A stretch of 64,000 nt of DNA from assembly GCF_024347615.1 (NCBI RefSeq), contig NZ_AP025509.1, positions 248,001 to 312,000 of the forward strand, given 5' to 3'. Both the position numbers and the translations under genes were made by a program. Shown here piece after piece: positions 1-64,000 of the stretch. The notes beneath the pieces were generated by a model that saw only the letters and a program-made list of their open reading frames with translations, was not told the DNA's origin and did no database searches. The stretch is from Vibrio splendidus (GTDB lineage Bacteria; Pseudomonadota; Gammaproteobacteria; Enterobacterales; Vibrionaceae). Numbering within the stretch: the first letter of the stretch is position 1; the number at the start of each line of letters is the position of its first letter.

Positions 1-1
1 A

Positions 2-55
2 GCGACATGGCTTGGTCGTGAGCTGGGTGTATTCGAAGATACGCTGACTAGCTAA
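2..55 (+). CDS. C-terminal end of an unidentified protein (truncated by window)
   Basis: An open frame enters from the left edge and stops at TAA 53-55. Its last residues read LGRELGVFEDTLTS. It may be the tail of a plus-strand gene whose body lies outside the window. Too little is visible to name a family, and the frame could be chance. A long inverted repeat follows directly. Confidence 0.35.
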   Translation, partial: ATWLGRELGVFEDTLTS

Positions 56-68
56 TTTTAATTCTGCG

Positions 69-143
69 CCCGACAGTGTGTAGCTAATAAGCGTACTTAG
101 TAACTTAGTAATTTAGTAATTTAGTAATTTAGGTGCTGTCGGG
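69..143. repeat. Inverted repeat enclosing a period-8 tandem repeat
   Basis: CCCGACAG (69-76) and CTGTCGGG (136-143) form a perfect 8-bp inverted repeat. The loop holds about 4.5 copies of an 8-bp unit, TTTAGTAA (96-132). It lies between the tail of a plus-strand frame and the end of a minus-strand small gene, so it may act as a terminator, though no strong T-run follows. The repeat is a candidate length-variable locus. Confidence 0.6.
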
Positions 144-190
144 TGTGTCGGTGCACACCTCGTTTTGCTCATTGTCTTCTTGCCTAAATT

Positions 191-343
191 CTAGCTTCTC
201 CAGCTATTCCCCAATAACAGTGATACCGCTACCGACACACCTAATGCGATCAATATATTAGGTAAGTACAGTCCCCAAATCGCGACACAAACCGCCACGG
301 TTACCACAGCCCATAACAGTGTTTCTAAAATCCAAGTACCCAT
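191..343 (-). CDS. Small two-helix membrane protein, 50 aa
   Basis: ATG at 343 is preceded by a good ribosome site (AGGAGTTATTTT) and the frame stops at 191. The protein is almost entirely hydrophobic: a helix at about 5-26 and a second at about 28-45, joined by a short LYLP turn, with a short basic end (NSWRS). I do not recognise the family. It lies 87 bp beyond the sensor kinase gene on the same strand and has its own promoter (373-406), built like the promoter of the whole two-component operon. It is therefore probably a target of the adjacent regulator, perhaps a small membrane effector or feedback protein. That role is inference. Confidence 0.7.
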   Translation of the reverse strand: MGTWILETLLWAVVTVAVCVAIWGLYLPNILIALGVSVAVSLLLGNSWRS

Positions 344-372
344 AAAATAACTCCTAACTAGATTGTGCGACT

Positions 373-406
373 AGCATAACCAAGTGAGGGTAAACTTTTG
401 GTCACC
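373..406 (-). promoter_or_regulatory. Promoter with OmpR-family box for the small membrane protein
   Basis: The box GGTAAAC-TTTT-GGTCACC (389-406, plus-strand reading) has two half-sites 11 bp apart, typical of OmpR/PhoB-family direct-repeat binding. On the minus strand the box is followed after exactly 10 bp by a -10 candidate, TATGCT (373-378). The same box and spacing occur upstream of the two-component operon at 3978-4011. Confidence 0.6.
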
Positions 407-430
407 ATCCAATAACCATTTAGAAAATCG

Positions 431-1723
431 CTATAGCATGACTTTGACGATGAACTCATTGTTGTGAACTTGATGAGTAAACTGCCAACCTTGGTTCTGA
501 CAAACGCGATCAATGAGCTCTAGGCCGATACCAAAAGAGGTTTGTTGTTCAGAGTCGTTTGCTAGGTTTTCATCTTCCAAACGATTGGTTACCTCAAACT
601 GATGTTCTGTCAGTGTGATTCTGATATCTCCGCTACCACCATGTTGAAATGCATTTCGGACCAAGTTGGTGAGCATAACCTCTGTTAACTCTCGGGGAAG
701 GGAGTGTTCGCCTTGGTCGACCTTGGTGTGGATCTCTACTTCTTTGTTTTTGAGAAGGTAACGTTGGCTTTCGATGATGTTGTTGAGCAGGGGAGTCAGC
801 TTGATTTGCTCATAGTTGGTTTCCATTTCGCTATTACGACTCATCCACAACAGAGTCGTTACCAAGGCTTTCATGCTGGTGGCTGAACGTTGGATTCGTG
901 CGACGGCACGTTGGCCGCTGTTGGGAATGCTTTCAGACAACCGAACCAGCATATCGCCGCTGGCTGAAATAGTGGCGATCGGTGTTCTTAATTCGTGGCT
1001 GGCTGCTCTTAAGAAAAAGCTTTCACGTTCATTGGCTTGGCGTTCACCTTGAACGCTTTTAATTAGTTGGGAAGCTAACTGATCGATCTCTTTATATCGA
1101 AACTGAGTCAGACCTTCAGTCTTGTCCACATCCAGAGATTCAGACCATTTTGATAAGGTAATAATCGGTTTGGTGATTCTGTGTATCAAAAGGCGAATGA
1201 TCAAGAACACCAAGAGCAATAAGGCGCCGATAGCGATAAAGGCGTTGTTAATTTGAGCTACAGAATCAGGAGGGTTGAGCTCGAATAGATTCAAGTAGAT
1301 GGCTTCGTCGTATTCAGAAATGATGTATAACGCTTCGTCGCTACCTGATATCGGATGCTTGGCGGCATAGAGGTATTGGCCTGAATCATTGTTAGGTGAT
1401 TGCTCGTAGTGTTCATAAATTGCGTCGTTATCAAACGCTTTCCAATCAAAGGTTTGTTGAAACTTAACGGGCAGATCTGAATAACTTAGAAAGGCTTGGA
1501 ATGTTGGGTTTTGGTAGTCTGGCAGTTGCCCTGTTTCGATGTATTGCTGCTCTGCCACTTCCAGCTCATATAAGAATCCATATTTTGCCGATTCATTGAG
1601 ACCAATATGATAGCTCTGAGATACCATCAAGCTGTAGATGGCAGTGAGTAATACGACGATGCCAAATAAGTAGAGGTAGATATCACGCTTGATACTGACT
1701 CGATTCATGTTCGGGTGCTTCAT
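431..1723 (-). CDS. Two-component sensor histidine kinase
   Basis: This is a 430-residue class I histidine kinase in the inner membrane. A first transmembrane helix (about 15-34), a periplasmic sensor region (35-160) with no recognised fold and a second helix (about 161-181) lead into a HAMP-like linker. The phospho-acceptor is H243 in ASHELRTPIAT. The N box (LVRNAFQHGG, about 350) and a G box (FGIGLELI, near 398) form the ATPase domain. It should phosphorylate the response regulator encoded just upstream: its ATG overlaps the regulator's stop codon by 4 bp, so the pair is translationally coupled. The signal is unknown. The periplasmic domain is acidic and aromatic-rich. Confidence 0.9.
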   Translation of the reverse strand: MKHPNMNRVSIKRDIYLYLFGIVVLLTAIYSLMVSQSYHIGLNESAKYGFLYELEVAEQQYIETGQLPDYQNPTFQAFLSYSDLPVKFQQTFDWKAFDNDAIYEHYEQSPNNDSGQYLYAAKHPISGSDEALYIISEYDEAIYLNLFELNPPDSVAQINNAFIAIGALLLLVFLIIRLLIHRITKPIITLSKWSESLDVDKTEGLTQFRYKEIDQLASQLIKSVQGERQANERESFFLRAASHELRTPIATISASGDMLVRLSESIPNSGQRAVARIQRSATSMKALVTTLLWMSRNSEMETNYEQIKLTPLLNNIIESQRYLLKNKEVEIHTKVDQGEHSLPRELTEVMLTNLVRNAFQHGGSGDIRITLTEHQFEVTNRLEDENLANDSEQQTSFGIGLELIDRVCQNQGWQFTHQVHNNEFIVKVML

Positions 1724-2394
1724 GATGACTCCCCATGTAAGACAACACCAATGCCATGAACCGTGTGAATTAGTTTTGAGTCAAAGGGCGCATCAACCAC
1801 TTGTCGAAGCTTAAACAGGTGCGCTTTCATGCTATCAGAGCTTGGCATTTCGTCTTCCCATGCTTCTTCAAGCTTGGCTTTGCTCACCACGTTAGGGCTG
1901 TTTCGCACTAACATCACGAGCATTCGCCAACAAACTGGGGAGAGCTTCAATAGCTTGCCGTCTCTAACAGCTTGGTGCTTGTCTAAGTCCAGCTTGAGAT
2001 CTGCCACAGACAGAGACGTCACCGAACCTTGAGAGCGACGTATCAGCGCCATCAGCCGTACTTTGAGTTCTTCCATCGCAAAAGGCTTCACTAGATAGTC
2101 ATCCGAACCGACCTCGAACCCCGCGATCTTGTCTTCTAACGTGTCTCTTGCCGTTAACATGAGAATCGGAGTGGTCACGCCTTGCTTCCTAAGAGATTGG
2201 CAGACATCAAGCCCATCCATTTTAGGCATGTTGATGTCCGTTAAGATGATGTCATAACGCCCCTCTAGCGCAAGATTGAGCCCAGCACTGCCATTGTAAG
2301 CAAAATCGAATTCGAAACCGTCGAGTTCCATATAGTCTGCAATGGCTTCTGCCAAGTCGCTGTCGTCTTCAATCAACAAGGCGTTAATGCTCAT
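1720..2394 (-). CDS. OmpR/PhoB-family response regulator
   Basis: A receiver domain (about 4-115) with phospho-acceptor D53 in LTDINMPKMDG and the conserved lysine in YLVKPF is followed by a C-terminal winged helix ending in HTVHGIGVVL. The protein is 224 residues. I chose ATG 2394 because TAAGGACACTT precedes it; the longer frame (to 2502) would run about 100 bp into the upstream gene. It is the third gene of an operon, 8 bp after the hydroxylase-family gene, and overlaps the kinase. Matching direct-repeat boxes before the operon and before the 50-aa gene suggest autoregulation and one extra target. QseB, PmrA and CpxR types are all similar; I cannot choose among them. Confidence 0.9.
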   Translation of the reverse strand: MSINALLIEDDSDLAEAIADYMELDGFEFDFAYNGSAGLNLALEGRYDIILTDINMPKMDGLDVCQSLRKQGVTTPILMLTARDTLEDKIAGFEVGSDDYLVKPFAMEELKVRLMALIRRSQGSVTSLSVADLKLDLDKHQAVRDGKLLKLSPVCWRMLVMLVRNSPNVVSKAKLEEAWEDEMPSSDSMKAHLFKLRQVVDAPFDSKLIHTVHGIGVVLHGESS

Positions 2395-2402
2395 AAGTGT
2401 CC

Positions 2403-3314
2403 TTACTTTGTTTCTCGTTCTCTTTTCCAAGCCCAGATAGGCGGCTGAATAAGAAGCTGTAGTCGGTAGTTCCAATTTGGCGCGTGCCATAATTGTTGGC
2501 ACAGTTTAACGTAGCCGTGGAAATATACCTTAAATGGGTTCACAGAGTTGATTCTTGGGAACACACCATATCTGACTTCTTCCTCTTCTTTGGTGAAAGT
2601 GCCGAACATACGATCCCAAATAATAAAGATCCCAGCATAGTTCTTATCAAGATACTGCTTGTTGGTCGCGTGATGCACTCTGTGGTGTGAAGGCGTATTA
2701 AACACCGCTTCAACAGGGCGGGGTAGTCGTTTAACGGTTTCAGTGTGCAGCAGTGTTTGAAACAGTTGAACAAAGGTTTCACACATTAGAACCACAAACG
2801 GATTGAAACCCAGCAGAATTAGCGGCAAATGAAAGAAGAACGGGAAGAACCAATCTAAAGGCCCAAAGCGGTAAGCGACCGAGATATTAAAGTAAGGCGA
2901 GCTATGGTGAACCGAGTGCGTTCCCCAAGCTAAACCGTTGCTGTGCAAGAATCTGTGTTCCCAGTAGTAAGCGAGATCGGCCAAGATCAAGCAACCAAGA
3001 ATTGTCCAACCGGATATTGGCAGTTGAGTTAGGCTGAAGTTCTCGTAGGCGTAAACAAACGCACCAACATAAGCTAACCCGACGAAGAAAAGGGTAACCA
3101 ACAAGAAGAACAAAGTGACTAAGTTAGTCGCGCTGTCTCCCAACATATTCCAGCTGAGCTTTTTCTTAAAGGCATAGCGGATAAGCTCAAAGATAAACAG
3201 AGCCAGAGCAAGCAGTAGAAAGTTGTCATCGACCCAAGTCTCGGTAAGGATGATGCTTGTTTCTGTGAATGTTTGAGAGAGAAAGCTCCCAATGCTATCC
3301 AAAGTGAAATCCAT
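2403..3314 (-). CDS. Sterol desaturase/fatty acid hydroxylase family membrane protein
   Basis: This 303-residue membrane enzyme belongs to the fatty acid hydroxylase superfamily, which uses a histidine-bound di-iron centre to oxidise lipids. The histidine motifs are visible: HRFLH, then HSVHHSS about ten residues later, and HHRVHH near residue 210. Four or more hydrophobic helices surround them. In bacteria such proteins hydroxylate or desaturate membrane lipids; the substrate here is unknown. It shares an operon with a two-component system and an exported protein, so envelope-lipid adjustment in response to a signal is a reasonable inference. It starts 12 bp after the upstream gene stops. 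Confidence 0.85.
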   Translation of the reverse strand: MDFTLDSIGSFLSQTFTETSIILTETWVDDNFLLLALALFIFELIRYAFKKKLSWNMLGDSATNLVTLFFLLVTLFFVGLAYVGAFVYAYENFSLTQLPISGWTILGCLILADLAYYWEHRFLHSNGLAWGTHSVHHSSPYFNISVAYRFGPLDWFFPFFFHLPLILLGFNPFVVLMCETFVQLFQTLLHTETVKRLPRPVEAVFNTPSHHRVHHATNKQYLDKNYAGIFIIWDRMFGTFTKEEEEVRYGVFPRINSVNPFKVYFHGYVKLCQQLWHAPNWNYRLQLLIQPPIWAWKRERETK

Positions 3315-3325
3315 AACTAAATCCT

Positions 3326-3943
3326 TTACTGGTTGTTCTTATAATAGACGTATAACTCGCTAGAATCTGGCAACCCATGCTGATTGAGTTGGTGGTGTTC
3401 TATAACCATGTCCACTTCTTTTAAAATCGCGATACCTTCCCAAGCTTGTGCTAATTCCTGTTCAGTATGTTCGCCGTTACTTAGCAGAAGTGTGCCTTGG
3501 GTTTTGCTCGGAATATTAATTAAGGGTTTGTTTTTATTTGATTTTGATTGCTGAGTCGGGAAGCCAATCGTGATTGTGGCTTCGCTGAAATCTAAGCTGA
3601 TGTCTTGATAGATAACGATGACTTGTTGTTGTGCGATCTCCTCATCATTTGTTTCTAGGTTTTGATAGAAATCGACCCACAGTTCAGGCACGGCCTCTAA
3701 AGGAATGGTTTTGCTTAAGCCTTGTAGATTGGTCGTTTGTGTAGATTGAGAAGCAATAGGTTGCGTGTTTGTCGTGACCTGTGGCTTTGCCTTGACAGGC
3801 TTAGTTATTGAAGTTTCAACCGTTGATGCCATTTTGATGGGCTGCTCGGTTGAGGCATCCGCAATCGCGGGCTGAATATGTAATAGCCCCCAAACTGCGC
3901 CAGTAATACCGACAGTCGTGAGTATTGAAGCGAATAATTTCAT
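3326..3943 (-). CDS. Exported protein of unknown function
   Basis: A 205-residue protein with an N-terminal signal (MKLFASILTTVGITGAVWGL, cleavage likely after AIA near residue 28), then a Thr/Gln/Ser-rich low-complexity stretch (about 35-75) and a compact C-terminal region. No family is recognised. The ATG at 3943 follows AAGGAAAGAGC. It is the first gene of the operon with the lipid-modifying enzyme and two-component system, and is probably periplasmic. An accessory or signal-relay role is possible but unsupported by motifs. Confidence 0.7.
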   Translation of the reverse strand: MKLFASILTTVGITGAVWGLLHIQPAIADASTEQPIKMASTVETSITKPVKAKPQVTTNTQPIASQSTQTTNLQGLSKTIPLEAVPELWVDFYQNLETNDEEIAQQQVIVIYQDISLDFSEATITIGFPTQQSKSNKNKPLINIPSKTQGTLLLSNGEHTEQELAQAWEGIAILKEVDMVIEHHQLNQHGLPDSSELYVYYKNNQ

Positions 3944-3977
3944 GCTCTTTCCTTGTTGTTCATTTTTCTTATCAAGG

Positions 3978-4011
3978 ACAGTAAAGGAGGAGAGGTAAAC
4001 AAAAGGTAACC
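3978..4011 (-). promoter_or_regulatory. Promoter with OmpR-family box for the two-component operon
   Basis: GGTAAAC-AAAA-GGTAACC (3994-4011, plus-strand reading) carries two half-sites 11 bp apart. On the minus strand it is followed after 10 bp by a -10 candidate TACTGT (3978-3983), giving a leader of about 30 nt. Box and spacing match the promoter at 373-406, which argues that the operon's own regulator binds both. The IS4-family element ends only 47 bp upstream of the box. Confidence 0.6.
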
Positions 4012-4093
4012 GTGGGGGATTGTTTTGGTCAGAGAGTATTGGTGATTCATTAAAAAAGGCTCCTCAAATGAGGTAATGCCGTTCGGATAAGCA

Positions 4094-5416
4094 TTATTGC
4101 TTGAACCTGAACGGATATTTGGCTGGGACAAAGAGGACTGAACGTGGAAACGTTCGGTCCTTTCTTTTATCTGGAAGAATGAAGTGACTCAAACTGTCTC
4201 TCATCCTTTTCAGTTTTACAGGTAGAGTTCCGTCTGGGCTTAAAGCTAACCAACGTAATTGCGCATCAATAAGGTTAATTGCGGCGGTAAAACTGACCCT
4301 AGTCGCTCGAACCCCGGCTTCTGAAGCTATCTTAACCATCTCTAATCGCACTAAGTTATAGGCAAGTAATACGCCCCAAAGCTCTTGCTTCACACCGGCA
4401 GAAAAACGACTTCGTAAAGTGACGTGACTTTGCAGTTGAGTCTGTTTAATTTCACCATAACCTTCTTCTATCTCCCAGCGTTGCCAATAAATACGCAGCA
4501 GGCTTTCTAGCGAGTATCTACTAGGGTCTGTAAGTGAAGTAATAAAACCTTTTATCTCACCTTTTGGCTCTTGATATAGGACTAATCTAGCTTCCCAACG
4601 TGCGGGTAAATTCGGATTCTGCCGTTGAGCTTGAGGAGATATGGGCATTGAGATGAGCATGTCGTTCTCCGCATATTTCTCCAACACTTCATAGCGTAGC
4701 TTACGTTTTGCCGGCATTAACCAGTGAGCATTTTCCGCACTCTCTTGCCACGACAACAAGAGGTCTGCCGAGAAATAACAACGATCAAATAAGGTCAATG
4801 AATGTGCGGGGATATCATTGAATAGACGCTTAGCTAAGGTCGTTTCACCGACATGACAGCCATCAAAAGCCGCCCCCATAATCATTCGAGTTTCTGTTGA
4901 CATCAAAGCGACTAAACGAAGTTGAGGGTAAGGTTTCAATTTTTTAGAGATGAACCCAAATTCTTCAGCGTTCTCTGGGGAATCTTGGCACCTAAATGTT
5001 GTTCCATCCACAGCAAGAACATTAAGCTCCAAGTCTTTATCTTGTTGAAGGATATCTCCGTTCCAAGCCTTTACCGTTGTGTGAAACAGAGCCGCTAATG
5101 GACTCTCATCTAGACGTCGGCGTGAATCAGTTAGGACACTAGGTGCAACACGAGACCAGCTATCTTCAGGTTTAGGCTGAAGCGCAATGTCTAATGAACT
5201 GCATACCTCTTTGATAGACATGTTGCGTTGCAGCCCCATCCAAATAACTAACCAGACAGCTTGCTGAGCGGGAAGCCGACGTCGTCTTATGCTCGCTTTA
5301 TTGGTTTCAAGAAGAGCTTGTTCTATCCACTCAATCTGAATGGCGTCGACGACAGATTCATAATTGTCGGCATCTTCAATGGTCTCGTGTGCCATTGCTA
5401 ATTCTTGTTCAAGCAT
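4094..5416 (-). CDS. IS4-family transposase
   Basis: A 440-residue DDE transposase. An N-terminal IS4-type domain (QQAVWLVIWMGLQRNMSIKE, about 50-70) precedes the catalytic fold: D in LAVDGTTFRC, D in TLFDRCYFS, and the IS4-type Y-(2)-R-(3)-E-(6)-K signature, visible as RWEIEEGYGEIK near residue 325. The frame is intact, so the element could be active. The start codon lies 5 bp after a perfect hairpin (5422-5450) that would mask the ribosome site in read-through transcripts. Confidence 0.9.
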   Translation of the reverse strand: MLEQELAMAHETIEDADNYESVVDAIQIEWIEQALLETNKASIRRRRLPAQQAVWLVIWMGLQRNMSIKEVCSSLDIALQPKPEDSWSRVAPSVLTDSRRRLDESPLAALFHTTVKAWNGDILQQDKDLELNVLAVDGTTFRCQDSPENAEEFGFISKKLKPYPQLRLVALMSTETRMIMGAAFDGCHVGETTLAKRLFNDIPAHSLTLFDRCYFSADLLLSWQESAENAHWLMPAKRKLRYEVLEKYAENDMLISMPISPQAQRQNPNLPARWEARLVLYQEPKGEIKGFITSLTDPSRYSLESLLRIYWQRWEIEEGYGEIKQTQLQSHVTLRSRFSAGVKQELWGVLLAYNLVRLEMVKIASEAGVRATRVSFTAAINLIDAQLRWLALSPDGTLPVKLKRMRDSLSHFILPDKRKDRTFPRSVLFVPAKYPFRFKQ

Positions 5417-5421
5417 AAAAA

Positions 5422-5450
5422 AATCCCCATCAACGTTGTTGATGGGGATT
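5422..5450 (-). promoter_or_regulatory. Hairpin shielding the transposase start
   Basis: AATCCCCATCAAC-GTT-GTTGATGGGGATT is a perfect 13-bp stem. On the transposase strand it is followed by TTTTTT and then the ATG, so it looks like an intrinsic terminator whose 3' arm also contains the GGGG that would serve as the ribosome site. Other insertion sequences use such structures to block expression from outside promoters. The fru operon reads toward it. Confidence 0.6.
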
Positions 5451-5531
5451 ATCTGCTAACTGCAAGATCGTTCAAGTCTTCTTAAACGATCGGCATTACC
5501 TCAAATGAGGAGCCTTTGTTTTATCAAGAGT

Positions 5532-5554
5532 CTCTGTTTGTCATCTAAACAGAG
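5532..5554 (-). terminator. Hairpin after fruA, weak terminator candidate
   Basis: CTCTGTTT (5532-5539) pairs with AAACAGAG (5547-5554), just past the fruA stop. On the minus strand no T-run follows, so termination may be inefficient and transcripts may enter the IS4 element 17 bp away. Confidence 0.4.
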
Positions 5555-5562
5555 TAGGGGGA

Positions 5563-7320
5563 TTAAGCCTCTGCTGCTACTTTATCGCTGCTCATCTTTT
5601 TAAGAGCTGCGTAACCAAAGCCTGTTACTGCTGTACCTGCTGCAATCGCTACTAGGTACATAAGAACTGGAGAGATAGCGCCAGGAATCAGTAGTACGAA
5701 CAAGCCGCCGTGTGGAGCCATTAGCTGAGCACCAAACATCATTGATAGAGCGCCAGTTAGTGCGCCACCTGCCATACAAGCTGGGATAACACGCATTGGA
5801 TCTTTCGCTGCGAATGGGATTGCACCTTCAGAGATGAAACATAGGCCAAGAACGAATGATGCTTTACCTGCTTCACGCTCGCCTGCTTCAAACTTGTCTT
5901 TCACTAGGAAAGTCGCAAGGCCCATACCTAGAGCTGGAACCATACCTGCTGCCATGATTGCTGCCATTGGTGCGTAAGTTTGCGAAGCCAGTAGACCAAC
6001 ACCAAACGTGTAAGCCGCTTTGTTTACCGGGCCACCAAGGTCGAAACACATCATAGCGCCTAGAATCACACCCAGAAGAATCGCGTTAGACGTTCCCATG
6101 TTGTTTAGGAAAGTTGTCATTGCGCTCATCACGCCAGATACAGGGCCACCCACGATGTAAACCATCACAAGACCAGTGAACAAACTCGCGATAAACGGAA
6201 TGATCAGGATAGGCTTAAGGGCTTCCATGGACTGTGGAAGTTGAACCTTGTCGGCAATGAATTTCGCTGCATAACCGGCAATGAAACCTGCTGCGATACC
6301 ACCTAGGAAACCTGCGCCCGTTGAGCTAGCCAGCATACCGCCGATTAGACCTGGAGCCAGACCCGGACGGTCAGCAATCGAGAATGCAATGAAACCAGCA
6401 AGAACAGGAATCATTAGAGCGAATGCAGAACCACCACCGATAGTCATCAGTGCTGCTGCTAGTGTGCCTTCTTCTTTAAACGCTTCGATACCGAACACGA
6501 AAGAGAGTGCGATAATCAAACCACCCGCAACTACCACTGGAAGCATGTGCGATACACCTGTCATTAGGTGCTTGTACACGCCTTTCTTCTCGTCAGCAGG
6601 TGCTGAATTTGAAGAAGCAGTATGTTGGTATGGTTTAGCTTCTGCGAATGCTTTTTCCATCTCTTGCTTTGTTTTCTTAAGCGCAGGACCCGTTGTCGTT
6701 TTGTATAGCGCTTTGCCGTTAAAACGATCAAGAGGAACGTCGATGTCGGCAGCGATGATAACAAGATCAGCGTCTGCGATTTCTTGGTCTGTCAGTTGGT
6801 TTTTAGCACCTACAGAGCCGCGAGTTTCCACTTTGATTTGGTGACCTAGGCGTTTGCCTTCTGCTTCAAGCGCTTCAGCTGCCATAAAGGTATGTGCAAC
6901 GCCAGTTGGGCAAGCCGTAATCGCTACGATCTTCTTGCTGCCTGTGCTTGTTGTAGAAGAGTTTGGAGAGGTACCAGTCACTTCAATAGTGCTTTCAACT
7001 TGAGATGCGTCTAATACTGTTGCTTCTGCTACCGCTTTCTCTAGAAATGCTTTTGCATCCGCAGTGCATTCCGAGATAGCCGCTTGGTACACCTTTTTGC
7101 CAACAAAGCGCGCTTTATCAACATTGGTGTTAGCTGCGATAACCACAACGTCGCTGCTGTCGATAGTGTCTTGCGATACGGTTGAGTCTGGTAGCACGCT
7201 TGATTGACATTCAATAGCGGCGTTCCAACCCAGTGCTTTTGTCGCTTGCTCTAACAAGCCTGCGGCGATGATGCTGTTTGCTACGCCACTCGGGCAAGCT
7301 GTGATAATGGTAATATTCAT
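5563..7320 (-). CDS. fruA: PTS fructose transporter, IIB'-IIB-IIC
   Basis: A 585-residue inner-membrane permease that imports fructose and releases it as fructose-1-phosphate. Two IIB-like domains are visible: a first with ITACPSG (C9) and a second with ITACPTG (C137, the likely phosphocysteine). They are joined by a Ser/Thr/Pro linker to a IIC domain of about eight or more helices (from about 240), with conserved GIAAGFIAGY and FDLGGPVNKAAY stretches. It is the last gene of fruBKA, 15 bp after fruK. Length and order match enterobacterial and Vibrio FruA. Confidence 0.95.
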   Translation of the reverse strand: MNITIITACPSGVANSIIAAGLLEQATKALGWNAAIECQSSVLPDSTVSQDTIDSSDVVVIAANTNVDKARFVGKKVYQAAISECTADAKAFLEKAVAEATVLDASQVESTIEVTGTSPNSSTTSTGSKKIVAITACPTGVAHTFMAAEALEAEGKRLGHQIKVETRGSVGAKNQLTDQEIADADLVIIAADIDVPLDRFNGKALYKTTTGPALKKTKQEMEKAFAEAKPYQHTASSNSAPADEKKGVYKHLMTGVSHMLPVVVAGGLIIALSFVFGIEAFKEEGTLAAALMTIGGGSAFALMIPVLAGFIAFSIADRPGLAPGLIGGMLASSTGAGFLGGIAAGFIAGYAAKFIADKVQLPQSMEALKPILIIPFIASLFTGLVMVYIVGGPVSGVMSAMTTFLNNMGTSNAILLGVILGAMMCFDLGGPVNKAAYTFGVGLLASQTYAPMAAIMAAGMVPALGMGLATFLVKDKFEAGEREAGKASFVLGLCFISEGAIPFAAKDPMRVIPACMAGGALTGALSMMFGAQLMAPHGGLFVLLIPGAISPVLMYLVAIAAGTAVTGFGYAALKKMSSDKVAAEA

Positions 7321-7335
7321 AATAAACCTTTTGTC

Positions 7336-8313
7336 CTATTTGCTTGTGTCTAACTGGCTAGTTGGAGCACTAAGCGACTGTAATTGGATATTTTGTAGTA
7401 CTGAATCCAGCTCTTGTTGGCTGGTGATGCCCACGCCTACCTGTGAAACTGCTAGAGCAGATAGGGCGGTTGCGAATTTAATGAGTTCTGGTTTTGGCAT
7501 CTGTTGCATGTGACCCCAACACAGGCCAGCAACTAAGGTGTCACCTGCGCCTACTGTGCTTACCACTTGCATACGCGGTGGCTGAGCATGTAGCCATTCA
7601 CCTTGGTTTAGCCACATCACGCCTTCTGCGCCAAGTGATACCACGATGTTATCGATGCCTTTTTCACTTAGGGCTTGGCCTGCGTGTTGGCATTGGTCAC
7701 GTGTTGTCAGTTCTGCGTTGAATAGCTGAGACAGCTCTTCATCGTTTGGTTTAATCAACCAAGGTTGTGCATTGATACCGGCTTTTAGTGCGTCACGGCT
7801 GCTGTCGAACAACACCTTTTTACCTAGGTCGCGCAAGCGTTGTACCCAAGAAGCGCAAAGCTCAGGGGAGATACCTTGTGGCAAGCTGCCTGCAATGACG
7901 AAGTAATCGTGTGTTTCAGCAAGCTCTAATAAGGTTTCTTCAAACGCTTTGATAGCGTCAGCATCAACAGGGACACCTGGGAAGTTGATGTCGCTTACTT
8001 GGCCTGAGTTCTCAACCAGCTTTACGTTGATACGAGTCGCGCCATCAACACGAATGAAACGGTCAGTTGCGCCCATCTGTTCGAACAGTTGGCAGAACGC
8101 TTCTTCGTTATTGCGACCAAGGAAACCTGTTACGGTCACTTTCGCGCCAAGCTCTGAAAGAACTTTTGCTACGTTTACGCCTTTGCCCGCTGCATGCAGA
8201 GAGCCTTTGTTTACTAGGCTCACTGAACCCACGTTAAGTGCGTCGATAGCGCCTGTTAGGTCGAGAGCAGGGTTAAGCGTTACGGTAACGGCTTTGATTT
8301 GTTTATCAGACAT
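7336..8313 (-). CDS. fruK: 1-phosphofructokinase
   Basis: This 325-residue PfkB-family sugar kinase phosphorylates fructose-1-phosphate to fructose-1,6-bisphosphate with ATP. Family marks are NPALDLTG near the N-terminus, GSLPQGIS in the middle and the C-terminal signature VGAGDTLVAG with the catalytic aspartate near residue 255. It lies 9 bp after fruB and 15 bp before fruA, so the three genes form one operon. Fructose-1-phosphate, its substrate, is the classical inducer that lifts Cra repression. Confidence 0.95.
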   Translation of the reverse strand: MSDKQIKAVTVTLNPALDLTGAIDALNVGSVSLVNKGSLHAAGKGVNVAKVLSELGAKVTVTGFLGRNNEEAFCQLFEQMGATDRFIRVDGATRINVKLVENSGQVSDINFPGVPVDADAIKAFEETLLELAETHDYFVIAGSLPQGISPELCASWVQRLRDLGKKVLFDSSRDALKAGINAQPWLIKPNDEELSQLFNAELTTRDQCQHAGQALSEKGIDNIVVSLGAEGVMWLNQGEWLHAQPPRMQVVSTVGAGDTLVAGLCWGHMQQMPKPELIKFATALSALAVSQVGVGITSQQELDSVLQNIQLQSLSAPTSQLDTSK

Positions 8314-8322
8314 ATCGATTCC

Positions 8323-9456
8323 TTAACCTTCGCCAAGGCCTGAAGCGATAGCTTTACCAATCGATTCAAGTGCTTGTGCTGCATCTTCACCTTCAGCAAC
8401 AAACTGAAGCTGGTGGCCGTGTTTAACGCCAAGCGCGATTACTTTCATCAAGCTCTTCGCGTTCACTTCTTTTCCGTCGCCATCTAGGTTTGAAACGCGG
8501 ATCGTTGATTCAAACTTCTTCGCTTCAGCAACTAGCATTGCACCCGGACGAGCGTGTAGGCCGTGTGCGTTTTTGATTTTGAATACTGCGCAGTTGTCAT
8601 CGTCTTGAGACGCTGTAGAAACTGCTTCACCTTTTAGAAAGCCAATCACTTGTGCTGCATCCGCAGTCAACAGTTGTTGCTGTTTACCTTCGAAAACCAT
8701 CTTGCTTAGGTTTGCCAGAATAGATTGGTGTGCGCTGTTACAAGCAGCGAATGCGACCAATGCTTTCACTGGTGTGCCTTCGTACTCACAATGGTTTGCC
8801 GTTGAAACGAAAGATACGCCAGTGCGAGTTACGCCTTTATCGCTGCCCAACAACCACAGGCCTTGGCCTAGGTGAGTCGGTGTTTTTGTTACTAGGTCAG
8901 CAACGAATGCGTTGTCTGTACAACCTGTGTTCTTAAGTAGGCCGCCTGCCACTGCCGACATTTGAACCATGTCGCTTGCAGGGAATAGTAGCTGAACTAA
9001 AGAAGCGTCTAGGTCGGCTTCTAGTTGAACTTCGCCGTTAAGTAGGGCGATGATTTCGTCTTCTGATTTCGCTTGCTTTAATTTCTCTTCAACACCGTCA
9101 GCCGCTAGTACTTTCGTTAGCTGCTTAAGAATGCCTAAGTGCTCGTCAGATTTAGCCGCAATACCAATTGCTACGTAAACACGGTTGCCGTCTGCCCAAT
9201 CAATACCTTCAGGGAAGTGATGTACCGCAACGCCTGTCTCTTCTACTAGGCCACGCGTGTCAGTGGTTCCGTGAGGAATCGCGATGCCGTTACCTAGGAA
9301 CGTAGAGTTCTGGTTTTCACGGTTCAGCATTCCTTCAACGTAGCCAGAGTCAACTAAGCCTTTCGCGGTCAGGTCGCCAGCAATGTTCTGGATAGCTTTG
9401 AATTTGTCTTCGGCAGTTTGGCCTAGAGTGATGTCAGATTTTGATAATTTAAGCAT
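8323..9456 (-). CDS. fruB: PTS fructose IIA / HPr diphosphoryl transfer protein
   Basis: A 377-residue cytoplasmic phosphocarrier that passes phosphate from enzyme I to FruA. The N-terminal IIA domain has the active histidine H62 in GNGIAIPHGTTD. A central linker module (about 150-285) follows. The C-terminal HPr-like domain (289-377) has H301 in AHGLHARPGA. This IIA-M-HPr order is the FruB arrangement. It is the first gene of fruBKA and faces cra across a 373-bp region with three palindromic operators. Confidence 0.95.
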   Translation of the reverse strand: MLKLSKSDITLGQTAEDKFKAIQNIAGDLTAKGLVDSGYVEGMLNRENQNSTFLGNGIAIPHGTTDTRGLVEETGVAVHHFPEGIDWADGNRVYVAIGIAAKSDEHLGILKQLTKVLAADGVEEKLKQAKSEDEIIALLNGEVQLEADLDASLVQLLFPASDMVQMSAVAGGLLKNTGCTDNAFVADLVTKTPTHLGQGLWLLGSDKGVTRTGVSFVSTANHCEYEGTPVKALVAFAACNSAHQSILANLSKMVFEGKQQQLLTADAAQVIGFLKGEAVSTASQDDDNCAVFKIKNAHGLHARPGAMLVAEAKKFESTIRVSNLDGDGKEVNAKSLMKVIALGVKHGHQLQFVAEGEDAAQALESIGKAIASGLGEG

Positions 9457-9549
9457 GGTGCCTCTTTAGCGTATCGCTTGAGAATTTGTGTATCGCTACG
9501 ATTCAGTCTAGAGCAAGATTTATGGAGCTTAACTCTTTGTCTTACGCTT

Positions 9550-9565
9550 GCTGAATCGGTTCAGC
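9550..9565. promoter_or_regulatory. Cra (FruR) operator 1
   Basis: GCTGAATCGGTTCAGC is a near-perfect 16-bp palindrome 94 bp upstream of fruB. A half-site copy (ATTCAGC) follows at about 9581. The spacing suits repression of the fruB promoter. Assignment to Cra rests on its divergent gene and three similar copies in this region. Confidence 0.7.
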
Positions 9566-9720
9566 ATTCAGTGTAAAAAAATTCAGCAAAGCCGATTTTG
9601 GTTTTCAGAATAGTTTTGCTGCGTGTCGTAATTTCAGTTTCGTTAATAACGAGAAGTTGAATCACAACAAATGACGCTCAATCCATTCAAAAGGATGATT
9701 GAAGTCACTTTTCAGATTTT

Positions 9721-9736
9721 GCTGAATCCTTTCAGC
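9721..9736. promoter_or_regulatory. Cra (FruR) operator 2
   Basis: GCTGAATCCTTTCAGC is a 16-bp palindrome with two central mismatches, 7 bp from operator 3 and about 94 bp upstream of the chosen cra start. The pair could serve autoregulation of cra and, by looping to operator 1, repression of fruB. Confidence 0.65.
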
Positions 9737-9742
9737 TTTTAT

Positions 9743-9758
9743 ACTGAATCGATTCAGC
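9743..9758. promoter_or_regulatory. Cra (FruR) operator 3
   Basis: CTGAATCGATTCAG (9744-9757) is a perfect palindrome in the middle of the fruB-cra gap. It is the best of the three copies and probably the primary site. The motif differs from the E. coli TGAAACGTTTCA type but is what I recall for Vibrio FruR. Confidence 0.7.
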
Positions 9759-9829
9759 ATATAATTCAACTAATCCGAGGATCAGATCATTGGTTATATG
9801 ATCCTACGCACAAAATACAGGTCACCCAT

Positions 9830-10834
9830 ATGACACTTGATGAAATTGCTAAATTGGCTGGAGTATCGAAAACCACGGCCAGTTATGTCATCAACGGCAA
9901 GGCGCAGAAATACAGAATCAGTGAAAAGACGCAGCAGAAAGTCATGGCGGTGGTGGAAGAGTATAACTACCGACCAGACCATGCTGCTTCGTCGCTGCGT
10001 GCTGGTAATAGCCGTTCATTTGGTTTGATTATTCCTGATCTGGAAAACAGCAGTTACGCGCGTTTAGCAAAATTGATAGAGCAGAACTCACGTAAAGTGG
10101 GCTACCAGATTTTGATTGGTTGCTCAGATGATGACGCTGAAACCGAACGTAAAGTTGCGGAAGCGCTTGTTAGCCGTCGTATCGATGCCTTGCTAGTAGC
10201 GAGCTCAATGCCAGACGCCAACGAGTTCTACTTGAAGCTGCAAAACTCAGGCACACCCGTAATCGCGATTGACCGTCCGTTAGACGATGAGCACTTTGCC
10301 TGCGTGATCAGTGAAGATTTCGAAGCCGCGTTTGAACTGACGCATTCGATTCTCGATGACAGCATTCACAGTGTTGGTTTAATCGGCGCGTTACCTGATC
10401 TGAACATTTCGCGTGAACGTCAGTTGGGTTTTGAAGCGGCGAACAAAGCGCATACTCAACAAACAGGGCTAACAGAAAATAAGCCGATGGTTGTGGGTTA
10501 TGGCGAGCACTTTGATAGAGAATCTGGACGTGAGGTTTTTGAAGAGTGGATTGCAAAAGGCACAATTCCTGATGCGATTGTGACTATGTCTTACACCTTG
10601 TTAGAGGGTGTGTTGGATGTGATGGTTGAAAAGCCAGAGCTGATCAATCAAGTAAAACTGGCGACCTTTGGTGATAACCGACTGCTCGACTTCTTGCCTT
10701 TTAAAGTCCATTCACTGCCACAGCAGTTTGAAGTAATTGCCGATAGTGCTTTTGCTTTGGCGTTAAATGCATCCGCTAAGCGTTACCAAGCTGGCATTGA
10801 ACTCGTGCCAAGAAGCTTAGTGAAACGAGGCTAA
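9830..10834 (+). CDS. cra: Catabolite repressor/activator Cra (FruR), LacI family
   Basis: This 334-residue regulator begins with a LacI-type helix-turn-helix (MTLDEIAKLAGVSKTTASYV) and a hinge helix, followed by a periplasmic-binding-like effector domain (about 60-334). The frame is open back to 9671, but that extension would cover operators 2 and 3, and ATG 9830 gives the exact length of E. coli Cra. It is divergent from fruBKA and should repress it in the absence of fructose-1-phosphate. A Cra protein also tunes glycolysis and gluconeogenesis genes elsewhere. Confidence 0.9.
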   Translation: MTLDEIAKLAGVSKTTASYVINGKAQKYRISEKTQQKVMAVVEEYNYRPDHAASSLRAGNSRSFGLIIPDLENSSYARLAKLIEQNSRKVGYQILIGCSDDDAETERKVAEALVSRRIDALLVASSMPDANEFYLKLQNSGTPVIAIDRPLDDEHFACVISEDFEAAFELTHSILDDSIHSVGLIGALPDLNISRERQLGFEAANKAHTQQTGLTENKPMVVGYGEHFDRESGREVFEEWIAKGTIPDAIVTMSYTLLEGVLDVMVEKPELINQVKLATFGDNRLLDFLPFKVHSLPQQFEVIADSAFALALNASAKRYQAGIELVPRSLVKRG

Positions 10835-10886
10835 TTCCAGTTAGTTTATACAAGCTAGGTTAGACTTGGACACTTAGCTTGAACTT

Positions 10887-10937
10887 GGAATTAACTCGAA
10901 CCTGTAATTAACTCGAACCCGTAGTTAACTCGAACTA
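10887..10937. repeat. Three 17-bp tandem repeats
   Basis: Three consecutive 17-bp units of the form GTAATTAACTCGAACCC run from 10887 to 10937, with one to three differences between units. They lie between the convergent cra and kinase/phosphatase genes, and the last unit contains that gene's stop codon (10925-10927). I see no hairpin terminator here. Confidence 0.75.
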
Positions 10938-12715
10938 AGTAATAAGCCCAACTCTACAATGGCAACAATGCCGAGCAACAAAGCCAACACCTTCCAAAAC
11001 TGGATCGGGTTTCGGTTTATCAAAGGTTGCTTGGCTTTGCTTTTCACCAAGCTTTGGTTTGGTGTGTAAAGGTCTGCCACAAAATCTCCCAACACTTGAT
11101 GACGTTCGCTTGGTGATTCCGCGCAGGCTTTTTGTAACACCAAATCTACCCAACTGGGTAAGTCCGCTCGTTTCTGAGTGATGGGTTGGTATTCCCACTG
11201 ATGATGACGAGATTGCTTAAGCGACTGTGCAGTCATTTCAGAGTAGGGCAATTCACCAGTTAGCATCTCATAGCCGATCACAGCGATAGAGAACAGATCT
11301 GAGCTGGTGGTCGCGCTGTTATGTTTGATGGTCTCGGGTGCAATGTAATTGACCGCACCTAATGGAGTGTCGTCTTTGTCTGCGAGCTCTCCCTCTTCAA
11401 GTCCTCTGACTAATACAGCGCCAAGGTCGATGATTTTTATCTCACCATCATGTTGAAGCATAATGTTCTCGGGCTTTAAGTCTCGGTGCACCATGTCTGC
11501 GCGTTGTAATACTCGAATACCTTGTGTGATTTTTTCTAGTATGTCGCGTACTTCATTGAGTGACGGTTTTGGATTGTCGTACATCCATTGTCTTAGCGTG
11601 ATGCCTTCTACCCATTCGCAGATTTGATATAAGAATTGCGAGTTCTCTGGCGTAGGGTAGACCTTCATTACTTTCTTATTGTTTAGCAAGATGCCCGCCC
11701 ATTGTTCATTAAAGAAAGCTCTCAGTTGTGAAGGGCTATCATGATATTGGACGGAAGGGACTTTCAGCACGAACTCGGTTTGTGTCTCTTTCTGCATCAC
11801 ACGATACACATGGCTTCTAGAGCCTGCATACAACACCTCAAGCACCATAAAGTTGTCGATACTTTGCCCGAGCTTTAACGCGGGTGGGATGGCACGTTTA
11901 GCCAGCTTTTCATGGAACTCAATCAGCGAAGGTTTAGGTAGATGGCTGACTTGCACAATCAAACAACTCACGTTGTCTGAGCTATTGTGGCTTAAAGCAG
12001 TGTTACAGATGGTTTGTGCTGCGTATTCAAAATCCGCTCCAGGCTTATCGATGTGTTCATTGAAGGTGTTGGGCGAGACAAATTCATGCACACCATCCGA
12101 AGTGAGGATAAAGCAGTCGTTTTTCTTGATGGGTAGGGTTTGATAGTCAACGTTGAGTTGGTTGTCCATGCCTAAGGCGCGTGTAAGATAATGCTTCTGC
12201 CCCATATTTTTACGGGTGTGGTCGCGGGTAAGCTGGCGTAATTCTCCATCTCTTAGTAAGTAAATGCGACTGTCGCCAACGTGGAATATATGTGCGGTGT
12301 TCGATTTGAGTATCACGCTGCTGAACGTCGAAACGAGGGCGTTGTGGTTCACTTGTTGTGCAGGATGAATGTTAGAAACAGACGTGTTGAAGAGCCAAGA
12401 ATTGAGTGAGGTTAAGACTTTCTGTGCTGAACGCTGAATACTCCAGCTATTTGGAGTGGCGTAATAGTCGTCGATAAATTGCATCACGCTGGTGTGACTG
12501 GCTTTCTGGCCGTGTTCACTGCAACTTGCCCCGTCTGCTATGCAGACGACACTGCCTTTCAACTCTTGCTCAGTACGAGTTTTGGGGTGCTTTACAATGA
12601 TGGCGTCTTGGTTTTCATCACGTATGCCTTTACTCGAATAACCGCCAAACTTAAGCGTTAATTGGTTGTTTGATTCCGGCGTGACGACTTGCCCTTGGCT
12701 GAATGAAATTGTCAT
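10925..12715 (-). CDS. Bifunctional PP2C phosphatase / Ser-Thr protein kinase, membrane-anchored
   Basis: A 596-residue fusion. The N-terminal PP2C domain (about 20-260) shows RDENQDA, IADGAS, HVGDSRIYLL, LTSDGVHEF and DNVSC. The kinase domain (about 290-545) shows the ATP lysine in FVLKVPS, catalytic HRDLKPENIML, IIDLGA in place of DFG, and YIAPE. A single C-terminal helix (about 573-592) anchors it in the inner membrane. I chose ATG 12715, which opens directly onto the phosphatase fold; the longer frame adds 47 residues of no recognisable character. It is the last gene after nirBD-narK. Such fusions recur in nitrate-assimilation clusters, but the targets are unknown. Confidence 0.88.
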   Translation of the reverse strand: MTISFSQGQVVTPESNNQLTLKFGGYSSKGIRDENQDAIIVKHPKTRTEQELKGSVVCIADGASCSEHGQKASHTSVMQFIDDYYATPNSWSIQRSAQKVLTSLNSWLFNTSVSNIHPAQQVNHNALVSTFSSVILKSNTAHIFHVGDSRIYLLRDGELRQLTRDHTRKNMGQKHYLTRALGMDNQLNVDYQTLPIKKNDCFILTSDGVHEFVSPNTFNEHIDKPGADFEYAAQTICNTALSHNSSDNVSCLIVQVSHLPKPSLIEFHEKLAKRAIPPALKLGQSIDNFMVLEVLYAGSRSHVYRVMQKETQTEFVLKVPSVQYHDSPSQLRAFFNEQWAGILLNNKKVMKVYPTPENSQFLYQICEWVEGITLRQWMYDNPKPSLNEVRDILEKITQGIRVLQRADMVHRDLKPENIMLQHDGEIKIIDLGAVLVRGLEEGELADKDDTPLGAVNYIAPETIKHNSATTSSDLFSIAVIGYEMLTGELPYSEMTAQSLKQSRHHQWEYQPITQKRADLPSWVDLVLQKACAESPSERHQVLGDFVADLYTPNQSLVKSKAKQPLINRNPIQFWKVLALLLGIVAIVELGLLLSSS

Positions 12716-12883
12716 AACTGGTCTTCTTTTAACTGTTCTTCTTCCCGCTTCCTTGACAGAACATCCTAGGAAGAACAAAAGCTCTAGTGAACGTAGAGCC
12801 TCTGAACGAAGCACCAAAGCGTTGATATATCCGCTAAGGTGCCTCTCCCGATTCAATAATATCTATGCTTCTTAGTACAGAGA

Positions 12884-14353
12884 CTAATTTGAAACATTAA
12901 TCAGCGTGACACTGCCGTCGTCGTTTACTTCGGCGATTTGACCGTTAGGCTCTTCCATGAACAGTAGAGTTACAAAGCCAAGTACCGCTGTTGCAGCAAT
13001 CACTAAGAAGAAGGTTTGGTAGCTCACGAATGACAACACAGTTAGGTAAACTACCGCACCCACGTTACCGTAAGCTCCGGTCATACCTGCAATCTGACCT
13101 GTCATACGACGCTTGATTAGAGGAACTGTTGCGAATACTGCACCTTCACCCGCTTGTACGAAGAAAGAACACGCCATCGCCGCGACAACCGCTAGCCATA
13201 CAGGCCATGTGCTGTCGACTTGACCCATTGCGAAGTAACCCACAGCAAGACCAATCGTTAGAATAAGCAGTGTTGGTTTACGACCGAATTTGTCTGAAAT
13301 CCAACCACCACCTGGGCGAGACATTAGGTTCATAAAGGCATAAGCCGATGCAACCATACCTGCAAGAACTGGTGTTAATTCAAAGGTGTCAGAGAAGAAC
13401 AGTGGCAGCATAGAAACAACAGCCAGTTCAGAACCAAATGTCGCGAAGTACAATACGTTAAGTACCGCAACTTGCTTGAATTTGTACTGGTGAATCTCTG
13501 GTACTTCTTCTTTAAATACGTTCTTGTTTACTTTCCAAACTTGCGATACTTCGTACACGTAAAGCGCAGCCAAACCTGCGTAAACCGAGTTAACCGCCAT
13601 GTCAGAAAGCATATTGATGTTGCTTGGTGATAGCTTCCAAGTCAGTAGCGCTAAAGCGGCATACATTGGGATCTTCATAATAAGTAGGAAGAAAAAGTCA
13701 CCCTTTGATGTCACTTCCATTGCCGTTACTTGAGCTGGTTTGAAGTAAGTAGAACCTTTTGGTGTATCCGTTACGTTTTTGTAGAACACAAACGAGAACG
13801 CTAAGCTCATAAGGCCAGTAATACCAACCGCATAACGCCAGCCGTCTTCACCACCAAACGCTAAAGCCAGAGTTGGAAGTGTGAATGCTGCCGCTGCTGA
13901 ACCGAAGTTACCCCAACCGCCGTAAATACCTTCTGCAGTACCCAATTCATTGTGTGGGAACCACTCAGACACAAGGCGAATACCGACAACGAAGCCAGCG
14001 CCAATGAAGCCAAGTAGGAAACGAGCAATTGCCGCTTGAATGAAAGAGTCTGCCATGGCAAACATAAAACAAGGGATTGAACAGACAGCGAGTAGCGAAG
14101 AGTAGACCAATCTTGGGCCGTATCTGTCGGTTAACATACCAATGGCGACACGCGCCGGAATGGTCAATGCGACGTTGAGAATAAGCAGTGTTTTGATCTC
14201 TTCAGTAGAAAGACCAAGCGACGTTTTTACCATTTGCAGTAGTGGGGCAAAGTTGAACCACACAACAAAGGTGATAAAAAAGGCCATCCAACTTAGGTGT
14301 AAGGTTTTCATCTTACCCGTAAATGAAAGCAGCGAAAATTTTGTGTTATCCAT
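12884..14353 (-). CDS. narK: Nitrate/nitrite transporter, NarK/NrtP-type MFS
   Basis: This is a 489-residue major-facilitator protein with about 12 helices. The two nitrate-signature motifs of the NNP family are visible: GGWGNFGSAAAAF near residue 165 and GMTGAYGNVGAVVY near residue 438. An MFS loop motif, GWISDKFGRKPT, lies near 350. It should import nitrate for the NasA-NirBD pathway; nitrite export is also possible in this family. It lies 142 bp after nirD on the same strand and is followed by the kinase/phosphatase. The symbol is by family resemblance; nasA-type names are used for the same transporters elsewhere. Confidence 0.88.
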   Translation of the reverse strand: MDNTKFSLLSFTGKMKTLHLSWMAFFITFVVWFNFAPLLQMVKTSLGLSTEEIKTLLILNVALTIPARVAIGMLTDRYGPRLVYSSLLAVCSIPCFMFAMADSFIQAAIARFLLGFIGAGFVVGIRLVSEWFPHNELGTAEGIYGGWGNFGSAAAAFTLPTLALAFGGEDGWRYAVGITGLMSLAFSFVFYKNVTDTPKGSTYFKPAQVTAMEVTSKGDFFFLLIMKIPMYAALALLTWKLSPSNINMLSDMAVNSVYAGLAALYVYEVSQVWKVNKNVFKEEVPEIHQYKFKQVAVLNVLYFATFGSELAVVSMLPLFFSDTFELTPVLAGMVASAYAFMNLMSRPGGGWISDKFGRKPTLLILTIGLAVGYFAMGQVDSTWPVWLAVVAAMACSFFVQAGEGAVFATVPLIKRRMTGQIAGMTGAYGNVGAVVYLTVLSFVSYQTFFLVIAATAVLGFVTLLFMEEPNGQIAEVNDDGSVTLINVSN

Positions 14354-14495
14354 GGTTTAAATCCTTTAAATCTGGAAAATTACCCGGCTTTAGCTCGTGC
14401 GTTACTTCCGAAATTCGAACGCATTCATGTGGCTAAACCCTGTGCCGAAATTGCTCACGCTGATAAAGCGTTTACATGATGATGTCGGCGTTTAG

Positions 14496-14840
14496 TTAAC
14501 TGGCGATAGCAAGCGGTGCGAGAACCTGAACCTGTTCTCCTTGCTTGCGAACTTCAAATTTTACGAGCTTGAGATCGGGTTGTTCAAGGCACGCGCCAGT
14601 TTCTAAGTGGTAATGCTGCTTGTATAAGGGTGAGGCTACGTAAGGCTCACCGCTTAATGAACCAATGATACCACGTGACATCACATTCGCCTTGCCAACA
14701 GGATCGTAATTAGAGAGCCCATAAAGCGTGTCACTGCGCTTACAGTAAAAAATAGCCACTTGGTTATCGTCTACTTTGGCGCAAATACCACCGTTTGGGG
14801 TTAGGTCCCGGGTGTTGCATACGGTTGTCCAATTTTCCAT
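14496..14840 (-). CDS. nirD: Nitrite reductase [NAD(P)H] small subunit
   Basis: A 114-residue Rieske-fold protein that partners NirB in assimilatory reduction of nitrite to ammonium. It begins WTTVCNTRDLTPNGG and contains a HYHLETGACLEQP segment, but lacks the paired Cys-X-His motifs that bind a Rieske cluster, as is normal for NirD. Length fits the family (about 108-115). It follows nirB by 139 bp; that gap holds a strong hairpin that may set the NirB:NirD ratio. Confidence 0.92.
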   Translation of the reverse strand: MENWTTVCNTRDLTPNGGICAKVDDNQVAIFYCKRSDTLYGLSNYDPVGKANVMSRGIIGSLSGEPYVASPLYKQHYHLETGACLEQPDLKLVKFEVRKQGEQVQVLAPLAIAS

Positions 14841-14889
14841 GACTTTCTCCTAGTCAAAACATAAAACTAATAATCAATTTAATTAGGGT

Positions 14890-14934
14890 GATAGCCGACA
14901 GCAGTTTTCTTGGGCTGCGCCGCTGTCGACTATC
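14890..14934 (-). other. Intercistronic hairpin between nirB and nirD
   Basis: GATAGCCGACAGC (14890-14902) pairs with GCTGTCGACTATC (14922-14934): 13 bp with one mismatch. It has no T-run, so it is more likely an mRNA-processing or stability element than a full terminator, possibly protecting nirB mRNA or attenuating nirD-narK. Confidence 0.5.
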
Positions 14935-14979
14935 GATATTGGGTTTAGTTGTTACTTATTTACTCACCATCCATTAGGC

Positions 14980-17562
14980 TTACGAAACTTCCGTGACTTC
15001 GATTTGGTCGGCCTTGGTTAGCATTTCATCTCGTTGTGAATCTGAAGAAGAGCTCAAGCTCGGCTTAGGAAAACGCTGCTCTCGTTCTTTGATGAATGAC
15101 AGGCTAGTGTCCATTTCTTCGCTGTTGATGTAGTGCTGGAAACGCTTCATTTTTTCAGGGTTTTCGATGGTGGTTTTCCATTCACACTGGTATTTTTCGA
15201 TGTTGAGAGCGATATCGGCTTCAAGTTCTTCAGCAACATTGAGCTTGTCTTCAATCACGACTTGCTTGAGGTATTCAATGCCGCCTTCAAGGTTTTCCAT
15301 CCATACCGATGTACGCTGTAGGCGATCCGCGGTACGTGTGTAGAACATCAAAATACGGTCGATGTATTGCAGCAGGGTGGTTTCATCAAGGTCGGTAGCG
15401 AAAAGGTCACCATGGCGAGGGCGCATACCACCGTTACCACAGATGTAGAGGTTCCAACCTTTGTCGGTGGCGATAATGCCAAAGTCTTTTGATTGGGCTT
15501 CTGCACATTCGCGCGTACAGCCAGAAACCGCAAACTTGATCTTGTGTGGTGAGCGTAAGCCTTTGTAGCGGTTTTCTAGTCGAATCGCTAAGCCAACACT
15601 GTCGTCGACGCCGTATCGGCACCATGTGCTACCGACACACGATTTCACGGTACGTACCGATTTACCGTAGGCATGGCCCGTTTCAAAACCCGCATCAATC
15701 AGCTTTTTCCAGATGATTGGCAGTTCGTTAAGTTGCGCGCCAAACAAGTCGACACGCTGACCACCAGTGATCTTGGTGTACAGGTCGAACTCTTTAGCGA
15801 CTTCGCCAAGCACGATCAATTTATCTGGAGTGATTTCACCGCCTGCAATACGCGGAACCACAGAGTAGGTGCCGTCTTTTTGCATGTTGCCAAGGTAGAT
15901 GTCGTTGGTGTCTTGCAGTTCGATGTGTTGATCTTCGAGGATGTAATCGTTCCAGTAGGAAGCCAGAATCGAACCGACAGCCGGTTTACACACGGTACAG
16001 CCCAATCCGTTTCCGTGAGAATCTAACAGCTCATCGAAGGTCTTGATTTTGTTGACGCGGATAATGTCGGTAAGCTCTTGGCGAGAATACGCAAAGTGCT
16101 CACAGATATCGTTAGAGACTTCCACACCTAGGTTACTTAGCTCGCTATCGAGAACCTGTTTAGCAAGGGCAGAACAACCGCCACAACCTGTTGAAGCATT
16201 AGTGGTTTCTTTCAATGCAGCCATCGTGGTGCAGCCAGCAGAAACCGCGTCTTTAATGTCACCTTTGGTCACATCAAAACACGAACAAATCACTGCGCTA
16301 TCGGGCAGAGCTTCAACACCCATTGCCGAACCTGAGTCATCGGCCACGTTAGGTAAAATCAGCACTGATGGGTTTTCAGGAAGAGGCATGTCATTTTGCT
16401 TTATTTGCAGTAGCGAACCGTAAGCCTCTGCATCACCGACCAATACTGCACCGACAATCTTTGTACCGTCTGCCGAGATGATCAGGCGCTTATAAACTTG
16501 TTCAATTTCATCGTTATAGGTATACGACTGAGCGCCTTCCGTCTTGCCATGTACTTCACCAATACTGGCCACATCGACGCCAAGTAGTTTGAGCTTGGTG
16601 CTCATGTCGGCACCAGTAAATGCAGCATCGTCAGTGCCGCCGGAGACAATATGCGAAGCCGCGACTTTCGCCATGGAGTAACCGGGGGCGACTAAGCCGA
16701 AGATCTTGTTGTCCCAAAGCGCACATTCACCAATCGCATACACGTTGTCGATGTTGGTTTGGCAGTGATCGTTAATCACGATGCCGCCACGTTCACCAAT
16801 GGCAATATCAGAGCTGCGAGCTAGAGCATCTTGAGGGCGAATACCTGCAGAGAACACGATCATATCGGTTTCAAGGTGGGTGCCGTCTGCAAAGTTCATT
16901 CTGTAGCGAGCGTTCTCACCTGCGACTATCTCAGAGGTGGCCTTCTCGGTGTGAACTTGCACCCCAAGGTCTTCAATCTTTCTGCGCAGTAGGGCACCGC
17001 CACCGTCATCTAATTGAACGGCCATCAGGCGAGGTGCAAATTCAACCACATGGGTTTCCAAGCTAAGGTTTTTGACTGCGTTTGCGGCTTCTAAGCCAAG
17101 CAGACCACCGCCAATCACTACACCAGATTTGCTGCCTTTGCTAGATAGTTCAATGGCGTCTAGATCTTCGATGGTGCGATAAACGTGGCAGTGTTCTTGG
17201 TCGTTACCGGGAATAGGGGGAACAAAAGGGAATGAACCGGTCGCCAGAATCAAGGTGTCATAACTCTCGGTATGTCCCGATTCAGTCACAACGCACTTAT
17301 TTTCAGTATCTAGTTGAGCGACTTTCGCGTTGAGAAGGTAATTGACGCCATTGCTTTGGTAATACTCTTCGCTGGTTAATGCCAAATCATCAGCATTTCC
17401 GCGCTTGAAGTAAGCGGTCAACTGAACACGGTCGTATGCCAACCTTGGCTCTTCACTGAAAGTAATAACATCAAACTCATCACTCTCTGATTGCAGGATG
17501 TTGTCGATAAATTTGTGTCCAACCATGCCGTTACCAACAACGACGATTTTCTTCTTGCTCAT
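14980..17562 (-). CDS. nirB: Nitrite reductase [NAD(P)H] large subunit
   Basis: An 860-residue cytoplasmic flavoprotein-sirohaem enzyme reducing nitrite to ammonium with NAD(P)H. The FAD site is VVVGNGMVGHKF at the N-terminus and the NAD site GGGLLGLEAANAV near residue 152. A BFD-type [2Fe-2S] domain has CSCFD and GCGGC (about 425-462). The sulfite/nitrite-reductase half carries the 4Fe-4S/sirohaem cysteines in SCVGSTWCRYG and SGCTRECAEA. It leads the minus-strand operon nirB-nirD-narK-kinase, behind a sigma-54-type promoter 144 bp upstream. Confidence 0.95.
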   Translation of the reverse strand: MSKKKIVVVGNGMVGHKFIDNILQSESDEFDVITFSEEPRLAYDRVQLTAYFKRGNADDLALTSEEYYQSNGVNYLLNAKVAQLDTENKCVVTESGHTESYDTLILATGSFPFVPPIPGNDQEHCHVYRTIEDLDAIELSSKGSKSGVVIGGGLLGLEAANAVKNLSLETHVVEFAPRLMAVQLDDGGGALLRRKIEDLGVQVHTEKATSEIVAGENARYRMNFADGTHLETDMIVFSAGIRPQDALARSSDIAIGERGGIVINDHCQTNIDNVYAIGECALWDNKIFGLVAPGYSMAKVAASHIVSGGTDDAAFTGADMSTKLKLLGVDVASIGEVHGKTEGAQSYTYNDEIEQVYKRLIISADGTKIVGAVLVGDAEAYGSLLQIKQNDMPLPENPSVLILPNVADDSGSAMGVEALPDSAVICSCFDVTKGDIKDAVSAGCTTMAALKETTNASTGCGGCSALAKQVLDSELSNLGVEVSNDICEHFAYSRQELTDIIRVNKIKTFDELLDSHGNGLGCTVCKPAVGSILASYWNDYILEDQHIELQDTNDIYLGNMQKDGTYSVVPRIAGGEITPDKLIVLGEVAKEFDLYTKITGGQRVDLFGAQLNELPIIWKKLIDAGFETGHAYGKSVRTVKSCVGSTWCRYGVDDSVGLAIRLENRYKGLRSPHKIKFAVSGCTRECAEAQSKDFGIIATDKGWNLYICGNGGMRPRHGDLFATDLDETTLLQYIDRILMFYTRTADRLQRTSVWMENLEGGIEYLKQVVIEDKLNVAEELEADIALNIEKYQCEWKTTIENPEKMKRFQHYINSEEMDTSLSFIKEREQRFPKPSLSSSSDSQRDEMLTKADQIEVTEVS

Positions 17563-17705
17563 AATCCATTCCTTATTCTCGGCGTCACCATCACTAGCAT
17601 CTAATTTCTAGTCGTTAGCAGATGAATACCGGGTTGAGATTCCACTCAATTCATAATCATCAAGAAAAACAAAAATGTTTTTTCTAAGTCTTGGTTTCTA
17701 GTGGA

Positions 17706-17720
17706 GCAAGGAGGGTGCCA
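17706..17720 (-). promoter_or_regulatory. Sigma-54 promoter of nirB
   Basis: Read on the minus strand, the site is TGGCAC-CCTCC-TTGC, an exact match to the -24/-12 consensus TGGCAC-N5-TTGC. Transcription would start near 17694, leaving a leader of about 130 nt. Nitrogen-controlled sigma-54/NtrC expression of assimilatory nitrite reductase is biologically expected. Confidence 0.75.
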
Positions 17721-17849
17721 GATTGCGAGTTGTTCATTTAAATAAAATTTAATCTATATATTTCAAATATTTAAAAATTTGAGGTGGCACGTAATTACCC
17801 CTAAAGTGGTATGTAAAATTTTTGTTAGATTTATATAAATGAGCATTTG

Positions 17850-17877
17850 TGGTGCAACTTTCTGCAAGATGGTGCAA
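17850..17877. promoter_or_regulatory. Direct repeats TGGTGCAA, candidate enhancer-protein sites
   Basis: TGGTGCAA occurs at 17850-17857 and 17870-17877, exactly 20 bp apart (two helical turns), with a TGCA between them. They lie about 130-170 bp upstream of the sigma-54 promoter of nirB, the usual distance for NtrC-like activators, and about 175 bp before nasA. GGTGCA is an NtrC half-site, but the arrangement is direct rather than the usual 17-bp palindrome. Confidence 0.45.
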
Positions 17878-18049
17878 AAGTTAAGTTTCTATCTTGGCTA
17901 AGTTCGATTTTGTTCAGCGTTGATATTTTTTATTTCATTAAGTTGTTGTTTTTAAACGATAATATTTCAATTCGGTCGACTGGTATTAAGTGGCGTGCTA
18001 TTTGCTTGGTTTGAGTTATTACAATTATGGATAATTGAGCGAGAAACGG

Positions 18050-20617
18050 ATGACCGATTCAAACAGCGGCTGGATAAAATCAACCTGTGCTTATTGTGGT
18101 GTAGGGTGTGGAATAGAAGCGAGACCGACATCGCTAGGGAAACTAGAAGTGCGTGGTGATAAAGATCATCCATCAAACTATGGAAAGCTATGTACTAAAG
18201 GGGGTGCGCTTGGTGATACTGTCACGCCTTTAGGACGCCTAACACAGCCTGCTCATATTCAGAATGAGCAAAAACAAGAGCTGGATTGGAACAGTGCCAC
18301 TCAGTTGGTTGCAGACAAATTCAATCAAACGATCGAAGAATTTGGGGCCGATTCGGTTGCGTTCTATGTTTCTGGTCAGCTGCTTACCGAAGACTATTAC
18401 GTTGCCAATAAACTGATGAAAGGCTTCATCGGCAGTGGCAACATCGACAGTAACTCTAGGCTGTGTATGGCTTCAACCGTGGTCGGGCATAAGCGTGCAT
18501 TTGGTGCAGACACAGTTCCTGTCTGTTATGAAGATCTCGAGCAAGCCGATCTCGTCGTGATTACAGGCTCAAACCTCGCTTGGTGTCACCCTGTGCTATT
18601 CCAAAGGTTAAGAGCCGCCAAACAAGCCAACCCCGCATTAAAAGTGATCGTCATCGACCCTCGTTATACCGACACTTGTGAAATTGCAGATATCCACTTG
18701 GCATTGGAATCCGGTTCAGATGTCGCACTGTTCAATGGTTTGTTAGCCTACTTAGATGACAACGACCAGCTAGATGCTGACTACATTGAACACCACACCC
18801 AAGGTTTTACGGAAGCCATTCGATCCGCAACTCATTACCGTTATACCGAGTCAGGCTGGGGCGATAAAAGTGTTCCTGAGCTCACAGGGTTAACAGAGCA
18901 GCAGCTGAAACAGTTCTACAGTTTGTTTGCATCGAATGAGAAGGTGCTGACCATTTACTCCCAAGGTGTGAACCAATCGACACAAGGGTGTGACAAGGTG
19001 AATGCCATTATTAACTGCCATTTAGCCACCGGAAAAATCGGTAAGCCGGGCATGGGGCCATTCTCTGTAACGGGTCAGCCGAACGCAATGGGCGGGCGAG
19101 AGGTGGGCGGTTTAGCCAATACTTTAGCAGCGCACTTTGAATTTGGTGATCCGCAATCACACCAAACCGTCAGCGAGTTCTGGCAAACCGACAGCTTAGC
19201 CACACATGCGGGTTTAAAAGCGATTGACCTGTTTGATGCCATGAATGAAGGCAAAATCAAAGCGGTGTGGATCATGGCAACTAACCCAGTCGTGAGCCTA
19301 CCTGACAGTGAGAAAATTAAAGCGGCATTAGAGAAGTGCCCATTTGTGGTGGTGTCTGATTGTATTGCCGATACTGAGACCACTCGCTTGGCTGATGTGG
19401 TGTTGCCCGCGCAAGGGTGGAGTGAGAAGTCGGGTACTGTGACCAACTCGGAGCGCCGAATCTCACGTCAACGCCGCGTGTTGCCAAGCCCAGGGGAAGC
19501 CAAACCCGATTGGTGGATATTAAAAGAAGTCGCACAAAAAATGGGATTCAAAGAGCAATTCGAGTTCCGCCACGAAGGTGAGATCTTCAAAGAATATTGC
19601 GAGATGACAGCGCTCGGCAATGAAACAGGCAAAGCCCGTGACTTATGCTTAATTGGACTCACGCAACTGGATGAGAAAGGCTATGGCGAACTCACTCCAC
19701 AGCAATGGCCAGTATTAGAGTATCAACCAGAGATCATTGAGCAGCGCATGTTCACCAATGGCGAGTTCTTTACAGAATCGGGTAAAGCACAGTTTATTGC
19801 AGTTGAGCACGATAAACCGATTGCCGATACCAGCCTGGAATTCCCGCTTATCATGAACACAGGTCGAATCCGAGACCAATGGCACACCATGAGCCGAACG
19901 GGCTTGGCCGCAGGCTTGGGTGAACACACCCCAGAACCGTTTGTTGCCATGCACCCAGATACGGTTTCAGAACTGAACTTGGATGAGTTCGGGCTAGATT
20001 CGTTCAACCGCACGACTATTAATCCAGTGGTGAAAGTGCGCAGCGCACAAGGCGAGTGCCAAGCGCGCTTAGTGGTGACCAAAGAGATGCGCCGCGAACA
20101 AGTCTTCATGCCTATCCACTGGAACGCACCCACCGCCAAAGACAGTAAACCGTGTGACTTGATCTTGCCTCATACCGATGCTGCATCTGGTCAGCCAGAA
20201 TTCAAACACACACCTGTTGTGGTAGAGCTGTGTGGCTATCGCAGTGAAGCCGCACTGGTCAGTGACAAGGTGATGGATTGCAGCGGTTTTGATTACTGGG
20301 TACGCCAAAGAGTAGAGGGCGGTTTTCTGTATCGCATCTCATCATCCAAGAACCCAATGGAGCTGGTGATTCAGCTTGCCAACACCCTCGATGCATTACC
20401 AGAACCTAACGCGGAGGCGATCAAATCACTCCATTACCACGGCAATAAATCATTCAAGAACTATGGTTCAGCCAAGCTGGGTCAGTCCGGTGTAAAGCAA
20501 GCCTTCGTGGTGAACAGTAAGCTCGACCATCAAAGCATCGACTGGCTGGTGGAGTGCCTAACTCGAGAAGCCGATGAAGAGTTCGAAGCCGAGTTTTTGA
20601 GTACCATGGCAAAGTAG
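18050..20617 (+). CDS. nasA: Assimilatory nitrate reductase catalytic subunit
   Basis: This cytoplasmic molybdopterin enzyme of about 855 residues reduces nitrate to nitrite. The N-terminal 4Fe-4S motif is CAYCGVGC (C13, C16, C20) with a fourth cysteine in KLCTKGG near residue 48. Molybdopterin-binding signatures include GSNLAWCHPV, GQPNAMGGREVGG and ATNPVVSLPDS. I prefer ATG 18050; a TTG 15 bp upstream is possible. Unlike Klebsiella NasA, I see no C-terminal [2Fe-2S] cysteine cluster. It is divergent from nirBD, which consumes its nitrite. A strong terminator follows. Confidence 0.93.
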   Translation: MTDSNSGWIKSTCAYCGVGCGIEARPTSLGKLEVRGDKDHPSNYGKLCTKGGALGDTVTPLGRLTQPAHIQNEQKQELDWNSATQLVADKFNQTIEEFGADSVAFYVSGQLLTEDYYVANKLMKGFIGSGNIDSNSRLCMASTVVGHKRAFGADTVPVCYEDLEQADLVVITGSNLAWCHPVLFQRLRAAKQANPALKVIVIDPRYTDTCEIADIHLALESGSDVALFNGLLAYLDDNDQLDADYIEHHTQGFTEAIRSATHYRYTESGWGDKSVPELTGLTEQQLKQFYSLFASNEKVLTIYSQGVNQSTQGCDKVNAIINCHLATGKIGKPGMGPFSVTGQPNAMGGREVGGLANTLAAHFEFGDPQSHQTVSEFWQTDSLATHAGLKAIDLFDAMNEGKIKAVWIMATNPVVSLPDSEKIKAALEKCPFVVVSDCIADTETTRLADVVLPAQGWSEKSGTVTNSERRISRQRRVLPSPGEAKPDWWILKEVAQKMGFKEQFEFRHEGEIFKEYCEMTALGNETGKARDLCLIGLTQLDEKGYGELTPQQWPVLEYQPEIIEQRMFTNGEFFTESGKAQFIAVEHDKPIADTSLEFPLIMNTGRIRDQWHTMSRTGLAAGLGEHTPEPFVAMHPDTVSELNLDEFGLDSFNRTTINPVVKVRSAQGECQARLVVTKEMRREQVFMPIHWNAPTAKDSKPCDLILPHTDAASGQPEFKHTPVVVELCGYRSEAALVSDKVMDCSGFDYWVRQRVEGGFLYRISSSKNPMELVIQLANTLDALPEPNAEAIKSLHYHGNKSFKNYGSAKLGQSGVKQAFVVNSKLDHQSIDWLVECLTREADEEFEAEFLSTMAK

Positions 20618-20652
20618 CCGACTACCTCTAACCTATTAATACCCAAAGTTAA

Positions 20653-20684
20653 GCGCCGACAATTACGTCGGCGTTTTTATTTTT
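20653..20684 (+). terminator. Intrinsic terminator of nasA
   Basis: GCGCCGAC-AATTAC-GTCGGCGT forms a tight GC-rich stem 36 bp after the nasA stop. It is followed by TTTTATTTTT, a classical T-run. Confidence 0.85.
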
Positions 20685-20777
20685 AAGTATGCGACACTGA
20701 TTGATTAAACGACAAGTTTCACATATCATCTCACTAGCTGGTATGTCGTTCTGTAATTTTCAGGTAGAGGTAAGTTG

Positions 20778-20861
20778 ATGTCTAAGTTAGCCAACGCAAG
20801 AAAACCGGTCTTGTATCATACGCTGGCGAATTCAGCGCTGCTTAGGAGTGACCATGTATAA
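20778..20861 (+). CDS. Possible 27-aa leader peptide ORF
   Basis: ATG 20778 follows AGAGGTAAGTTG and the frame reads MSKLANARKPVLYHTLANSA before ending at TAA 20859-20861, overlapping the start of the next small gene by 8 bp in another frame. Overlap and ribosome site suggest translational coupling. Alternatively the two were once one gene and are now split by a frameshift. Family unknown. Confidence 0.35.
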   Translation: MSKLANARKPVLYHTLANSALLRSDHV

Positions 20862-20970
20862 CCAAGGCGACCTCTGCCCACACTGCGGCTTAATCATCAT
20901 GCTCCCTACAGATATTGAACCCAAATGCCTAGGTTGTGGCGAAGAAATCAACGAGCAAGATGACGACTAA
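20854..20970 (+). CDS. Small zinc-ribbon protein, 38 aa
   Basis: ATG 20854 is preceded by TTAGGAGTGACC, a good ribosome site. The peptide has two knuckles, CPHC (residues 8-11) and CLGC (25-28), spaced to bind one zinc, followed by an acidic tail (EEINEQDDD). It may be one of the small CPxCG-type zinc-finger proteins common in gamma-proteobacteria, whose roles are unknown. It lies just outside the integron cassettes. Confidence 0.65.
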   Translation: MYNQGDLCPHCGLIIMLPTDIEPKCLGCGEEINEQDDD

Positions 20971-21111
20971 ATCACACATTGGTTCACTTTCTACATTTTG
21001 CAGAGACTATATGGAATTTTTCTGCTTTTCGTCATGTTTAATATAGGCGTAAGCAGGTAAGGTTCTGTTATTAAATGAGTTATTAGACAGAGCCTGAACG
21101 GTTTAGATTAC

Positions 21112-21156
21112 TAGACAGAATTGTTTCAGCGACAAAATGCAGAATTATTCTGTCTA
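21112..21156. repeat. Inverted repeat at the left edge of the cassette cluster
   Basis: TAGACAGAAT (21112-21121) and ATTCTGTCTA (21147-21156) are a perfect 10-bp inverted pair. Related copies lie at 21083-21091 (TTAGACAGA) and 21063-21072 (TTCTGTTATT, inverted). The cluster of four ends 9 bp before the first cassette boundary (G21165/TTATAC). It could be a relic attI or a binding site; no known attI is recognised. Confidence 0.4.
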
Positions 21157-21186
21157 ATATAGCTGTTATACATAAGAGGTTATTTG

Positions 21187-21966
21187 GTGGAATATAGTCA
21201 CGAAGAATATGGGAAAGTACTTCAAGTAGTCGGTGAAAAAATTGATAAGTATGCGATACCGATTTTTATAGTCGATCAATCGAAAAGACCAGAAATAGTA
21301 GGTACAGGCTTTTTTATTAATTATATTGATTGTATTTATTTTGTAACAGCTTCGCATGTTATGGATGAACTCAATGATGCTGGATCTTTATTAAAAATAG
21401 CCTTAGGTGGCGCTATTTTTTCATTGGAACTTATAGGGTTAAAAAGAACAATATCTACTGAAAAAGGTATCGCAGATAATCATTTTGATATAGCGGTTTT
21501 GCCTATCAGTAAAGATCATGGATTATATTCACGCTGTTTACAGCAAGCAATTCCTATATATTCTAGTATGTTAGATAAAAAGTTTCTCACTGTAGATATG
21601 CAAATATTACAAGGGTTTCCAGTATCAAAAAATAAGACTACAAGTCGATTTAATCGAGTGACTAATGATTATAGTAGTGCTTTGTGGACGTATTCATTTA
21701 TGTTCGATGACTGTTGCGATTTTGAGTCTTTAGGTAAAAGTCCAGATTATCATTATGCAGTTAAATGGTTAGGTAAAGTTAATGGTCAAAAAATACCGAA
21801 TCCTAGAGGTTGTAGTGGCGGTCCGTATTGGTTTGTACCTGATATTGAAAATGTAGATAATCAAATCTTAGCTGGAGTGTTTATTGAATATTGGAGTAAA
21901 CATTCAGTAGCTTTTGTTACAAAAATCGAGCATGTGGTTAAATTGATCGAATGCGATTATGTATAA
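21187..21966 (+). CDS. Trypsin-like serine protease domain protein (cassette 1)
   Basis: A 259-residue protein with a complete chymotrypsin-fold triad: H57 in FVTASHVMD, D101 in FDIAVLPIS and S210 in GCSGGPYW. There is no signal peptide or membrane helix, so it is probably cytoplasmic, unlike most DegP-type proteases, and it has no PDZ domain. GTG 21187 is 7 bp after AGAGG; TTG 21184 is the alternative. It is markedly AT-rich. Stand-alone trypsin-like modules serve as effectors in several bacterial immune systems, but nothing here proves that role. Its attC is of a different family from the rest. Confidence 0.75.
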   Translation: MEYSHEEYGKVLQVVGEKIDKYAIPIFIVDQSKRPEIVGTGFFINYIDCIYFVTASHVMDELNDAGSLLKIALGGAIFSLELIGLKRTISTEKGIADNHFDIAVLPISKDHGLYSRCLQQAIPIYSSMLDKKFLTVDMQILQGFPVSKNKTTSRFNRVTNDYSSALWTYSFMFDDCCDFESLGKSPDYHYAVKWLGKVNGQKIPNPRGCSGGPYWFVPDIENVDNQILAGVFIEYWSKHSVAFVTKIEHVVKLIECDYV

Positions 21967-22085
21967 CAATCGCATCAACACGATTTGCTACATTCGGCAT
22001 TGTCGGTTTCTTTAAGTTTACCGTGTTAAGTGGTAAATTTGAGCTTAATCTGCATGGTAGCAAACGTGTTATGCAGGCGTTATGA
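21961..22085 (+). repeat. attC 1, non-VCR type
   Basis: GTATAAC (left core, overlapping the stop codon) and GGCG/TTATG (right core, cut after G22079) enclose arms ACACGATTTGCTAC and GTAGCAAACGTGT, which pair with one extra base, as attC hairpins do. The sequence is otherwise unrelated to the other attC sites, pointing to a cassette of separate origin. Confidence 0.75.
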
Positions 22086-22123
22086 CTCACACAATATTTC
22101 TGGTTAGGCAGTCTAGGAAAATC

Positions 22124-22627
22124 ATGGGATTTAAATTTCGTAAACGTATAAAAATTGCACCAGGACTTCATGTCAATCTTAGCAAAAGTGGTATTAGTAC
22201 CTCTATCGGCAAGCCCGGTGCTACCGTAAATATTGGTAAAAAGGGTGTGAAAGCAACAGTCGGAATTCCAGGCTCTGGGCTTTCATATAGTCAGAATTTA
22301 TCCGAGAATAACAGTTTTAAGGAGAGCAACTCACAAACCGAAAATGGAGGTTTCTTCTTCGGTAAGGTGTTAGCCGTTATTGTTACATTCTTCTTTGCGG
22401 TGAATTTTTTTAGTTCCCCCTCGGAACCTGCTGTATCTGTGAGTACGGTAGAGGCTAAAAGTTTACGTGTGCGTGCAGAGGCAACCCTAAACTCAAAGGT
22501 TATTAACCAATTAGTAGCTGGTGATGAGGTTGTGGTCTTGAAAACTAATAGTAGTTGGGCATTAGTAGAAGGCAATGGTGTAAAAGGCTGGGTTGCTTCA
22601 GAGTACCTATCAAGTCCTAAGTCATAA
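22124..22627 (+). CDS. DUF4236 and SH3-domain membrane protein (cassette 2)
   Basis: The N-terminal segment (about 1-55) is a DUF4236 module: FRKRIKIAPGLHVNLSKSG, then GATVNIGKKGVKATVG. A linker, a transmembrane helix (about 78-100) and a C-terminal bacterial SH3 domain (about 105-165, LRVRAEATLNSKVI and WALVEGNGVKGWV) follow. SH3b domains commonly bind peptidoglycan or peptides. The frame is open to 22082, but that ATG lies in the attC core; ATG 22124 begins the domain exactly. The stop codon is part of the next attC. Function unknown; 167 residues. Confidence 0.8.
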   Translation: MGFKFRKRIKIAPGLHVNLSKSGISTSIGKPGATVNIGKKGVKATVGIPGSGLSYSQNLSENNSFKESNSQTENGGFFFGKVLAVIVTFFFAVNFFSSPSEPAVSVSTVEAKSLRVRAEATLNSKVINQLVAGDEVVVLKTNSSWALVEGNGVKGWVASEYLSSPKS

Positions 22628-22747
22628 CAAGCTGTTTAAGAGTGATTCGCAACGCGTGGCATTTTTAGTATGCGTTGGTTTAAGTGATTAAGGTGGTCTG
22701 CTGCGGCATCGGTATTGCGTTGCTCACACCTCAACAGGGCGTTATGA
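22622..22747 (+). repeat. attC 2, VCR-like
   Basis: The left core ATAACAAGC with AAGAGTGATTCGCAACGCG and the right part TTGCGTTGCTCACACC... ending AGGGCG/TTATG (cut after G22741) match the array's standard attC. GCAACGCG pairs with TGCGTTGC across the hairpin. It appears intact. Confidence 0.85.
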
Positions 22748-22835
22748 GTCTTGGTTTTATATTCAACATCGTTATTAAACTATCATGCTGATATGATGGT
22801 TTTTAATTAAATTCGTACGGAGCTATTTTTAGGTG

Positions 22836-24023
22836 ATGTTTAGGTTTTACTTTTTCATACTTTCGCTGATTTCGACGGGAGTTTTAGCTACCGAGGCTGA
22901 ACGCTCATACATTAATCACAGTACAGCACTTTTCAATGAAGTACAGCTTATAAAAAGTGACGTTGAACGACTTAAATTAAATAATGGAAATTTAGTGATT
23001 AAATCAGGGGTAGACTCTGAACTGGCAAGAAAAGTAATTAGGCTTGAGCTCATGCTCGATGATTTAGAAAGCCAAATTTACGAAAATGGGTCAACAACAG
23101 AACTTTCAGTAATTAAAGAGAATTTATTTAGTCGAATCGACTCTTCGGATGAAAGTATCGCTAATTGGGGTGTAATTTTTGGACTCTTGGGGACTGGTTG
23201 GGGAGTTCTAATTACTTTGATAACCATCTATATAGGGTATTTAAACAATAAAAAAGCGGATGATGTTGTTCGGCTATGTACAGAACAAGTTGACCACTGG
23301 ATTGAATTTAACGCTCCCAGAATTTTAAAAGATGGCTCTGAAAGTTACATTGAAGAAATTAAGAAAATGAGAGATGAAGCTGAAAGGTACTTATTGTATT
23401 ATCAGCAAGACCATAATGAAGGGCGTAAAGCTAGTGAATATAATCTCAAGGACGAATTTACTGACCCTGTAAGTGAAAGGGTTAATGAAGTCATCAAGTT
23501 TTATCAACAACAAGATTTTGCAGAAGCAATTTTGAAAGCAAAGTTTATCCTAGATGGAACCGTAACCATTAGAGATAAAATCGAGCTGCTTCAGATAGTA
23601 TCATATGCCTACAATGCTATAGGCAGGCCTGATTTAGCTGACGAGTATAATGTGGAGCTGTTAAGAGTCATTAATAATTCATCTCAAACTATCTCTGCGT
23701 TCAATCGTGCGAATATCTTGTTTAAGATTTCAATGAACAAATACTCAATGAATCGAAAGTCATACACACCTGAAGTTTTGCGACATTTGAATGACTTAAT
23801 CTCGGAGTTCCTAAATTATACAGATATTAGAATTGTTCGAATAGTAGCTCAAGCAAGGATGTTGAAAGCTATAATTAACGAAAATTCGGGATACTACGCA
23901 TCCGCAAAAGATCAATATAAAGAGATTATTACATCTTACCAAAACAGAAATGATGAAGAATTGTCAGAGGTTGTTGAGAAGTGTCGTAGCAACCTTCGTG
24001 ATTTGAACGAGTCAGACTCATAA
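22836..24023 (+). CDS. Signal-peptide, coiled-coil, membrane protein (cassette 3)
   Basis: This 395-residue protein is of unrecognised family. It shows a signal peptide (MFRFYFFILSLISTGVLA, cleavage near 18), a periplasmic helical/coiled-coil region (20-108), one transmembrane helix (about 111-135, GVIFGLLGTGWGVLITLITI), and a long cytoplasmic helical domain. The pattern from about 210 to 390, pairs of amphipathic helices with Y/A/L positions, resembles TPR repeats (QDFAEAILKAKFILDG, YASAKDQYKEIITSY). ATG 22836 is preferred over GTG 22833. The stop overlaps the following attC. A scaffold or sensor role is plausible only as inference. Confidence 0.65.
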   Translation: MFRFYFFILSLISTGVLATEAERSYINHSTALFNEVQLIKSDVERLKLNNGNLVIKSGVDSELARKVIRLELMLDDLESQIYENGSTTELSVIKENLFSRIDSSDESIANWGVIFGLLGTGWGVLITLITIYIGYLNNKKADDVVRLCTEQVDHWIEFNAPRILKDGSESYIEEIKKMRDEAERYLLYYQQDHNEGRKASEYNLKDEFTDPVSERVNEVIKFYQQQDFAEAILKAKFILDGTVTIRDKIELLQIVSYAYNAIGRPDLADEYNVELLRVINNSSQTISAFNRANILFKISMNKYSMNRKSYTPEVLRHLNDLISEFLNYTDIRIVRIVAQARMLKAIINENSGYYASAKDQYKEIITSYQNRNDEELSEVVEKCRSNLRDLNESDS

Positions 24024-24252
24024 CAAGCATTTAAGAGTGATTCGCAACGCTTGGCGCTTTCGCTTTCGCTTCGCGCTTCGCGCTTTCGCTTCGCGCTTCG
24101 CGCTTTCGCTTTCGCTTCGCGCTTCGCGCTTTCGCTTCGCGCTTCGCGCTTCGCGCTTTCGCTTTCGCTTCGCGCTTCGCGCTTTCGCTTCGCGCTTCGC
24201 GCTTTCGCTTCGCTCAAGTATAGCCAAGCGCTGCTCACACCTTAATGCGGCT
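24018..24252 (+). repeat. attC 3, left part, loop-expanded and split by an IS
   Basis: The left arm CATAACAAGC...GATTCGCAACGCTTGGC and right arm GCCAAGCGCTGCTCACACC pair well, so this is a real attC. The apical region between them is filled by about 165 bp of simple repeat (24053-24217), and the right core is cut after GCGGC by an IS1111-type element. The rest of the core (CGTTCGG) is at 25611-25617. Confidence 0.8.
24053..24217. repeat. GCGCTTTCGCTTC low-complexity repeat inside attC 3
   Basis: About 165 bp composed only of interleaved CGCTTT, CGCTTC and GCGCTTCG units, of mixed 6- to 9-bp period. All frames stay open and give Arg/Phe/Ala/Ser-rich translations on both strands, but nothing suggests these are genes. 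It occupies exactly the terminal loop of the attC hairpin. Confidence 0.9.
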
Positions 24253-24266
24253 ACATGGATTCCCCC

Positions 24267-24516
24267 GGTTGTCAAACATCCGCTAAACTTATGTTGATGG
24301 GTTTTGGACTGCCGCTCTACATTCGGCCTACTTATCGACGATTCGCATACGTCGTGGCCCTGATGACTTGCGCGACTGCGGTGCCTTATTCGTTAGATGA
24401 CATCTAGTGTGTCCGCCGCATTAACAGGCTCTCCGCAAGTGGTCTTAACCTATCTCCATCATTAGCGTCTGCAATGACCCGGTGGGTTTAACTCTTTATG
24501 CTGCTTAGTTTTTTAC
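24267..24516 (-). ncRNA. Candidate guide RNA (seekRNA/bridge RNA) region of IS1111 element 1
   Basis: This 250-bp segment downstream of the transposase has no gene. It contains CTCTACATTC (24315-24324) and TTATTCGTTAG (24386-24396), 72 bp apart, resembling the left (GGC/TACATGG) and right (TCATT/CGTTAG-type) insertion junctions. A second IS1111 element has the same two segments at the same relative places. IS110/IS1111 elements encode an RNA whose loops pair with target and donor; this layout fits. Exact RNA ends are not visible. Confidence 0.55.
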
Positions 24517-25542
24517 TTAAGCAGCATAGTTTTCGTATTCTGTTTGATTGTGTAAAAGCGACCATATAATTCGTGCGTTCTTCGCGGCAAGTGCCACTAT
24601 CGCTCGGTTCATTCCTCTTCGTTCTAGAACGCCTCGACACCACTGACTTAACTTATCTTGCTTGTCGCCAAGGTTGGCAATTACGGTCCTTGCGCCATGA
24701 ACTAATAGTGTTCGTAAGTATTTATCGCCATGTTTGGTTATCCGACCTAAGCGTGGCTTTCCTCCCGTCGAATATTGTTTTGGTACGAGTCCTAGCCAAG
24801 CAGAGAAATCACGGCTTTTATCAAATTGAGAGCCGTTACCTATCGAAGCAAGTATCGCAGTAGCGGTTTGCGGTCCAATGCCCCGAACTTTCATCACTCG
24901 TTGAACATTAGTGCTGACCTTAGCAAAAGAATCGAAGACTTGTTCAGTATCGGCGATACGTTGATTCAATTCACCAAGGTGGCGATAAGCATCGGCAATC
25001 ACTGTTCTCGCGAGGTGTGGTAGTTCATTTTCTGCGTCTTCCAGCATTAAGGGAACCTGTTTCATTAATGAAGAGCGGCCAACAGGAATGGTTAACCCGA
25101 ACTCAGAAAGTAGGGCACGCATGCGATTCATAAGCGCGGTGCGCTCACGAACCCAATGCTCTCTCATTCTATGTACCGATAAGATGGCTTGTTGCTCGGG
25201 GGATTTTACAGGCACAAAGCGAGTAGATGGTCGCTGAACAGCTTCGCAGATAGCAACAGCATCATTAAGGTCGTTCTTTCCCTTAGTTCGATAAGGAATT
25301 ACGTATTTAACAGCCATAATGCGGGCGTCGTGCCCGAGTTTATTGAGTGTTCTTGCCCAATAATGTGCACCACCACACGCTTCAACGCCTATACGCATGA
25401 GTGGCATATTTGCTATTGTAGTCAGTAGTTTAGAGCGAGTTACCGACTTATGAAGTATGACCTTACCATTTTGGTCTACGGCATGAAGACTAAAGTGGTT
25501 TTTAGCTAGGTCGATACCGCAGAAATAAGAATAATCAGACAT
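24517..25542 (-). CDS. IS110/IS1111-family transposase
   Basis: A 341-residue DEDD transposase. The RuvC-like N-terminal half starts FCGIDLAKNHFSLH (first catalytic Asp) and includes MRIGVEACGGAHYWAR and GKNDLNDAVAICEA. The C-terminal transposase_20 half has the HhH-like MKVRGIGPQTATAILASIG and the serine-containing FSAWLGLVPKQYSTGGK. ATG 25542 follows CGGAGGCACC; the longer frame adds nine residues. It appears complete and is the likely source of mobility for both elements here. Confidence 0.92.
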   Translation of the reverse strand: MSDYSYFCGIDLAKNHFSLHAVDQNGKVILHKSVTRSKLLTTIANMPLMRIGVEACGGAHYWARTLNKLGHDARIMAVKYVIPYRTKGKNDLNDAVAICEAVQRPSTRFVPVKSPEQQAILSVHRMREHWVRERTALMNRMRALLSEFGLTIPVGRSSLMKQVPLMLEDAENELPHLARTVIADAYRHLGELNQRIADTEQVFDSFAKVSTNVQRVMKVRGIGPQTATAILASIGNGSQFDKSRDFSAWLGLVPKQYSTGGKPRLGRITKHGDKYLRTLLVHGARTVIANLGDKQDKLSQWCRGVLERRGMNRAIVALAAKNARIIWSLLHNQTEYENYAA

Positions 25543-25610
25543 GGTGCCTCCGATGCATTTAAGTACCACATAAGTGTGGCAGATCCTCGGTAGGGGGAAT
25601 CCATGTCATT

Positions 25611-25617
25611 CGTTCGG
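25611..25617 (+). repeat. attC 3, right-core remnant
   Basis: CGTTCGG directly after the IS is the displaced end of the attC right core; the recombination cut would fall after G25612. It departs from the GTTRRRY consensus at the fourth position. Confidence 0.6.
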
Positions 25618-25646
25618 AAACGTAATCGAGAAGAGAGGAAAGTTGA

Positions 25647-26831
25647 TTGAAAAAGATTTTATCATTTGTGGTTGCTGTATGTTTGGTTGGTACTCTTTAC
25701 TCGCTGACTCAAGATGGTTTGACGAATCGTGAAGTAACACTCTTTAGCTCAGCGCTTGCGTTGCTATCTATGGCCATATCTTGGTTAATCACCGATATAT
25801 ATTCTGAAAGTAGTAAGCAGAGTGCTTTGGAAGACGCGAAGAAATTCCATACAGAAAATATTAAAACCTATGTCGTAAATGCCTCTGAAAAAGTAAACAA
25901 TATTTCCAACGAGCTAGATAGACTTTCAATTTGGTTGAAGCAAATCAATCAAGATTATGCTGACAGTGATCTACATGAAGTAATTGTAATGCGTGAACGT
26001 GTTGCTAGTGCAACACATTTAATTGAGACGTTAAAATCAGTGAATGATACTACTGTCAACGACTGGCGTGGTATTATTGATGGCGAAATTAAGACCTATC
26101 GCGAAAAGGAAGAGATAGAGAAACAAAAACAAATAGACGGTTTGTTATTACGTATAAAGAATTTAGAAGCTTTAGATGCGCAAGGTGAGGAGTCCTTTGA
26201 GTCTGTAATCAATGCACGTAAAGACCTAGATGAACTATTATCTGATCAAGGAATCGTCTTAAATCAAAAGAAAAAAATACAACATGTAACAAGAAAGTGC
26301 CCCAATTGTTCAACAACTGTTGGTTATGACCAACACACTAGGAATGATAACTTTAGACAGATCCGCTGTAATAAAATCAGTTGTAACTCAATACTAATTT
26401 CGAAATATAGTGAACGTGACAAGAACTTTGAAGTAATAGTTCCAGACACCCATGAAGAGCAGGTGGAGTGTTTTAATTGTGGCTCTTCGTATAATTTTGA
26501 ATTGCCGATATATGAAAATGCATATGCAAGAGAAAAGTGTGATTGTTCAAATCTCATATCTATCAAGTATCGGGATGGAGAGTTCAAGATTTCGCAGTCT
26601 CACCCCTCACAAACCCAGCCTAAAGAAATTACTGAAGAGTTCTTAAAACAAGTTTTGGCTGCACTTCCCTCTCAGCCATGGGAAAAGGAAGTACATAAGC
26701 AAGTAGCTCAAGATCTAAATGAGACAAATAGTATGGTTCAAAAAGCGATTAAGCAGCTAATTAAACGTGGCGATTTGTATGATCAGGTGGATGGTAAGCT
26801 TTATGAATATCGCGAGGTGAATGCTTCCTAA
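25647..26831 (+). CDS. Two-helix membrane protein with zinc ribbons and winged helix (cassette 4)
   Basis: This 394-residue protein is of unrecognised family with an unusual architecture. Two N-terminal transmembrane helices (about 4-20 and 31-51) are followed by a long coiled coil (55-210). Two zinc ribbons come next: C218/C221/C241/C246 and C275/C278/C298/C300. A C-terminal winged-helix-like domain (about 330-390, VAQDLNETNSMVQKAIKQLI then LYDQVDGKLYEY) ends it. The start is TTG 25647, 8 bp after AGAGGAA. The stop is part of attC 4. Short two-helix membrane modules recur in bacterial defence and stress sensors. A membrane-tethered nucleic-acid-binding sensor is a reasonable guess, not a demonstrated role. 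Confidence 0.7.
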   Translation: MKKILSFVVAVCLVGTLYSLTQDGLTNREVTLFSSALALLSMAISWLITDIYSESSKQSALEDAKKFHTENIKTYVVNASEKVNNISNELDRLSIWLKQINQDYADSDLHEVIVMRERVASATHLIETLKSVNDTTVNDWRGIIDGEIKTYREKEEIEKQKQIDGLLLRIKNLEALDAQGEESFESVINARKDLDELLSDQGIVLNQKKKIQHVTRKCPNCSTTVGYDQHTRNDNFRQIRCNKISCNSILISKYSERDKNFEVIVPDTHEEQVECFNCGSSYNFELPIYENAYAREKCDCSNLISIKYRDGEFKISQSHPSQTQPKEITEEFLKQVLAALPSQPWEKEVHKQVAQDLNETNSMVQKAIKQLIKRGDLYDQVDGKLYEYREVNAS

Positions 26832-26953
26832 CAAACTGTTCAAGCGTGATTCGCAACGCGTGGCATTTTCACTATGCGTTGGTTTTAGTGGTTTTAGTGG
26901 TTATGGTGTTATGCGGAGAATTCAGTATTGCGTGCCTAACACCTTAACAAGGC
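26826..26953 (+). repeat. attC 4, left part, split by an IS
   Basis: CTAACAAAC with CAAGCGTGATTCGCAACGCG on the left and CACCTTAACAAGGC on the right identify a VCR-like attC. The right core is interrupted after GGC at 26953; CGTTAGG resumes at 28285. The cut point equals that in attC 3. Confidence 0.82.
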
Positions 26954-26968
26954 TACATGGTCTCCCTC

Positions 26969-27179
26969 TTTTGTCAACAATAGCTCCCGCTGACAACAGT
27001 GGATCGGACAGCAGCTCTACATTCTGTGTTTAATCGGAATCGTTCCGTCACCTTGATGATATTCGCTTGATGCCAGCCTCATTCGTTAAACAGTATTTAT
27101 TACTTCCCAATTAAACAGGTTTAGGCATCTCGGTCTGGTCGTATTGTCACCATTTGCTATTGCTTTGACTCGGTGAGTG
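26969..27179 (-). ncRNA. Candidate guide RNA region of IS1111 element 2
   Basis: This 211-bp noncoding end of the element contains CTCTACATTC (27015-27024) and CTCATTCGTTAAA (27078-27090), 64 bp apart. They correspond to the element's left junction (GGC/TACATGG) and right junction (TCATT/CGTTAG). Between them a CCTTGATGA-type segment is shared with element 1. Conservation of only these blocks between two diverged elements supports a functional RNA. Confidence 0.5.
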
Positions 27180-28208
27180 TTAACCGTTTACATAGTTAAT
27201 CTTGTACTCTTTTCCTGTTGTTAATAATGCCCATATTATACGAGCGTTTTTTGCTGCTAGGGCGACAGCTGCTCGTTTATAACCTCGGCGTTCAACGAGT
27301 AGATTTCACCAAATACTGTTGCGATCGGTTTTCTCTTTACATCGTGCAATAACGGCTCTTGCGCCATGAATAAGTAGAGTGCGAATGTGTTTTTCGCCTC
27401 TTTTGCTGATGCGACCAAGATGAACATGACCACCTGTTGAGTATTGTCTTGGAACCAACCCTATCCAAGCGGCAAATTGGCGGCTAGATCCAAATTGTTT
27501 GGCGTCATTGACGGTCGCGACAATGGCACTTGCACTGTGTTCACCGACACCTGGAATATCCATGAGGGCTTTGGCTGAAGCCATCTCACGAACTAAAGCA
27601 GAGACTCTACGATCATAGTGCAATACTTCTAGGTTAAGGTGTTGAATCTTGTTCGATAGATCTTGAAGTAGCTCTCGAGCGAGTATAGGCAAACCATTTT
27701 CTGCATCTTCAAGGACGCTACCAATGGTGTTTTGAGCCGAGTAGCGACCCTGAGGCATCACAATACCAAATTCGGAAAGCAAACCTCTGAGTTGGTTAAT
27801 AGTCGCCGTTCTTGTTTTAATTAGCCCCTGTCGAATACGGTGTAGGCAAAGCACAGCTTGTTGCTCTTCACTTTTTATAGAGACAAATCGTGTTTTGGGT
27901 CTAGATACCGCTTCACAGATGGCCTCTGCGTCATTGGCATCGTTCTTCTCATTTTGTCGATATGGAATAACGAATTTGGACGCCATAATTTTCGGGTTAT
28001 GACCTAGTTTCAGTAGCTCTCTCGCCCAGTGGTGTGCACCAGAGCACGCCTCCATACCGATGAGGCAGGGCGGTAACTTCGCGAATGTGTCTAAGAGTTT
28101 GTTTCTTTTGACAGTTTTGCGTAGGACGCACTTGCCATATGCATCAACGCCGTGAATACTGAACACATTCTTGGCGAGGTCAACGCCAATAGTTTTAATG
28201 GTGGACAT
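27180..28208 (-). pseudogene. IS1111-family transposase with internal stop
   Basis: ATG 28208 follows GGAGGTTACT and opens MSTIKTIGVDLAKNVFSIHG, a RuvC-like DEDD transposase. An in-frame TGA at codon 301 (27306-27308, after RNSIW) cuts it short. The same frame continues for 41 further residues (NLLVERRGYKRAAVALAAKN and on) to TAA at 27180, matching the C-terminus of the intact paralogue in this window. This is a single nonsense mutation rather than a frameshift. Catalytic motifs upstream of the stop are intact, so partial function cannot be excluded. Confidence 0.88.
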
Positions 28209-28284
28209 AGTAACCTCCAGTTCTTCAGCGTGTACTAAGTAAGTATGGCACGCAGAGTGTCAGGTAGAGGGAGTCCATATCATT

Positions 28285-28291
28285 CGTTAGG
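28285..28291 (+). repeat. attC 4, right-core remnant
   Basis: CGTTAGG after the second IS completes the attC right core; the cut is after G28286. GTTAGGT fits the GTTRRRY consensus exactly. Confidence 0.7.
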
Positions 28292-28317
28292 TAGCTAAGG
28301 AGTTTTAAGTAGAGCAT

Positions 28318-28719
28318 ATGAAACCAAGTATAAGTGATGTATTAAAAGCTCTTCAGGATAGTTGGTCTTTAGAAAGCACTGAGGAACCAGAAAACTGGAC
28401 TCAATCTAATCCAAGTCGTGGGCAATGTGGAATATCTGCGCTAATAATTAACGACTATTTTGGCGGAAAGCTAGTTCTATGGAAGGTATTTTTGGGTGAA
28501 GATCAAGTTGGCTTTCATTACTCAAACGAGTTACCCGATGGCACGCTATTTGATTCAACTGGCGATCAATTCTGGGAAAGTGAAGAGCTAAAAGAACCTT
28601 CTTCGTTTGAAAGACCAGATAAACTACCAAAAAATGGAGCTGACCGGTATTTGGACTTATCAAATTTGGTTCGTAGTAAATTGGAAAGTTATCGGGTAGG
28701 AGCGGAAGTCTCTACCTAA
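28318..28719 (+). CDS. YunG-like protein (cassette 5)
   Basis: A 133-residue soluble protein resembling Bacillus YunG-type proteins: SWSLEST, then SNPSRGQCGISALIINDYFG and a WKVFLGEDQVGFHYSNEL stretch. The Q-C motif followed by H in GFHYSNEL and D in FDSTGDQF suggests a papain/transglutaminase-like fold. This is my inference; no activity is known. ATG 28318 follows AAGGAG at a distance of about 14 bp. The stop codon lies in a collapsed attC, so this cassette is now fused to the toxin-antitoxin cassette. Confidence 0.65.
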   Translation: MKPSISDVLKALQDSWSLESTEEPENWTQSNPSRGQCGISALIINDYFGGKLVLWKVFLGEDQVGFHYSNELPDGTLFDSTGDQFWESEELKEPSSFERPDKLPKNGADRYLDLSNLVRSKLESYRVGAEVST

Positions 28720-28732
28720 CGCGGCGTTATAC
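28714..28732 (+). repeat. Collapsed attC 5
   Basis: ACCTAAC, the left core, is followed within two bases by GGCG/TTATAC, the right core, with none of the usual 100 bp of hairpin between. This is what deletion of an attC interior would leave. It should be unable to recombine. Confidence 0.65.
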
Positions 28733-28737
28733 CGCAA

Positions 28738-29028
28738 TCAATCATCTAACCTTTTCATAGCTTTACGGTAAACATCGCTACGTTCGCGTTTCCCGACTGC
28801 TAAGACGGTTACAATGATGACATCGTCTTCAACTTTGTAGACGAGACGGTAGCCCGATTGGCGCAGCTTAATCTTATACATGTTGTCAGATCCAGAGAGT
28901 TTTGAAGCCGGAACATGCGGGTTATCTAAGCGCTCGATTAGCTTTTTCTTAAATTGTTGTTGAAGCGTTGAGCCAAGCTTTTTCCACTCTTTGAGTGCAC
29001 TCTTTTTAAAGTCGAGTTTATAGGTCAT
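28738..29028 (-). CDS. RelE/ParE-family toxin
   Basis: This toxin of about 96 residues has the RelE fold: YKLDFKKSALKEWKKLG at the start, PASKLSGSDNMYKIKLR, then SGYRLVYKVEDDVIIVTVLA and GKRERSDVY at the end. Members cleave mRNA at the ribosome or inhibit gyrase; the lysine/arginine-rich pattern resembles RelE. It overlaps the antitoxin by 11 bp and is opposite in direction to the rest of the array. Toxin-antitoxin cassettes are known to stabilise large Vibrio integrons. The start is ATG 29028; a TTG lies 3 bp upstream. Confidence 0.88.
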   Translation of the reverse strand: MTYKLDFKKSALKEWKKLGSTLQQQFKKKLIERLDNPHVPASKLSGSDNMYKIKLRQSGYRLVYKVEDDVIIVTVLAVGKRERSDVYRKAMKRLDD

Positions 29029-29266
29029 CAATATTTACCGAAATGCTCTCTTCAGATTCACGCTCTTTCGCAATAGTTAGTAGTTCAAGGTCTTCGAGTC
29101 TATCCATCATCATTTCGTACGCTTCGGCTGGTACGCAATAAAATGCTGGCTCATTTCGGTTCAGTACAGCAACAGGTTCACCGTAAGCACTAGTTGCAAC
29201 TTTCATAGGGTTAGCTTTCAACTCAGTAATGCTTGCAGCAACATCGGCTAAAATTCTAGTGGTCAT
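29018..29266 (-). CDS. Phd/YefM-family antitoxin
   Basis: An 82-residue antitoxin. The N-terminal half (ILADVAASITELKANPMKV, then GEPVAVLNRNEPAFYCVPAE) is the Phd/YefM DNA-binding fold. The acidic C-terminal tail (EESISVNIDDL) should wrap the toxin. It is first in the pair and read from its own promoter at 29301-29329, which it probably autorepresses. Pairing a Phd-type antitoxin with a RelE-type toxin is common. Confidence 0.85.
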   Translation of the reverse strand: MTTRILADVAASITELKANPMKVATSAYGEPVAVLNRNEPAFYCVPAEAYEMMMDRLEDLELLTIAKERESEESISVNIDDL

Positions 29267-29300
29267 GTAATAGGTCTCTTAAGTGGTCTTTGTTTCGGTC

Positions 29301-29329
29301 ATTTTAGCCTCAACCAAGCGGTATAACAA
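29301..29329 (-). promoter_or_regulatory. Promoter of the toxin-antitoxin pair, inside the attC edge
   Basis: On the minus strand TTGTTA (29324-29329) and TAAAAT (29301-29306) are separated by 17 bp. The -35 hexamer is supplied by the left core of attC 6. The TTGTTA within a conserved attC core could give any inverted cassette a -35 element. Confidence 0.45.
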
Positions 29330-29446
29330 GTTGCTTAAGAGTGATTCGCAACGCGTGGCATTTTTACTATGCGTTGGTTTATGTGTTTAAGGTATTATGC
29401 GGAGGCTAAGGTATTGCTTTGCTCACACCTTAGCAAGGCGTTATAG
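29321..29446 (+). repeat. attC 6, VCR-like
   Basis: GTATAACAAG with AAGAGTGATTCGCAACGCG on the left and TTGCTCACACCTTAGC... AAGGCG/TTATAG on the right (cut after G29440) mark an intact standard attC. Confidence 0.85.
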
Positions 29447-29467
29447 AGACTCAAAAGGAAACTATAC

Positions 29468-29971
29468 ATGGAACTAGTAGGAAGGTTATTGGGTTATGAA
29501 TTTTTTGTACCTTTTTTAGTAACATGCGCGATCTATGGCGTACTCTTTGCCTTGGTATATTTTATTTATAAAACAGTACGTTCATTTATTGTTAAGTCCT
29601 ATATCTCACATAGCTTGAAGCCAGAAACCAATTATAAAATTCAAAAGATTATTGCTATAACAAAAAGCATCAATGTTCCTGGTGAATTACCGGATAACTA
29701 CCAATCTTTATGGAATTCAATATACAAGAATAAAAACAACTATGAGAGTATGAAGAGCTCTATTGGTTTTTTTGAATTAGCAATGTGTAACTATAAAAAA
29801 TCAGATACAGATTCAGCTGACTTACTAGAAATCATCGATTTACTTGATAACTTTAAAGAGCAAGCACTTCGTCAGAGTAAGTATTTTTATGAGACTTGTG
29901 AAGCTATAAATATTTCGCTTTCATATGTTTTGGTTTCAAAGCACTTTCTGGTGTCAAGTGATTCGCTATAA
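29468..29971 (+). CDS. Membrane protein of unknown function (cassette 7)
   Basis: A 167-residue AT-rich gene product with one strong N-terminal transmembrane helix (about 14-38, VPFLVTCAIYGVLFALVYFI) and a charged, mostly helical cytoplasmic part (40-167) containing SLKPETNYKIQKIIAITKS. No family is recognised. ATG 29468 follows AAAGGAAACTATAC. Its stop codon is part of the next attC, the usual cassette arrangement. Confidence 0.6.
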   Translation: MELVGRLLGYEFFVPFLVTCAIYGVLFALVYFIYKTVRSFIVKSYISHSLKPETNYKIQKIIAITKSINVPGELPDNYQSLWNSIYKNKNNYESMKSSIGFFELAMCNYKKSDTDSADLLEIIDLLDNFKEQALRQSKYFYETCEAINISLSYVLVSKHFLVSSDSL

Positions 29972-30092
29972 CAAGCATTGAAGAGTGATTCCCAACGCTT
30001 AGCATTTTCAGTTTAAGCTTGGGTTTTGTGTTTACGGCGCATTGGTTTAGGTTAGGTGGTAGCGTCGTTCGCACCTAAATTGGTATTTATAC
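29965..30092 (+). repeat. attC 7, degenerate
   Basis: CTATAACAAGC and AAGAGTGATTCCCAACGCTT mark the left half. The right half has drifted: GTCGTTCGCACC and finally TATTTATAC in place of GGCGTTATAC, so the G at the exchange point is lost. Recombination here should be impaired. Confidence 0.6.
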
Positions 30093-30106
30093 GTTTTGGG
30101 GAACTA

Positions 30107-30802
30107 ATGATTCAGAGTATTTATGACGAGATGTGGCAAAGGTTTGAGCTAGCATCAGCTCACAACGATTATGAGCTAGACTCGCATCTATTAGATATTG
30201 CTAGTGATACCCGAAGGGGGATTACAGCTTTGGCATATTTAAAGCAGGGTAATCGTTCTGTTCTTGATGAAATCATGAGCTTTCAGAAAGCAGTATGTGA
30301 AATAGAACCCAACCAATACTACCATCCGCTTGAAGAACTGCACCTAACCGTTCTGTCGGTAATTTCATGCGTACCAGAGTTTGAACTCAGCGAAATCAAT
30401 ATTCATTCTTATATCGAAATATTTCGTTCAGTCTTGAGTTCAAATCAACAGATAGAAATAAAATATCAAGGTGTTAGTGCGTCCCCCAATTGCATTCTAC
30501 TGCAAGGTTTTCCAGTCAGTGATTCTTTGGAACAGTTTAGAAATGAACTTAGAACTCAATTAAGCGAAGCGGGGTTAAGGGTAACTTTTGACAGCCGTTA
30601 TAAGTTGGTTACAGCGCACAGTTCATTAATTCGGTTCAGAGTCCCAATTAGTGATAGTCGGCAGCTTTTTAGGTTGTGTCAGCAGTATCGAAATTATGAT
30701 TTCGGTAGCATCGTACTGAAAGACTTTGAACTGGTGTTTAACAACTGGTATCAAAACTTGGTAGTAACGAAGTCTTTGGCTAGAGGTTCTTTGTTAGACT
30801 AA
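30107..30802 (+). CDS. 2H-phosphoesterase-like protein (cassette 8)
   Basis: A 231-residue soluble protein. Two H-x-T/S motifs, the mark of the 2H (LigT-like) superfamily, are visible: H79-L-T in LEELHLTVLSV and H171-S-S in LVTAHSSLIRF, about 90 residues apart with alternating strands and helices between. Members cleave cyclic nucleotides or 2',5'-linked RNA, including 2',3'-cyclic phosphates. ATG 30107 follows TGGGGAACTA; the GTG at 30056 lies in the attC and is rejected. The substrate is unknown, and a defence or counter-defence role is speculation. Confidence 0.65.
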   Translation: MIQSIYDEMWQRFELASAHNDYELDSHLLDIASDTRRGITALAYLKQGNRSVLDEIMSFQKAVCEIEPNQYYHPLEELHLTVLSVISCVPEFELSEINIHSYIEIFRSVLSSNQQIEIKYQGVSASPNCILLQGFPVSDSLEQFRNELRTQLSEAGLRVTFDSRYKLVTAHSSLIRFRVPISDSRQLFRLCQQYRNYDFGSIVLKDFELVFNNWYQNLVVTKSLARGSLLD

Positions 30803-30808
30803 ACGCGC

Positions 30809-30829
30809 TTATAACAAGTACCTAAGAGT
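30809..30829 (+). repeat. attC 8, truncated
   Basis: TTATAACAAGTACCTAAGAG resembles the left end of the standard attC (TAACAAGC...TAAGAGTGATTC), but no right half follows. This looks like the broken right border of the cluster. Confidence 0.5.
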
Positions 30830-30946
30830 CAGCCTAAACCTCACATCATCAAATATCCAGTGCACGATTTCAAAAAAAACAAACAACTAAATCAGAAACC
30901 CCAGCACTTGGCACTTTATGCCAGTCTTGGGTTTGTTGTTTTGTTG

Positions 30947-30973
30947 AAAGGGCGCCAATAACAGGCGCCCTTT
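30947..30973. terminator. Terminator between the cassette cluster and doxX
   Basis: AAAGGGCGCC (30947-30956) pairs with GGCGCCCTTT (30964-30973) around a 7-base loop. The stem is GC-rich with A/T flanks on both sides, so it can stop transcripts from both directions. It ends 3 bp from the DoxX-family stop codon. Confidence 0.7.
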
Positions 30974-30976
30974 GTG

Positions 30977-31375
30977 TTAGTTGGCAACACTGTAAGTGTC
31001 GTAGTCGCGCAGTAAGAAGAGTGCGACACAAGCTGCGAGCATTGGCCAAGAGGCAAAGAACAGTAGGTTATTGAACGGGTCGATGTACTTAGCGAAAGAG
31101 GCGAAAGTAGAGCCCGCATGCAGGACCAAAACTGCGCCGTAGGTGTATTTTTTCCACATGCCAACCACGAATGCGCCTAAAAATCCGAGCTGCGCGACAC
31201 CCAGCGCCATCATCGCGTTGTCAGAGATGTCGATGCCATAAAAACCAGACAGTACTTTTGTCGCGTGTTCAGGGACAAGGATCTTATCTAAGCCCCAGAA
31301 CAAGAAGACGATAAAAATGCCGACTCTCAGCAGCAATAGGCTTGTCGCCAATTTGGTTTGAAGTGTCTTTTCCAT
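30977..31375 (-). CDS. DoxX-family membrane protein
   Basis: A 132-residue protein with four transmembrane helices (about 12-34, 50-70, 74-94, 105-124) and the DoxX-like LLRVGIFIVFLFWGLDKI near the start. DoxX proteins are small membrane proteins linked to quinone or redox stress; the exact role here is unknown. ATG 31375 follows AAGGAATATC, better than the ATG 18 bp upstream. It is the first gene outside the cassette cluster. Confidence 0.75.
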   Translation of the reverse strand: MEKTLQTKLATSLLLLRVGIFIVFLFWGLDKILVPEHATKVLSGFYGIDISDNAMMALGVAQLGFLGAFVVGMWKKYTYGAVLVLHAGSTFASFAKYIDPFNNLLFFASWPMLAACVALFLLRDYDTYSVAN

Positions 31376-31569
31376 GATATTCCTTTTGTGCATTCAAGAT
31401 GCGATGACGTTAAATGTTCATCAAAGGAGACCTATGGCTTTTGTGTTTTCTTTCGGGGTTTTTCAGTGACTTATGTAACAAGGAATGTCTGATTAATCTT
31501 TGTTTATATAATATGTCATTTTTTTGATGTGGTATCATTCGTGCAGTTGATTATTAATGGATATATAAC

Positions 31570-32049
31570 GTGAAAAAACACCTACTATTATCGCTTTCGG
31601 TTTTAATTTTGGCTGGTTGTGGAGCCCCTCGTTACACAGGGAGCGCGATTCCAGAACCTACGACTGAAGTGGATGTTGTGATTGTTAAAGACGCTGAAAC
31701 ACGTGAAGGTTTTTTAAATACCATGGAAACGTGGCTGCAAGATAACGATTATACCTACACCGTCGTACCAGATAAGTCGAAGCACGATCTTGATAAGCTA
31801 ACATTGGAGTATGAAGGCCATTGGGGATGGGACTTAGCGTTGTTCTTAAAGCAAGCGGAGATCAATGCTTATCAGAACGGGCAAAGAGTCGGTGAAGTAG
31901 AGTTCAAAGTTCCATATACGGCTAACCCGAATAAGTTCGGTAATGCATCTAAGCGTATTGGTTTCATGATGGATACAGTATTTGGTAAGAAAACCGCTGA
32001 AGAAGCGACGAAAGCGGCCAATTCATCTGATTCAAAAGCGACGAACTAG
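31570..32049 (+). CDS. Lipoprotein, possibly Sbal_3080 family
   Basis: A 159-residue lipoprotein: signal peptide MKKHLLLSLSVLILAGCG with the lipobox LAGC (Cys17), then a compact domain (about 35-140) with DNDYTYTVVPDKSKHDLD and a WGWDLALFLKQAEINAYQNG stretch. The start is GTG 31570. The Lys/Ala-rich C-terminus is probably disordered. The family name is from memory of similar Shewanella/Vibrio lipoproteins; no function is known. Confidence 0.75.
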   Translation: MKKHLLLSLSVLILAGCGAPRYTGSAIPEPTTEVDVVIVKDAETREGFLNTMETWLQDNDYTYTVVPDKSKHDLDKLTLEYEGHWGWDLALFLKQAEINAYQNGQRVGEVEFKVPYTANPNKFGNASKRIGFMMDTVFGKKTAEEATKAANSSDSKATN

Positions 32050-32120
32050 TCTAATTGGTTTACTAGTTCATCCCTTTATTCACTTTCTATTTCTCTTTAA
32101 GCTCTGCTCGAAGAGACGAA

Positions 32121-32159
32121 GATGTGAAGCCGTTGCTTTTACCGTTACGGCTTCACATC
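32121..32159. terminator. Strong hairpin between lipoprotein and transporter genes
   Basis: GATGTGAAGCCGT (32121-32133) and ACGGCTTCACATC (32147-32159) form a perfect 13-bp stem with a 13-base loop between convergent genes. There is no clear T-run, so it may act as a bidirectional but imperfect terminator. Confidence 0.55.
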
Positions 32160-32242
32160 GTTCATATTAATTAAAGCTCTTGTCTGAAGTGGCACCTTAC
32201 TCATTTCGTTTGGTATTCAGGGCCTGGTCTTAATTAACTTTG

Positions 32243-33091
32243 TTAGCTTTGCTTCTTTTCATTTCGAGCCAGCCAGATGAGCGGCAGTATGATCATCGCA
32301 GTGCCAATCGCCATTGCAATATCAGGCATTTCACCAAACCAGACCAACCCAACTCCCACCGCACCGAGTAAGCCGCTGTATTCAGCACTGGCGATTTTAT
32401 TGCTTTCTGCCGATCGGTAAGTGACGACACATATCGCTGCGTAGATGAGGATAAAGCCACTTGAACCTGCGGCAGTGATAAGTGGTGACCAATCCCATTC
32501 ACGGCCTTCCCAAATGGCGAGTCCAAGTGATGCCGGAACGCCTGCTAAATTGGTTAACAACAAGGTTTGTGCCACGGTTTGGTGCTTCGGGAGTTTACGG
32601 ATCAATAAGTTATTGCTGGCAATGGTTAACGCTACGATAAGCGCTGCAATGGCCGCCCAATCGATCTCTGTCGGGCGAATGATGACCAGAACGCCCATAA
32701 AGCCAAATATTCCAGCAGCAACTGAGTAGCGGCTGAGTTGTTCTTTGAAAAATACCAAGGCTAACGGCAGCATCATCAAAGGTGCGGCGTAGAAAATCGC
32801 GTTGGCGGTGGCCAATGGCATAGCATTGATGGCAAACACCATAAAGATCGCACCCAGTAACCATATGTGCGCGCGCAGGGCATGCCATTTCAGCCCATCG
32901 GTGAAGCTCTTTTTACTCACGCCAAAACAAAAAGGCAGAAGGATTAACACGGCAGTTAGCTGTCTGAAGAAGACAAATTGAAACACAGCAATGTCTTCGC
33001 CCAAGGTTTTAATTAAGGCATCAGAGAAAACCGCAATTAGATTACCGACAATGAGTAAACTCATTGCCATTCCAACAGACATTGAAGGCAT
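32243..33091 (-). CDS. DMT-superfamily (EamA) transporter
   Basis: A 282-residue inner-membrane protein of about ten helices, made of two EamA repeats. Typical stretches are FVFFRQLTAVLILLPF in the first repeat and SAEYSGLLGAVGVGLVWFGE in the second. EamA proteins export amino acids, purines or other metabolites; the substrate cannot be read from sequence. It is divergent from a LysR regulator, 139 bp away, which probably controls it. Confidence 0.85.
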   Translation of the reverse strand: MPSMSVGMAMSLLIVGNLIAVFSDALIKTLGEDIAVFQFVFFRQLTAVLILLPFCFGVSKKSFTDGLKWHALRAHIWLLGAIFMVFAINAMPLATANAIFYAAPLMMLPLALVFFKEQLSRYSVAAGIFGFMGVLVIIRPTEIDWAAIAALIVALTIASNNLLIRKLPKHQTVAQTLLLTNLAGVPASLGLAIWEGREWDWSPLITAAGSSGFILIYAAICVVTYRSAESNKIASAEYSGLLGAVGVGLVWFGEMPDIAMAIGTAMIILPLIWLARNEKKQS

Positions 33092-33230
33092 GATGAAGCT
33101 CCTATCATTGACTGACGCGTGTTCAGTGTGAGTTAAAGATAAAATGAAGAAGTGTGATGGCGTAATCTTAATGCATAAAATCGTTTCATATATAATGATA
33201 AAAATTCACTTAGTATGAGCTGAGCTAATA

Positions 33231-34130
33231 ATGAAATTACCACCTTTAAGAGCAATACAATGTTTCGAGTCGGTCGCTCGTTTTAATAGCTTTTCTCAGG
33301 CGGCTATAGCGCTTCATGTTACTCAAAGTGCGGTGAGTCATCAGGTTCGCTTGCTGGAGGAATACTTAGGTGAAACCTTGTTTGTGCGTCAGGGAAGGCG
33401 TTTATCGCTCACCCCGATAGGAGAGCGTTACTACGAAGAGGTGTCTCATTCATTGCAGAATATCGCGCAAGCCAGCTACCAAATCCGCGAGGGTGAAAGT
33501 GGGAAAATTCGGATTGCAATGTACAGTTCTTTGGCCGTTAAATGGTTGGTGCCTCGGCTCGAAAACTTACGCCAACAGCATCCAGAAATCGATTTAACGT
33601 TAAGTATGGTGGCCGATGAGCCAGAGTTCTCGGATCAAGTTGCCGACTGCTTTATCACGGCTAATCCGCCAAAGAAAAACTACGTTAGTGACTTCTTATA
33701 TAAAGAGCAGCTATATCCGTTTTGTAGCCAAAAGGTGTGGCAGAGAATCGAAGATAAACCTTTGCCAGAGGCACTATGGGATCAGCAGTTACTTTCAGTA
33801 AATTCAATCTTCAAGGAAGGCGGTGAGGCGAAAGACTGGGCTAAGTGGTGTGAACTCGGTGGTTTCAGCCTGCCAAAGGATGTGAAAATTAGCCCATTCA
33901 GCCACATGGTACTGGCCGCAGAGGCCGTGAAGTACCATCAAGGTATCGCGTTCCTGAACGACTACTTTCTTAATGACCAAGATCTTCAACAAAACTTAGT
34001 TCGTATCCCAATGCACGATTTACCGACTGGCGACAATATGTACTTTGTCTACAAAAATTCGAGAGCCAAGCAGTTTGAAATCAGAACGTTAGGCCATTGG
34101 CTCAAACAGCAATGTTTTGATTATGAGTAA
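33231..34130 (+). CDS. LysR-family transcriptional regulator
   Basis: This 299-residue regulator of the GcvA/AmpR-like subgroup has an N-terminal winged helix (LPPLRAIQCFESVARFNSFS, HVTQSAVSHQVRLLEEYLG) and a C-terminal periplasmic-binding-like effector domain (about 90-295). Divergent placement next to the DMT exporter is the classical LysR arrangement, implying effector-dependent control of that exporter and autorepression. Confidence 0.9.
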   Translation: MKLPPLRAIQCFESVARFNSFSQAAIALHVTQSAVSHQVRLLEEYLGETLFVRQGRRLSLTPIGERYYEEVSHSLQNIAQASYQIREGESGKIRIAMYSSLAVKWLVPRLENLRQQHPEIDLTLSMVADEPEFSDQVADCFITANPPKKNYVSDFLYKEQLYPFCSQKVWQRIEDKPLPEALWDQQLLSVNSIFKEGGEAKDWAKWCELGGFSLPKDVKISPFSHMVLAAEAVKYHQGIAFLNDYFLNDQDLQQNLVRIPMHDLPTGDNMYFVYKNSRAKQFEIRTLGHWLKQQCFDYE

Positions 34131-34174
34131 ACGGTGAAGCGTAACATTGAAAGAAACCGCTCACTCTCAGATAC

Positions 34175-34200
34175 ATGCGTGGTATCTAGATAACACGCAT
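34175..34200. terminator. Hairpin after the LysR gene
   Basis: ATGCGTG (34175-34181) pairs with CACGCAT (34194-34200), then ATATTTTAGG. A short T-containing tail follows on the plus strand. A weak terminator candidate for the LysR gene. Confidence 0.4.
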
Positions 34201-34305
34201 ATATTTTAGGGGCGTGAACTACGCTCTTATGTTCGTTGGAAACGCTTCAAGTGTCCTAACTCGATGTAAAAAGATTGTGAGGCAGGCTGCCATCAATGAG
34301 TCTGC

Positions 34306-34707
34306 TTAGACTTGTTCCCATTCTGGCGTTGAGGTGGATGAGAGTTTGTCTTCATTATCTGCAGCCATATGTTGCTGTCTGAGCAAACTTATCGTCAGGC
34401 TTATTGGCATCGGCTTATAAAAATAGAAGCCTTGGATATAGTCGACGCCCAGTTTAGACAAGATGTTCACTTGGGATTCGTACTCAACCCCTTCGACGAT
34501 CACTTGCATACCTAAGGTGCGGGACAACTGAAGCATGGACTCCAGCAAAGGGATACCAAGGCTTGATTCGTCGGAAATATTTTTCACAAACACGCGATCG
34601 ATTTTGAGAATGCTGAACGGGAATTGTCTCACAAAGTCTAAGCCCGCATAGCCTGTACCAAAATCATCAATCGCGACTCTTACGCCCATATTCGATAGTT
34701 TGGTTAG
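34306..34707 (-). pseudogene. 3'-terminal fragment of an EAL phosphodiesterase gene
   Basis: Only the last 127 codons and a few bases upstream remain, from GVRVAIDDFGTGYAGLDF to a distinct tail ending STPEWEQV. The first 340 bp (34368-34707) are duplicated in the complete EAL gene at 38490-38829. There is no N-terminus, membrane region or first half of the EAL domain, so this is not a working enzyme. It is best read as the original 3' end of the EAL gene, pushed aside when the glycan island inserted. Confidence 0.85.
34368..34707 (-). repeat. Island-flanking direct repeat, left copy (340 bp)
   Basis: This 340-bp stretch matches 38490-38829 at all but seven positions counted by eye (about 98%). 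All seven differences are synonymous in the EAL frame. Similarity stops abruptly at both ends. The two copies flank the AT-rich island in the same orientation. Confidence 0.9.
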
Positions 34708-34865
34708 ATAGACGCGTGATGTGCGAAGTACTCATTAATTCTAAGGAATGTGCTGAGGTTTCTTGAATATTTTAAGCTCTGTTCCATACTTGTAGATATT
34801 CAACATCAAACGTTTAATCACTAGATGAATTCCGATAATAAAAATTCATAACTTCAAGGATGTAT

Positions 34866-36353
34866 ATGAACATTACTTCTGTTTTGCCTAACGTGAAGTT
34901 ATCGGATGTTGTTTTTTATGTGTTAATAATATCCACTATATTACCAGTATGGTTATATGAATTCCCAGCGATGATTGATTTTCCTCAACATATAGCCCAG
35001 CTCTCAGCTTTAAAATCGCTCGTTTCTGGTAATGAATTCTATGGTGATTTATATGAAATAAATTGGTTTACTCCTTATATTATAACCAATCTATTTTTGT
35101 TGTTTTTTACTTTGATTACATCTCCTGTCATTGCTCTTAAGATAGGTATTACATTTTACTTATTATCCATCCCTCTATTTACTGGACTAATTGCTAAGGA
35201 AATAGGAAAACAGAAAGATATTAGGATTTTAACAATACCATTTCTTTATTGTCTTCCATTTAATTGGGGATTTATACCATTTTTAATAGCTGTTGGTTTT
35301 AGTGTAATGTGGTTGTACTATTTTATAGTCTGCGATAACAATCCTAACAGTTTAATTAATGTTATTTTTTCATTTTTTATTATTTATTCTCATGCAATAG
35401 CATGGGGTCTAATCATGGTGTATATATTTTTCATTTGCTTTAAAGACGGGTTTAACTTATATCTAGCTAAAGGGATTTTAAAGATATCATCCCCTCTAAT
35501 ATTCATTATAATCTGGTTGATTTCATTGAAAAGTAATGCAAGTTTAAATATGGATGAAGAACTTTTTACATACCATTCTGTCATGTATAGATTTTTTAGC
35601 TTAATCGGCGCTAATCTCATGGGGAATGATAAATTTTTTGGATTTATTAAATTCTGCATTATCTACTATCTAATAAGAGAGTGTTTTGTCTTTAAGTTGA
35701 AAGGAAATATTTATGCTAAATTATCCTGTTTGTCTGTTATTATATTTTTAATTTTACCGAATAGATTGGTGTCAACGGGGTTCTTCTCAGATAGATTATT
35801 GATACTGCTACCTGTTTTTTTTGCCCTCTCTATATCTGAAATAAAATCTAAAGGAAAACTTTACTTATTGACGTCTATTGCTGTTGCTCTAAGTGTAATA
35901 CCAAGAGTTAATCGTGTTATTGAGAGTAACGAAAACTTAAATGTGGTTTATAAGTTTGAAGAGTTTATTGATGAGAGGGCGAGATTAATATTTTTATCCA
36001 ATAATAATGACTATTCATCAAGTGACTATAAAATTCTTCCTGAGCCATATTTTTTGTGGATCCCTCAGATGTTAGTGGTTAAAAAAGAGTTAGAGATAGA
36101 CTTCAACTTTGCATACTTTCACCCTGAAATGGTTCGATTTTCTAATGAGGTTGATAACAATGTTAAAAATTTTTCATCCAGAACAAGGTATGATTATCCT
36201 GAAGTAAAATGGGAAAATTATACATATTACGACTATGTTTTAATTAGAGACTGTTCATTCTTAGAGAATGAAATATCGAGGGAAATTCCTAAAGGAAGCT
36301 TTGTTATCGGTAAGACAATAGGTTGTTGGACTCTTTTAATAAGGAATGTTTAA
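34866..36353 (+). CDS. Polytopic membrane protein, GT-C/Gtr-like
   Basis: A 495-residue inner-membrane protein of about ten to twelve helices followed by a soluble C-terminal region (about 370-495). An acidic DFPQHIAQLSAL loop after the first helix (EFPAMIDFPQHIA) resembles the catalytic D-containing first loop of GT-C glycosyltransferases that use polyprenyl-phosphate sugars. No overall family is recognised. ATG 34866 is 5 bp after AAGG; the ATG at 34860 is too close. Position in a cluster with a GT2 synthase and an SMR-like flippase suggests it transfers the sugar to a surface glycan in the periplasm. Confidence 0.65.
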   Translation: MNITSVLPNVKLSDVVFYVLIISTILPVWLYEFPAMIDFPQHIAQLSALKSLVSGNEFYGDLYEINWFTPYIITNLFLLFFTLITSPVIALKIGITFYLLSIPLFTGLIAKEIGKQKDIRILTIPFLYCLPFNWGFIPFLIAVGFSVMWLYYFIVCDNNPNSLINVIFSFFIIYSHAIAWGLIMVYIFFICFKDGFNLYLAKGILKISSPLIFIIIWLISLKSNASLNMDEELFTYHSVMYRFFSLIGANLMGNDKFFGFIKFCIIYYLIRECFVFKLKGNIYAKLSCLSVIIFLILPNRLVSTGFFSDRLLILLPVFFALSISEIKSKGKLYLLTSIAVALSVIPRVNRVIESNENLNVVYKFEEFIDERARLIFLSNNNDYSSSDYKILPEPYFLWIPQMLVVKKELEIDFNFAYFHPEMVRFSNEVDNNVKNFSSRTRYDYPEVKWENYTYYDYVLIRDCSFLENEISREIPKGSFVIGKTIGCWTLLIRNV

Positions 36354-37114
36354 TGCATAGTTACGACGATGTTTTTTATGAATATATAAATATTGGTTCT
36401 GTTAAATCGGCAAGAGTTGTCATTCCTTATATTTCCGAATTTATAAATGTTAGCAGCGTGCTTGATGTTGGTTGTGGGCAAGGAGCTTGGCTAAGTATCT
36501 GGGAAGACCAAGATGATATTGAAGTTGTTGGCTTGGATGGAGGCTATGTCAATAGTGAAAGGCTGATGATTGATGAGAGAAATTTTTTTTCAATTGATGT
36601 TTCTGAAAAATTTGATCTTAATAAGAGGTTTTCACTGTGTCAGTGCCTTGAAGTTGCGGAACATATTAAAGAGGAATATTCGGATACGCTAATTAAAAAC
36701 TTATGCATACATTCAGATGTTGTATTTTTTTCTGCCGCTTCTTCTGGGCAAGGTGGAGAAAATCATGTGAATGAAAAACCATATTCTTACTGGAAAAATA
36801 AGTTCCATAGTAATGGTTATGATATGTTTGATCCGATTAGGCCAAGGTTGGTTAAACATAATGAAGTCGAGGTATGGTATAAAAATAATATATTTATATT
36901 TGTAAAGAAGGGAACGAAATACAGTGATATGCTATCCGATTTTAAAGTAGAGTCAGATCATGACATTAAAGATTATGCATCACTAACAAATAGATCTATT
37001 AAGTTTGTTATAAGACTCCTTCCGGTTAGAATTATGACATTTATAGCAATTTTAAAAAAACATATATTTGTAATGATTTATAAAATAAAAAGGCATCTAA
37101 ATGTCTCATATTAA
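36353..37114 (+). CDS. SAM-dependent methyltransferase
   Basis: A 253-residue class I methyltransferase-like protein: SVLDVGCGQGAWLSIWED (motif I), VVGLDGGYV (motif II acidic) and SLCQCLEVAEHI (motif IV region). A hydrophobic C-terminal segment (about 225-245) may associate with the membrane. ATG 36353 overlaps the previous stop by 1 bp behind AAGGAATG. In this cluster it probably methylates the sugar being transferred. Confidence 0.8.
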   Translation: MHSYDDVFYEYINIGSVKSARVVIPYISEFINVSSVLDVGCGQGAWLSIWEDQDDIEVVGLDGGYVNSERLMIDERNFFSIDVSEKFDLNKRFSLCQCLEVAEHIKEEYSDTLIKNLCIHSDVVFFSAASSGQGGENHVNEKPYSYWKNKFHSNGYDMFDPIRPRLVKHNEVEVWYKNNIFIFVKKGTKYSDMLSDFKVESDHDIKDYASLTNRSIKFVIRLLPVRIMTFIAILKKHIFVMIYKIKRHLNVSY

Positions 37115-37436
37115 TTTAATTGTTGTATTAACCAGTGTGGCTTTTGCATCATTAGGACAGCTATTTCTAAAAATTGGCGCAATAAATATAAATTTTACGA
37201 AGTGCTTTCTCAATGTTTGGTTAAGTTGTGGGATAATATGTTATGTTGTTGGCGCTATACTTTGGATTTATGCTTTATCACAAGAAGACCTAATAAAGGT
37301 ATTTCCTTTTACTGCGCTTACGTTCTTTATAACTTATTTCTTTGGTTACTTTGTTTTAGGCGAAAGTGTCAATAAGTACGATATTTTTGGTTTAATATTA
37401 ATAATAAGTGGGTTGCTCATTATAGTTAATAACTAG
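37101..37436 (+). CDS. Small EamA/SMR-like membrane protein, probable lipid-sugar flippase
   Basis: A 111-residue protein with four transmembrane helices and EamA/SMR character (VAFASLGQLFLKIGA, then FPFTALTFFITYFFGYFVLG and a last ISGLLIIV helix). ArnE/GtrA-type proteins of this size flip undecaprenyl-phosphate sugars to the periplasm. It overlaps the methyltransferase gene by 14 bp and precedes the GT2 synthase by 12 bp. Confidence 0.72.
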   Translation: MSHINLIVVLTSVAFASLGQLFLKIGAININFTKCFLNVWLSCGIICYVVGAILWIYALSQEDLIKVFPFTALTFFITYFFGYFVLGESVNKYDIFGLILIISGLLIIVNN

Positions 37437-37448
37437 AGGTGAAAGGTT

Positions 37449-38390
37449 TTGTTGATTCCTAAATTATGTATCGTGATTCCTTGTTATAATGAAGAGGATA
37501 TATTTAGTTACACATTAAATTGTGTTAGTGATTTAATGTTGGAACTGATTGAATCCCAGATGATTTCTACTTCAAGTTATATCTTATTTGTAGATGATGG
37601 AAGTAGAGATAGAACTTGGGAGTTAATACTAGAAGCAAGTAAAGATGATTTCTTGGTGAAAGGAATTAAATTGGCAAGTAACGTCGGGCACCAAAAAGCA
37701 CTTTTTGCAGGGCTGTCATACATAGATGGTGATATTTCAGTGACCCTAGATGCTGATCTTCAAGATGATATTTACATAATTAGATCTATGTTAGAAAGTT
37801 ATCGACAAGGTATTGATGTCGTATTCGGTGTGCGAAGCTCTCGAGACTCAGATCGGTGGCTTAAGAAGACCTCTGCAAGATTGTTTTATAAATTTATCTC
37901 ATTTTTAAGAATTCATCATATTGAAAATCATGCGGACTTTCGTTTGATGTCGCGCAAGGTCACTAGTGCGTTACTGGAACATCGAGAATCTAATCTATAT
38001 TTACGAGGACTCATTCGTCAGATTGGCTTTAGTTCGAGCGTCGTAAAATACGTAAGAAATGAACGTAGTCTTGGTAAAAGTAAGTATTCATTAAAGAAAA
38101 TGATCTCTTTAGCACTTGATGCTATAACCTCTCATTCAATTGTACCTTTACGTGTAATTACGTGCCTGGGGCTTGTTATTTCTTTTTTTTCTTTTATTGC
38201 AGGCATAAACTCTCTCTATATTAAATTTACAGGTGAAGCTATTGATGGTTGGACATCTTTGATCACTTCTATTTATTTTCTTGGGGGGGTTCAGTTAATG
38301 AGTTTAGGTGTGATAGGAGAGTATGTAGGGCGAACCTATATTGAATCAAAAAAAAGACCTGGTTTCTTCATTGATAAAGAAACCGGCTGA
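37449..38390 (+). CDS. Polyprenyl-phosphate glycosyltransferase, GtrB/ArnC-like GT2
   Basis: This 313-residue family 2 glycosyltransferase has a cytoplasmic domain (1-230) with VIPCYNEEDIF, FVDDGSRDRTWE and the DXD-type LDADLQDD. Two C-terminal transmembrane helices follow (about 238-262 and 275-297). This is the architecture of GtrB, ArnC and DPM1-like enzymes that make undecaprenyl-phosphate sugars from nucleotide sugars. The start is TTG 37449 or the TTG after it, behind GAGGTGAAAGG. It supplies the donor for the cluster's membrane transferase. Confidence 0.88.
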   Translation: MLIPKLCIVIPCYNEEDIFSYTLNCVSDLMLELIESQMISTSSYILFVDDGSRDRTWELILEASKDDFLVKGIKLASNVGHQKALFAGLSYIDGDISVTLDADLQDDIYIIRSMLESYRQGIDVVFGVRSSRDSDRWLKKTSARLFYKFISFLRIHHIENHADFRLMSRKVTSALLEHRESNLYLRGLIRQIGFSSSVVKYVRNERSLGKSKYSLKKMISLALDAITSHSIVPLRVITCLGLVISFFSFIAGINSLYIKFTGEAIDGWTSLITSIYFLGGVQLMSLGVIGEYVGRTYIESKKRPGFFIDKETG

Positions 38391-38475
38391 GTTTGGATTA
38401 CATGTTGTTTATTAAGCAAGCGTTTAGGTTTCTTGTGTGATGTTTGGGCTTTATAGTGGAGTCATTAGACTATAA

Positions 38476-40041
38476 CTAATTTTCGTGCTTATGTTGCTGT
38501 CTGAGCAAACTTATCGTCAGGCTTATTGGCATCGGTTTATAAAAATAGAAGCCTTGGATATAGTCGACGCCCAGTTTAGACAAGATGTTCACTTGGGATT
38601 CGTACTCAACCCCTTCGACGATGACTTGCATACCTAAGGTGCGGGACAACTGAAGCATGGACTCCAGCAAAGGGATACCAAGGCTTGATTCGTCGGATAT
38701 GTTTTTCACAAACACGCGATCGATTTTGAGAATGCTGAACGGGAATTGTCTCACAAAGTCTAGGCCCGCATAGCCCGTACCAAAATCATCAATCGCAACT
38801 CTTACGCCCATATTCGATAGTTTGGTTAGGTTGCCTCTGATTTTGACCATGTCGGCATCAGAACATTCACCATCTTCGGTTACTTCGAAAACCACCTGCT
38901 TGAGAATCTCAGGGTGTCTTTTAAAGATGCTGATCACCTTGTTAGAGAAGTTACTATTGGACACAACGTTGCGGCTGATGTTGACGCTGATGTACTTTGA
39001 TTCGAACACGTCTTGATTGCTTTTCAACGTCACTAATACTTTGCGCAGCACGAAGTAGGTGAGCTCCTCAATCAAGCCTAAGCTTTCTGCCAGAGGAATG
39101 AAGATAGCAGGGGATACATTACCTTCAATAGGGTCATTCCACCTGAGCAGCGACTCGCAGCCTACAATTTCAGTTGTGTTTTGGTTGACGATAGGCTGCA
39201 TGTGAACATGTAAGTGTTTGTTTTTGAGTGCGCTAGACAGTGAGTATTCTAAGCTACGCTGGCTTTGCTTCTTATGTTTGATGGAAAGGATAATAATGGT
39301 GGTGATTCCGGCCATCAGAAAGCCAAACCACAAATAGTTCAACAGGAAGTTCCAATAATACTGATAGCCAATGTATGACGTGATGGTCAGCGGGTAAGCG
39401 TTCGATTGTATTCGTACTTTGGCAATAGACGGTGCTGTATCAGAAGGGTGAATATCTTTTTTAATCACCTCAACTTTGGCCTGAATTCCGTGCTTGCTCA
39501 GGTTTGTTTCTACAATGTCATAGATGAAATGTGGTGGGATCATCAGGCTCACTCCGGCATCTTCTTTGTTCGAGAAAATGAGCATGATGGACTGAACTTG
39601 CGTGATGGCCGAGTTGGAATACGACAAGGTTGTTAAGTTCAGGGCGTCATTGAGTCTTTGTCTGATGGTGCTGTACAGGCGAAATGAGACTTCGCCATCG
39701 GTGGTCGAGCAGTAAAAACGATCGTCTTTATTGAATACCGCCGCTTCTTTTACCCAATCGGCATCAAAAACGTTTTGGCGAAGTTGCCTAACCATCGAGT
39801 CGCAAGTGTGGTCCGGTGTGATGCTTGATAGAAAAAGGTCAAACCTTGATTGAATGCTCTCAAGCCTTGTTTCGACAAGCCTCGATGTGTCTTCCGTTAA
39901 ATTCTGGTAGTGAGACGGTGTAAAAGGGATAAGCAATGCCATAGAAAAAAAGAAAGAAATGGCAAAGTAGAACGAAGTCTTGGCAAAATGTTGGTACTTG
40001 ATATCCATAGTTGGAGAAGCGTTACCGGTTTGGGTGAGCAT
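38476..40041 (-). CDS. Cyclic-di-GMP phosphodiesterase with CSS and EAL domains
   Basis: A 521-residue inner-membrane enzyme. A transmembrane helix (about 25-45), a periplasmic CSS-motif domain with cysteines in DHTCDSMVRQ and DRFYCSTTDG, and a second helix (about 232-252) precede the EAL domain (about 275-515). Catalytic residues look complete: ESLLRW (ESL variant of EAL), SVNISR, EVTEDGE, AIDDFGTGYA, LKIDRVF and VEGVE. CSS-EAL proteins are redox-controlled through periplasmic DsbA. Its last 340 bp of coding sequence recur at 34368-34707, and it ends in a short tail (HKHEN). Confidence 0.9.
   Translation of the reverse strand: MLTQTGNASPTMDIKYQHFAKTSFYFAISFFFSMALLIPFTPSHYQNLTEDTSRLVETRLESIQSRFDLFLSSITPDHTCDSMVRQLRQNVFDADWVKEAAVFNKDDRFYCSTTDGEVSFRLYSTIRQRLNDALNLTTLSYSNSAITQVQSIMLIFSNKEDAGVSLMIPPHFIYDIVETNLSKHGIQAKVEVIKKDIHPSDTAPSIAKVRIQSNAYPLTITSYIGYQYYWNFLLNYLWFGFLMAGITTIIILSIKHKKQSQRSLEYSLSSALKNKHLHVHMQPIVNQNTTEIVGCESLLRWNDPIEGNVSPAIFIPLAESLGLIEELTYFVLRKVLVTLKSNQDVFESKYISVNISRNVVSNSNFSNKVISIFKRHPEILKQVVFEVTEDGECSDADMVKIRGNLTKLSNMGVRVAIDDFGTGYAGLDFVRQFPFSILKIDRVFVKNISDESSLGIPLLESMLQLSRTLGMQVIVEGVEYESQVNILSKLGVDYIQGFYFYKPMPISLTISLLRQQHKHEN
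38490..38829 (-). repeat. Island-flanking direct repeat, right copy (340 bp)
   Basis: This is the counterpart of 34368-34707, about 98% identical, with only synonymous differences. It lies inside the intact EAL gene and supplies its 3' end up to the new stop region. Confidence 0.9.
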
Positions 40042-40305
40042 TCAAGTTAATTTATAAATTTAATGATAGCGATGCAAGGCAATGCATAAATAGTGTGAAT
40101 GTGCGCACGTGTTATTTATTGAAATAGAGTATTTTATCGTCTTACTATAAAAATCAGAACGTTAGATATGCTTCCAAGGTTGAGTGTGTCGTTTTTTTGT
40201 TCAGTACTTTTGCGTTTTTTGATGAAGCGGATTGTTGCCGGTTTTTTATCATCAAATTGAAAACTGTAATTTTTGAAATAATGCGAGTGAGTGGATTTGA
40301 GCGTA

Positions 40306-40968
40306 ATGATAAAAAATATGATTTGGATGTTGCTGCGTGTTTTGATCGCCTATTTGTTGATAGGTCCTACTTACGCGATCCTTATTTTGTCTAATACAGC
40401 AACACCTGTCTTTTTAGATACTAAGGTTGAGGTTTTAGCCTGGATCTCTTGTTTCCTTCTTGTGATTGGTTATGTACTGATTAGATTTTCTAAAACGAGG
40501 TACATGGGAAAATTATTATCGCTTAGTGTATTGGGGGCGGTAGTGTTAATCATGTATGTCGATGAGCGTTATCGGATTTTTGGAGTCAGCGTTAACGCTT
40601 GGAGCTTATTTTTAGCCGTTCTATATTTGACTATGCTTTTGTATTTCATTTTTCCAGTTAAGCAATTTAAGCCTTTACTGAGCTTAGTTCCTGTCGCTGG
40701 GGTATCTTGGTTTTTAGTTTGGACTTTCGTGGGTCCAATAAGCTTACCGTATGAGTTGATTAGCAATAAAACAACAATTTCAATAGCGAACTATCAAAAG
40801 GTAATCGACTTGCTACCTGAGTTGTACCTAGATGGTTTCCAGTCAGGTTTATTTTCCATGCTTCTTGTTCTGTGGTTATATGCTTTCATAATCTTGTGTC
40901 ATAACCCTAAACGCAGTTATCAACAATTGGCGTCTCATGTCGTTAAGATTCGTAACGCTTGGTATTAA
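40306..40968 (+). CDS. Polytopic membrane protein of unknown function
   Basis: A protein of about 220 residues with six predicted helices (first at MIWMLLRVLIAYLLIGPTYA, last at FSMLLVLWLYAFIIL) and short loops. No family is recognised. ATG 40306 follows GAGCGTA; a GTG at 40291 would add five residues. It is followed 39 bp later by an LprI-family gene; the two may be cotranscribed. The 264 bp upstream, back to the EAL gene start, are AT-rich with no recognised element. Confidence 0.6.
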   Translation: MIKNMIWMLLRVLIAYLLIGPTYAILILSNTATPVFLDTKVEVLAWISCFLLVIGYVLIRFSKTRYMGKLLSLSVLGAVVLIMYVDERYRIFGVSVNAWSLFLAVLYLTMLLYFIFPVKQFKPLLSLVPVAGVSWFLVWTFVGPISLPYELISNKTTISIANYQKVIDLLPELYLDGFQSGLFSMLLVLWLYAFIILCHNPKRSYQQLASHVVKIRNAWY

Positions 40969-41007
40969 TAGGGCGCATACACGTGCTTTTGAATTAGGGG
41001 AACAATA

Positions 41008-41430
41008 ATGAAAAAGGTTTTAACGGTCGTGTTATTAACGTGTTTACCTTTGCTAGCATCAGCATCCGATGATGCTATCGATTGCGAGAATGCTATGAAC
41101 ACGCTAGAGATCAATCAGTGTGCGGCAATTGAGTTGGAATCTGCACAAGCGGAACTGGATAAATACCTTGCAGCCAGCTTTGAGCACAATGCTTATGATG
41201 CTGAGCTGGTAGCGTCAATTAAGAAAGCTCAGGAGAGCTGGCAGGCGTACATGACAGCACACTGCGACTCTGTTTACACCCAATGGCGTGATGGTTCCAT
41301 TCGAGGGATTATGGCGCTTTCCTGCAAGACGACGTTAACCAAGCAGCGTACGCATGAAGTGTGGGCAAATTTCTTAACCTACATGGACAGCACTCCACCA
41401 GTTTTGCCAGAGCCTAAATTAGCGCCGTAG
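41008..41430 (+). CDS. LprI-family (DUF1311) exported protein
   Basis: A 140-residue secreted protein: a signal peptide (MKKVLTVVLLTCLPLLASA), then the lysozyme-inhibitor LprI-like domain with DCENAMNTLEINQCAAIE, QESWQAYMTAHCDSVY and GIMALSCK. Four cysteines in the domain probably form two disulfides in the periplasm. Family members bind or inhibit lysozyme in some bacteria; here that is only family inference. ATG 41008 follows AGGGGAACAATA. Confidence 0.8.
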   Translation: MKKVLTVVLLTCLPLLASASDDAIDCENAMNTLEINQCAAIELESAQAELDKYLAASFEHNAYDAELVASIKKAQESWQAYMTAHCDSVYTQWRDGSIRGIMALSCKTTLTKQRTHEVWANFLTYMDSTPPVLPEPKLAP

Positions 41431-41607
41431 GCAGATTTGAAATGCGTACAGGACTGTGCTCCTGCTTCAACCTTTGGCGTGCTAATAAGAAAGCGATAGG
41501 GGATTGTCTTACTCTGTCGTTCTTAGTTCTTAGTTCTTAGTCTCTAGTTTGAAGTATTAAAGCTTGAAGCGTTACAGTTTGAAGTATTACCTAGCAAGGA
41601 TTCTATT

Positions 41608-42423
41608 TTGAATAATGTCAGCATCACCCTTATTCAGCTTGAGGTTGAATACAAAAACAAACAAAAGAACATTGAGTCGGTCTCTGATCTTTTAGAAGCG
41701 GAATCGACAGTCGGGGATATCACTCTGTTGCCTGAATTGTTCACTACTGGATATATTTTTAACGATGCTGAAGAAATTCATGAACTGGCTGAAGATTTCA
41801 ACGACAGCAGTACTATTGATTCGTTAACTCAGATGGCAGCGAAGCATCACACCTTGATTGTTGCGGGTATTGCCGAGAAAGATAGCGGCCAATATTACAA
41901 TAGCGTCGTGGTGGTTGATGGTTCAGGTTTACTTCATAAATACAGAAAAGTCAGTCAAACCAAATTCGACAAACAGTATTTTTCACGTGGGTGTGAGCTC
42001 CTTACGTTTGAGCTCAAGGGCTTAAAGTTTGGTGTTGCGATTTGCTTTGATATTTGGTTCCCGGAGATCATGAGAGCGTATCAGTCGGTCGACGTTATTC
42101 TCCATCCCGCGAATTTTGGTGGTCATCATAGCTTTGCTATTGCTCAAGCGAGAGCTTTAGAAGAGGGGTGTCATGTCGTGACGTGTAATCGCGTTGGGCA
42201 GGATGTGGTTGATGCGTTTACCGCGACTTATTGTGGTAGCAGTAGAACCTATTCACCAAAGGGAGACTTAATGCTTCAGCTCAACGACAAGCAATCTGTA
42301 GAAACTGTGAGTATTCAAGATCTCTCGATTGCGCCGCAATACAATGGTATTGATGTCGAAGATGAGATCCAGCAAATAACCGCCCTGTTAAACCGTTCAA
42401 CCATTAGACCGTTAGACCGTTAA
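41608..42423 (+). CDS. Carbon-nitrogen hydrolase (nitrilase superfamily amidase)
   Basis: A 271-residue cytoplasmic enzyme with the Glu-Lys-Cys triad: E in LLPELFTTGY, K in HKYRKVSQTKFD and C in GVAICFDIWFPE. It hydrolyses C-N bonds of an amide or N-acyl substrate, unknown here; the closest-looking class is the general omega-amidase/beta-ureidopropionase-like branch. The start is TTG 41608 behind AAGGATTCTATT. Its 3' end has short CCATTAGACCGTTAGACCG repeats. It is monocistronic, ending at a shared terminator. Confidence 0.85.
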   Translation: MNNVSITLIQLEVEYKNKQKNIESVSDLLEAESTVGDITLLPELFTTGYIFNDAEEIHELAEDFNDSSTIDSLTQMAAKHHTLIVAGIAEKDSGQYYNSVVVVDGSGLLHKYRKVSQTKFDKQYFSRGCELLTFELKGLKFGVAICFDIWFPEIMRAYQSVDVILHPANFGGHHSFAIAQARALEEGCHVVTCNRVGQDVVDAFTATYCGSSRTYSPKGDLMLQLNDKQSVETVSIQDLSIAPQYNGIDVEDEIQQITALLNRSTIRPLDR

Positions 42424-42458
42424 ATCGTTAGAACAAAGACTAGAGCGACATAAGATCG

Positions 42459-42490
42459 AAAAGCGCAAAGTGATTAAACCTTGCGCTTTG
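42459..42490. terminator. Bidirectional terminator
   Basis: AAAGCGCAA (42460-42468) pairs with TTGCGCTTT (42481-42489) between the convergent amidase and hybrid kinase genes. A/T flanks suit termination in both directions. Confidence 0.7.
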
Positions 42491-42508
42491 GTTTGAGAGT
42501 GAATTTTT

Positions 42509-44968
42509 TTAAGTTTTATCATTCATTTGAGTCTGGCGCTCAATCGAATTAACCGCTTTCATCCGCTGAGCTTGATGTATGTTGACCGTCAGTCGATTGA
42601 GCAGCTTTTGCAGCAGTTCAATATCAGGCAGTTGCTGATCTTTTGCCTGCACTTCTAGCTCTAATGCCTGCTTAGAAAGCATGTTGAGACCTAAGTTTAG
42701 CGACATACCTTTAATGGAGTGCAAGGTGCGACATAGTGGCTCTAACTCCTTCGATAAATAGTATTCGATGACTCGATCAACAGATTGTTCGAACTCAATA
42801 ATGGTCGAATCGATAAGTAAGCTGAATCCTTCCGTGTCGTCTTTAAGTATGCGTATCACTTCTGACTGACTTATCTCTTCTTCTGTTAATCTCAGTGTTT
42901 CAATTGGCTTGCGATGAAGTTCGACGATGTTTTCGATGTCACTCGAGCCTTCGGTTTTTATTTGCTTAGGTAATCGATTCGAAAATTGTTGCAGGGCGTC
43001 GAAAAAGCTCTCTTGTTGCAGAGGTTTAGTCAGAATATGGTCGACACCGGCTTGAATGAAGTTGTCATGAGCTTCACGGAAAACATCAGCCGTGTAGGCG
43101 AATATCAAGGTGTCGAGTTTTAGTTTCTCGCGGATGTACTGAGTGGTCTCGATCCCGTTCATTTCCGGCATGTGATTGTCCATCAAGATCAGGTCGTATT
43201 GATTGATTTTGAGGCGTTCAATTGCCAATTTACCATTCTCCGAAAGATCAACATGATGGCCGAGCTTTTCACAGAAGCCTTGTGCCACGATCGCATTAAT
43301 ACGATTGTCTTCCACCAATAAAATACGCAATGAATCACAAGTCAGGTTTTCTGTATTGATTACTGGTGTGACGATATCCCCTGTTTTTCCTTCTTGCCAA
43401 GCGATAGGTAGAGAAACTTGGAATTTTGTACCAAGCCCGACAGCGCTCGTCAGTGTTATTTCACCATTCATCAAGTTGACTAGATTCTTAACGATCGCGA
43501 GGCCAAGCCCCGTCCCGCCAAACTTTCTTGTGGTTGAAGTGTCAGCTTGTTCAAACGAATTAAAAATTTGCTCGTGTTTGTCCTTTGGAATGCCAATACC
43601 CGTGTCTGTTACCGTGAGAATAAGTTGGTTGTTTGGTCTGTTGAGATCCGCTTGAATGGACACGTGACCTTCTTTGGTAAATTTGGTCGCATTACCGCCC
43701 AAGTTGAACATGATCTGACGTAATCTTGCACAGTCTCCGATCAGCTGGATGCTTGTTGGTATATTATTTTCGATTAACAGGCGAATGCCTTTTTCATCGG
43801 CCAAAGGTTTAAGCGCGCTACGTACAGGTTGTATTACTTGGACAAAATTAAAGGGTGCAAAGTCTAACTCAAGCTTATTTTCTTCCACTTTCGAGAAATC
43901 TAATATGTCGTTGAGTATCGTCATTAAATGATGGCCAGAATCGAGAATGAGATCGATGTTCTCTTTTGTTTCCGGCTCTTGGGTTTGGCTGGCAATGATC
44001 TGGGAGATACCAAGTACTCCATTCATTGGCGTTCGAATCTCGTGGCTCATGGTCGACAGAAACTCGCTCTTAGCCTTTACCGCCGCTTCTGCTTTAGTTC
44101 TTTCTTCGACTAACTCCTGATTTTTCTCTCGCATTTCGCTGTCATTTTTTACGAGGTTTGTTGTCATTTTTTGAAAGCTTTGTGTGAGGAGAGCCACTTC
44201 GTCTTGGCTGTCGTTCTTTGAACCAAGTTCGAGAGTCGCAGCGCCTTGTTTCAAATGGCCAGCGGCAACTTGGTTCGCTGCTTGAAGTAGAGTGTGTAAT
44301 CTTCGTTTAATTCGCTTGGACGACCACGTAGCGACAAGGAGTGAGATAAACACCGAAAACAGTGTTCCCAGAATGAGTACATAACTGGTTTGATTGGCTG
44401 AGCTTTCGGACTTGGCGACTCTGACACTGATAAGTTGTTGTTCAATTTCAATAAATTGAGCAATCTCTTGACGGATCTCATCAATCAGTCTTTTTCCGGT
44501 TCGCTGCTGAGTGAGATAGACAACACTTTGCATTTCAGCTTCACCTCTGTTCACGAGGTTGCGCTGCATGATCTCTTTCTCTCCTGATTTTTCTAGCCAT
44601 GTGTTGTGGATAGCATCAATTCGATTAAGGCGTTCAACTTGAGGTGGGTTGTCACTCACTTGAGTCGCAAGGGTTTGAATTTTTTGAGGCCATACATCAA
44701 GTGCTAAGTAGTAGGGTTCTAAAAAAGCGAGGTCACCGGAGATCAGATAGCCACGCTGAGCCGTTTCCATGTCTACTGTTAGGCTGAGAAGTTCTTGAGC
44801 CCGAGCGATGGCTTTGTGTGTATGAACGACCCAATTATTGTCTTTCACAATATTTCGGGTGTTGTCGTGAACAGAAAAAGCAACGATAAGCATCAAAGCG
44901 ATAGGAATAAAAAAGCTAACCAATAGCTTCTTCTGTAGGGATATGTTGTCAAACCAACCCGCGATCAT
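42509..44968 (-). CDS. Hybrid sensor histidine kinase with CHASE3, receiver and Hpt domains
   Basis: An 819-residue membrane kinase. Order: transmembrane helix (about 15-30), CHASE3 sensor (about 35-185, RAQELLSLTVDMETAQRGYL), second helix (about 197-215), HAMP, HisKA with TMSHEIRTPMNGV (near 310), HATPase with DTGIGIPKD and GGTGLGLAIVKN, receiver with LILMDNHMPEMNG (near 585), and a C-terminal Hpt with LHSIKGMSLNLG. This completes a phosphorelay up to a separate response regulator, which is not in the window. The signal is unknown. Not linked to an output gene here. Confidence 0.92.
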   Translation of the reverse strand: MIAGWFDNISLQKKLLVSFFIPIALMLIVAFSVHDNTRNIVKDNNWVVHTHKAIARAQELLSLTVDMETAQRGYLISGDLAFLEPYYLALDVWPQKIQTLATQVSDNPPQVERLNRIDAIHNTWLEKSGEKEIMQRNLVNRGEAEMQSVVYLTQQRTGKRLIDEIRQEIAQFIEIEQQLISVRVAKSESSANQTSYVLILGTLFSVFISLLVATWSSKRIKRRLHTLLQAANQVAAGHLKQGAATLELGSKNDSQDEVALLTQSFQKMTTNLVKNDSEMREKNQELVEERTKAEAAVKAKSEFLSTMSHEIRTPMNGVLGISQIIASQTQEPETKENIDLILDSGHHLMTILNDILDFSKVEENKLELDFAPFNFVQVIQPVRSALKPLADEKGIRLLIENNIPTSIQLIGDCARLRQIMFNLGGNATKFTKEGHVSIQADLNRPNNQLILTVTDTGIGIPKDKHEQIFNSFEQADTSTTRKFGGTGLGLAIVKNLVNLMNGEITLTSAVGLGTKFQVSLPIAWQEGKTGDIVTPVINTENLTCDSLRILLVEDNRINAIVAQGFCEKLGHHVDLSENGKLAIERLKINQYDLILMDNHMPEMNGIETTQYIREKLKLDTLIFAYTADVFREAHDNFIQAGVDHILTKPLQQESFFDALQQFSNRLPKQIKTEGSSDIENIVELHRKPIETLRLTEEEISQSEVIRILKDDTEGFSLLIDSTIIEFEQSVDRVIEYYLSKELEPLCRTLHSIKGMSLNLGLNMLSKQALELEVQAKDQQLPDIELLQKLLNRLTVNIHQAQRMKAVNSIERQTQMNDKT

Positions 44969-45135
44969 AAAACAGCGCTCTCCATGTCGATGTCATTTCA
45001 TTGTTAGTGTAGATGATAATCAGTAGCTAAGTGCGTAAATAGTTGCTAAGCGCACAAATGCATAGGTTGGGGGTGTAAGTCCTGCATATAAAGGGTATTT
45101 ATGGAGCAACTAAAAGTCGTAATTATGTACCAAAG

Positions 45136-45166
45136 ACAAAAAAGCTAGCCCGAATAAGCTAGCTTT
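45136..45166 (-). terminator. Intrinsic terminator of the rbs operon
   Basis: AAAGCTAGC (45141-45149) pairs with GCTAGCTTT (45158-45166). On the minus strand the stem is followed by TTTTTTTGTC, a good T-run, 27 bp past the rbsR stop. Confidence 0.85.
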
Positions 45167-45192
45167 CAACTGTATCATGGGCAGGTTGAGCC

Positions 45193-46194
45193 CTAAATCG
45201 CTTTTACGCTGCTTCGCTCTACAAGAGTCGGTTCTAGTTCAACGACTTGCGGGTAGGCGTCTGGCGTTTGTAGTCGGCTTAACAGGGTATCGACCGCCGC
45301 TTTACCTAAACGGTGCTTTGGCTGGTGGATTGTGCTTAAAGCGGGTGTCATGTACTTAGATAAGTGGATGTCATCGTAGCCAATGATAGACAGGTCATTT
45401 GGAATCAATGTGCCATCTTGAGCTGCCGCATGAATCACACCCATCGCCATCATGTCGTTACTAACGAACAAGGCCGAAGGCATTTGACCACGGGCTTTTA
45501 ATGTTTGGTAAGAATCAAAGCCACCATCACATTCGAAGTTTGATTCAACAATCCACTTAGGGTTGATCTCTAAATTCGCTTCTTCCATTGCTTGTTTATA
45601 GCCTTGATAACGAGAAGAGGCTTGGTTGCGATGTAGTGGGCCAGTAATACAGCCAATATCCGAGTGACCATTATCGATCAGGTGTTTGGTTGCCATGTAG
45701 CCACCTTGATGCGAGTTGTCTTGGATTTTATCACTTGCGAACAGCATTGGACCCCAGTCCATTACCACGACAGGTAACTCTGGGTAGCGCTCGAACACAT
45801 CGATATGTTGACCTTCAAGCGTTGAACACATCAGCATCAAGCCATCGACGCGCTTTTGTAGCAAGGTATCGATAGAGGATTTCATGCGTTCGCTGTCGCC
45901 TTCGGTGTTACACAAGATAAGGTTGTAACCTTTCTCGTAGCAACGACGCTCAACACCTTTTACTACCTCACCAAAGAATGGGTTGGTAGAGGTGGTAACC
46001 AGCATGCCCAAGGTTTTGGTTTGCTTCATTTTTAAGCTGCGAGCCAATGCAGACGGCGCGTAGTTGAGTTCTTTGGCCGCACTGTTAACACGCTCAGCAA
46101 TCTCTTCACTGACAAAACGTGATTTGTTCATCACATGGCTCACGGTAGACGTTGAAACTTTTGCAACCCGAGCGATGTCTTTCATTGTTGCCAT
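45193..46194 (-). CDS. rbsR: Ribose operon repressor, LacI family
   Basis: This 333-residue repressor has a LacI helix-turn-helix (MKDIARVAKVSTSTVSHVMN), a hinge (ALARSLKMKQTKTLG) and a ribose-binding-protein-like core (about 60-333). The final position in rbsDACBKR and the ATCGAAACGTTTCGAT operators before rbsD support the name. It should release DNA when ribose is present. ATG 46194 follows AAGGATTTTAT. Confidence 0.92.
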   Translation of the reverse strand: MATMKDIARVAKVSTSTVSHVMNKSRFVSEEIAERVNSAAKELNYAPSALARSLKMKQTKTLGMLVTTSTNPFFGEVVKGVERRCYEKGYNLILCNTEGDSERMKSSIDTLLQKRVDGLMLMCSTLEGQHIDVFERYPELPVVVMDWGPMLFASDKIQDNSHQGGYMATKHLIDNGHSDIGCITGPLHRNQASSRYQGYKQAMEEANLEINPKWIVESNFECDGGFDSYQTLKARGQMPSALFVSNDMMAMGVIHAAAQDGTLIPNDLSIIGYDDIHLSKYMTPALSTIHQPKHRLGKAAVDTLLSRLQTPDAYPQVVELEPTLVERSSVKAI

Positions 46195-46299
46195 ATAAAA
46201 TCCTTGTGGGAATCACTTTTCCACGTTGGGCGATATTCTGCCTGAAAACAGGGGCTTATGCTTGTTATTTGTTGTTACCGATTAACAGTCAAAATCAAG

Positions 46300-47244
46300 C
46301 TAAGCAGACAGTTGCTCTGCCAAAAACGCATCGGTTTCAGCACGGCTTGGAATCGACGTTTGAGCGCCAAAGCGAGTCACTGAAATGGCAGCGGCAGCGT
46401 GAGCAAACTTAATCGCGCGTTCTAATGGCATGTCTTCAAGCAAGCCTGTGACTAATGCGCCATTGAAAGTATCACCAGCGGCGGTTGTATCCGTTGCTTC
46501 AACGCGGAAGCCTGCGATTAATTCACCTTCGCTAGCTTCATTACCTTGACCACGATGACTCACCCACACGCCTTTCGCGCCTAGCGTGATCATTACCGTT
46601 TCGATGCCTTTAGCATGCAGAGCCAAAGCTGCCTGATGAGCAGATGCGTTGTCCGTCACGGTAATGCCCGTCAGCACTTCTGCTTCGGTTTCGTTGGGTG
46701 TGATCACATCAACACAAGCAAGCAGTGAATCCGATAATGGACGAGCAGGTGCCGGGTTAAGAATCACTTGCGTGCCGCTCTCTTTTGCTACTTTTGCTGC
46801 GTATTCAATGCCTTCAATTGGCGTTTCAAGCTGAGTCAGTAGGTATTTAGCGCCGCGAATCTTCTCTAGATACGGTTCGATTTGGTCGCAAGTCAGCTTG
46901 TTGTTGGCTTCCGCAGAAAGACAAATGCTGTTTTCGCCCGTTGCTGATACTTGGATCATCGCGATGCCCGTCGGTGTGTTTTCTGCAACGATCACACCGT
47001 CGATGTTGATGCCATCTTTGGCAAAGTCTTGACGGATATTGATGCCAAATGGGTCGTCACCAACACAGGCGATAAAGCCAATGTCTGCGTTTAATCTTGC
47101 TGCTGCTACGGCTTGGTTTGCGCCTTTTCCGCCAGGGATGACCTGATAGTTACCGCCAATCAAGGTTTCACCCGGACGAGGGAACGAAGGAACTTGCAGT
47201 ACGTGGTCAGCGTTAACGCTACCTAAAACAATCAGTTGAGTCAT
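46300..47244 (-). CDS. rbsK: Ribokinase
   Basis: A 314-residue PfkB-family enzyme phosphorylating ribose to ribose-5-phosphate. Signatures: GSVNADHVLQVPSFPRPGET at the start, GGKGANQAVAAARL, and DTTAAGDTFNGALV with the catalytic Asp near residue 253. ATG 47244 behind AAGGCTCGTATC starts the fold exactly; the longer frame to 47388 runs into untranslated leader. It lies between rbsB and rbsR, 105 bp before the latter. Confidence 0.94.
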   Translation of the reverse strand: MTQLIVLGSVNADHVLQVPSFPRPGETLIGGNYQVIPGGKGANQAVAAARLNADIGFIACVGDDPFGINIRQDFAKDGINIDGVIVAENTPTGIAMIQVSATGENSICLSAEANNKLTCDQIEPYLEKIRGAKYLLTQLETPIEGIEYAAKVAKESGTQVILNPAPARPLSDSLLACVDVITPNETEAEVLTGITVTDNASAHQAALALHAKGIETVMITLGAKGVWVSHRGQGNEASEGELIAGFRVEATDTTAAGDTFNGALVTGLLEDMPLERAIKFAHAAAAISVTRFGAQTSIPSRAETDAFLAEQLSA

Positions 47245-47436
47245 GATACGAGCCTTATGATATATCGTATTTGAAAATGCATGGGTCTTTCTCATGGTGT
47301 TGACTGCGCTCTCGTTTGTAAGCGGCATGAGAAACAGCGATGCACTGTCGGAGTTTTGCTTTTTGTCTTGAGCCAATGAGCTAAGCAAAGCAGGGGATAG
47401 GGGACCCCTGCTTTATATCGTGTTATCTAGTAACGA

Positions 47437-48315
47437 TTACTTAGCGATGATTTTTAGAGGTACTGGTACGTACTCGTCTACTGTTTCACCTTTCAGTACT
47501 TTGTCTGCCATTTCAACACCTAAAGAACCTATTAGGTCAGGTTGTTGTGCAACCGTTGCGCCAAGTAGGCCACGGTTAACAGCAGCGATGCCGTCTTCAG
47601 TGCCATCAAAGCCAACGATCATTACGTCTTTACCTGAAGCTTGAACTGCGCGAAGTGCACCTAGTGCCATTTCATCGTTTTGAGCGAATACCGCTTGTAC
47701 GTCTGGGTTAGCTGCAAGCAAGTTTTCCATTACGTTCAGACCTTTAGTACGGTCGAAATCAGCAGGTTGGCTTGCAAGAAGCTCAAGGTCGCTGCCGTTT
47801 ACTGCGTTCATGAAGCCTTCACCACGTTCACGAGCAGCAGAAGTACCAGCAATACCTTCAAGTTGTATTACTTTTGCTTTCTCGCCTACTTTTTCCATGA
47901 TGAAGTGACCTGCCATTTCGCCGCCGATTACGTTATCAGAAGCAATGTGGCTCACTACGTCACCACGGCTCGCGCCACGGTCTAGCGTTAGTACAGGGAT
48001 GTTTGAACGGTTAGCAATACGAATAGCGTTAGATACTGCATCTGAATCTGTAGGGTTAATCAGGATTGCCTTAACACCACGAATGGTTAGATCTTCAATG
48101 TTCGAAAGCTCTTTGCTTGGGTCGTTTTGAGAATCAAGAACGATAAGCTTGTAGCCTAGCTCTTCAGCTTTCGCTTCTGCGCCATCTTTCATGGTTACGA
48201 AGAATGGGTTGTTCAATGTAGACAGAACGATTGCCATTGTATCTTGCGCCTGTGCAGACACAGATACCGTTGTAGAAAGAAGAGCAGCAGAAATAAGAGT
48301 CGCTAATTTTTTCAT
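47437..48315 (-). CDS. rbsB: Ribose ABC transporter substrate-binding protein
   Basis: A 292-residue periplasmic protein. The signal peptide [21 protein letters not shown] is cleaved near AQA. The mature domain shows [39 protein letters not shown] and [14 protein letters not shown], all typical of RbsB. It delivers D-ribose to RbsAC. The gap of 149 bp to rbsC contains a 22-bp tandem duplication and may hold an mRNA-processing site that raises RbsB output. Confidence 0.95.
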
Positions 48316-48409
48316 GGTGTAAGTCCTTTGTGTAGGGTGAGCTAGGAGGTGAGTCCTAGCTCGTAGTTACATTATTTATAGATTCTAATATTTTAAGGTA
48401 AAACAAACT

Positions 48410-48453
48410 GTTACTTTTATTAAACTAGAGTGTTACTTGTATTAACCTAGAGT
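48410..48453. repeat. 22-bp tandem duplication between rbsC and rbsB
   Basis: GTTACTTTTATTAAACTAGA(GT) at 48410-48431 is repeated at 48432-48453 with two differences. It is AT-rich and noncoding, 12 bp from the rbsC stop codon. Confidence 0.7.
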
Positions 48454-48464
48454 GTGAATAGGTT

Positions 48465-49451
48465 TTATTTGTTTTTGTTGTCGACCAATACCGCCAGAAG
48501 AATAACCACTGCTTTTGCAATCATCTGGTAGTAAGAAGATACGTCTAATAGGTTTAGGGCGTTGTTTAGGAAGCCGATAATCAGAGCACCAATCAATGTG
48601 CCCATGATGCGGCCACGACCGCCGGCTAAGCTTGTTCCACCCAATACTACTGCGGCGATGGCGTCTAGCTCATAACCCATACCTGCGGTAGGCTGAGCTG
48701 ATGACAAACGAGATGCCACGATGATGCCTGCAACCGCTGCTAACAGACCACAGATTGCGTAAACGCCGATTTTTACTTTGTCTACGTCGATGCCAGACAG
48801 GCGAGTTGCTGATTCGTTGCCACCCAGTGCGTAAACGTAGCGACCAAAACGTGTGTGGTTAAGTAGGTACCATACTGCAGCGAATACCACGGCCATGATC
48901 CATACTGGAACTGGGATGCCCATTGCGTAGCCTGTACCGAACCAAGCGAACGCGTCTGCTGTGTCAGTAAAGCCAGTCGAGATAGGACGACCATCTGTGT
49001 AAACCATGGTTACGCCGCGCAATAGAGTCATTGTTACAAGCGTTGCAATGAAGGCTTGAACCTTACCCTTGGCGATAATCACGCCACTGATCGCACCCAA
49101 TGCTGCGCCTGCTACTAGAGCGGTTGGCACTGCGATCATCACTGGGATTTCCATGCCAATCATGCTGGCTGCGAAAGCACCACAAAGTGCAAGTACAGAA
49201 CCAACACTCAAGTCGATACCCGCGGTTAAGATAACCAGTGTCATACCTACTGCGATAATGGCGTTAATCGAAGTTTGGCGCAGGATATTGAGGATGTTAT
49301 CGACGGTGAAAAAGTTTGGGTTTAAGAAAGAAACGACAACAATCAGGAAGATCAAAGCAATCAATGACTTTTGATCAATCAGCCACTCTTTGCTGATTAA
49401 CGGCTTTTTCTTTGGAGCTTCAGTTGTTTTGCTCATGGTTTTAGTACTCAT
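48465..49451 (-). CDS. rbsC: Ribose ABC transporter permease
   Basis: A 328-residue inner-membrane permease of eight to ten helices. The RbsC-family core reads [20 protein letters not shown] and [20 protein letters not shown] (the EAA-like loop that contacts the ATPase). A hydrophilic, lysine-rich N-terminus of about 28 residues precedes the first helix. It overlaps rbsA by 4 bp, indicating coupled translation. Confidence 0.95.
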
Positions 49452-50953
49452 GCTGCGTCCTCGTTGATCTTTTTACCGACCGCACACGCCAGTAATAATT
49501 CTTGGTTTGCTTCTTTAGCATCAAATTCACCGCTTACACGGCCTTCATGCATCACCATGATGCGGTCACTCATTCCTAACACTTCTGGCATTTCAGACGA
49601 GACCAAAATGATGCTCATGCCGTCGGCTTTAAATTTATTAATGAGTTGGTAAATCTCTTTCTTCGCACCGACATCGACACCACGAGTGGGTTCATCAAGA
49701 ATCAGTACTTTTGGTTTGGTCATCAAGCCTTTAGCAATTGCGACTTTCTGTTGATTACCGCCAGAAAGGTTGCCAATTATTTGTTCGCGAGTCGGGGTTT
49801 TGATGTTGAACAGCTTGATGAAGTCATCAACTGCAATCACTTCATCTTTATGTTGGATTTGACCTTTCTTAGTCAGCAGATCCAGTGCACATAACGACAT
49901 GTTTTCTTTCACTGAAAGTCCTAGCACAAGGCCATCGCCTTTACGGTCTTCAGAGATGTAAGCAATGCCATTGGCCAAGCCATCTTTCGGGCTTACAGGG
50001 TTGATGGTTTTGTTTTCTAGGTTGATGACGCCGCGCTCACTTGGAAGGGCACCGTAAATCACTTTCATCAGTTCAGTTCGGCCAGCACCCATAAGACCAG
50101 ATACACCCAGGATTTCGCCGCGCTTCAGAGTAAAGCTCACGTCATGGACACCAGAACCCGTTAGGCCAATCACTTCAAGACAGGTTTCACCGTGGCTCTG
50201 GCCGATACGTGGATATTGCTCGTCCAACTTACGGCCAACCATCATTTCGATTAGGCCATCTTCGTCGGTGTCTTTTACTTCACACTGACCAATAAACTTA
50301 CCGTCACGAAGCACGGTGATGTCATCGCAAATTTCGAAGATCTCTTTCAAACGGTGAGAGATGTAAACAATGCCGCAGCCTTCAGAACGTAGCTCGTTAA
50401 TCACCTTAAATAGCGACTCAGTTTCGGTATCAGTGAGCGCATCGGTTGGTTCATCCATGATGATGACCTTAGATTCAAACGATAGGGCTTTTGCGATCTC
50501 TACCATTTGTTGCTCACCAAGGCTCAACTGACCTAAAGGTGTTTTTGAACTGTGTTTCACGTTAAGGCGTTTAAGTAGCTTGTCGGCTTCTTGGTACATC
50601 TCGTTCCACAAGATGCGACCCATGGTTCCCGTGATTTCACGACCTAAGAAGATGTTCTCGGCGATGGTTAACTCAGGAATTAGGTTCAGTTCTTGGTGAA
50701 TGATACTAATGCCTGCTTGTTGAGAGTCACGCGGTCCTTTAAATGCAGCTGGTTTTCCTTGGTAAGCGATAGTGCCGCTGTCCAAGTGGTAGATACCCGT
50801 AAGCACTTTCATAAGCGTGGATTTACCTGCACCGTTTTCACCCATTAACGCCATTACGCGTCCTGGATAAACGTTGAGGCTTGCCTTATCCAGTGCTTTC
50901 ACACCAGGGAAGGCTTTCTCAATTGAGCTAAGTTCTAAAATGGCTTGAGTCAT
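49448..50953 (-). CDS. rbsA: Ribose ABC transporter ATP-binding protein
   Basis: A 501-residue double ATPase powering ribose import. The first nucleotide-binding domain has [28 protein letters not shown] and [11 protein letters not shown]. The second has a degenerate Walker A region ([12 protein letters not shown]), [15 protein letters not shown] and [11 protein letters not shown]. The second site is degenerate as in other sugar-type RbsA proteins. ATG 50953 follows AAAGGAACCGAC; the frame to 51091 is an unsupported extension. Confidence 0.95.
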
Positions 50954-51042
50954 GTCGGTTCCTTTACTCGGGGCCAGTTGTATTTGGTTGTGTCTATCTT
51001 TTTTCAGCAATGACGCTGGACTGTCTTTGCGTTTCGCTTGAG

Positions 51043-51462
51043 CTAAAACGTTACGCCAGCTTGGAAAATAACATTTGCGTATGGTGTGCACTCACCAGTG
51101 CGAATCACCGCGCGGCTTTCATGCGTACGCTCTTTGAATTCTTCATGAGTGATGTAAGTAATCGAAAGCGGTTTGCCGCAACGCGCTTCTTCTGTCTTGA
51201 TCAAATCAATCAGCGCAGCGTGATGGTCTGGGCTTACTTTCGCAAACTCTTCTGCGATGACAACGCCTTCAATTTGAGATTCATCCAGCATGGTTTTTAC
51301 TGTCTGCTGAAAACTTGGAACACCGTGAGTCAAAGCAAGGTCTATGCGAGTCACATGATCCGGAATCGGCAACCCTGCATCACAAATCGTGATTTCATCT
51401 GTATGGCCAAGAGTCGCCACTAGGTAAGAGAGCTCAGAGTTTATTAGGGTACTTTTTTTCAT
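51043..51462 (-). CDS. rbsD: D-ribose pyranase
   Basis: This 139-residue mutarotase converts beta-ribopyranose to ribofuranose for RbsK. It shows [20 protein letters not shown] with the active-site histidine (H20), then DAGLPIP and the C-terminal [18 protein letters not shown] typical of RbsD. ATG 51462 is the canonical start, behind AGGTCGTGAT; the frame to 51636 would read through the operators. It is the first gene of rbsDACBKR. Confidence 0.95.
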
Positions 51463-51519
51463 ATCACGACCTATCGAAAAATAACGTTTAATGGGTTGAG
51501 AACAACTCAAGAAAAAGCC

Positions 51520-51535
51520 ATCGAAACGTTTCGAT
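51520..51535. promoter_or_regulatory. RbsR operator, proximal
   Basis: ATCGAAACGTTTCGAT is a perfect 16-bp palindrome 58 bp upstream of rbsD. An identical copy lies 78 bp further upstream. Confidence 0.85.
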
Positions 51536-51597
51536 AGTGATAATAGTGTGTGATTTATCATTTGCACGTTTGATTGTTTTAGAGTGTGATAACGATC

Positions 51598-51613
51598 ATC
51601 GAAACGTTTCGAT
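51598..51613. promoter_or_regulatory. RbsR operator, distal, with CRP-like site
   Basis: A second identical ATCGAAACGTTTCGAT. A CRP-like sequence, TGTGATAACGATCATC (51585-51600), overlaps its edge. Two identical operators 78 bp apart would allow a repression loop across the rbs promoter. Confidence 0.8.
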
Positions 51614-51696
51614 GGGGCGTTTTTTGGTGATCGCAATCACTTTCATCGGCAATTAAGAAGGTAAGGCAACGTAACGTTAACTTAAGGCAAAGGGAG

Positions 51697-52098
51697 CTAA
51701 AGTTTATTCACCGGAACATTTTGAACAGATTCTATAGGGGAGGTTTTAAGGGGTGTTTCTATTGCTACATATCCAGCTTCATTGGTATTGGGTATGACGA
51801 ACAACGTATAGCCATATCGAGGAATCGTAACAATTTTGATGTTAGATGCTCTCAAGCGAACAAAAACATTCCTTAAGCAATAAATGACATTGGTTAGTGC
51901 TTGTGTCGGCACCGTTTCGTTTCCCCAACATGCGTTCACGATGTCTTTTCTAGGGATGGGTTGTCCGGCGCTTTTCGACAGTAGACAAAGCACGGAAAAC
52001 AAGTGGTGACGTAAATAGATCTTGTTCCCCTGTTTGTTCGTGATGTTTCGAGTATCTACATTAAGAGTTAGGTCGCCAAAGTGGATTTCGTTATTCAT
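51697..52098 (-). CDS. ToxR-like winged-helix transcriptional regulator, cytoplasmic
   Basis: A protein of about 133 residues with a Trans_reg_C (OmpR/ToxR) winged helix from about 5 to 100: IHFGDLTLNVDTRNITNKQG, YLRHHLFSVLCLLSKSAGQP and IVTIPRYGYTLFV. There is no receiver domain and no transmembrane helix, so it resembles the DNA-binding half of ToxR alone. Start ATG 52098 is chosen as it opens the fold; ATG 52125 and one at 52200 are in frame. It is divergent from the outer-membrane barrel gene and may control it. Confidence 0.7.
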   Translation of the reverse strand: MNNEIHFGDLTLNVDTRNITNKQGNKIYLRHHLFSVLCLLSKSAGQPIPRKDIVNACWGNETVPTQALTNVIYCLRNVFVRLRASNIKIVTIPRYGYTLFVIPNTNEAGYVAIETPLKTSPIESVQNVPVNKL

Positions 52099-52424
52099 TG
52101 TTTTTCGATCTTTCTCATTCTTCATTGTGGAGGAGTGGGTTGGGATAGCAGATAAAGCGCGCGGATTATGCAAAATAACGTCACTGTTGAAAGTAAGCAT
52201 GCGTAAGTCTGCACGAATAAAATCTAAAAATGGGATGGTTTGAAAATTGCTGGGAGGTTTTTTTAAGAAATAGATAGATTTTATTTGTCTATTATTCAGA
52301 TGGTTATTTAGCTATAACTGATTATGTTGTATGAGATTACAAAGTGATTATATATTTATTTATTTTTTTGTTTTCTGTGAGATTAACCTGCTTGCCAATT
52401 CGACGGGGTGTCGGATAACTCTAA

Positions 52425-52460
52425 CAAGATTGTGCAGCACAGGAAGGCGTAACAATCTTG
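52425..52460 (+). promoter_or_regulatory. Inverted repeat before the outer-membrane protein gene
   Basis: CAAGATTGT (52425-52433) and ACAATCTTG (52452-52460) are a perfect 9-bp inverted repeat with an 18-base gap, ending 27 bp before the start codon. It may be an operator pair or a 5'-UTR hairpin near the ribosome site. The rest of the 389-bp intergenic region (52099-52487) is AT-rich with no recognised gene. Confidence 0.5.
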
Positions 52461-52487
52461 ATTTGCATTAAGTAAGGTCAAGCCGTA

Positions 52488-53108
52488 ATGAACAAAAAAT
52501 TTCTTCTAAGCATCGCAATGATGTCAGTATTTTCAGCAAACAACGTAATGGCAGCGGACAGCGGTTTCTACCTAGGTGGTGCAATCGGTACGTCTGGTGT
52601 GGATGACGGTGGCATGTTTGATTCTGTAAATGTACCCGTTAGCTTTGAAGCAGAAGACAACACATATCGTTTGATTGCAGGTTACAAATTTAATCGCATC
52701 GTTGCGATTGAAGCGCAATACACGGACTTTGGTGATGTTGTTGCTAAATCACCAGGTCGTAATGATGGTTTCACTTGGACACCTCAAATCTTTTCAGTAA
52801 CGGCTAATCTTGGTTACACGTTTGATAATGGCGTTCGTCCGTTTGGTACTATCGGTTTATCGACTATTGATCTAGACATGAAGCTTGCAGACGGCTCTCG
52901 CCCTTCAGAAAGTGGTTTTGATGATACGGGAGACGGCATCCGTATGGGTGTTGGTGTTGAATACACACCACCTACAATGTCTTCGTTGAGCTTTCGCCTA
53001 GCGTACGAAGCCGATGCTTTTGACATCGAAGATAACGACAACGGACACAAGACAGAAGAAACCGTTGTTCTGGACTCTTTTTACTTAGGCGCAATGTACA
53101 CATTCTAA
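52488..53108 (+). CDS. Outer-membrane beta-barrel protein
   Basis: A 206-residue protein: signal peptide MNKKFLLSIAMMSVFSANNV ending AMA, then a mature barrel with SGFYLGGAIGTSGVDDGG, alternating hydrophobic strands (IEAQYTDFGDVV, ANLGYTFDNGVRPFGTIGLS) and a final LGAMYTF ending in the C-terminal phenylalanine needed for barrel insertion. It resembles OmpA-like/OmpW-type eight-stranded barrels. Divergent regulator and the upstream inverted repeat suggest controlled expression. A strong terminator follows. Confidence 0.85.
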   Translation: MNKKFLLSIAMMSVFSANNVMAADSGFYLGGAIGTSGVDDGGMFDSVNVPVSFEAEDNTYRLIAGYKFNRIVAIEAQYTDFGDVVAKSPGRNDGFTWTPQIFSVTANLGYTFDNGVRPFGTIGLSTIDLDMKLADGSRPSESGFDDTGDGIRMGVGVEYTPPTMSSLSFRLAYEADAFDIEDNDNGHKTEETVVLDSFYLGAMYTF

Positions 53109-53186
53109 GTTTAACACCTTGCTAAACGGTAAATCGGTTCTAAATGGGGCGTCGGTTGGCTCAACCCGTTTGGCTAAAGTGGAAAG

Positions 53187-53213
53187 CCGCAGTTTTTGAC
53201 TGCGGTTTTTTTC
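53187..53213 (+). terminator. Terminator of the outer-membrane protein gene
   Basis: CCGCAGT-TTTTG-ACTGCGG forms a tight stem followed by TTTTTTT. Confidence 0.88.
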
Positions 53214-53289
53214 TGTCTGTTACAGCTTGCGTTTGTACATGTTCGGATTAGGTAAGACGCCTGTTTAAAAGCGAACCTGAATCAGGCAG

Positions 53290-54333
53290 TTAAGCTTCAC
53301 GAATATGAGCGGTTACAGCAACGATGGCATGGTCAGTACTGAATTGATCGTGTTCAAAACTAGGATTGATGAGGTGATGATCGACCACGGTGTAATCAGA
53401 CAATTCCATCAAACTTGAAGAGTTCTGACAATCGAATTCGTTCGACATCAAAATGTAATCCAGTACAGACCCAGAAGCTCCGTAGTAATGGGTTGGTTTA
53501 CGCTGTTCAAGCAAGTCTTCTTCATGCAATTGATGATAGAGATCCCAGCTGTCTTTTAAGCAGAAGTGCGATAACCAATGTCTACTCGCTTCATCTCGGT
53601 TCAACGAATAGCTCAACAGTCCTTTGAACTCATCGTGAAACAGTGGTTTGTTAAAGTCACCCATTAACACAACTGGCTGATCGGTTTGATAGCGCTGATT
53701 GGTGATGTATTGATGCAGCATCTGAGCTTCTAGACCGCGCTGCACACTCGATAGCCAAGAACCAAGTTGTTCTTGATGAAGCTTAACCAGCGTGTCACTT
53801 TGCGGCTTTTTATCTGCTGAGCGGCTACAGGATTTTAGCGGTTCAGTTTTGGGTTCGGTTGGACGTTGCGATTTGAAGTGCACCACATAACAATCAGTCG
53901 AGCCCAAATGGGGTAAGGTAATTGTGGCGTGTACTGGCGTTCGGTTGAATGAGAAACTGTCACTAAGATTGAAGGCTGAAAGCAACTCTAAATCGGGTTT
54001 AACCGGCTGCACTTTTTTAATCGGGTAGCGAGAGGCGATACCCACGACAGGCGAGGTATACAGGTAATCATCTTCAACATGCGCGCTATCGACGACAGCA
54101 AAGTACGGGTAACCAAGCTCTTTCATCAATTGCTCTAAAGAATGCGAGCTAAATATCTCCTGAAAGCCAATCACATCGCAATCTAATGATTTAATCGCTT
54201 CAGCCATCCAATGTTGCTTCTTCTGCCATTCTTCGAAGCTGTAGATGTTCTCAAAATCATAATAAGCATTCGGTGGCTCGAGGTAGTTCAAAAGGTTGAA
54301 CGTTGCGAATGTTATTTGGTTTGGTTTGTTCAA
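53290..54333 (-). CDS. Endonuclease/exonuclease/phosphatase family protein
   Basis: A 347-residue hydrolase of the EEP (DNase I/AP-endonuclease-like) superfamily with the metal and catalytic residues in TFATFNLLNYL, VIGFQEIFS, VVLMGDFNKPL and FSTDHAIVAVTA. There is no signal peptide, so it is cytoplasmic. The substrate, nucleic acid or phosphoester, cannot be told. It is convergent with the outer-membrane protein gene and divergent from the beta-lactamase. Confidence 0.85.
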   Translation of the reverse strand: MNKPNQITFATFNLLNYLEPPNAYYDFENIYSFEEWQKKQHWMAEAIKSLDCDVIGFQEIFSSHSLEQLMKELGYPYFAVVDSAHVEDDYLYTSPVVGIASRYPIKKVQPVKPDLELLSAFNLSDSFSFNRTPVHATITLPHLGSTDCYVVHFKSQRPTEPKTEPLKSCSRSADKKPQSDTLVKLHQEQLGSWLSSVQRGLEAQMLHQYITNQRYQTDQPVVLMGDFNKPLFHDEFKGLLSYSLNRDEASRHWLSHFCLKDSWDLYHQLHEEDLLEQRKPTHYYGASGSVLDYILMSNEFDCQNSSSLMELSDYTVVDHHLINPSFEHDQFSTDHAIVAVTAHIREA

Positions 54334-54525
54334 GGTTGAATCCTATTGAAATCACTCTTTTAAGGATATCTAAAATACTGAGATATTGTTCGGATTTAGT
54401 TAGTTATTTTCATTTGATCTAGCGAAGGTTGTCGCTTTCTGCTCAGATTCTCTCAATTCGATGCTCTTTAGGTGTCGAGTTTAATTTTATATACGATCAA
54501 TCGATCGTTTTTTTATGGTTTCACA

Positions 54526-55389
54526 ATGAAAAAATATACTTCTCTCGCTCTTGTGTTGTTGAGCGTTTTCTTTTCTACGTCATCGTTGAGTCATTCCTTA
54601 GAACCTCAATCTATTGAGCAAATTGAATCTCGTGTATCGGCACGCATTGGTATTGCTGTTTATGATTCTGCAACTAAGCAAACATGGAGTTATAAGGGCG
54701 ACGAACGCTTTCCGATGATGAGTACCTTTAAAACCCTAGCTTGTGCAAATCTTCTCTATGACTTTGAAAATGAAGGGTTAGATTTAGAATCTAAGGTTGG
54801 GGTTAAATCTGATGAGCTTATTGCTTGGTCTCCGATGACTAAAGCGTTTGTCGGTAAAGAAATCTCACTCACAGGTGCATGTGCTGCAACCATGGAAATG
54901 AGCGACAACACGGCCGCTAATATAGTGTTAGCTGGTATTGATGGGCCTAACGGGTTAACAGAGTTTTTGCGTTCAATCGGAGACCGCGAAACGCGTCTTG
55001 ACCATATCGAACCCGATTTGAATCATGCTCGTCCGGGCGATGAGCGTGACACCACGACACCAAACACTATGGTAAAAACGTTAAACGAATTGGTGTATGG
55101 CAACGTGCTATCAGAAGAATCTAAAGCTCAGCTAAAGACTTGGATGATGGATAATAAAGTCTCCGATGGGATGATCCGTTCTATTCTGCCGGATGGTTGG
55201 AATATTGCCGATAGGTCTGGAGCGGGCGCTTATGGCTCACGTGCTATCACGGCTATCGTGTGGAGTGAAACTCGCGCTCCGTTAATCATCAGTATCTCTC
55301 TTACAGAAACCGAGTTAACCATTCAAGAGCGTGACACTGTGATAAATGAAATTGGTCAACTCATCTTTGATGCGTATCGCGTACAGTAG
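54526..55389 (+). CDS. blaCARB-like: Class A beta-lactamase, carbenicillinase (CARB/PSE) type
   Basis: A 287-residue secreted enzyme that hydrolyses penicillins. After a signal peptide (MKKYTSLALVLLSVFFSTSS, cleavage near LSHS) come all class A elements: S66-T-F-K69, S126-D-N128, E162 in IEPDLN, and R230-S-G232 in place of the common K-T-G. The R-S-G box marks the carbenicillinase group. C73 and C119 match the class A disulfide pair. ATG 54526 fits the family length; the longer frame does not. It is not in a cassette and has no attC, so it appears chromosomal, as in other vibrios. Confidence 0.92.
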   Translation: MKKYTSLALVLLSVFFSTSSLSHSLEPQSIEQIESRVSARIGIAVYDSATKQTWSYKGDERFPMMSTFKTLACANLLYDFENEGLDLESKVGVKSDELIAWSPMTKAFVGKEISLTGACAATMEMSDNTAANIVLAGIDGPNGLTEFLRSIGDRETRLDHIEPDLNHARPGDERDTTTPNTMVKTLNELVYGNVLSEESKAQLKTWMMDNKVSDGMIRSILPDGWNIADRSGAGAYGSRAITAIVWSETRAPLIISISLTETELTIQERDTVINEIGQLIFDAYRVQ

Positions 55390-55433
55390 TTAATACCACG
55401 TTCAATAGTTAATACCCACTTCACTATACTTCG

Positions 55434-55475
55434 CGCTAGTCACTGGTCCAGCTTCGGTGCTAGCGTGTTTTATTC
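55434..55475 (+). terminator. Terminator candidate after the beta-lactamase gene
   Basis: CGCTAG (55434-55439) pairs with CTAGCG (55460-55465) and GTGTTTTATTCTTTA follows. The stem is short with a long loop. The rest of the 257-bp gap to the next gene shows no further element I can support. Confidence 0.4.
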
Positions 55476-55646
55476 TTTAGACTGAACCGAGCAATTTGTA
55501 AATAAACCGTCAGAGATGGAGTGCTGATGGTTTTATTAGTTATTACATGATGTTAGATTTGAACCTATACTTGATTTAACGGCATGCATTCAAAGCCGAT
55601 TAATTAACTTGAATATCGAATTCATGACATTTGAAGGGAGAGTCAA

Positions 55647-57542
55647 ATGGGAACAGTTTTTCGACGCAAAGCCTCGCAGCGCACTCAGTTTTTCAGGTCT
55701 AATTTAAAGTCCTGTGCAATCATGTTGCCGCTTATTGCTTTACAACCCTCCGTTACTTACGCTTCTGAAACCCAATCAACTCCTGCTGTCACCGTTATTG
55801 AAACCACACAACTGGTTGGTTTTGGTGAAGCAAAATATCCAGCCGATTTTACTCACTTCGATTACGTTAATCCTGATGCGCCAAAGCAGGGCAAAGTGAC
55901 CTATGGCAGCATAGGTACCTACGATAGCTTTAATCGATTCGGTTCCCGCGGCGTTGCTGCAAGTTACACCGGAGAGATTTACGATACCTTGATGTTTTCT
56001 CCGAGTGACGAGATTGATGCGTACTATCCATTGATCGCTTCAAAGGTTCGCTACGCCAGTGATTTCACGTGGATGGAAATCGACATCAACCCAAATGCTA
56101 AATTCCAAGATGGCGAGCCAATCACCGCGCATGATGTTGCCTTCACTTTTGACAAGTTCTCAACCGAGGGCGTGCCTCAATATCGTGTGTATTACAAAGA
56201 GATTAAGTCAGTAAAAGCGGTCTCTGATTTGGTTGTTCGTATTGAAATGAACAGTCCAAACCGCGAAAAACTGTTCAGCTTCGCGCAAAGCACTCGTGTA
56301 TTGCCGAAACATTTCTGGAAAGACAGAAAGCTGTCTGAGCCTCTAAGTGAGCCACCAGTCGGTAGTGGTCCCTATAAGATCATCAGCTACAAATCAGGCC
56401 AAAGTGTTACCTATGGTCTAGATGAAAATTACTGGGCAGCAGACTTACCAGCTAACGTTGGCCGTAATAACTTCAAGCAGGTGCAATACGATTACTACCG
56501 TGACGACACGGTAATGCTGGAAGCCTTCAAAGCAGGGGAGTTCGATCTTCGAACCGAGAACTCGGCTAAGTTCTGGGCCAACTCTTATACGGGCGCGAAC
56601 TTCGATAAAGGCTACATCATTAAAGAAGAGATCAACCACGAGAAGCCTGAAACAACACAAGGTTTCGTCTTCAACATTCAATCTCCTGTGTTTTCTGATC
56701 CTAAGGTACGTGAAGCGTTAACGTACGCGATGGACTTTGAGTGGATGAACAAGAACATGTTCTATGGTCAGTACAAACGTACCCGTAGCTACTTCCAAAA
56801 CACAGACTATGAAGCGAAAGGCTTACCAAGCGAAGCTGAAGTCGAGTTGTTGTCTCAATACAAAGATCAGATTCCACCGCGAGTTTTCACCGAAGAATTC
56901 CAACCACCCGTTACCGATGGCAGCGGTCGTATTCGTAGCCAGATGCGTACCGCTTTCAAATTGTTGAAAGAAGCGGGTTGGGTGCTGAAAGACAAAGTAA
57001 TGACCAACGAAAAGACGGGCAAGCCGATGTCATTTGAGTTGCTGATTTACAGCCCAACTACGGAACGTATCGCAACGCCGGTTCAAAAGAACCTTAAGCG
57101 CATGGGTATTGAGATGAAGATCCGTACCATCGATACGACTCAGTACATCAAGCGCTTGCGTGATCGTGATTTCGATATGGTTTCGTCGTCATTTTCCGCA
57201 AACCCTTATCCTAGCCCGAACTTAATGATCGTTTGGAACTCTAACTACATTGATTCTACTTACAATACTGCAGGTGTTATCGATCCAGTGGTTGACGCGT
57301 TAACAGAAGAAATTGCGCGTAACCAACAGCATCCTGAAAAGCTTCTTACTCTAGGTCGTTCACTAGATCGAGTATTGCAGTGGAATTTCTACAACATCCC
57401 GCAATGGCACGTTGGAGAGTATCGCGTAGCAATGTGGGACAAGTTTGAGCGTCCAGATGTATTGCCTAAATACGATTTAGGTATCGATACATGGTGGATT
57501 TCAGAAGAGAAGGCGGCATTGCTTCCTGAAAAACGTCGCTAG
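55647..57542 (+). CDS. yejA: Peptide ABC transporter substrate-binding protein, YejA type
   Basis: A 631-residue family 5 solute-binding protein. A signal region (to about residue 40, ending VTYASE) leads into a periplasmic domain with FTHFDYVNPDAPKQGKVTYG, GTYDSFNRF and EPPVGSGPYKI. Length and neighbours match YejA, which in E. coli captures peptides and microcin C for YejBEF. ATG 55647 follows GAAGGGAGAGTCAA. It leads a yejABEF operon, 12 bp before yejB. Confidence 0.88.
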   Translation: MGTVFRRKASQRTQFFRSNLKSCAIMLPLIALQPSVTYASETQSTPAVTVIETTQLVGFGEAKYPADFTHFDYVNPDAPKQGKVTYGSIGTYDSFNRFGSRGVAASYTGEIYDTLMFSPSDEIDAYYPLIASKVRYASDFTWMEIDINPNAKFQDGEPITAHDVAFTFDKFSTEGVPQYRVYYKEIKSVKAVSDLVVRIEMNSPNREKLFSFAQSTRVLPKHFWKDRKLSEPLSEPPVGSGPYKIISYKSGQSVTYGLDENYWAADLPANVGRNNFKQVQYDYYRDDTVMLEAFKAGEFDLRTENSAKFWANSYTGANFDKGYIIKEEINHEKPETTQGFVFNIQSPVFSDPKVREALTYAMDFEWMNKNMFYGQYKRTRSYFQNTDYEAKGLPSEAEVELLSQYKDQIPPRVFTEEFQPPVTDGSGRIRSQMRTAFKLLKEAGWVLKDKVMTNEKTGKPMSFELLIYSPTTERIATPVQKNLKRMGIEMKIRTIDTTQYIKRLRDRDFDMVSSSFSANPYPSPNLMIVWNSNYIDSTYNTAGVIDPVVDALTEEIARNQQHPEKLLTLGRSLDRVLQWNFYNIPQWHVGEYRVAMWDKFERPDVLPKYDLGIDTWWISEEKAALLPEKRR

Positions 57543-57554
57543 GAGTTAGTTAGC

Positions 57555-58643
57555 ATGGCCGCGTATATATTTCGACGTTTATTGTTGGTGATCCCCACGC
57601 TGTGGGCGATCATCACCATCAACTTTTTCATCATCCAGATTGCGCCTGGAGGCCCGGTAGAACAAGCAGTTGCTCAATTAGAAGGGCATAACTCTGGCAT
57701 CATGGAGCGCTTTTCTGGTGGTGGACAGGAAGTTGATTTAAGCGAAAGTGATCAAGCGTCTGCCAGTGGTTATAAAGGCTCACGCGGGCTTGATCCTGAA
57801 GTGGTTGAAGAGATCAAAAAGCAGTTTGGTTTTGATAAGCCGATCCACGTTCGCTACTTCGACATGTTGAAAAACTACGCGACCTTTAACTTCGGTGAAA
57901 GCCTGTTTAAGGGCGGCAACGTTATTGATCTCATCATCGAGCGACTGCCGGTTTCCATTTCCTTGGGGTTATGGAGTACCTTAATCATCTACGTGATCTC
58001 GATACCCTTGGGCATCATGAAGGCGATACATCACGGCTCTCGGTTTGATATTTGGTCGAGTGCGGTGGTGATTGTTGGTTATGCGGTGCCGGGCTTCTTG
58101 TTTGCGATCATCCTGATTATTTTGTTTGCGAGTGGTAACTACTTCAGTTGGTTCCCGTTACGTGGACTCGTGTCGAGTAATTTCGACCAACTTAACTGGT
58201 ATCAGCAAATAGGCGACTATTTTTGGCACTTAGCTTTGCCTATTTTTGCCATGGTTATCGGTGGCTTTGCAACACTGAGTATGCTGACCAAAAACTCCTT
58301 CCTTGATGAAATCAACAAGCAATATGTGGTGACCGCGCGAGCGAAAGGTTTGGACGAGAGCAGCATTCTCTACAAGCACGTTTTTCGTAATGCCATGTTG
58401 ATCATTATTGCGGGTTTCCCGAGTGCATTTATTAGTATTTTCTTCACGGGTTCTATGCTGATTGAAGTGATGTTTTCACTCGAAGGCATCGGTCTGCTTG
58501 GCTTTGAGTCGACCATTCAGCGAGATTACCCAGTGGTGTTCAGCTCTCTCTATATCATGACCTTGCTAGGCTTGGTGCTGAGCATTATCTCCGACCTGAC
58601 GTATACCTGGGTTGATCCTCGAATTGATTTTGAAGCGCGTTAA
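57555..58643 (+). CDS. yejB: Peptide ABC transporter permease YejB
   Basis: A 362-residue permease. The start, [20 protein letters not shown], and [13 protein letters not shown] closely resemble E. coli YejB from memory. Six helices with the EAA-like loop [20 protein letters not shown] are visible. It pairs with YejE to form the membrane channel for peptide import. Ribosome site AGGAG at 10 bp. Confidence 0.93.
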
Positions 58644-58674
58644 TGTCGAATGAATAAAAAGGTATTGATAATAA

Positions 58675-59697
58675 ATGTTTAACAACCCTTTAGCTGAAGC
58701 TCGTTGGTTACGTTTTAAAGCAAACAAGCGTGGTTTTATCTCCCTTTGGATATTTACTATTTTGTTTGGACTGAGCCTGTTCGCTGAGATCATCGCCAAC
58801 GATAAGCCTTTATTGGTTTCTTATGATAATCAGTGGTTTGTGCCTGTCATTAATGAGTATGCAGAGACCGAGTTTGGCGGCGAGTTTGAAACAGAAGCCG
58901 ACTACAAAGACCCGTATGTTATCGAACTCATTGAAGACAACGGTTACATCGTGTGGCCAATCATTCCTTTTAGCTACGATACGATAAACTTCGATATTTC
59001 AGGCGCGGTGCCATCGGAGCCAGATTCAGTGAACCGGCTAGGAACCGATGATAAAGGGCGCGATGTGCTAGCTCGCATCATTTATGGGTTCCGTATTTCC
59101 GTTCTATTTGGTTTTATTCTGACGATTGTATCGAGCGTGGTCGGCGTCGTAGTCGGGGCGACACAAGGTTACTACGGTGGTTGGGTTGATCTGTTTGGTC
59201 AGCGCTTCATTGAAGTTTGGTCGGGCATGCCGACCCTGTTCTTGTTGATCATTCTGTCGAGTTTTATCGAGCCAAACTTCTGGTGGCTGCTCGGAATAAT
59301 GGTGCTCTTCAGTTGGATGAGTTTAGTTGGGATTGTCCGAGCTGAATTCTTGCGCTGCCGAAATTTTGATTATGTAAGAGCCGCGCAAGCGATGGGTGTT
59401 GATGACAAACGTATTATGCTTCGTCACATGCTACCCAACGCGATGGTTGCATCGTTAACCATGATGCCGTTTATCCTTTCAGGCTCGGTCACCACATTAA
59501 CGTCGTTAGATTTCTTAGGTTTTGGTCTTCCTGCGGGTTCACCTTCATTGGGTGAGCTGTTGGCGCAAGGTAAAGCTAACTTACAAGCGCCTTGGCTTGG
59601 CATCTCTGCCTTCGTTGTGCTTTCACTGATGCTGACGTTACTGGTCTTCGTTGGTGAAGCGGTGCGTGATGCTTTCGACCCACATCAACAGAAGTAA
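58675..59697 (+). CDS. yejE: Peptide ABC transporter permease YejE
   Basis: A 340-residue permease. It has the long periplasmic insert after the first helix (about 40-130) typical of YejE, the LGTDDKGRDVLARIIYGFRI segment, WSGMPTLFLLIILSS and the ATPase-coupling AAQAMGVDDKRIMLRHMLPN loop. It lies 31 bp after yejB and 9 bp before yejF. Confidence 0.93.
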   Translation: MFNNPLAEARWLRFKANKRGFISLWIFTILFGLSLFAEIIANDKPLLVSYDNQWFVPVINEYAETEFGGEFETEADYKDPYVIELIEDNGYIVWPIIPFSYDTINFDISGAVPSEPDSVNRLGTDDKGRDVLARIIYGFRISVLFGFILTIVSSVVGVVVGATQGYYGGWVDLFGQRFIEVWSGMPTLFLLIILSSFIEPNFWWLLGIMVLFSWMSLVGIVRAEFLRCRNFDYVRAAQAMGVDDKRIMLRHMLPNAMVASLTMMPFILSGSVTTLTSLDFLGFGLPAGSPSLGELLAQGKANLQAPWLGISAFVVLSLMLTLLVFVGEAVRDAFDPHQQK

Positions 59698-59706
59698 GGA
59701 TAGGTT

Positions 59707-61356
59707 ATGACTTCAAATACAGTTCCTACTTCAGGGTTAACAGCAGAGGCTGCTAATGAATCTCCAGTTCTGACCATTGATAAATTGTCGGTAGGGTTTG
59801 GGCGTAAAGACTCGATAGAACAAGTGACGCAAGATGTCTCTTTAGAAATATACAAAGGTGAGACATTAGCGCTGGTGGGCGAGAGTGGTTCAGGCAAATC
59901 GGTTACGGCTAATTCAGTATTGAAACTGCTGCCTAAAGGCTCGTCACACTACTTGAATGGTAAGATCAATTTCTCTGGTACCGACATTCTGAGTTGTTCT
60001 GAAAGGCAATTGCGAGGGATTCGTGGTGGCCGCATCGGCATGATCTTCCAAGAGCCTATGGTGTCGTTGAACCCACTTCATAGAGTCGGTAAGCAGCTGG
60101 TTGAAACTCTTTCTATTCACCGAGGAATGCGAACCAACAAAGCGCAAGCCTTGGCGATAGAGTGGCTTTCCAAGGTGGGTATTCGCTACCCAGAGCAAAA
60201 GATTTCAGCCTATCCGCACGAGCTATCTGGTGGAGAACGCCAACGCGTGATGATCGCGATGGCGCTGATTAACGAACCTGAGCTGCTTATCGCTGATGAG
60301 CCCACTACGGCTTTGGATGTATCAGTACAAGCGCAGATCCTCGACCTGTTAAAAGACCTGCAACAAGAACTCGGTATGGCGATGCTTTTCATTACTCATG
60401 ACTTGAGTATCGTTCGTAAAATTGCCGACAGAGTAGCGGTAATGAAAGATGGTCGCTTGGTTGAAAGCAATGACTGTAAAACACTTTTTAATGCGCCAGC
60501 TCACCCTTATACGCAAAAGCTTATCAACTCTGACCCGAAAGGCTTGCCTGTCCCTGTGTCACCCGAAAGCAAACCGCTACTCGATGTAAATCAACTTCGT
60601 GTTTGGTTCCCGATCACGGGTGGTTTATTCAAGCGCACCATTTCTCATGTTAAAGCCGTCACCGACATGGAGTTCACTTTGAAGAAAGGACACTCAATCG
60701 GTTTAGTTGGCGAAAGTGGTTCTGGTAAATCAACAACCGGTATGGCGATACTTAAGCTGGTGGATAGTGAAGGATCAATTACCTATTCGAGTGAACAGCT
60801 TCAAGGTTTAGACCGAAAACAAATGCTGCCGTTTAGAAGCCGTATGCAAGTGGTCTTTCAAGACCCATTCTCTGCGTTGAATCCAAGAATGTCGGTTGCT
60901 CAAGTGATTGGTGAGGGTTTGTTAGTGCATCAACAATTGGATGAGAATGAACTCGACCAACGCATCTGTGACGTAATGAAAGAGGTCGATCTCGACCCTG
61001 AAACGCGCCACCGTTATCCAAATGAGTTTTCTGGCGGTCAAAGGCAGCGTATTGCGATTGCTCGTGCTTTGATTTTAAAGCCAGAGTTTATCTTGCTTGA
61101 TGAGCCAACATCGTCATTGGACAGAACCGTTCAAGCTCAAGTACTGGATTTGCTGAAGTCACTTCAAGAAAAGTATGGCCTGACCTATTTGTTTATCAGT
61201 CATGATCTGAATGTAGTGAAATCCTTATGTCATTACACCATTGTGATGAAAGCTGGTGAGGTAATAGAGAAGGGTGACACTGAGACTCTGTTTGGTAATC
61301 CGCAGCATGAATACACCAAGCAACTTGTGAGTCTTTCCAATGTTGGTGGTGTGTAG
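59707..61356 (+). CDS. yejF: Peptide ABC transporter ATPase YejF (double)
   Basis: A 549-residue fused ATPase. Both halves are complete: [27 protein letters not shown] and [13 protein letters not shown] in the first (about 60-230); [27 protein letters not shown] and [11 protein letters not shown] in the second (about 330-500). It drives YejBE and is the last gene of the operon. A terminator follows at 61401. The incomplete second Yej set downstream may depend on this ATPase. Confidence 0.93.
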
Positions 61357-61400
61357 CTAGTACATTACTCATAGATTAGCTCCTCTCTCATTAGACCAAT

Positions 61401-61432
61401 AAATCGCTTCTGTTTCACAGTGGCGATTTTTT
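61401..61432 (+). terminator. Terminator of yejABEF
   Basis: AAATCGC (61401-61407) pairs with GCGATTT (61423-61429), with an inner CTGT/ACAG pairing, followed by TTTTTG. Confidence 0.75.
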
Positions 61433-61722
61433 GCATTTGATTTCGATTTGTCACCATATCAATGCGGCTTACAAACATGTTTGAATTGTCTAAGCGGTTC
61501 ACTTTCTAAGTTACAAACAAATATTAACCACACCTTCTAATTCTAAATTTATTATTGATATCTAATTTAAGATTATGATTTTAAAGGGTAAAGTTTGTTA
61601 ATTGAACTGGTTAAAATTAAATGGAATTGTAAGCTAATGTAGGTAAATGTAACCATTTGACTACTTTATTTTATTGATTAAATTGATGAAATATTGCTTT
61701 AAATGGAATTTGGCTAGTTAGG
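61433..61722 (+). promoter_or_regulatory. AT-rich intergenic region before the second Yej set
   Basis: About 290 bp, very AT-rich, without an ORF. It probably holds the promoter of the second permease operon; several TATAAT-like and TTGATA-like runs occur and I cannot single one out. Its low G+C contrasts with the first Yej operon and hints at different ancestry or silencing by H-NS. Confidence 0.35.
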
Positions 61723-62748
61723 ATGATTGCATATTTACTGAAACGTTTTGCTTTAGTTGTACCTACGTTTCTTGGTATTACGATTTTGATATTCGCGATT
61801 ACGCGATTTGTCCCTGGGGGCCCTGTTGAGAGGATGCTTGCAAACATGCAGCCTCAAGGGGACGGTGGTGGCGCGTCTAGTCTCGTTGGCCAAAACTCAG
61901 CTCTGTCTGAAGATCAGCTTGCTGATCTAAATAAATTTTATGGACTAGATAAACCGGTAACGGAAGCGTATTTCGAATGGTTAGTTCGACTTGTTCATTT
62001 TGATCTAGGCGAGTCGACACGCTACTACGAACCTGTCAGTGACATGATTTTTGAGCGCCTGCCAGTCTCTGTTATGTATGGTGGTGTTACCTTTTTTATT
62101 AGTTATTTTATCTCGATTCCTCTTGGTTATTTTAAGGCGATGAAGCACGGCAGCGTTTTTGATTCTGTTTCATCAATCATGATTTTTGTCGGCTATGCCT
62201 TACCGGGATATGTAGTCGGCGTGCTTCTTATTACGTTTTTCAGTTATCACCTAGAGTGGTTCCCAATGGGGGGCTTTGTTGATGATGACTTCGACGACTT
62301 CAATACTTTCTCAGAGCAAATTACTGATATTTTGTGGCATGCGGTCTTACCTTTGCTTTGTTACCTGATAGGTGACTTTGCGACGTTAACCATGACCATG
62401 AAGAATAATTTGATGGAAAACTTATCGTCAGATTACATTCGCACCGCTATCGCTAAAGGTTTGCCTTTCAGAGAGGCGATTCGTAAACACGCACTACGCA
62501 ATAGTTTAATTCCAATCGCTAGCCACTTTGGCAACTCTCTTCTTTTCTTTATGACGGGCTCTTTCTTAATTGAGGTCATTTTCGATATTAATGGCATAGG
62601 CCTGCTTGGTTATGAATCAATTGTAGAAAGAGACTACCCAGTGGTTATGGGTATTGTTGCAATCAACGCTTGCATATTGCTGCTTGGCAATATCTTGTCT
62701 GATGTCTGCGTTGCATTGGTTGATCCTAGAGTGAAGTTTGGAGCTTGA
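61723..62748 (+). CDS. Second YejB-like peptide permease
   Basis: A 341-residue permease paralogous to YejB: MIAYLLKRFALVVPTFLGIT, ITRFVPGGPVERML and a coupling loop AIAKGLPFREAIRKHALRNS. It is clearly diverged from the upstream copy, more than a recent duplication would allow. It overlaps the next permease by 1 bp (TGATG). No ATPase gene lies in this second set within the window. Confidence 0.85.
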   Translation: MIAYLLKRFALVVPTFLGITILIFAITRFVPGGPVERMLANMQPQGDGGGASSLVGQNSALSEDQLADLNKFYGLDKPVTEAYFEWLVRLVHFDLGESTRYYEPVSDMIFERLPVSVMYGGVTFFISYFISIPLGYFKAMKHGSVFDSVSSIMIFVGYALPGYVVGVLLITFFSYHLEWFPMGGFVDDDFDDFNTFSEQITDILWHAVLPLLCYLIGDFATLTMTMKNNLMENLSSDYIRTAIAKGLPFREAIRKHALRNSLIPIASHFGNSLLFFMTGSFLIEVIFDINGIGLLGYESIVERDYPVVMGIVAINACILLLGNILSDVCVALVDPRVKFGA

Positions 62749-63794
62749 TGATGATTAAATTAAATCCGCTGACGCTAAAGCAGATCAAGCGATTCAAACA
62801 AATAAAGCGTGGATACTGGTCGCTGATAATTCTATCTGTAATGTTGTTACTGTCTCTTTTTGCTGAAGCGTTGATCAACAGTAAGGCTTTGGTGGTGCGT
62901 TATCAGGGGGAATATTACTTTCCCATTGTATCTGATGTTTACTCAGGTAAGACATTTGGTTTGGAGTCTTCGGGAGAGGCAAACTATCGACTGCTTCAAT
63001 TAGCGCTTAAAGATAAAAACAATGGCGACTTTGCGATTCTACCTTTAGTGCCTTGGAATCCTTATGAACAAGACTTCTCCGGCGAATATCCACCACATGC
63101 TCCAAGTGCCTACTCAAAGCACTATTTGGGCACTGACGTAATCGGGCGGGATATTTTAGCCAGACTGGTTTACGGATTCAGAACTGCAATGGGATTTGCT
63201 CTGATAACAATGATCATTGCATACAGCATTGGTGTAACAGTGGGCTGTGCAATGGGTTTCTTTGGTGGCAAGTTTGATCTGATTGTTCAAAGAATCATTG
63301 AGACTTGGTCAATGGTGCCGTTCCTTTACGTGATCATGATTTTGGTTTCGATAGCGCAACCAACGTTTATGCTTTTCGTATTGATTAATGTGACTTTTGG
63401 ATGGATGGGTATTACTTGGTATATGCGGACGATGACCTACAGAGAATCGGCCCGAGAGTATGTCTTAGCAGCAAAGGCTTTAGGAGCATCAACAGCAAGG
63501 ATCATCTTTCACCATATTTTACCCAACACGATGGTGATGATCGTCACTCTGGCGCCTTTCACTATTGCTGCAAACATTACAGCTCTTACCGCATTGGATT
63601 ATTTAGGTTTAGGTCTTATTCCACCTACCCCTAGCTGGGGGGAGCTTCTTCAGCAAGGTAAGTCAAACTTAGATTCCCCATGGATTGTTGGTTCTGTTGT
63701 GACCGCAATTGTCGGTGTGTTGGTTATGGTTACATTCATTGGTGAAGCGATAAGAACAGCCTTTGATCCAAAAAAATACACAGTTTATAGATAA
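62748..63794 (+). CDS. Second YejE-like peptide permease
   Basis: A 348-residue permease paralogous to YejE, with the same long periplasmic insert (about 45-125), LGTDVIGRDILARLVYGFRT, MVPFLYVIMILVS and the coupling AAKALGASTARIIFHHILPN. ATG 62748 or 62751 is preferred over the TTG at 62745. It is followed 16 bp later by a solute-binding protein gene. Confidence 0.85.
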   Translation: MMIKLNPLTLKQIKRFKQIKRGYWSLIILSVMLLLSLFAEALINSKALVVRYQGEYYFPIVSDVYSGKTFGLESSGEANYRLLQLALKDKNNGDFAILPLVPWNPYEQDFSGEYPPHAPSAYSKHYLGTDVIGRDILARLVYGFRTAMGFALITMIIAYSIGVTVGCAMGFFGGKFDLIVQRIIETWSMVPFLYVIMILVSIAQPTFMLFVLINVTFGWMGITWYMRTMTYRESAREYVLAAKALGASTARIIFHHILPNTMVMIVTLAPFTIAANITALTALDYLGLGLIPPTPSWGELLQQGKSNLDSPWIVGSVVTAIVGVLVMVTFIGEAIRTAFDPKKYTVYR

Positions 63795-63810
63795 GCACTA
63801 GGAAGTGATG

Positions 63811-64000
63811 ATGTACAGATATGGACTATTCGCTTTGTTGTTGAGTTTTCTAGCTCAAGCACAGCAAACACCAGACAATTTGGAATGGCATAGTAACTGG
63901 GTTGATCCAGTATTTGCGTCTGATGAAGCTAAGCGCGGAGGCACACTACGCAGCTATATGCCTAGCTTTCCACAAACACTGCGTTCAGTTGGCCCTGACG
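63811..64000 (+). CDS. Solute-binding protein of the second Yej set (cut by window end)
   Basis: The first 63 residues are visible: a signal peptide (MYRYGLFALLLSFLAQAQ) and a mature start with WVDPVFASDEAKRGGTLRSY, like family 5 binding proteins (compare GKVTYG and GGTLR strands in YejA/SapA). ATG 63811 lies 5 bp after AGGAAG; ATG 63808 is too close to it. It is probably the binding partner of the second permease pair. Gene order B-E-A differs from the upstream operon (A-B-E-F). Confidence 0.75.
   Translation, partial: MYRYGLFALLLSFLAQAQQTPDNLEWHSNWVDPVFASDEAKRGGTLRSYMPSFPQTLRSVGPD

Follow-up and report, generated by a model that had tools for sequence, protein, structure and literature searches.

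A cassette array headed by an orphan attI homologue in Vibrio splendidus, a probable platform of a multi-platform integron

The cassette cluster that follows a nasA-type gene in Vibrio splendidus begins at a homologue of the integron attachment site attI and stands in a genome that encodes no integron integrase (IntI). We put at roughly three in four the probability that it is one platform of a multi-platform integron, whose integrase acts in trans on several attI, and that this strain has lost IntI and its array is eroding. On this proposal, positions 21006-21168 of the window (the whole 64,000-nucleotide stretch analysed) would form an attI leader that no intI accompanies. An integrase whose gene lies elsewhere (in relatives, an intI with its own attI) would insert circular cassettes between G21165 and T21166, cassettes would pile up between nasA and the gene at 30977-31393, and loss of IntI would then have left the array frozen. 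The initial annotation had instead proposed a detached cluster, captured ectopically or stranded by rearrangement. Three observations argue against this: an attI homologue, present in the same position in related species, stands at the head of the cluster, none of the genome's four other attI-headed groups has an intI either, and the nasA platform is common to species with and without intI.

The core of the putative attI lies at 21111-21168 on the plus strand, with G21165/T21166 as its predicted crossover point. It is 80-84% identical over ~60 bp to sites beside intI in several genomes (plain BLAST, E 1e-10 to 3e-7), and in 7/7 intI loci, all chosen because the core matched there, the core begins on the far side, at a distance of 162-163 bp from where the IntI match starts. 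Judged by homology, the segment would qualify as the attI of a complete integron. In the leader alignment, copies are related as far as the R site and unrelated past it. The nasA-type leader is present in 30 of 196 Vibrio genomes, its sequence kept up to the crossover. The best conserved 30-column stretch corresponds to 21139-21168 (0.946 identity to the window's genome, versus 0.777 for the upstream part), and positions 21000-21110 are partly conserved. No first cassette is held in common across 171 pairs drawn from 19 genomes (first 700 bp, insertion sequences masked, a match being at least 200 bp at 75% or more). The distal 700 bp of the arrays are in common in 4 of the 171 pairs versus 0 for the proximal 700 bp, which lends weak support to a polarity of turnover with the distal end older.

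Upstream of the core by 105 bp is a distal element (21006-21031, plus strand). Its best match falls 102-106 bp upstream of the core in 47 of 51 attI, and 40 of the 51 outscore every shuffle, scores that are descriptive, the motif having been chosen from the same sites, many of them orthologues. The element is probably not Pc itself, because it lies ~160 bp before the recombination point, as against 65 bp for the V. cholerae transcription start (PMC3948777, in excerpt). A small ORF of 38 aa with cysteine pairs, read from the sequence (20854-20970, plus strand), precedes the leader, and the DNA around it accompanies the leader in loci L180-L182. The GTTA of the R site is altered in 3 of 15 leaders from IntI-less genomes (G145, G146 and G189) versus none of the 15 others, one of which (G193) lacks 10 bp of the spacer; there is thus no clear sign of attI decay following intI loss.

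The address itself, P1, is marked on the left by the nasA-type assimilatory nitrate reductase gene (18035-20617, plus strand), whose NCBIfam relatives NasC and NasA both score below their cut-offs. A gene of this type lies upstream of the leader in 25 of 30 loci, at no more than 2.4 kb in 24, and the right flank gene (30977-31393, minus strand) is found in 19 of the 30; contig ends truncate four of these 30 loci. The initial annotation had placed the cluster correctly and named the nasA-type gene; its DoxX label for the right-hand gene finds no support (no Pfam match at E ≤ 0.001, no NCBIfam match above cut-off). It had also proposed checking related Vibrio for an empty site between nasA and that gene, and no clean one was found: in G120 and G075, with nasA 96% identical, the 17 kb examined hold no leader or attC, and other, partly IS-derived, sequence follows nasA. 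These data bear on whether an IntI elsewhere inserted cassettes off-target (attG-like) in the space between nasA and the adjoining gene, the resemblance to attI being accidental. Among the origins suggested for integrase-less attC clusters, or CALINs, is off-target insertion (PMC8618304, in excerpt), and 9 of the 35 listed attC of this genome lie outside its attI platforms, so other origins of attC clusters also occur. Such an insertion should, however, show no attI homology, whereas the core here matches intI-linked attI at E values down to 1e-10; the fixed spacing between distal element and core tells against it too, and the recurrence of the leader at the same place in many species already contradicts it. 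We regard this origin as extremely improbable.

Downstream of the leader, the attC cluster recognised by the initial annotation is real. A covariance model built from 29 attC and applied to the whole 64-kb window finds six sites, all on the plus strand and all within the cluster (21964-30090, E 3.5e-29 to 0.0024); two of the six, at 22625 and 29324, served as model seeds. Paired cells make up 88.3% of the model, compared with 31-41% in slid versions, and its 52 double-change cells compare with a mean of 16.3 in shuffles. We relied on covariation because three VCR-like attC, folded as single strands, do little better than shuffles (z -0.63, -0.89 and -1.64). A search of Rfam found nothing at gathering scores across the window, and nothing at E ≤ 1 in 20600-31500. 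The earlier count of eight units stands if two plus-strand remnants visible in the sequence are included, a collapsed attC after the YunG cassette (28717-28730) and a truncated one at the right end of the array (30810-30829). Its division into mostly VCR-like sites and a first of another type also holds: attC 1 (21964-22083, E 6.9e-9) scores 46.6 bits versus 69-130 for the other four full-length sites, and folds better than shuffles (z -4.26). The seeds attC 2 (22625-22745) and attC 6 (29324-29444) are VCR-like. In attC 3 (24020-24251) the loop is expanded by tandem repeats at 24048-24213, so that the model match is partial (24025-24106), and attC 7 (29969-30090, E 8.2e-18) has a degenerate R' (GTATTTA). 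Two insertion sequences (IS) cut the R' of attC 3 and of attC 4 (26829-26953; model match 26829-26956). These two insertions, the collapsed, truncated and degenerate attC and the expanded loop are what we read as erosion.

The IS had been missed in the initial annotation. IS A (24252-25611, transposase 24517-25569 on the minus strand) lies inside the attC of cassette 3 and IS B (26954-28285, transposase 27306-28208 on the minus strand; L025) inside that of cassette 4. Both encode an IS110/IS1111-type DEDD transposase (PF01548 and PF02371). Among 30 complete copies, including the two in the window, GTT stands on the right in all 30 and GGC on the left in 28; on the left of the remaining two (L105 and L271) is what seems to be a fragment of a further IS A copy. 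With their DEDD transposases, inverted repeats near the ends and insertion at one attC end, here R', they resemble the IS1111-attC elements ISKpn4 and ISPst6, which target attC ends (PMC11187229, in excerpt), and are of an already known kind.

The cassettes encode on the plus strand a 260-aa, weakly trypsin-like protein (cassette 1, 21184-21966; E 0.035, below cut-off), a protein with DUF4236 and SH3_3 domains by profile search (cassette 2, 22082-22627), proteins of 396 aa (cassette 3, 22833-24023), 394 aa (cassette 4, 25647-26831) and 167 aa (cassette 6, 29468-29971) with no family above curated cut-off, a YunG family protein (cassette 5, 28318-28719; E 2e-30), and a 231-aa protein weakly resembling RNA 2',3'-cyclic phosphodiesterase (cassette 7, 30107-30802; E 0.0085, below cut-off). 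PADLOC, run on seven cassette proteins, returned two marginal matches, both to the cassette 4 product. A toxin-antitoxin cassette on the minus strand (28738-29266) pairs a ParE/RelE-type gene (28738-29031) with a Phd/YefM-type gene (29018-29266). The same cassette, at 98-99%, comes first at the attI beside a broken chromosome-1 intI in G071 and at the nasA attI of G165.

The absence of an integrase noted for the window extends to the whole two-contig genome, which a TIGR02249 profile search found to encode no IntI, and an intI hidden just outside the window, which the initial annotation had named as refuting its reading, is thereby ruled out. The profile's only matches are two frames of 317 and 311 aa, both scoring below cut-off and lacking profile positions ~182-235, which we read as XerC and XerD. 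Of the parts of a complete integron, intI is missing, and an array of attC in one fixed orientation follows attI. One explanation is decay, in which an intI formerly stood next to attI at each platform and has since disappeared. Degradation of integrons has been put forward as the source of CALINs (PMC9024848, in excerpt), intI loss is common (rough labels put 17 of 34 genomes as without intI and 4 as broken), and this genome's attI at C1:2200k and locus L196 have in common with intI-linked attI the stretch that precedes the core. Yet no IntI remnant is seen at 48/48 non-intI platforms of 15 genomes, nor upstream of 45/45 orphan entries in a second set (three sites entered twice; at most 1.6 kb upstream for 27). 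Moreover, none of the five addresses has an intI in any species examined, and intI persists elsewhere in many of those genomes. We therefore consider separate decay at each platform unlikely. Under the multi-platform proposal, an ancestor of this strain would have had an IntI acting in trans on the window attI and recombining attC there, and the strain would since have lost it.

Thanks to an attI model, we could place the window among its counterparts. This genome has five attI, and among 150 scored candidates none further falls below E 0.66; four head groups of 4-11 attC and one a single weak attC. Two of the five have the same first cassette, 96.4% identical over 558 bp from the crossover; this and the recurrence of the window's toxin-antitoxin cassette in first position at two other attI count in favour of cassette exchange. 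Across Vibrio the model matches in 46 of 196 genomes. The 15 related genomes have 56 attI, 2-6 each, of which 49 have attC within 8 kb and 7 have none; all 238 attC lie downstream of attI on the same strand. Seventeen of the 56 sites and two of this genome's five, including the one in the window, served as seeds of the model, and the attC are independent of it. By upstream flank, the 56 sites form classes of 13, 12, 8, 6 and 5 without intI and one of 8 with intI, while 4 stand alone. An IntI at least 85% identical occurs at 8/8 loci of the intI class (in one case as a fragment) and at 0/48 other attI loci. All five orphan addresses are found in more than one species, and intI accompanies none of them. 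A different tyrosine recombinase, 27-29% identical to IntI, lies downstream of attI in 4 of the 48 orphan loci.

The flanks beyond intI in the eight intI-class loci represent four different neighbourhoods, the class being held together by intI itself, so intI has moved and the orphan addresses have stayed; confinement of intI to one address is ruled out. Movement of intI with an attI could have left attI platforms at its former addresses, or rearrangement could have carried arrays away from it, and whole Vibrio integrons have been described as translocating (PMC1382264, in excerpt). Since the five orphan addresses are free of intI in all 15 genomes, we find this quite improbable; it would, moreover, explain the origin of platforms and is compatible with the trans-acting integrase, which concerns their use. 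Cassettes common to platforms of one genome (at least 85% over at least 300 bp, IS masked) occur in 5 of 16 genomes, with 122 of the 126 matches in G026 and G136, where orphan arrays contain 12-14 attC in their first 8 kb, as many as the intI-linked array (12). By eye, attC count behind the nasA attI shows no trend with intI absence, except for two intI+ genomes with long arrays. With somewhat less assurance than for the window itself, we suggest that in this Vibrio branch the integron is probably a distributed system, an integrase gene plus two to six attI platforms scattered over the genome. Several platforms would sit at conserved addresses, on both chromosomes, and each would have a ~165 bp leader (distal element and core) and its own array, so that cassettes could be loaded in several places simultaneously. 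A single integrase is not a strict rule, because G071, G075 and G105 have further IntI that is not beside this attI kind.

Integrase-less clusters are currently read as decay or accidents. If the orphan attI are real targets, Vibrio cassette capture would not be limited to one locus, several leaders could set cassette expression, and database CALINs would need re-examination with attI models; if the distributed reading is true, many clusters filed as CALINs would be live platforms, missed as attI was not searched for. IntegronFinder is described as detecting no attI outside class 1, and integrons as typically having one attI, near the integrase (PMC9024848, in excerpt). Orphan attI in Vibrio are not described in the titles and abstract openings among the literature matches listed. 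Related species carrying the same platform with and without integrase offer a natural experiment.

The closest known system is the sedentary chromosomal integron of Vibrio (intIA, attI, Pc and a VCR array), with which the window shares a homologous attI, VCR-like attC, cassettes pointing away from attI and a toxin-antitoxin cassette; it differs in that the genome has no intI beside attI or anywhere, and several attI. A search for attC and IntI would label the cluster a CALIN, a class defined by two or more clustered attC (here six in ~8 kb) with no integron integrase nearby (here none genome-wide), but the cluster has an attI and a conserved address. The Xanthomonas CALINs at the recurrent loci lamG and secF are likewise integrase-less and at conserved loci away from intI; the excerpted account reports no attI there (PMC12444791), whereas the window cluster has one.

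The array is best explained as one platform of a multi-platform integron, to which we give a probability of about 0.75: an integrase (IntI) acting in trans on several attI has been lost in this strain and the array is eroding. Its anatomy and conservation are observed directly, and recombination in trans is inferred; most likely, IntI from a single locus would insert cassette circles into several attI, and with IntI gone from this strain the arrays would no longer turn over.

The stretch of 181 bp at 21000-21180, 5' of the first cassette, has full or partial matches in 35 of 196 Vibrio genomes, of which 30 carry the long nasA-type leader (here 21006-21168) and five only the attI core (21111-21168). 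The final 60 bp of this stretch have a second match in several genomes. The second site is the attI of intI: in all seven fetched intI loci, which were picked for having a core match, the distance from the start of the IntI match to the start of the core, which lies on the far side, is 162-163 bp. When the 30 nasA-type leaders were aligned with 11 other sites, CTAGACAGAAT and GCAGAATTWTTCTGTCTAATATAGCTGTTA were common to them with few exceptions (G189 is degenerate and G145 and G146 read GCTA, all three being without IntI; G193 lacks 10 bp), the spacer varied, and the sequences were unrelated directly after GTTA. The breakpoint (G21165/T21166 here) is the one expected of IntI, reported to cut at G/TTRRRY (PMC9892861). 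No other 30 columns of the leader are as well conserved as the R-site half of attI (21139-21168). A counterpart of the nasA-type gene (18035..20617, + strand) lies upstream in 25 of the 30 loci, in 24 of them no more than 2.4 kb away, and a homologue of the right flank gene (30977-31393, - strand) lies downstream in 19, four of the 30 loci ending early. The leader is tandemly duplicated in G122, copy one stopping before the crossover (locus L181, 11573-12086), and in G139 the nasA 3' end occurs twice, the additional copy preceding the leader (locus L179, 1-4994).

Further upstream, 47 of 51 distinct attI have their best match to ACTATATAGAAAAATTCTGTATTTTG 102-106 bp before the core (exactly 105 bp in 38), and in 40 of the 51 it outscores every shuffle. 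The first half of this distal element is similar, by eye, to the left arm of the core. Because it is kept at intI-less platforms, it is not simply an integrase promoter; our guesses are an accessory IntI site or part of a promoter.

An attI sequence model built from 33 attI found sites in 46 of the 196 genomes; by comparison of two listings, IntI scores above the cut-off in 26 of these, some of the matches being partial or stop-containing, and not in the other 20. This genome has five attI at E<=8.9e-11, the next best among 150 scored candidates reaching 0.66. Four of them head same-strand groups of 11, 5, 5 and 4 attC, and the fifth heads a single weak attC. Among the 35 attC listed across the genome, 26 lie in the five attI groups and 9 elsewhere; this total is a lower bound, with 150 of 1937 candidates scored and the expanded attC 3 not included. 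Two lone attC of equal score (103.0 bits) lie on opposite strands of contig 1 (1682903-1683022 and 2774237-2774356), the former in a stretch that also holds a copy of the first window insertion sequence (IS A).

We then drew from the 46 a further 15 genomes with few contigs (14 with at most four, one with five), in which we counted 56 attI (E<=1e-5; opposite-strand duplicates merged by hand), 17 of them seeds of the model. At least one attC lies within 8 kb downstream of 49 of the 56. These loci hold 238 attC, every one downstream of its attI and on the same strand, against 0.02 attC per locus expected at the attC density of this genome. With 150 candidates scored per genome, G026 has at least 147 attC and G136 at least 131 (E<=1e-6); those listed make up three large groups in G026 and four in G136, each headed by an attI, and one of these groups adjoins intI.

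Clustered on the 200-1700 bp preceding them, the 56 attI form intI-less address classes of 13 (nasA), 12, 8, 6 and 5 members, one class of 8 with intI, and four singletons. Neighbouring genes, judged from a single representative per class, are an ABC-transporter permease gene for the class of 12, a MatE-type gene for the class of 8 that lacks intI, and a maltose-acetyltransferase-like gene for the class of 6. Three attI of this genome were assigned to the classes of 13, 12 and 6, and two match no class. IntI (>=85% identity) is present in 8 of 8 members of the intI class, once as a fragment, the class being defined by a flank that includes intI, and in 0 of the 48 other loci; in four of these 48 a distantly related recombinase lies downstream of attI. 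Beyond intI, the flanks represent four neighbourhoods, two of them with three genomes and two with one, the G026 intI locus being tied to another class only by a weak 70-residue match, while the five orphan classes stay together with the sole exception of nasA member G139, with its duplicated nasA 3' end. Thus, intI moved and the orphan addresses did not. This split slightly raised the odds that intI moved together with its attI, leaving platforms at its old addresses, or that arrays were moved off by rearrangement, and slightly lowered those of action of IntI in trans; we still consider the former improbable and favor the latter. At some sites attI is closely followed by other recombinases: a 285-aa tyrosine recombinase and an IS91-type Y2 transposase in G108 (locus L249, 5973-7915, - strand), and, about 200 bp or less past attI, a 290-aa recombinase in G189 (contig 46) and two cases in G165 (contig 1). 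They may represent an element that targets attI.

A whole-genome search of this strain with the IntI family model returned only two Xer-like frames, below the cut-off, whereas 122 of the 196 Vibrio genomes have an IntI match over it. On an rpoB tree of 34 genomes (the 35 with a leader match minus G123), the labels are scattered, with 17 genomes without IntI, 4 broken and 13 intact, and supported branches require the "none" label to change at least five times; these labels are rough, since G071 is "broken" yet has a second, intact IntI, G153 is perhaps split by assembly, and 5 of the 17 genomes labelled as lacking IntI are draft assemblies in 50-180 contigs. Each side of these changes includes genomes with nasA-type leaders, so the platform predates the losses. 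Two IntI fragments, L187 (G011 C1:1154531-1154904) and L188 (G185 C121:81200-81571), match only profile positions 1-81/84 and 270/272-315, apparently an internal deletion shared by two genomes. A second IntI type (about 390-396 bits; G071 C2:1307767, G075 C2:82580, G105 C3:435523 and C10:1500167) occurs in some genomes that also have attI platforms.

The window comes from contig 2 (2.01 Mb) of a Vibrio genome that comprises two contigs and 5.88 Mb; the right-hand flank gene has its closest named relatives in V. lentus (97%) and V. splendidus (90-95%). A covariance model from 29 attC, two inside the window, and backed by covariation, found six attC in the 64 kb, all on the + strand (21964-30090). 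Two more were recognised by reading the sequence: a collapsed attC at 28717-28730, 3' of the YunG cassette, and, closing the array on the right, a truncated attC at 30810-30829. The damage comprises two IS and one each of collapsed, truncated, degenerate and loop-expanded attC. In attC 3 the loop is expanded by 166 bp of tandem CGCTTCGCGCTTT-type repeats (24048-24213), which five related 92-bp attC examined lack. Among the cassette products are a weakly trypsin-like protein, a DUF4236-SH3 protein, a YunG protein and a ParE/Phd-type toxin-antitoxin pair; four others matched no family above the curated cut-off. The two IS (24252-25611 and 26954-28285), with DEDD transposases, sit inside the R' end of attC 3 and attC 4, respectively, and by target and anatomy belong to the IS1111-attC group. 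Across 30 complete copies from the window and fetched loci, the right-hand GTT is found in 30 and the left-hand GGC in 28. They include copies in loci L022, L097, L101 and L104, the last with three within a single array, and are good material for comparing guide RNAs at one target.

Array content differs between loci. Of the window cassette proteins, only the toxin-antitoxin pair recurs in other nasA-type arrays (tblastn E<=1e-8); comparison of 19 genomes in 171 pairs gave no match between the 700 bp that follow attI, and a match between the last 700 bp of the arrays in four pairs. The same toxin-antitoxin cassette (98-99%) is first at the attI adjoining the broken chromosome-1 intI of G071, internal in the nasA array of that genome, and first at the nasA attI of G165. 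Within this genome, two contig-1 attI share their first cassette (96.4% across 558 bp, measured from the crossover). Different platforms of one genome have cassettes in common in 5 of 16 genomes, with 80 matches in G026, 42 in G136, 2 in G174, 1 in G129 and 1 here, some of which may not be cassettes because only known IS types were masked.

By current definitions the window cluster is a CALIN, an integrase-less attC cluster. Among the titles and abstract openings listed in literature searches, none describes arrays headed by orphan attI at multiple conserved addresses. In the literature seen, a single attI near the integrase is regarded as typical (PMC9024848), CALINs are proposed to originate by off-target insertion, loss of intI or rearrangement (PMC8618304), and CALINs at recurrent loci have been reported in Xanthomonas (PMC12444791).
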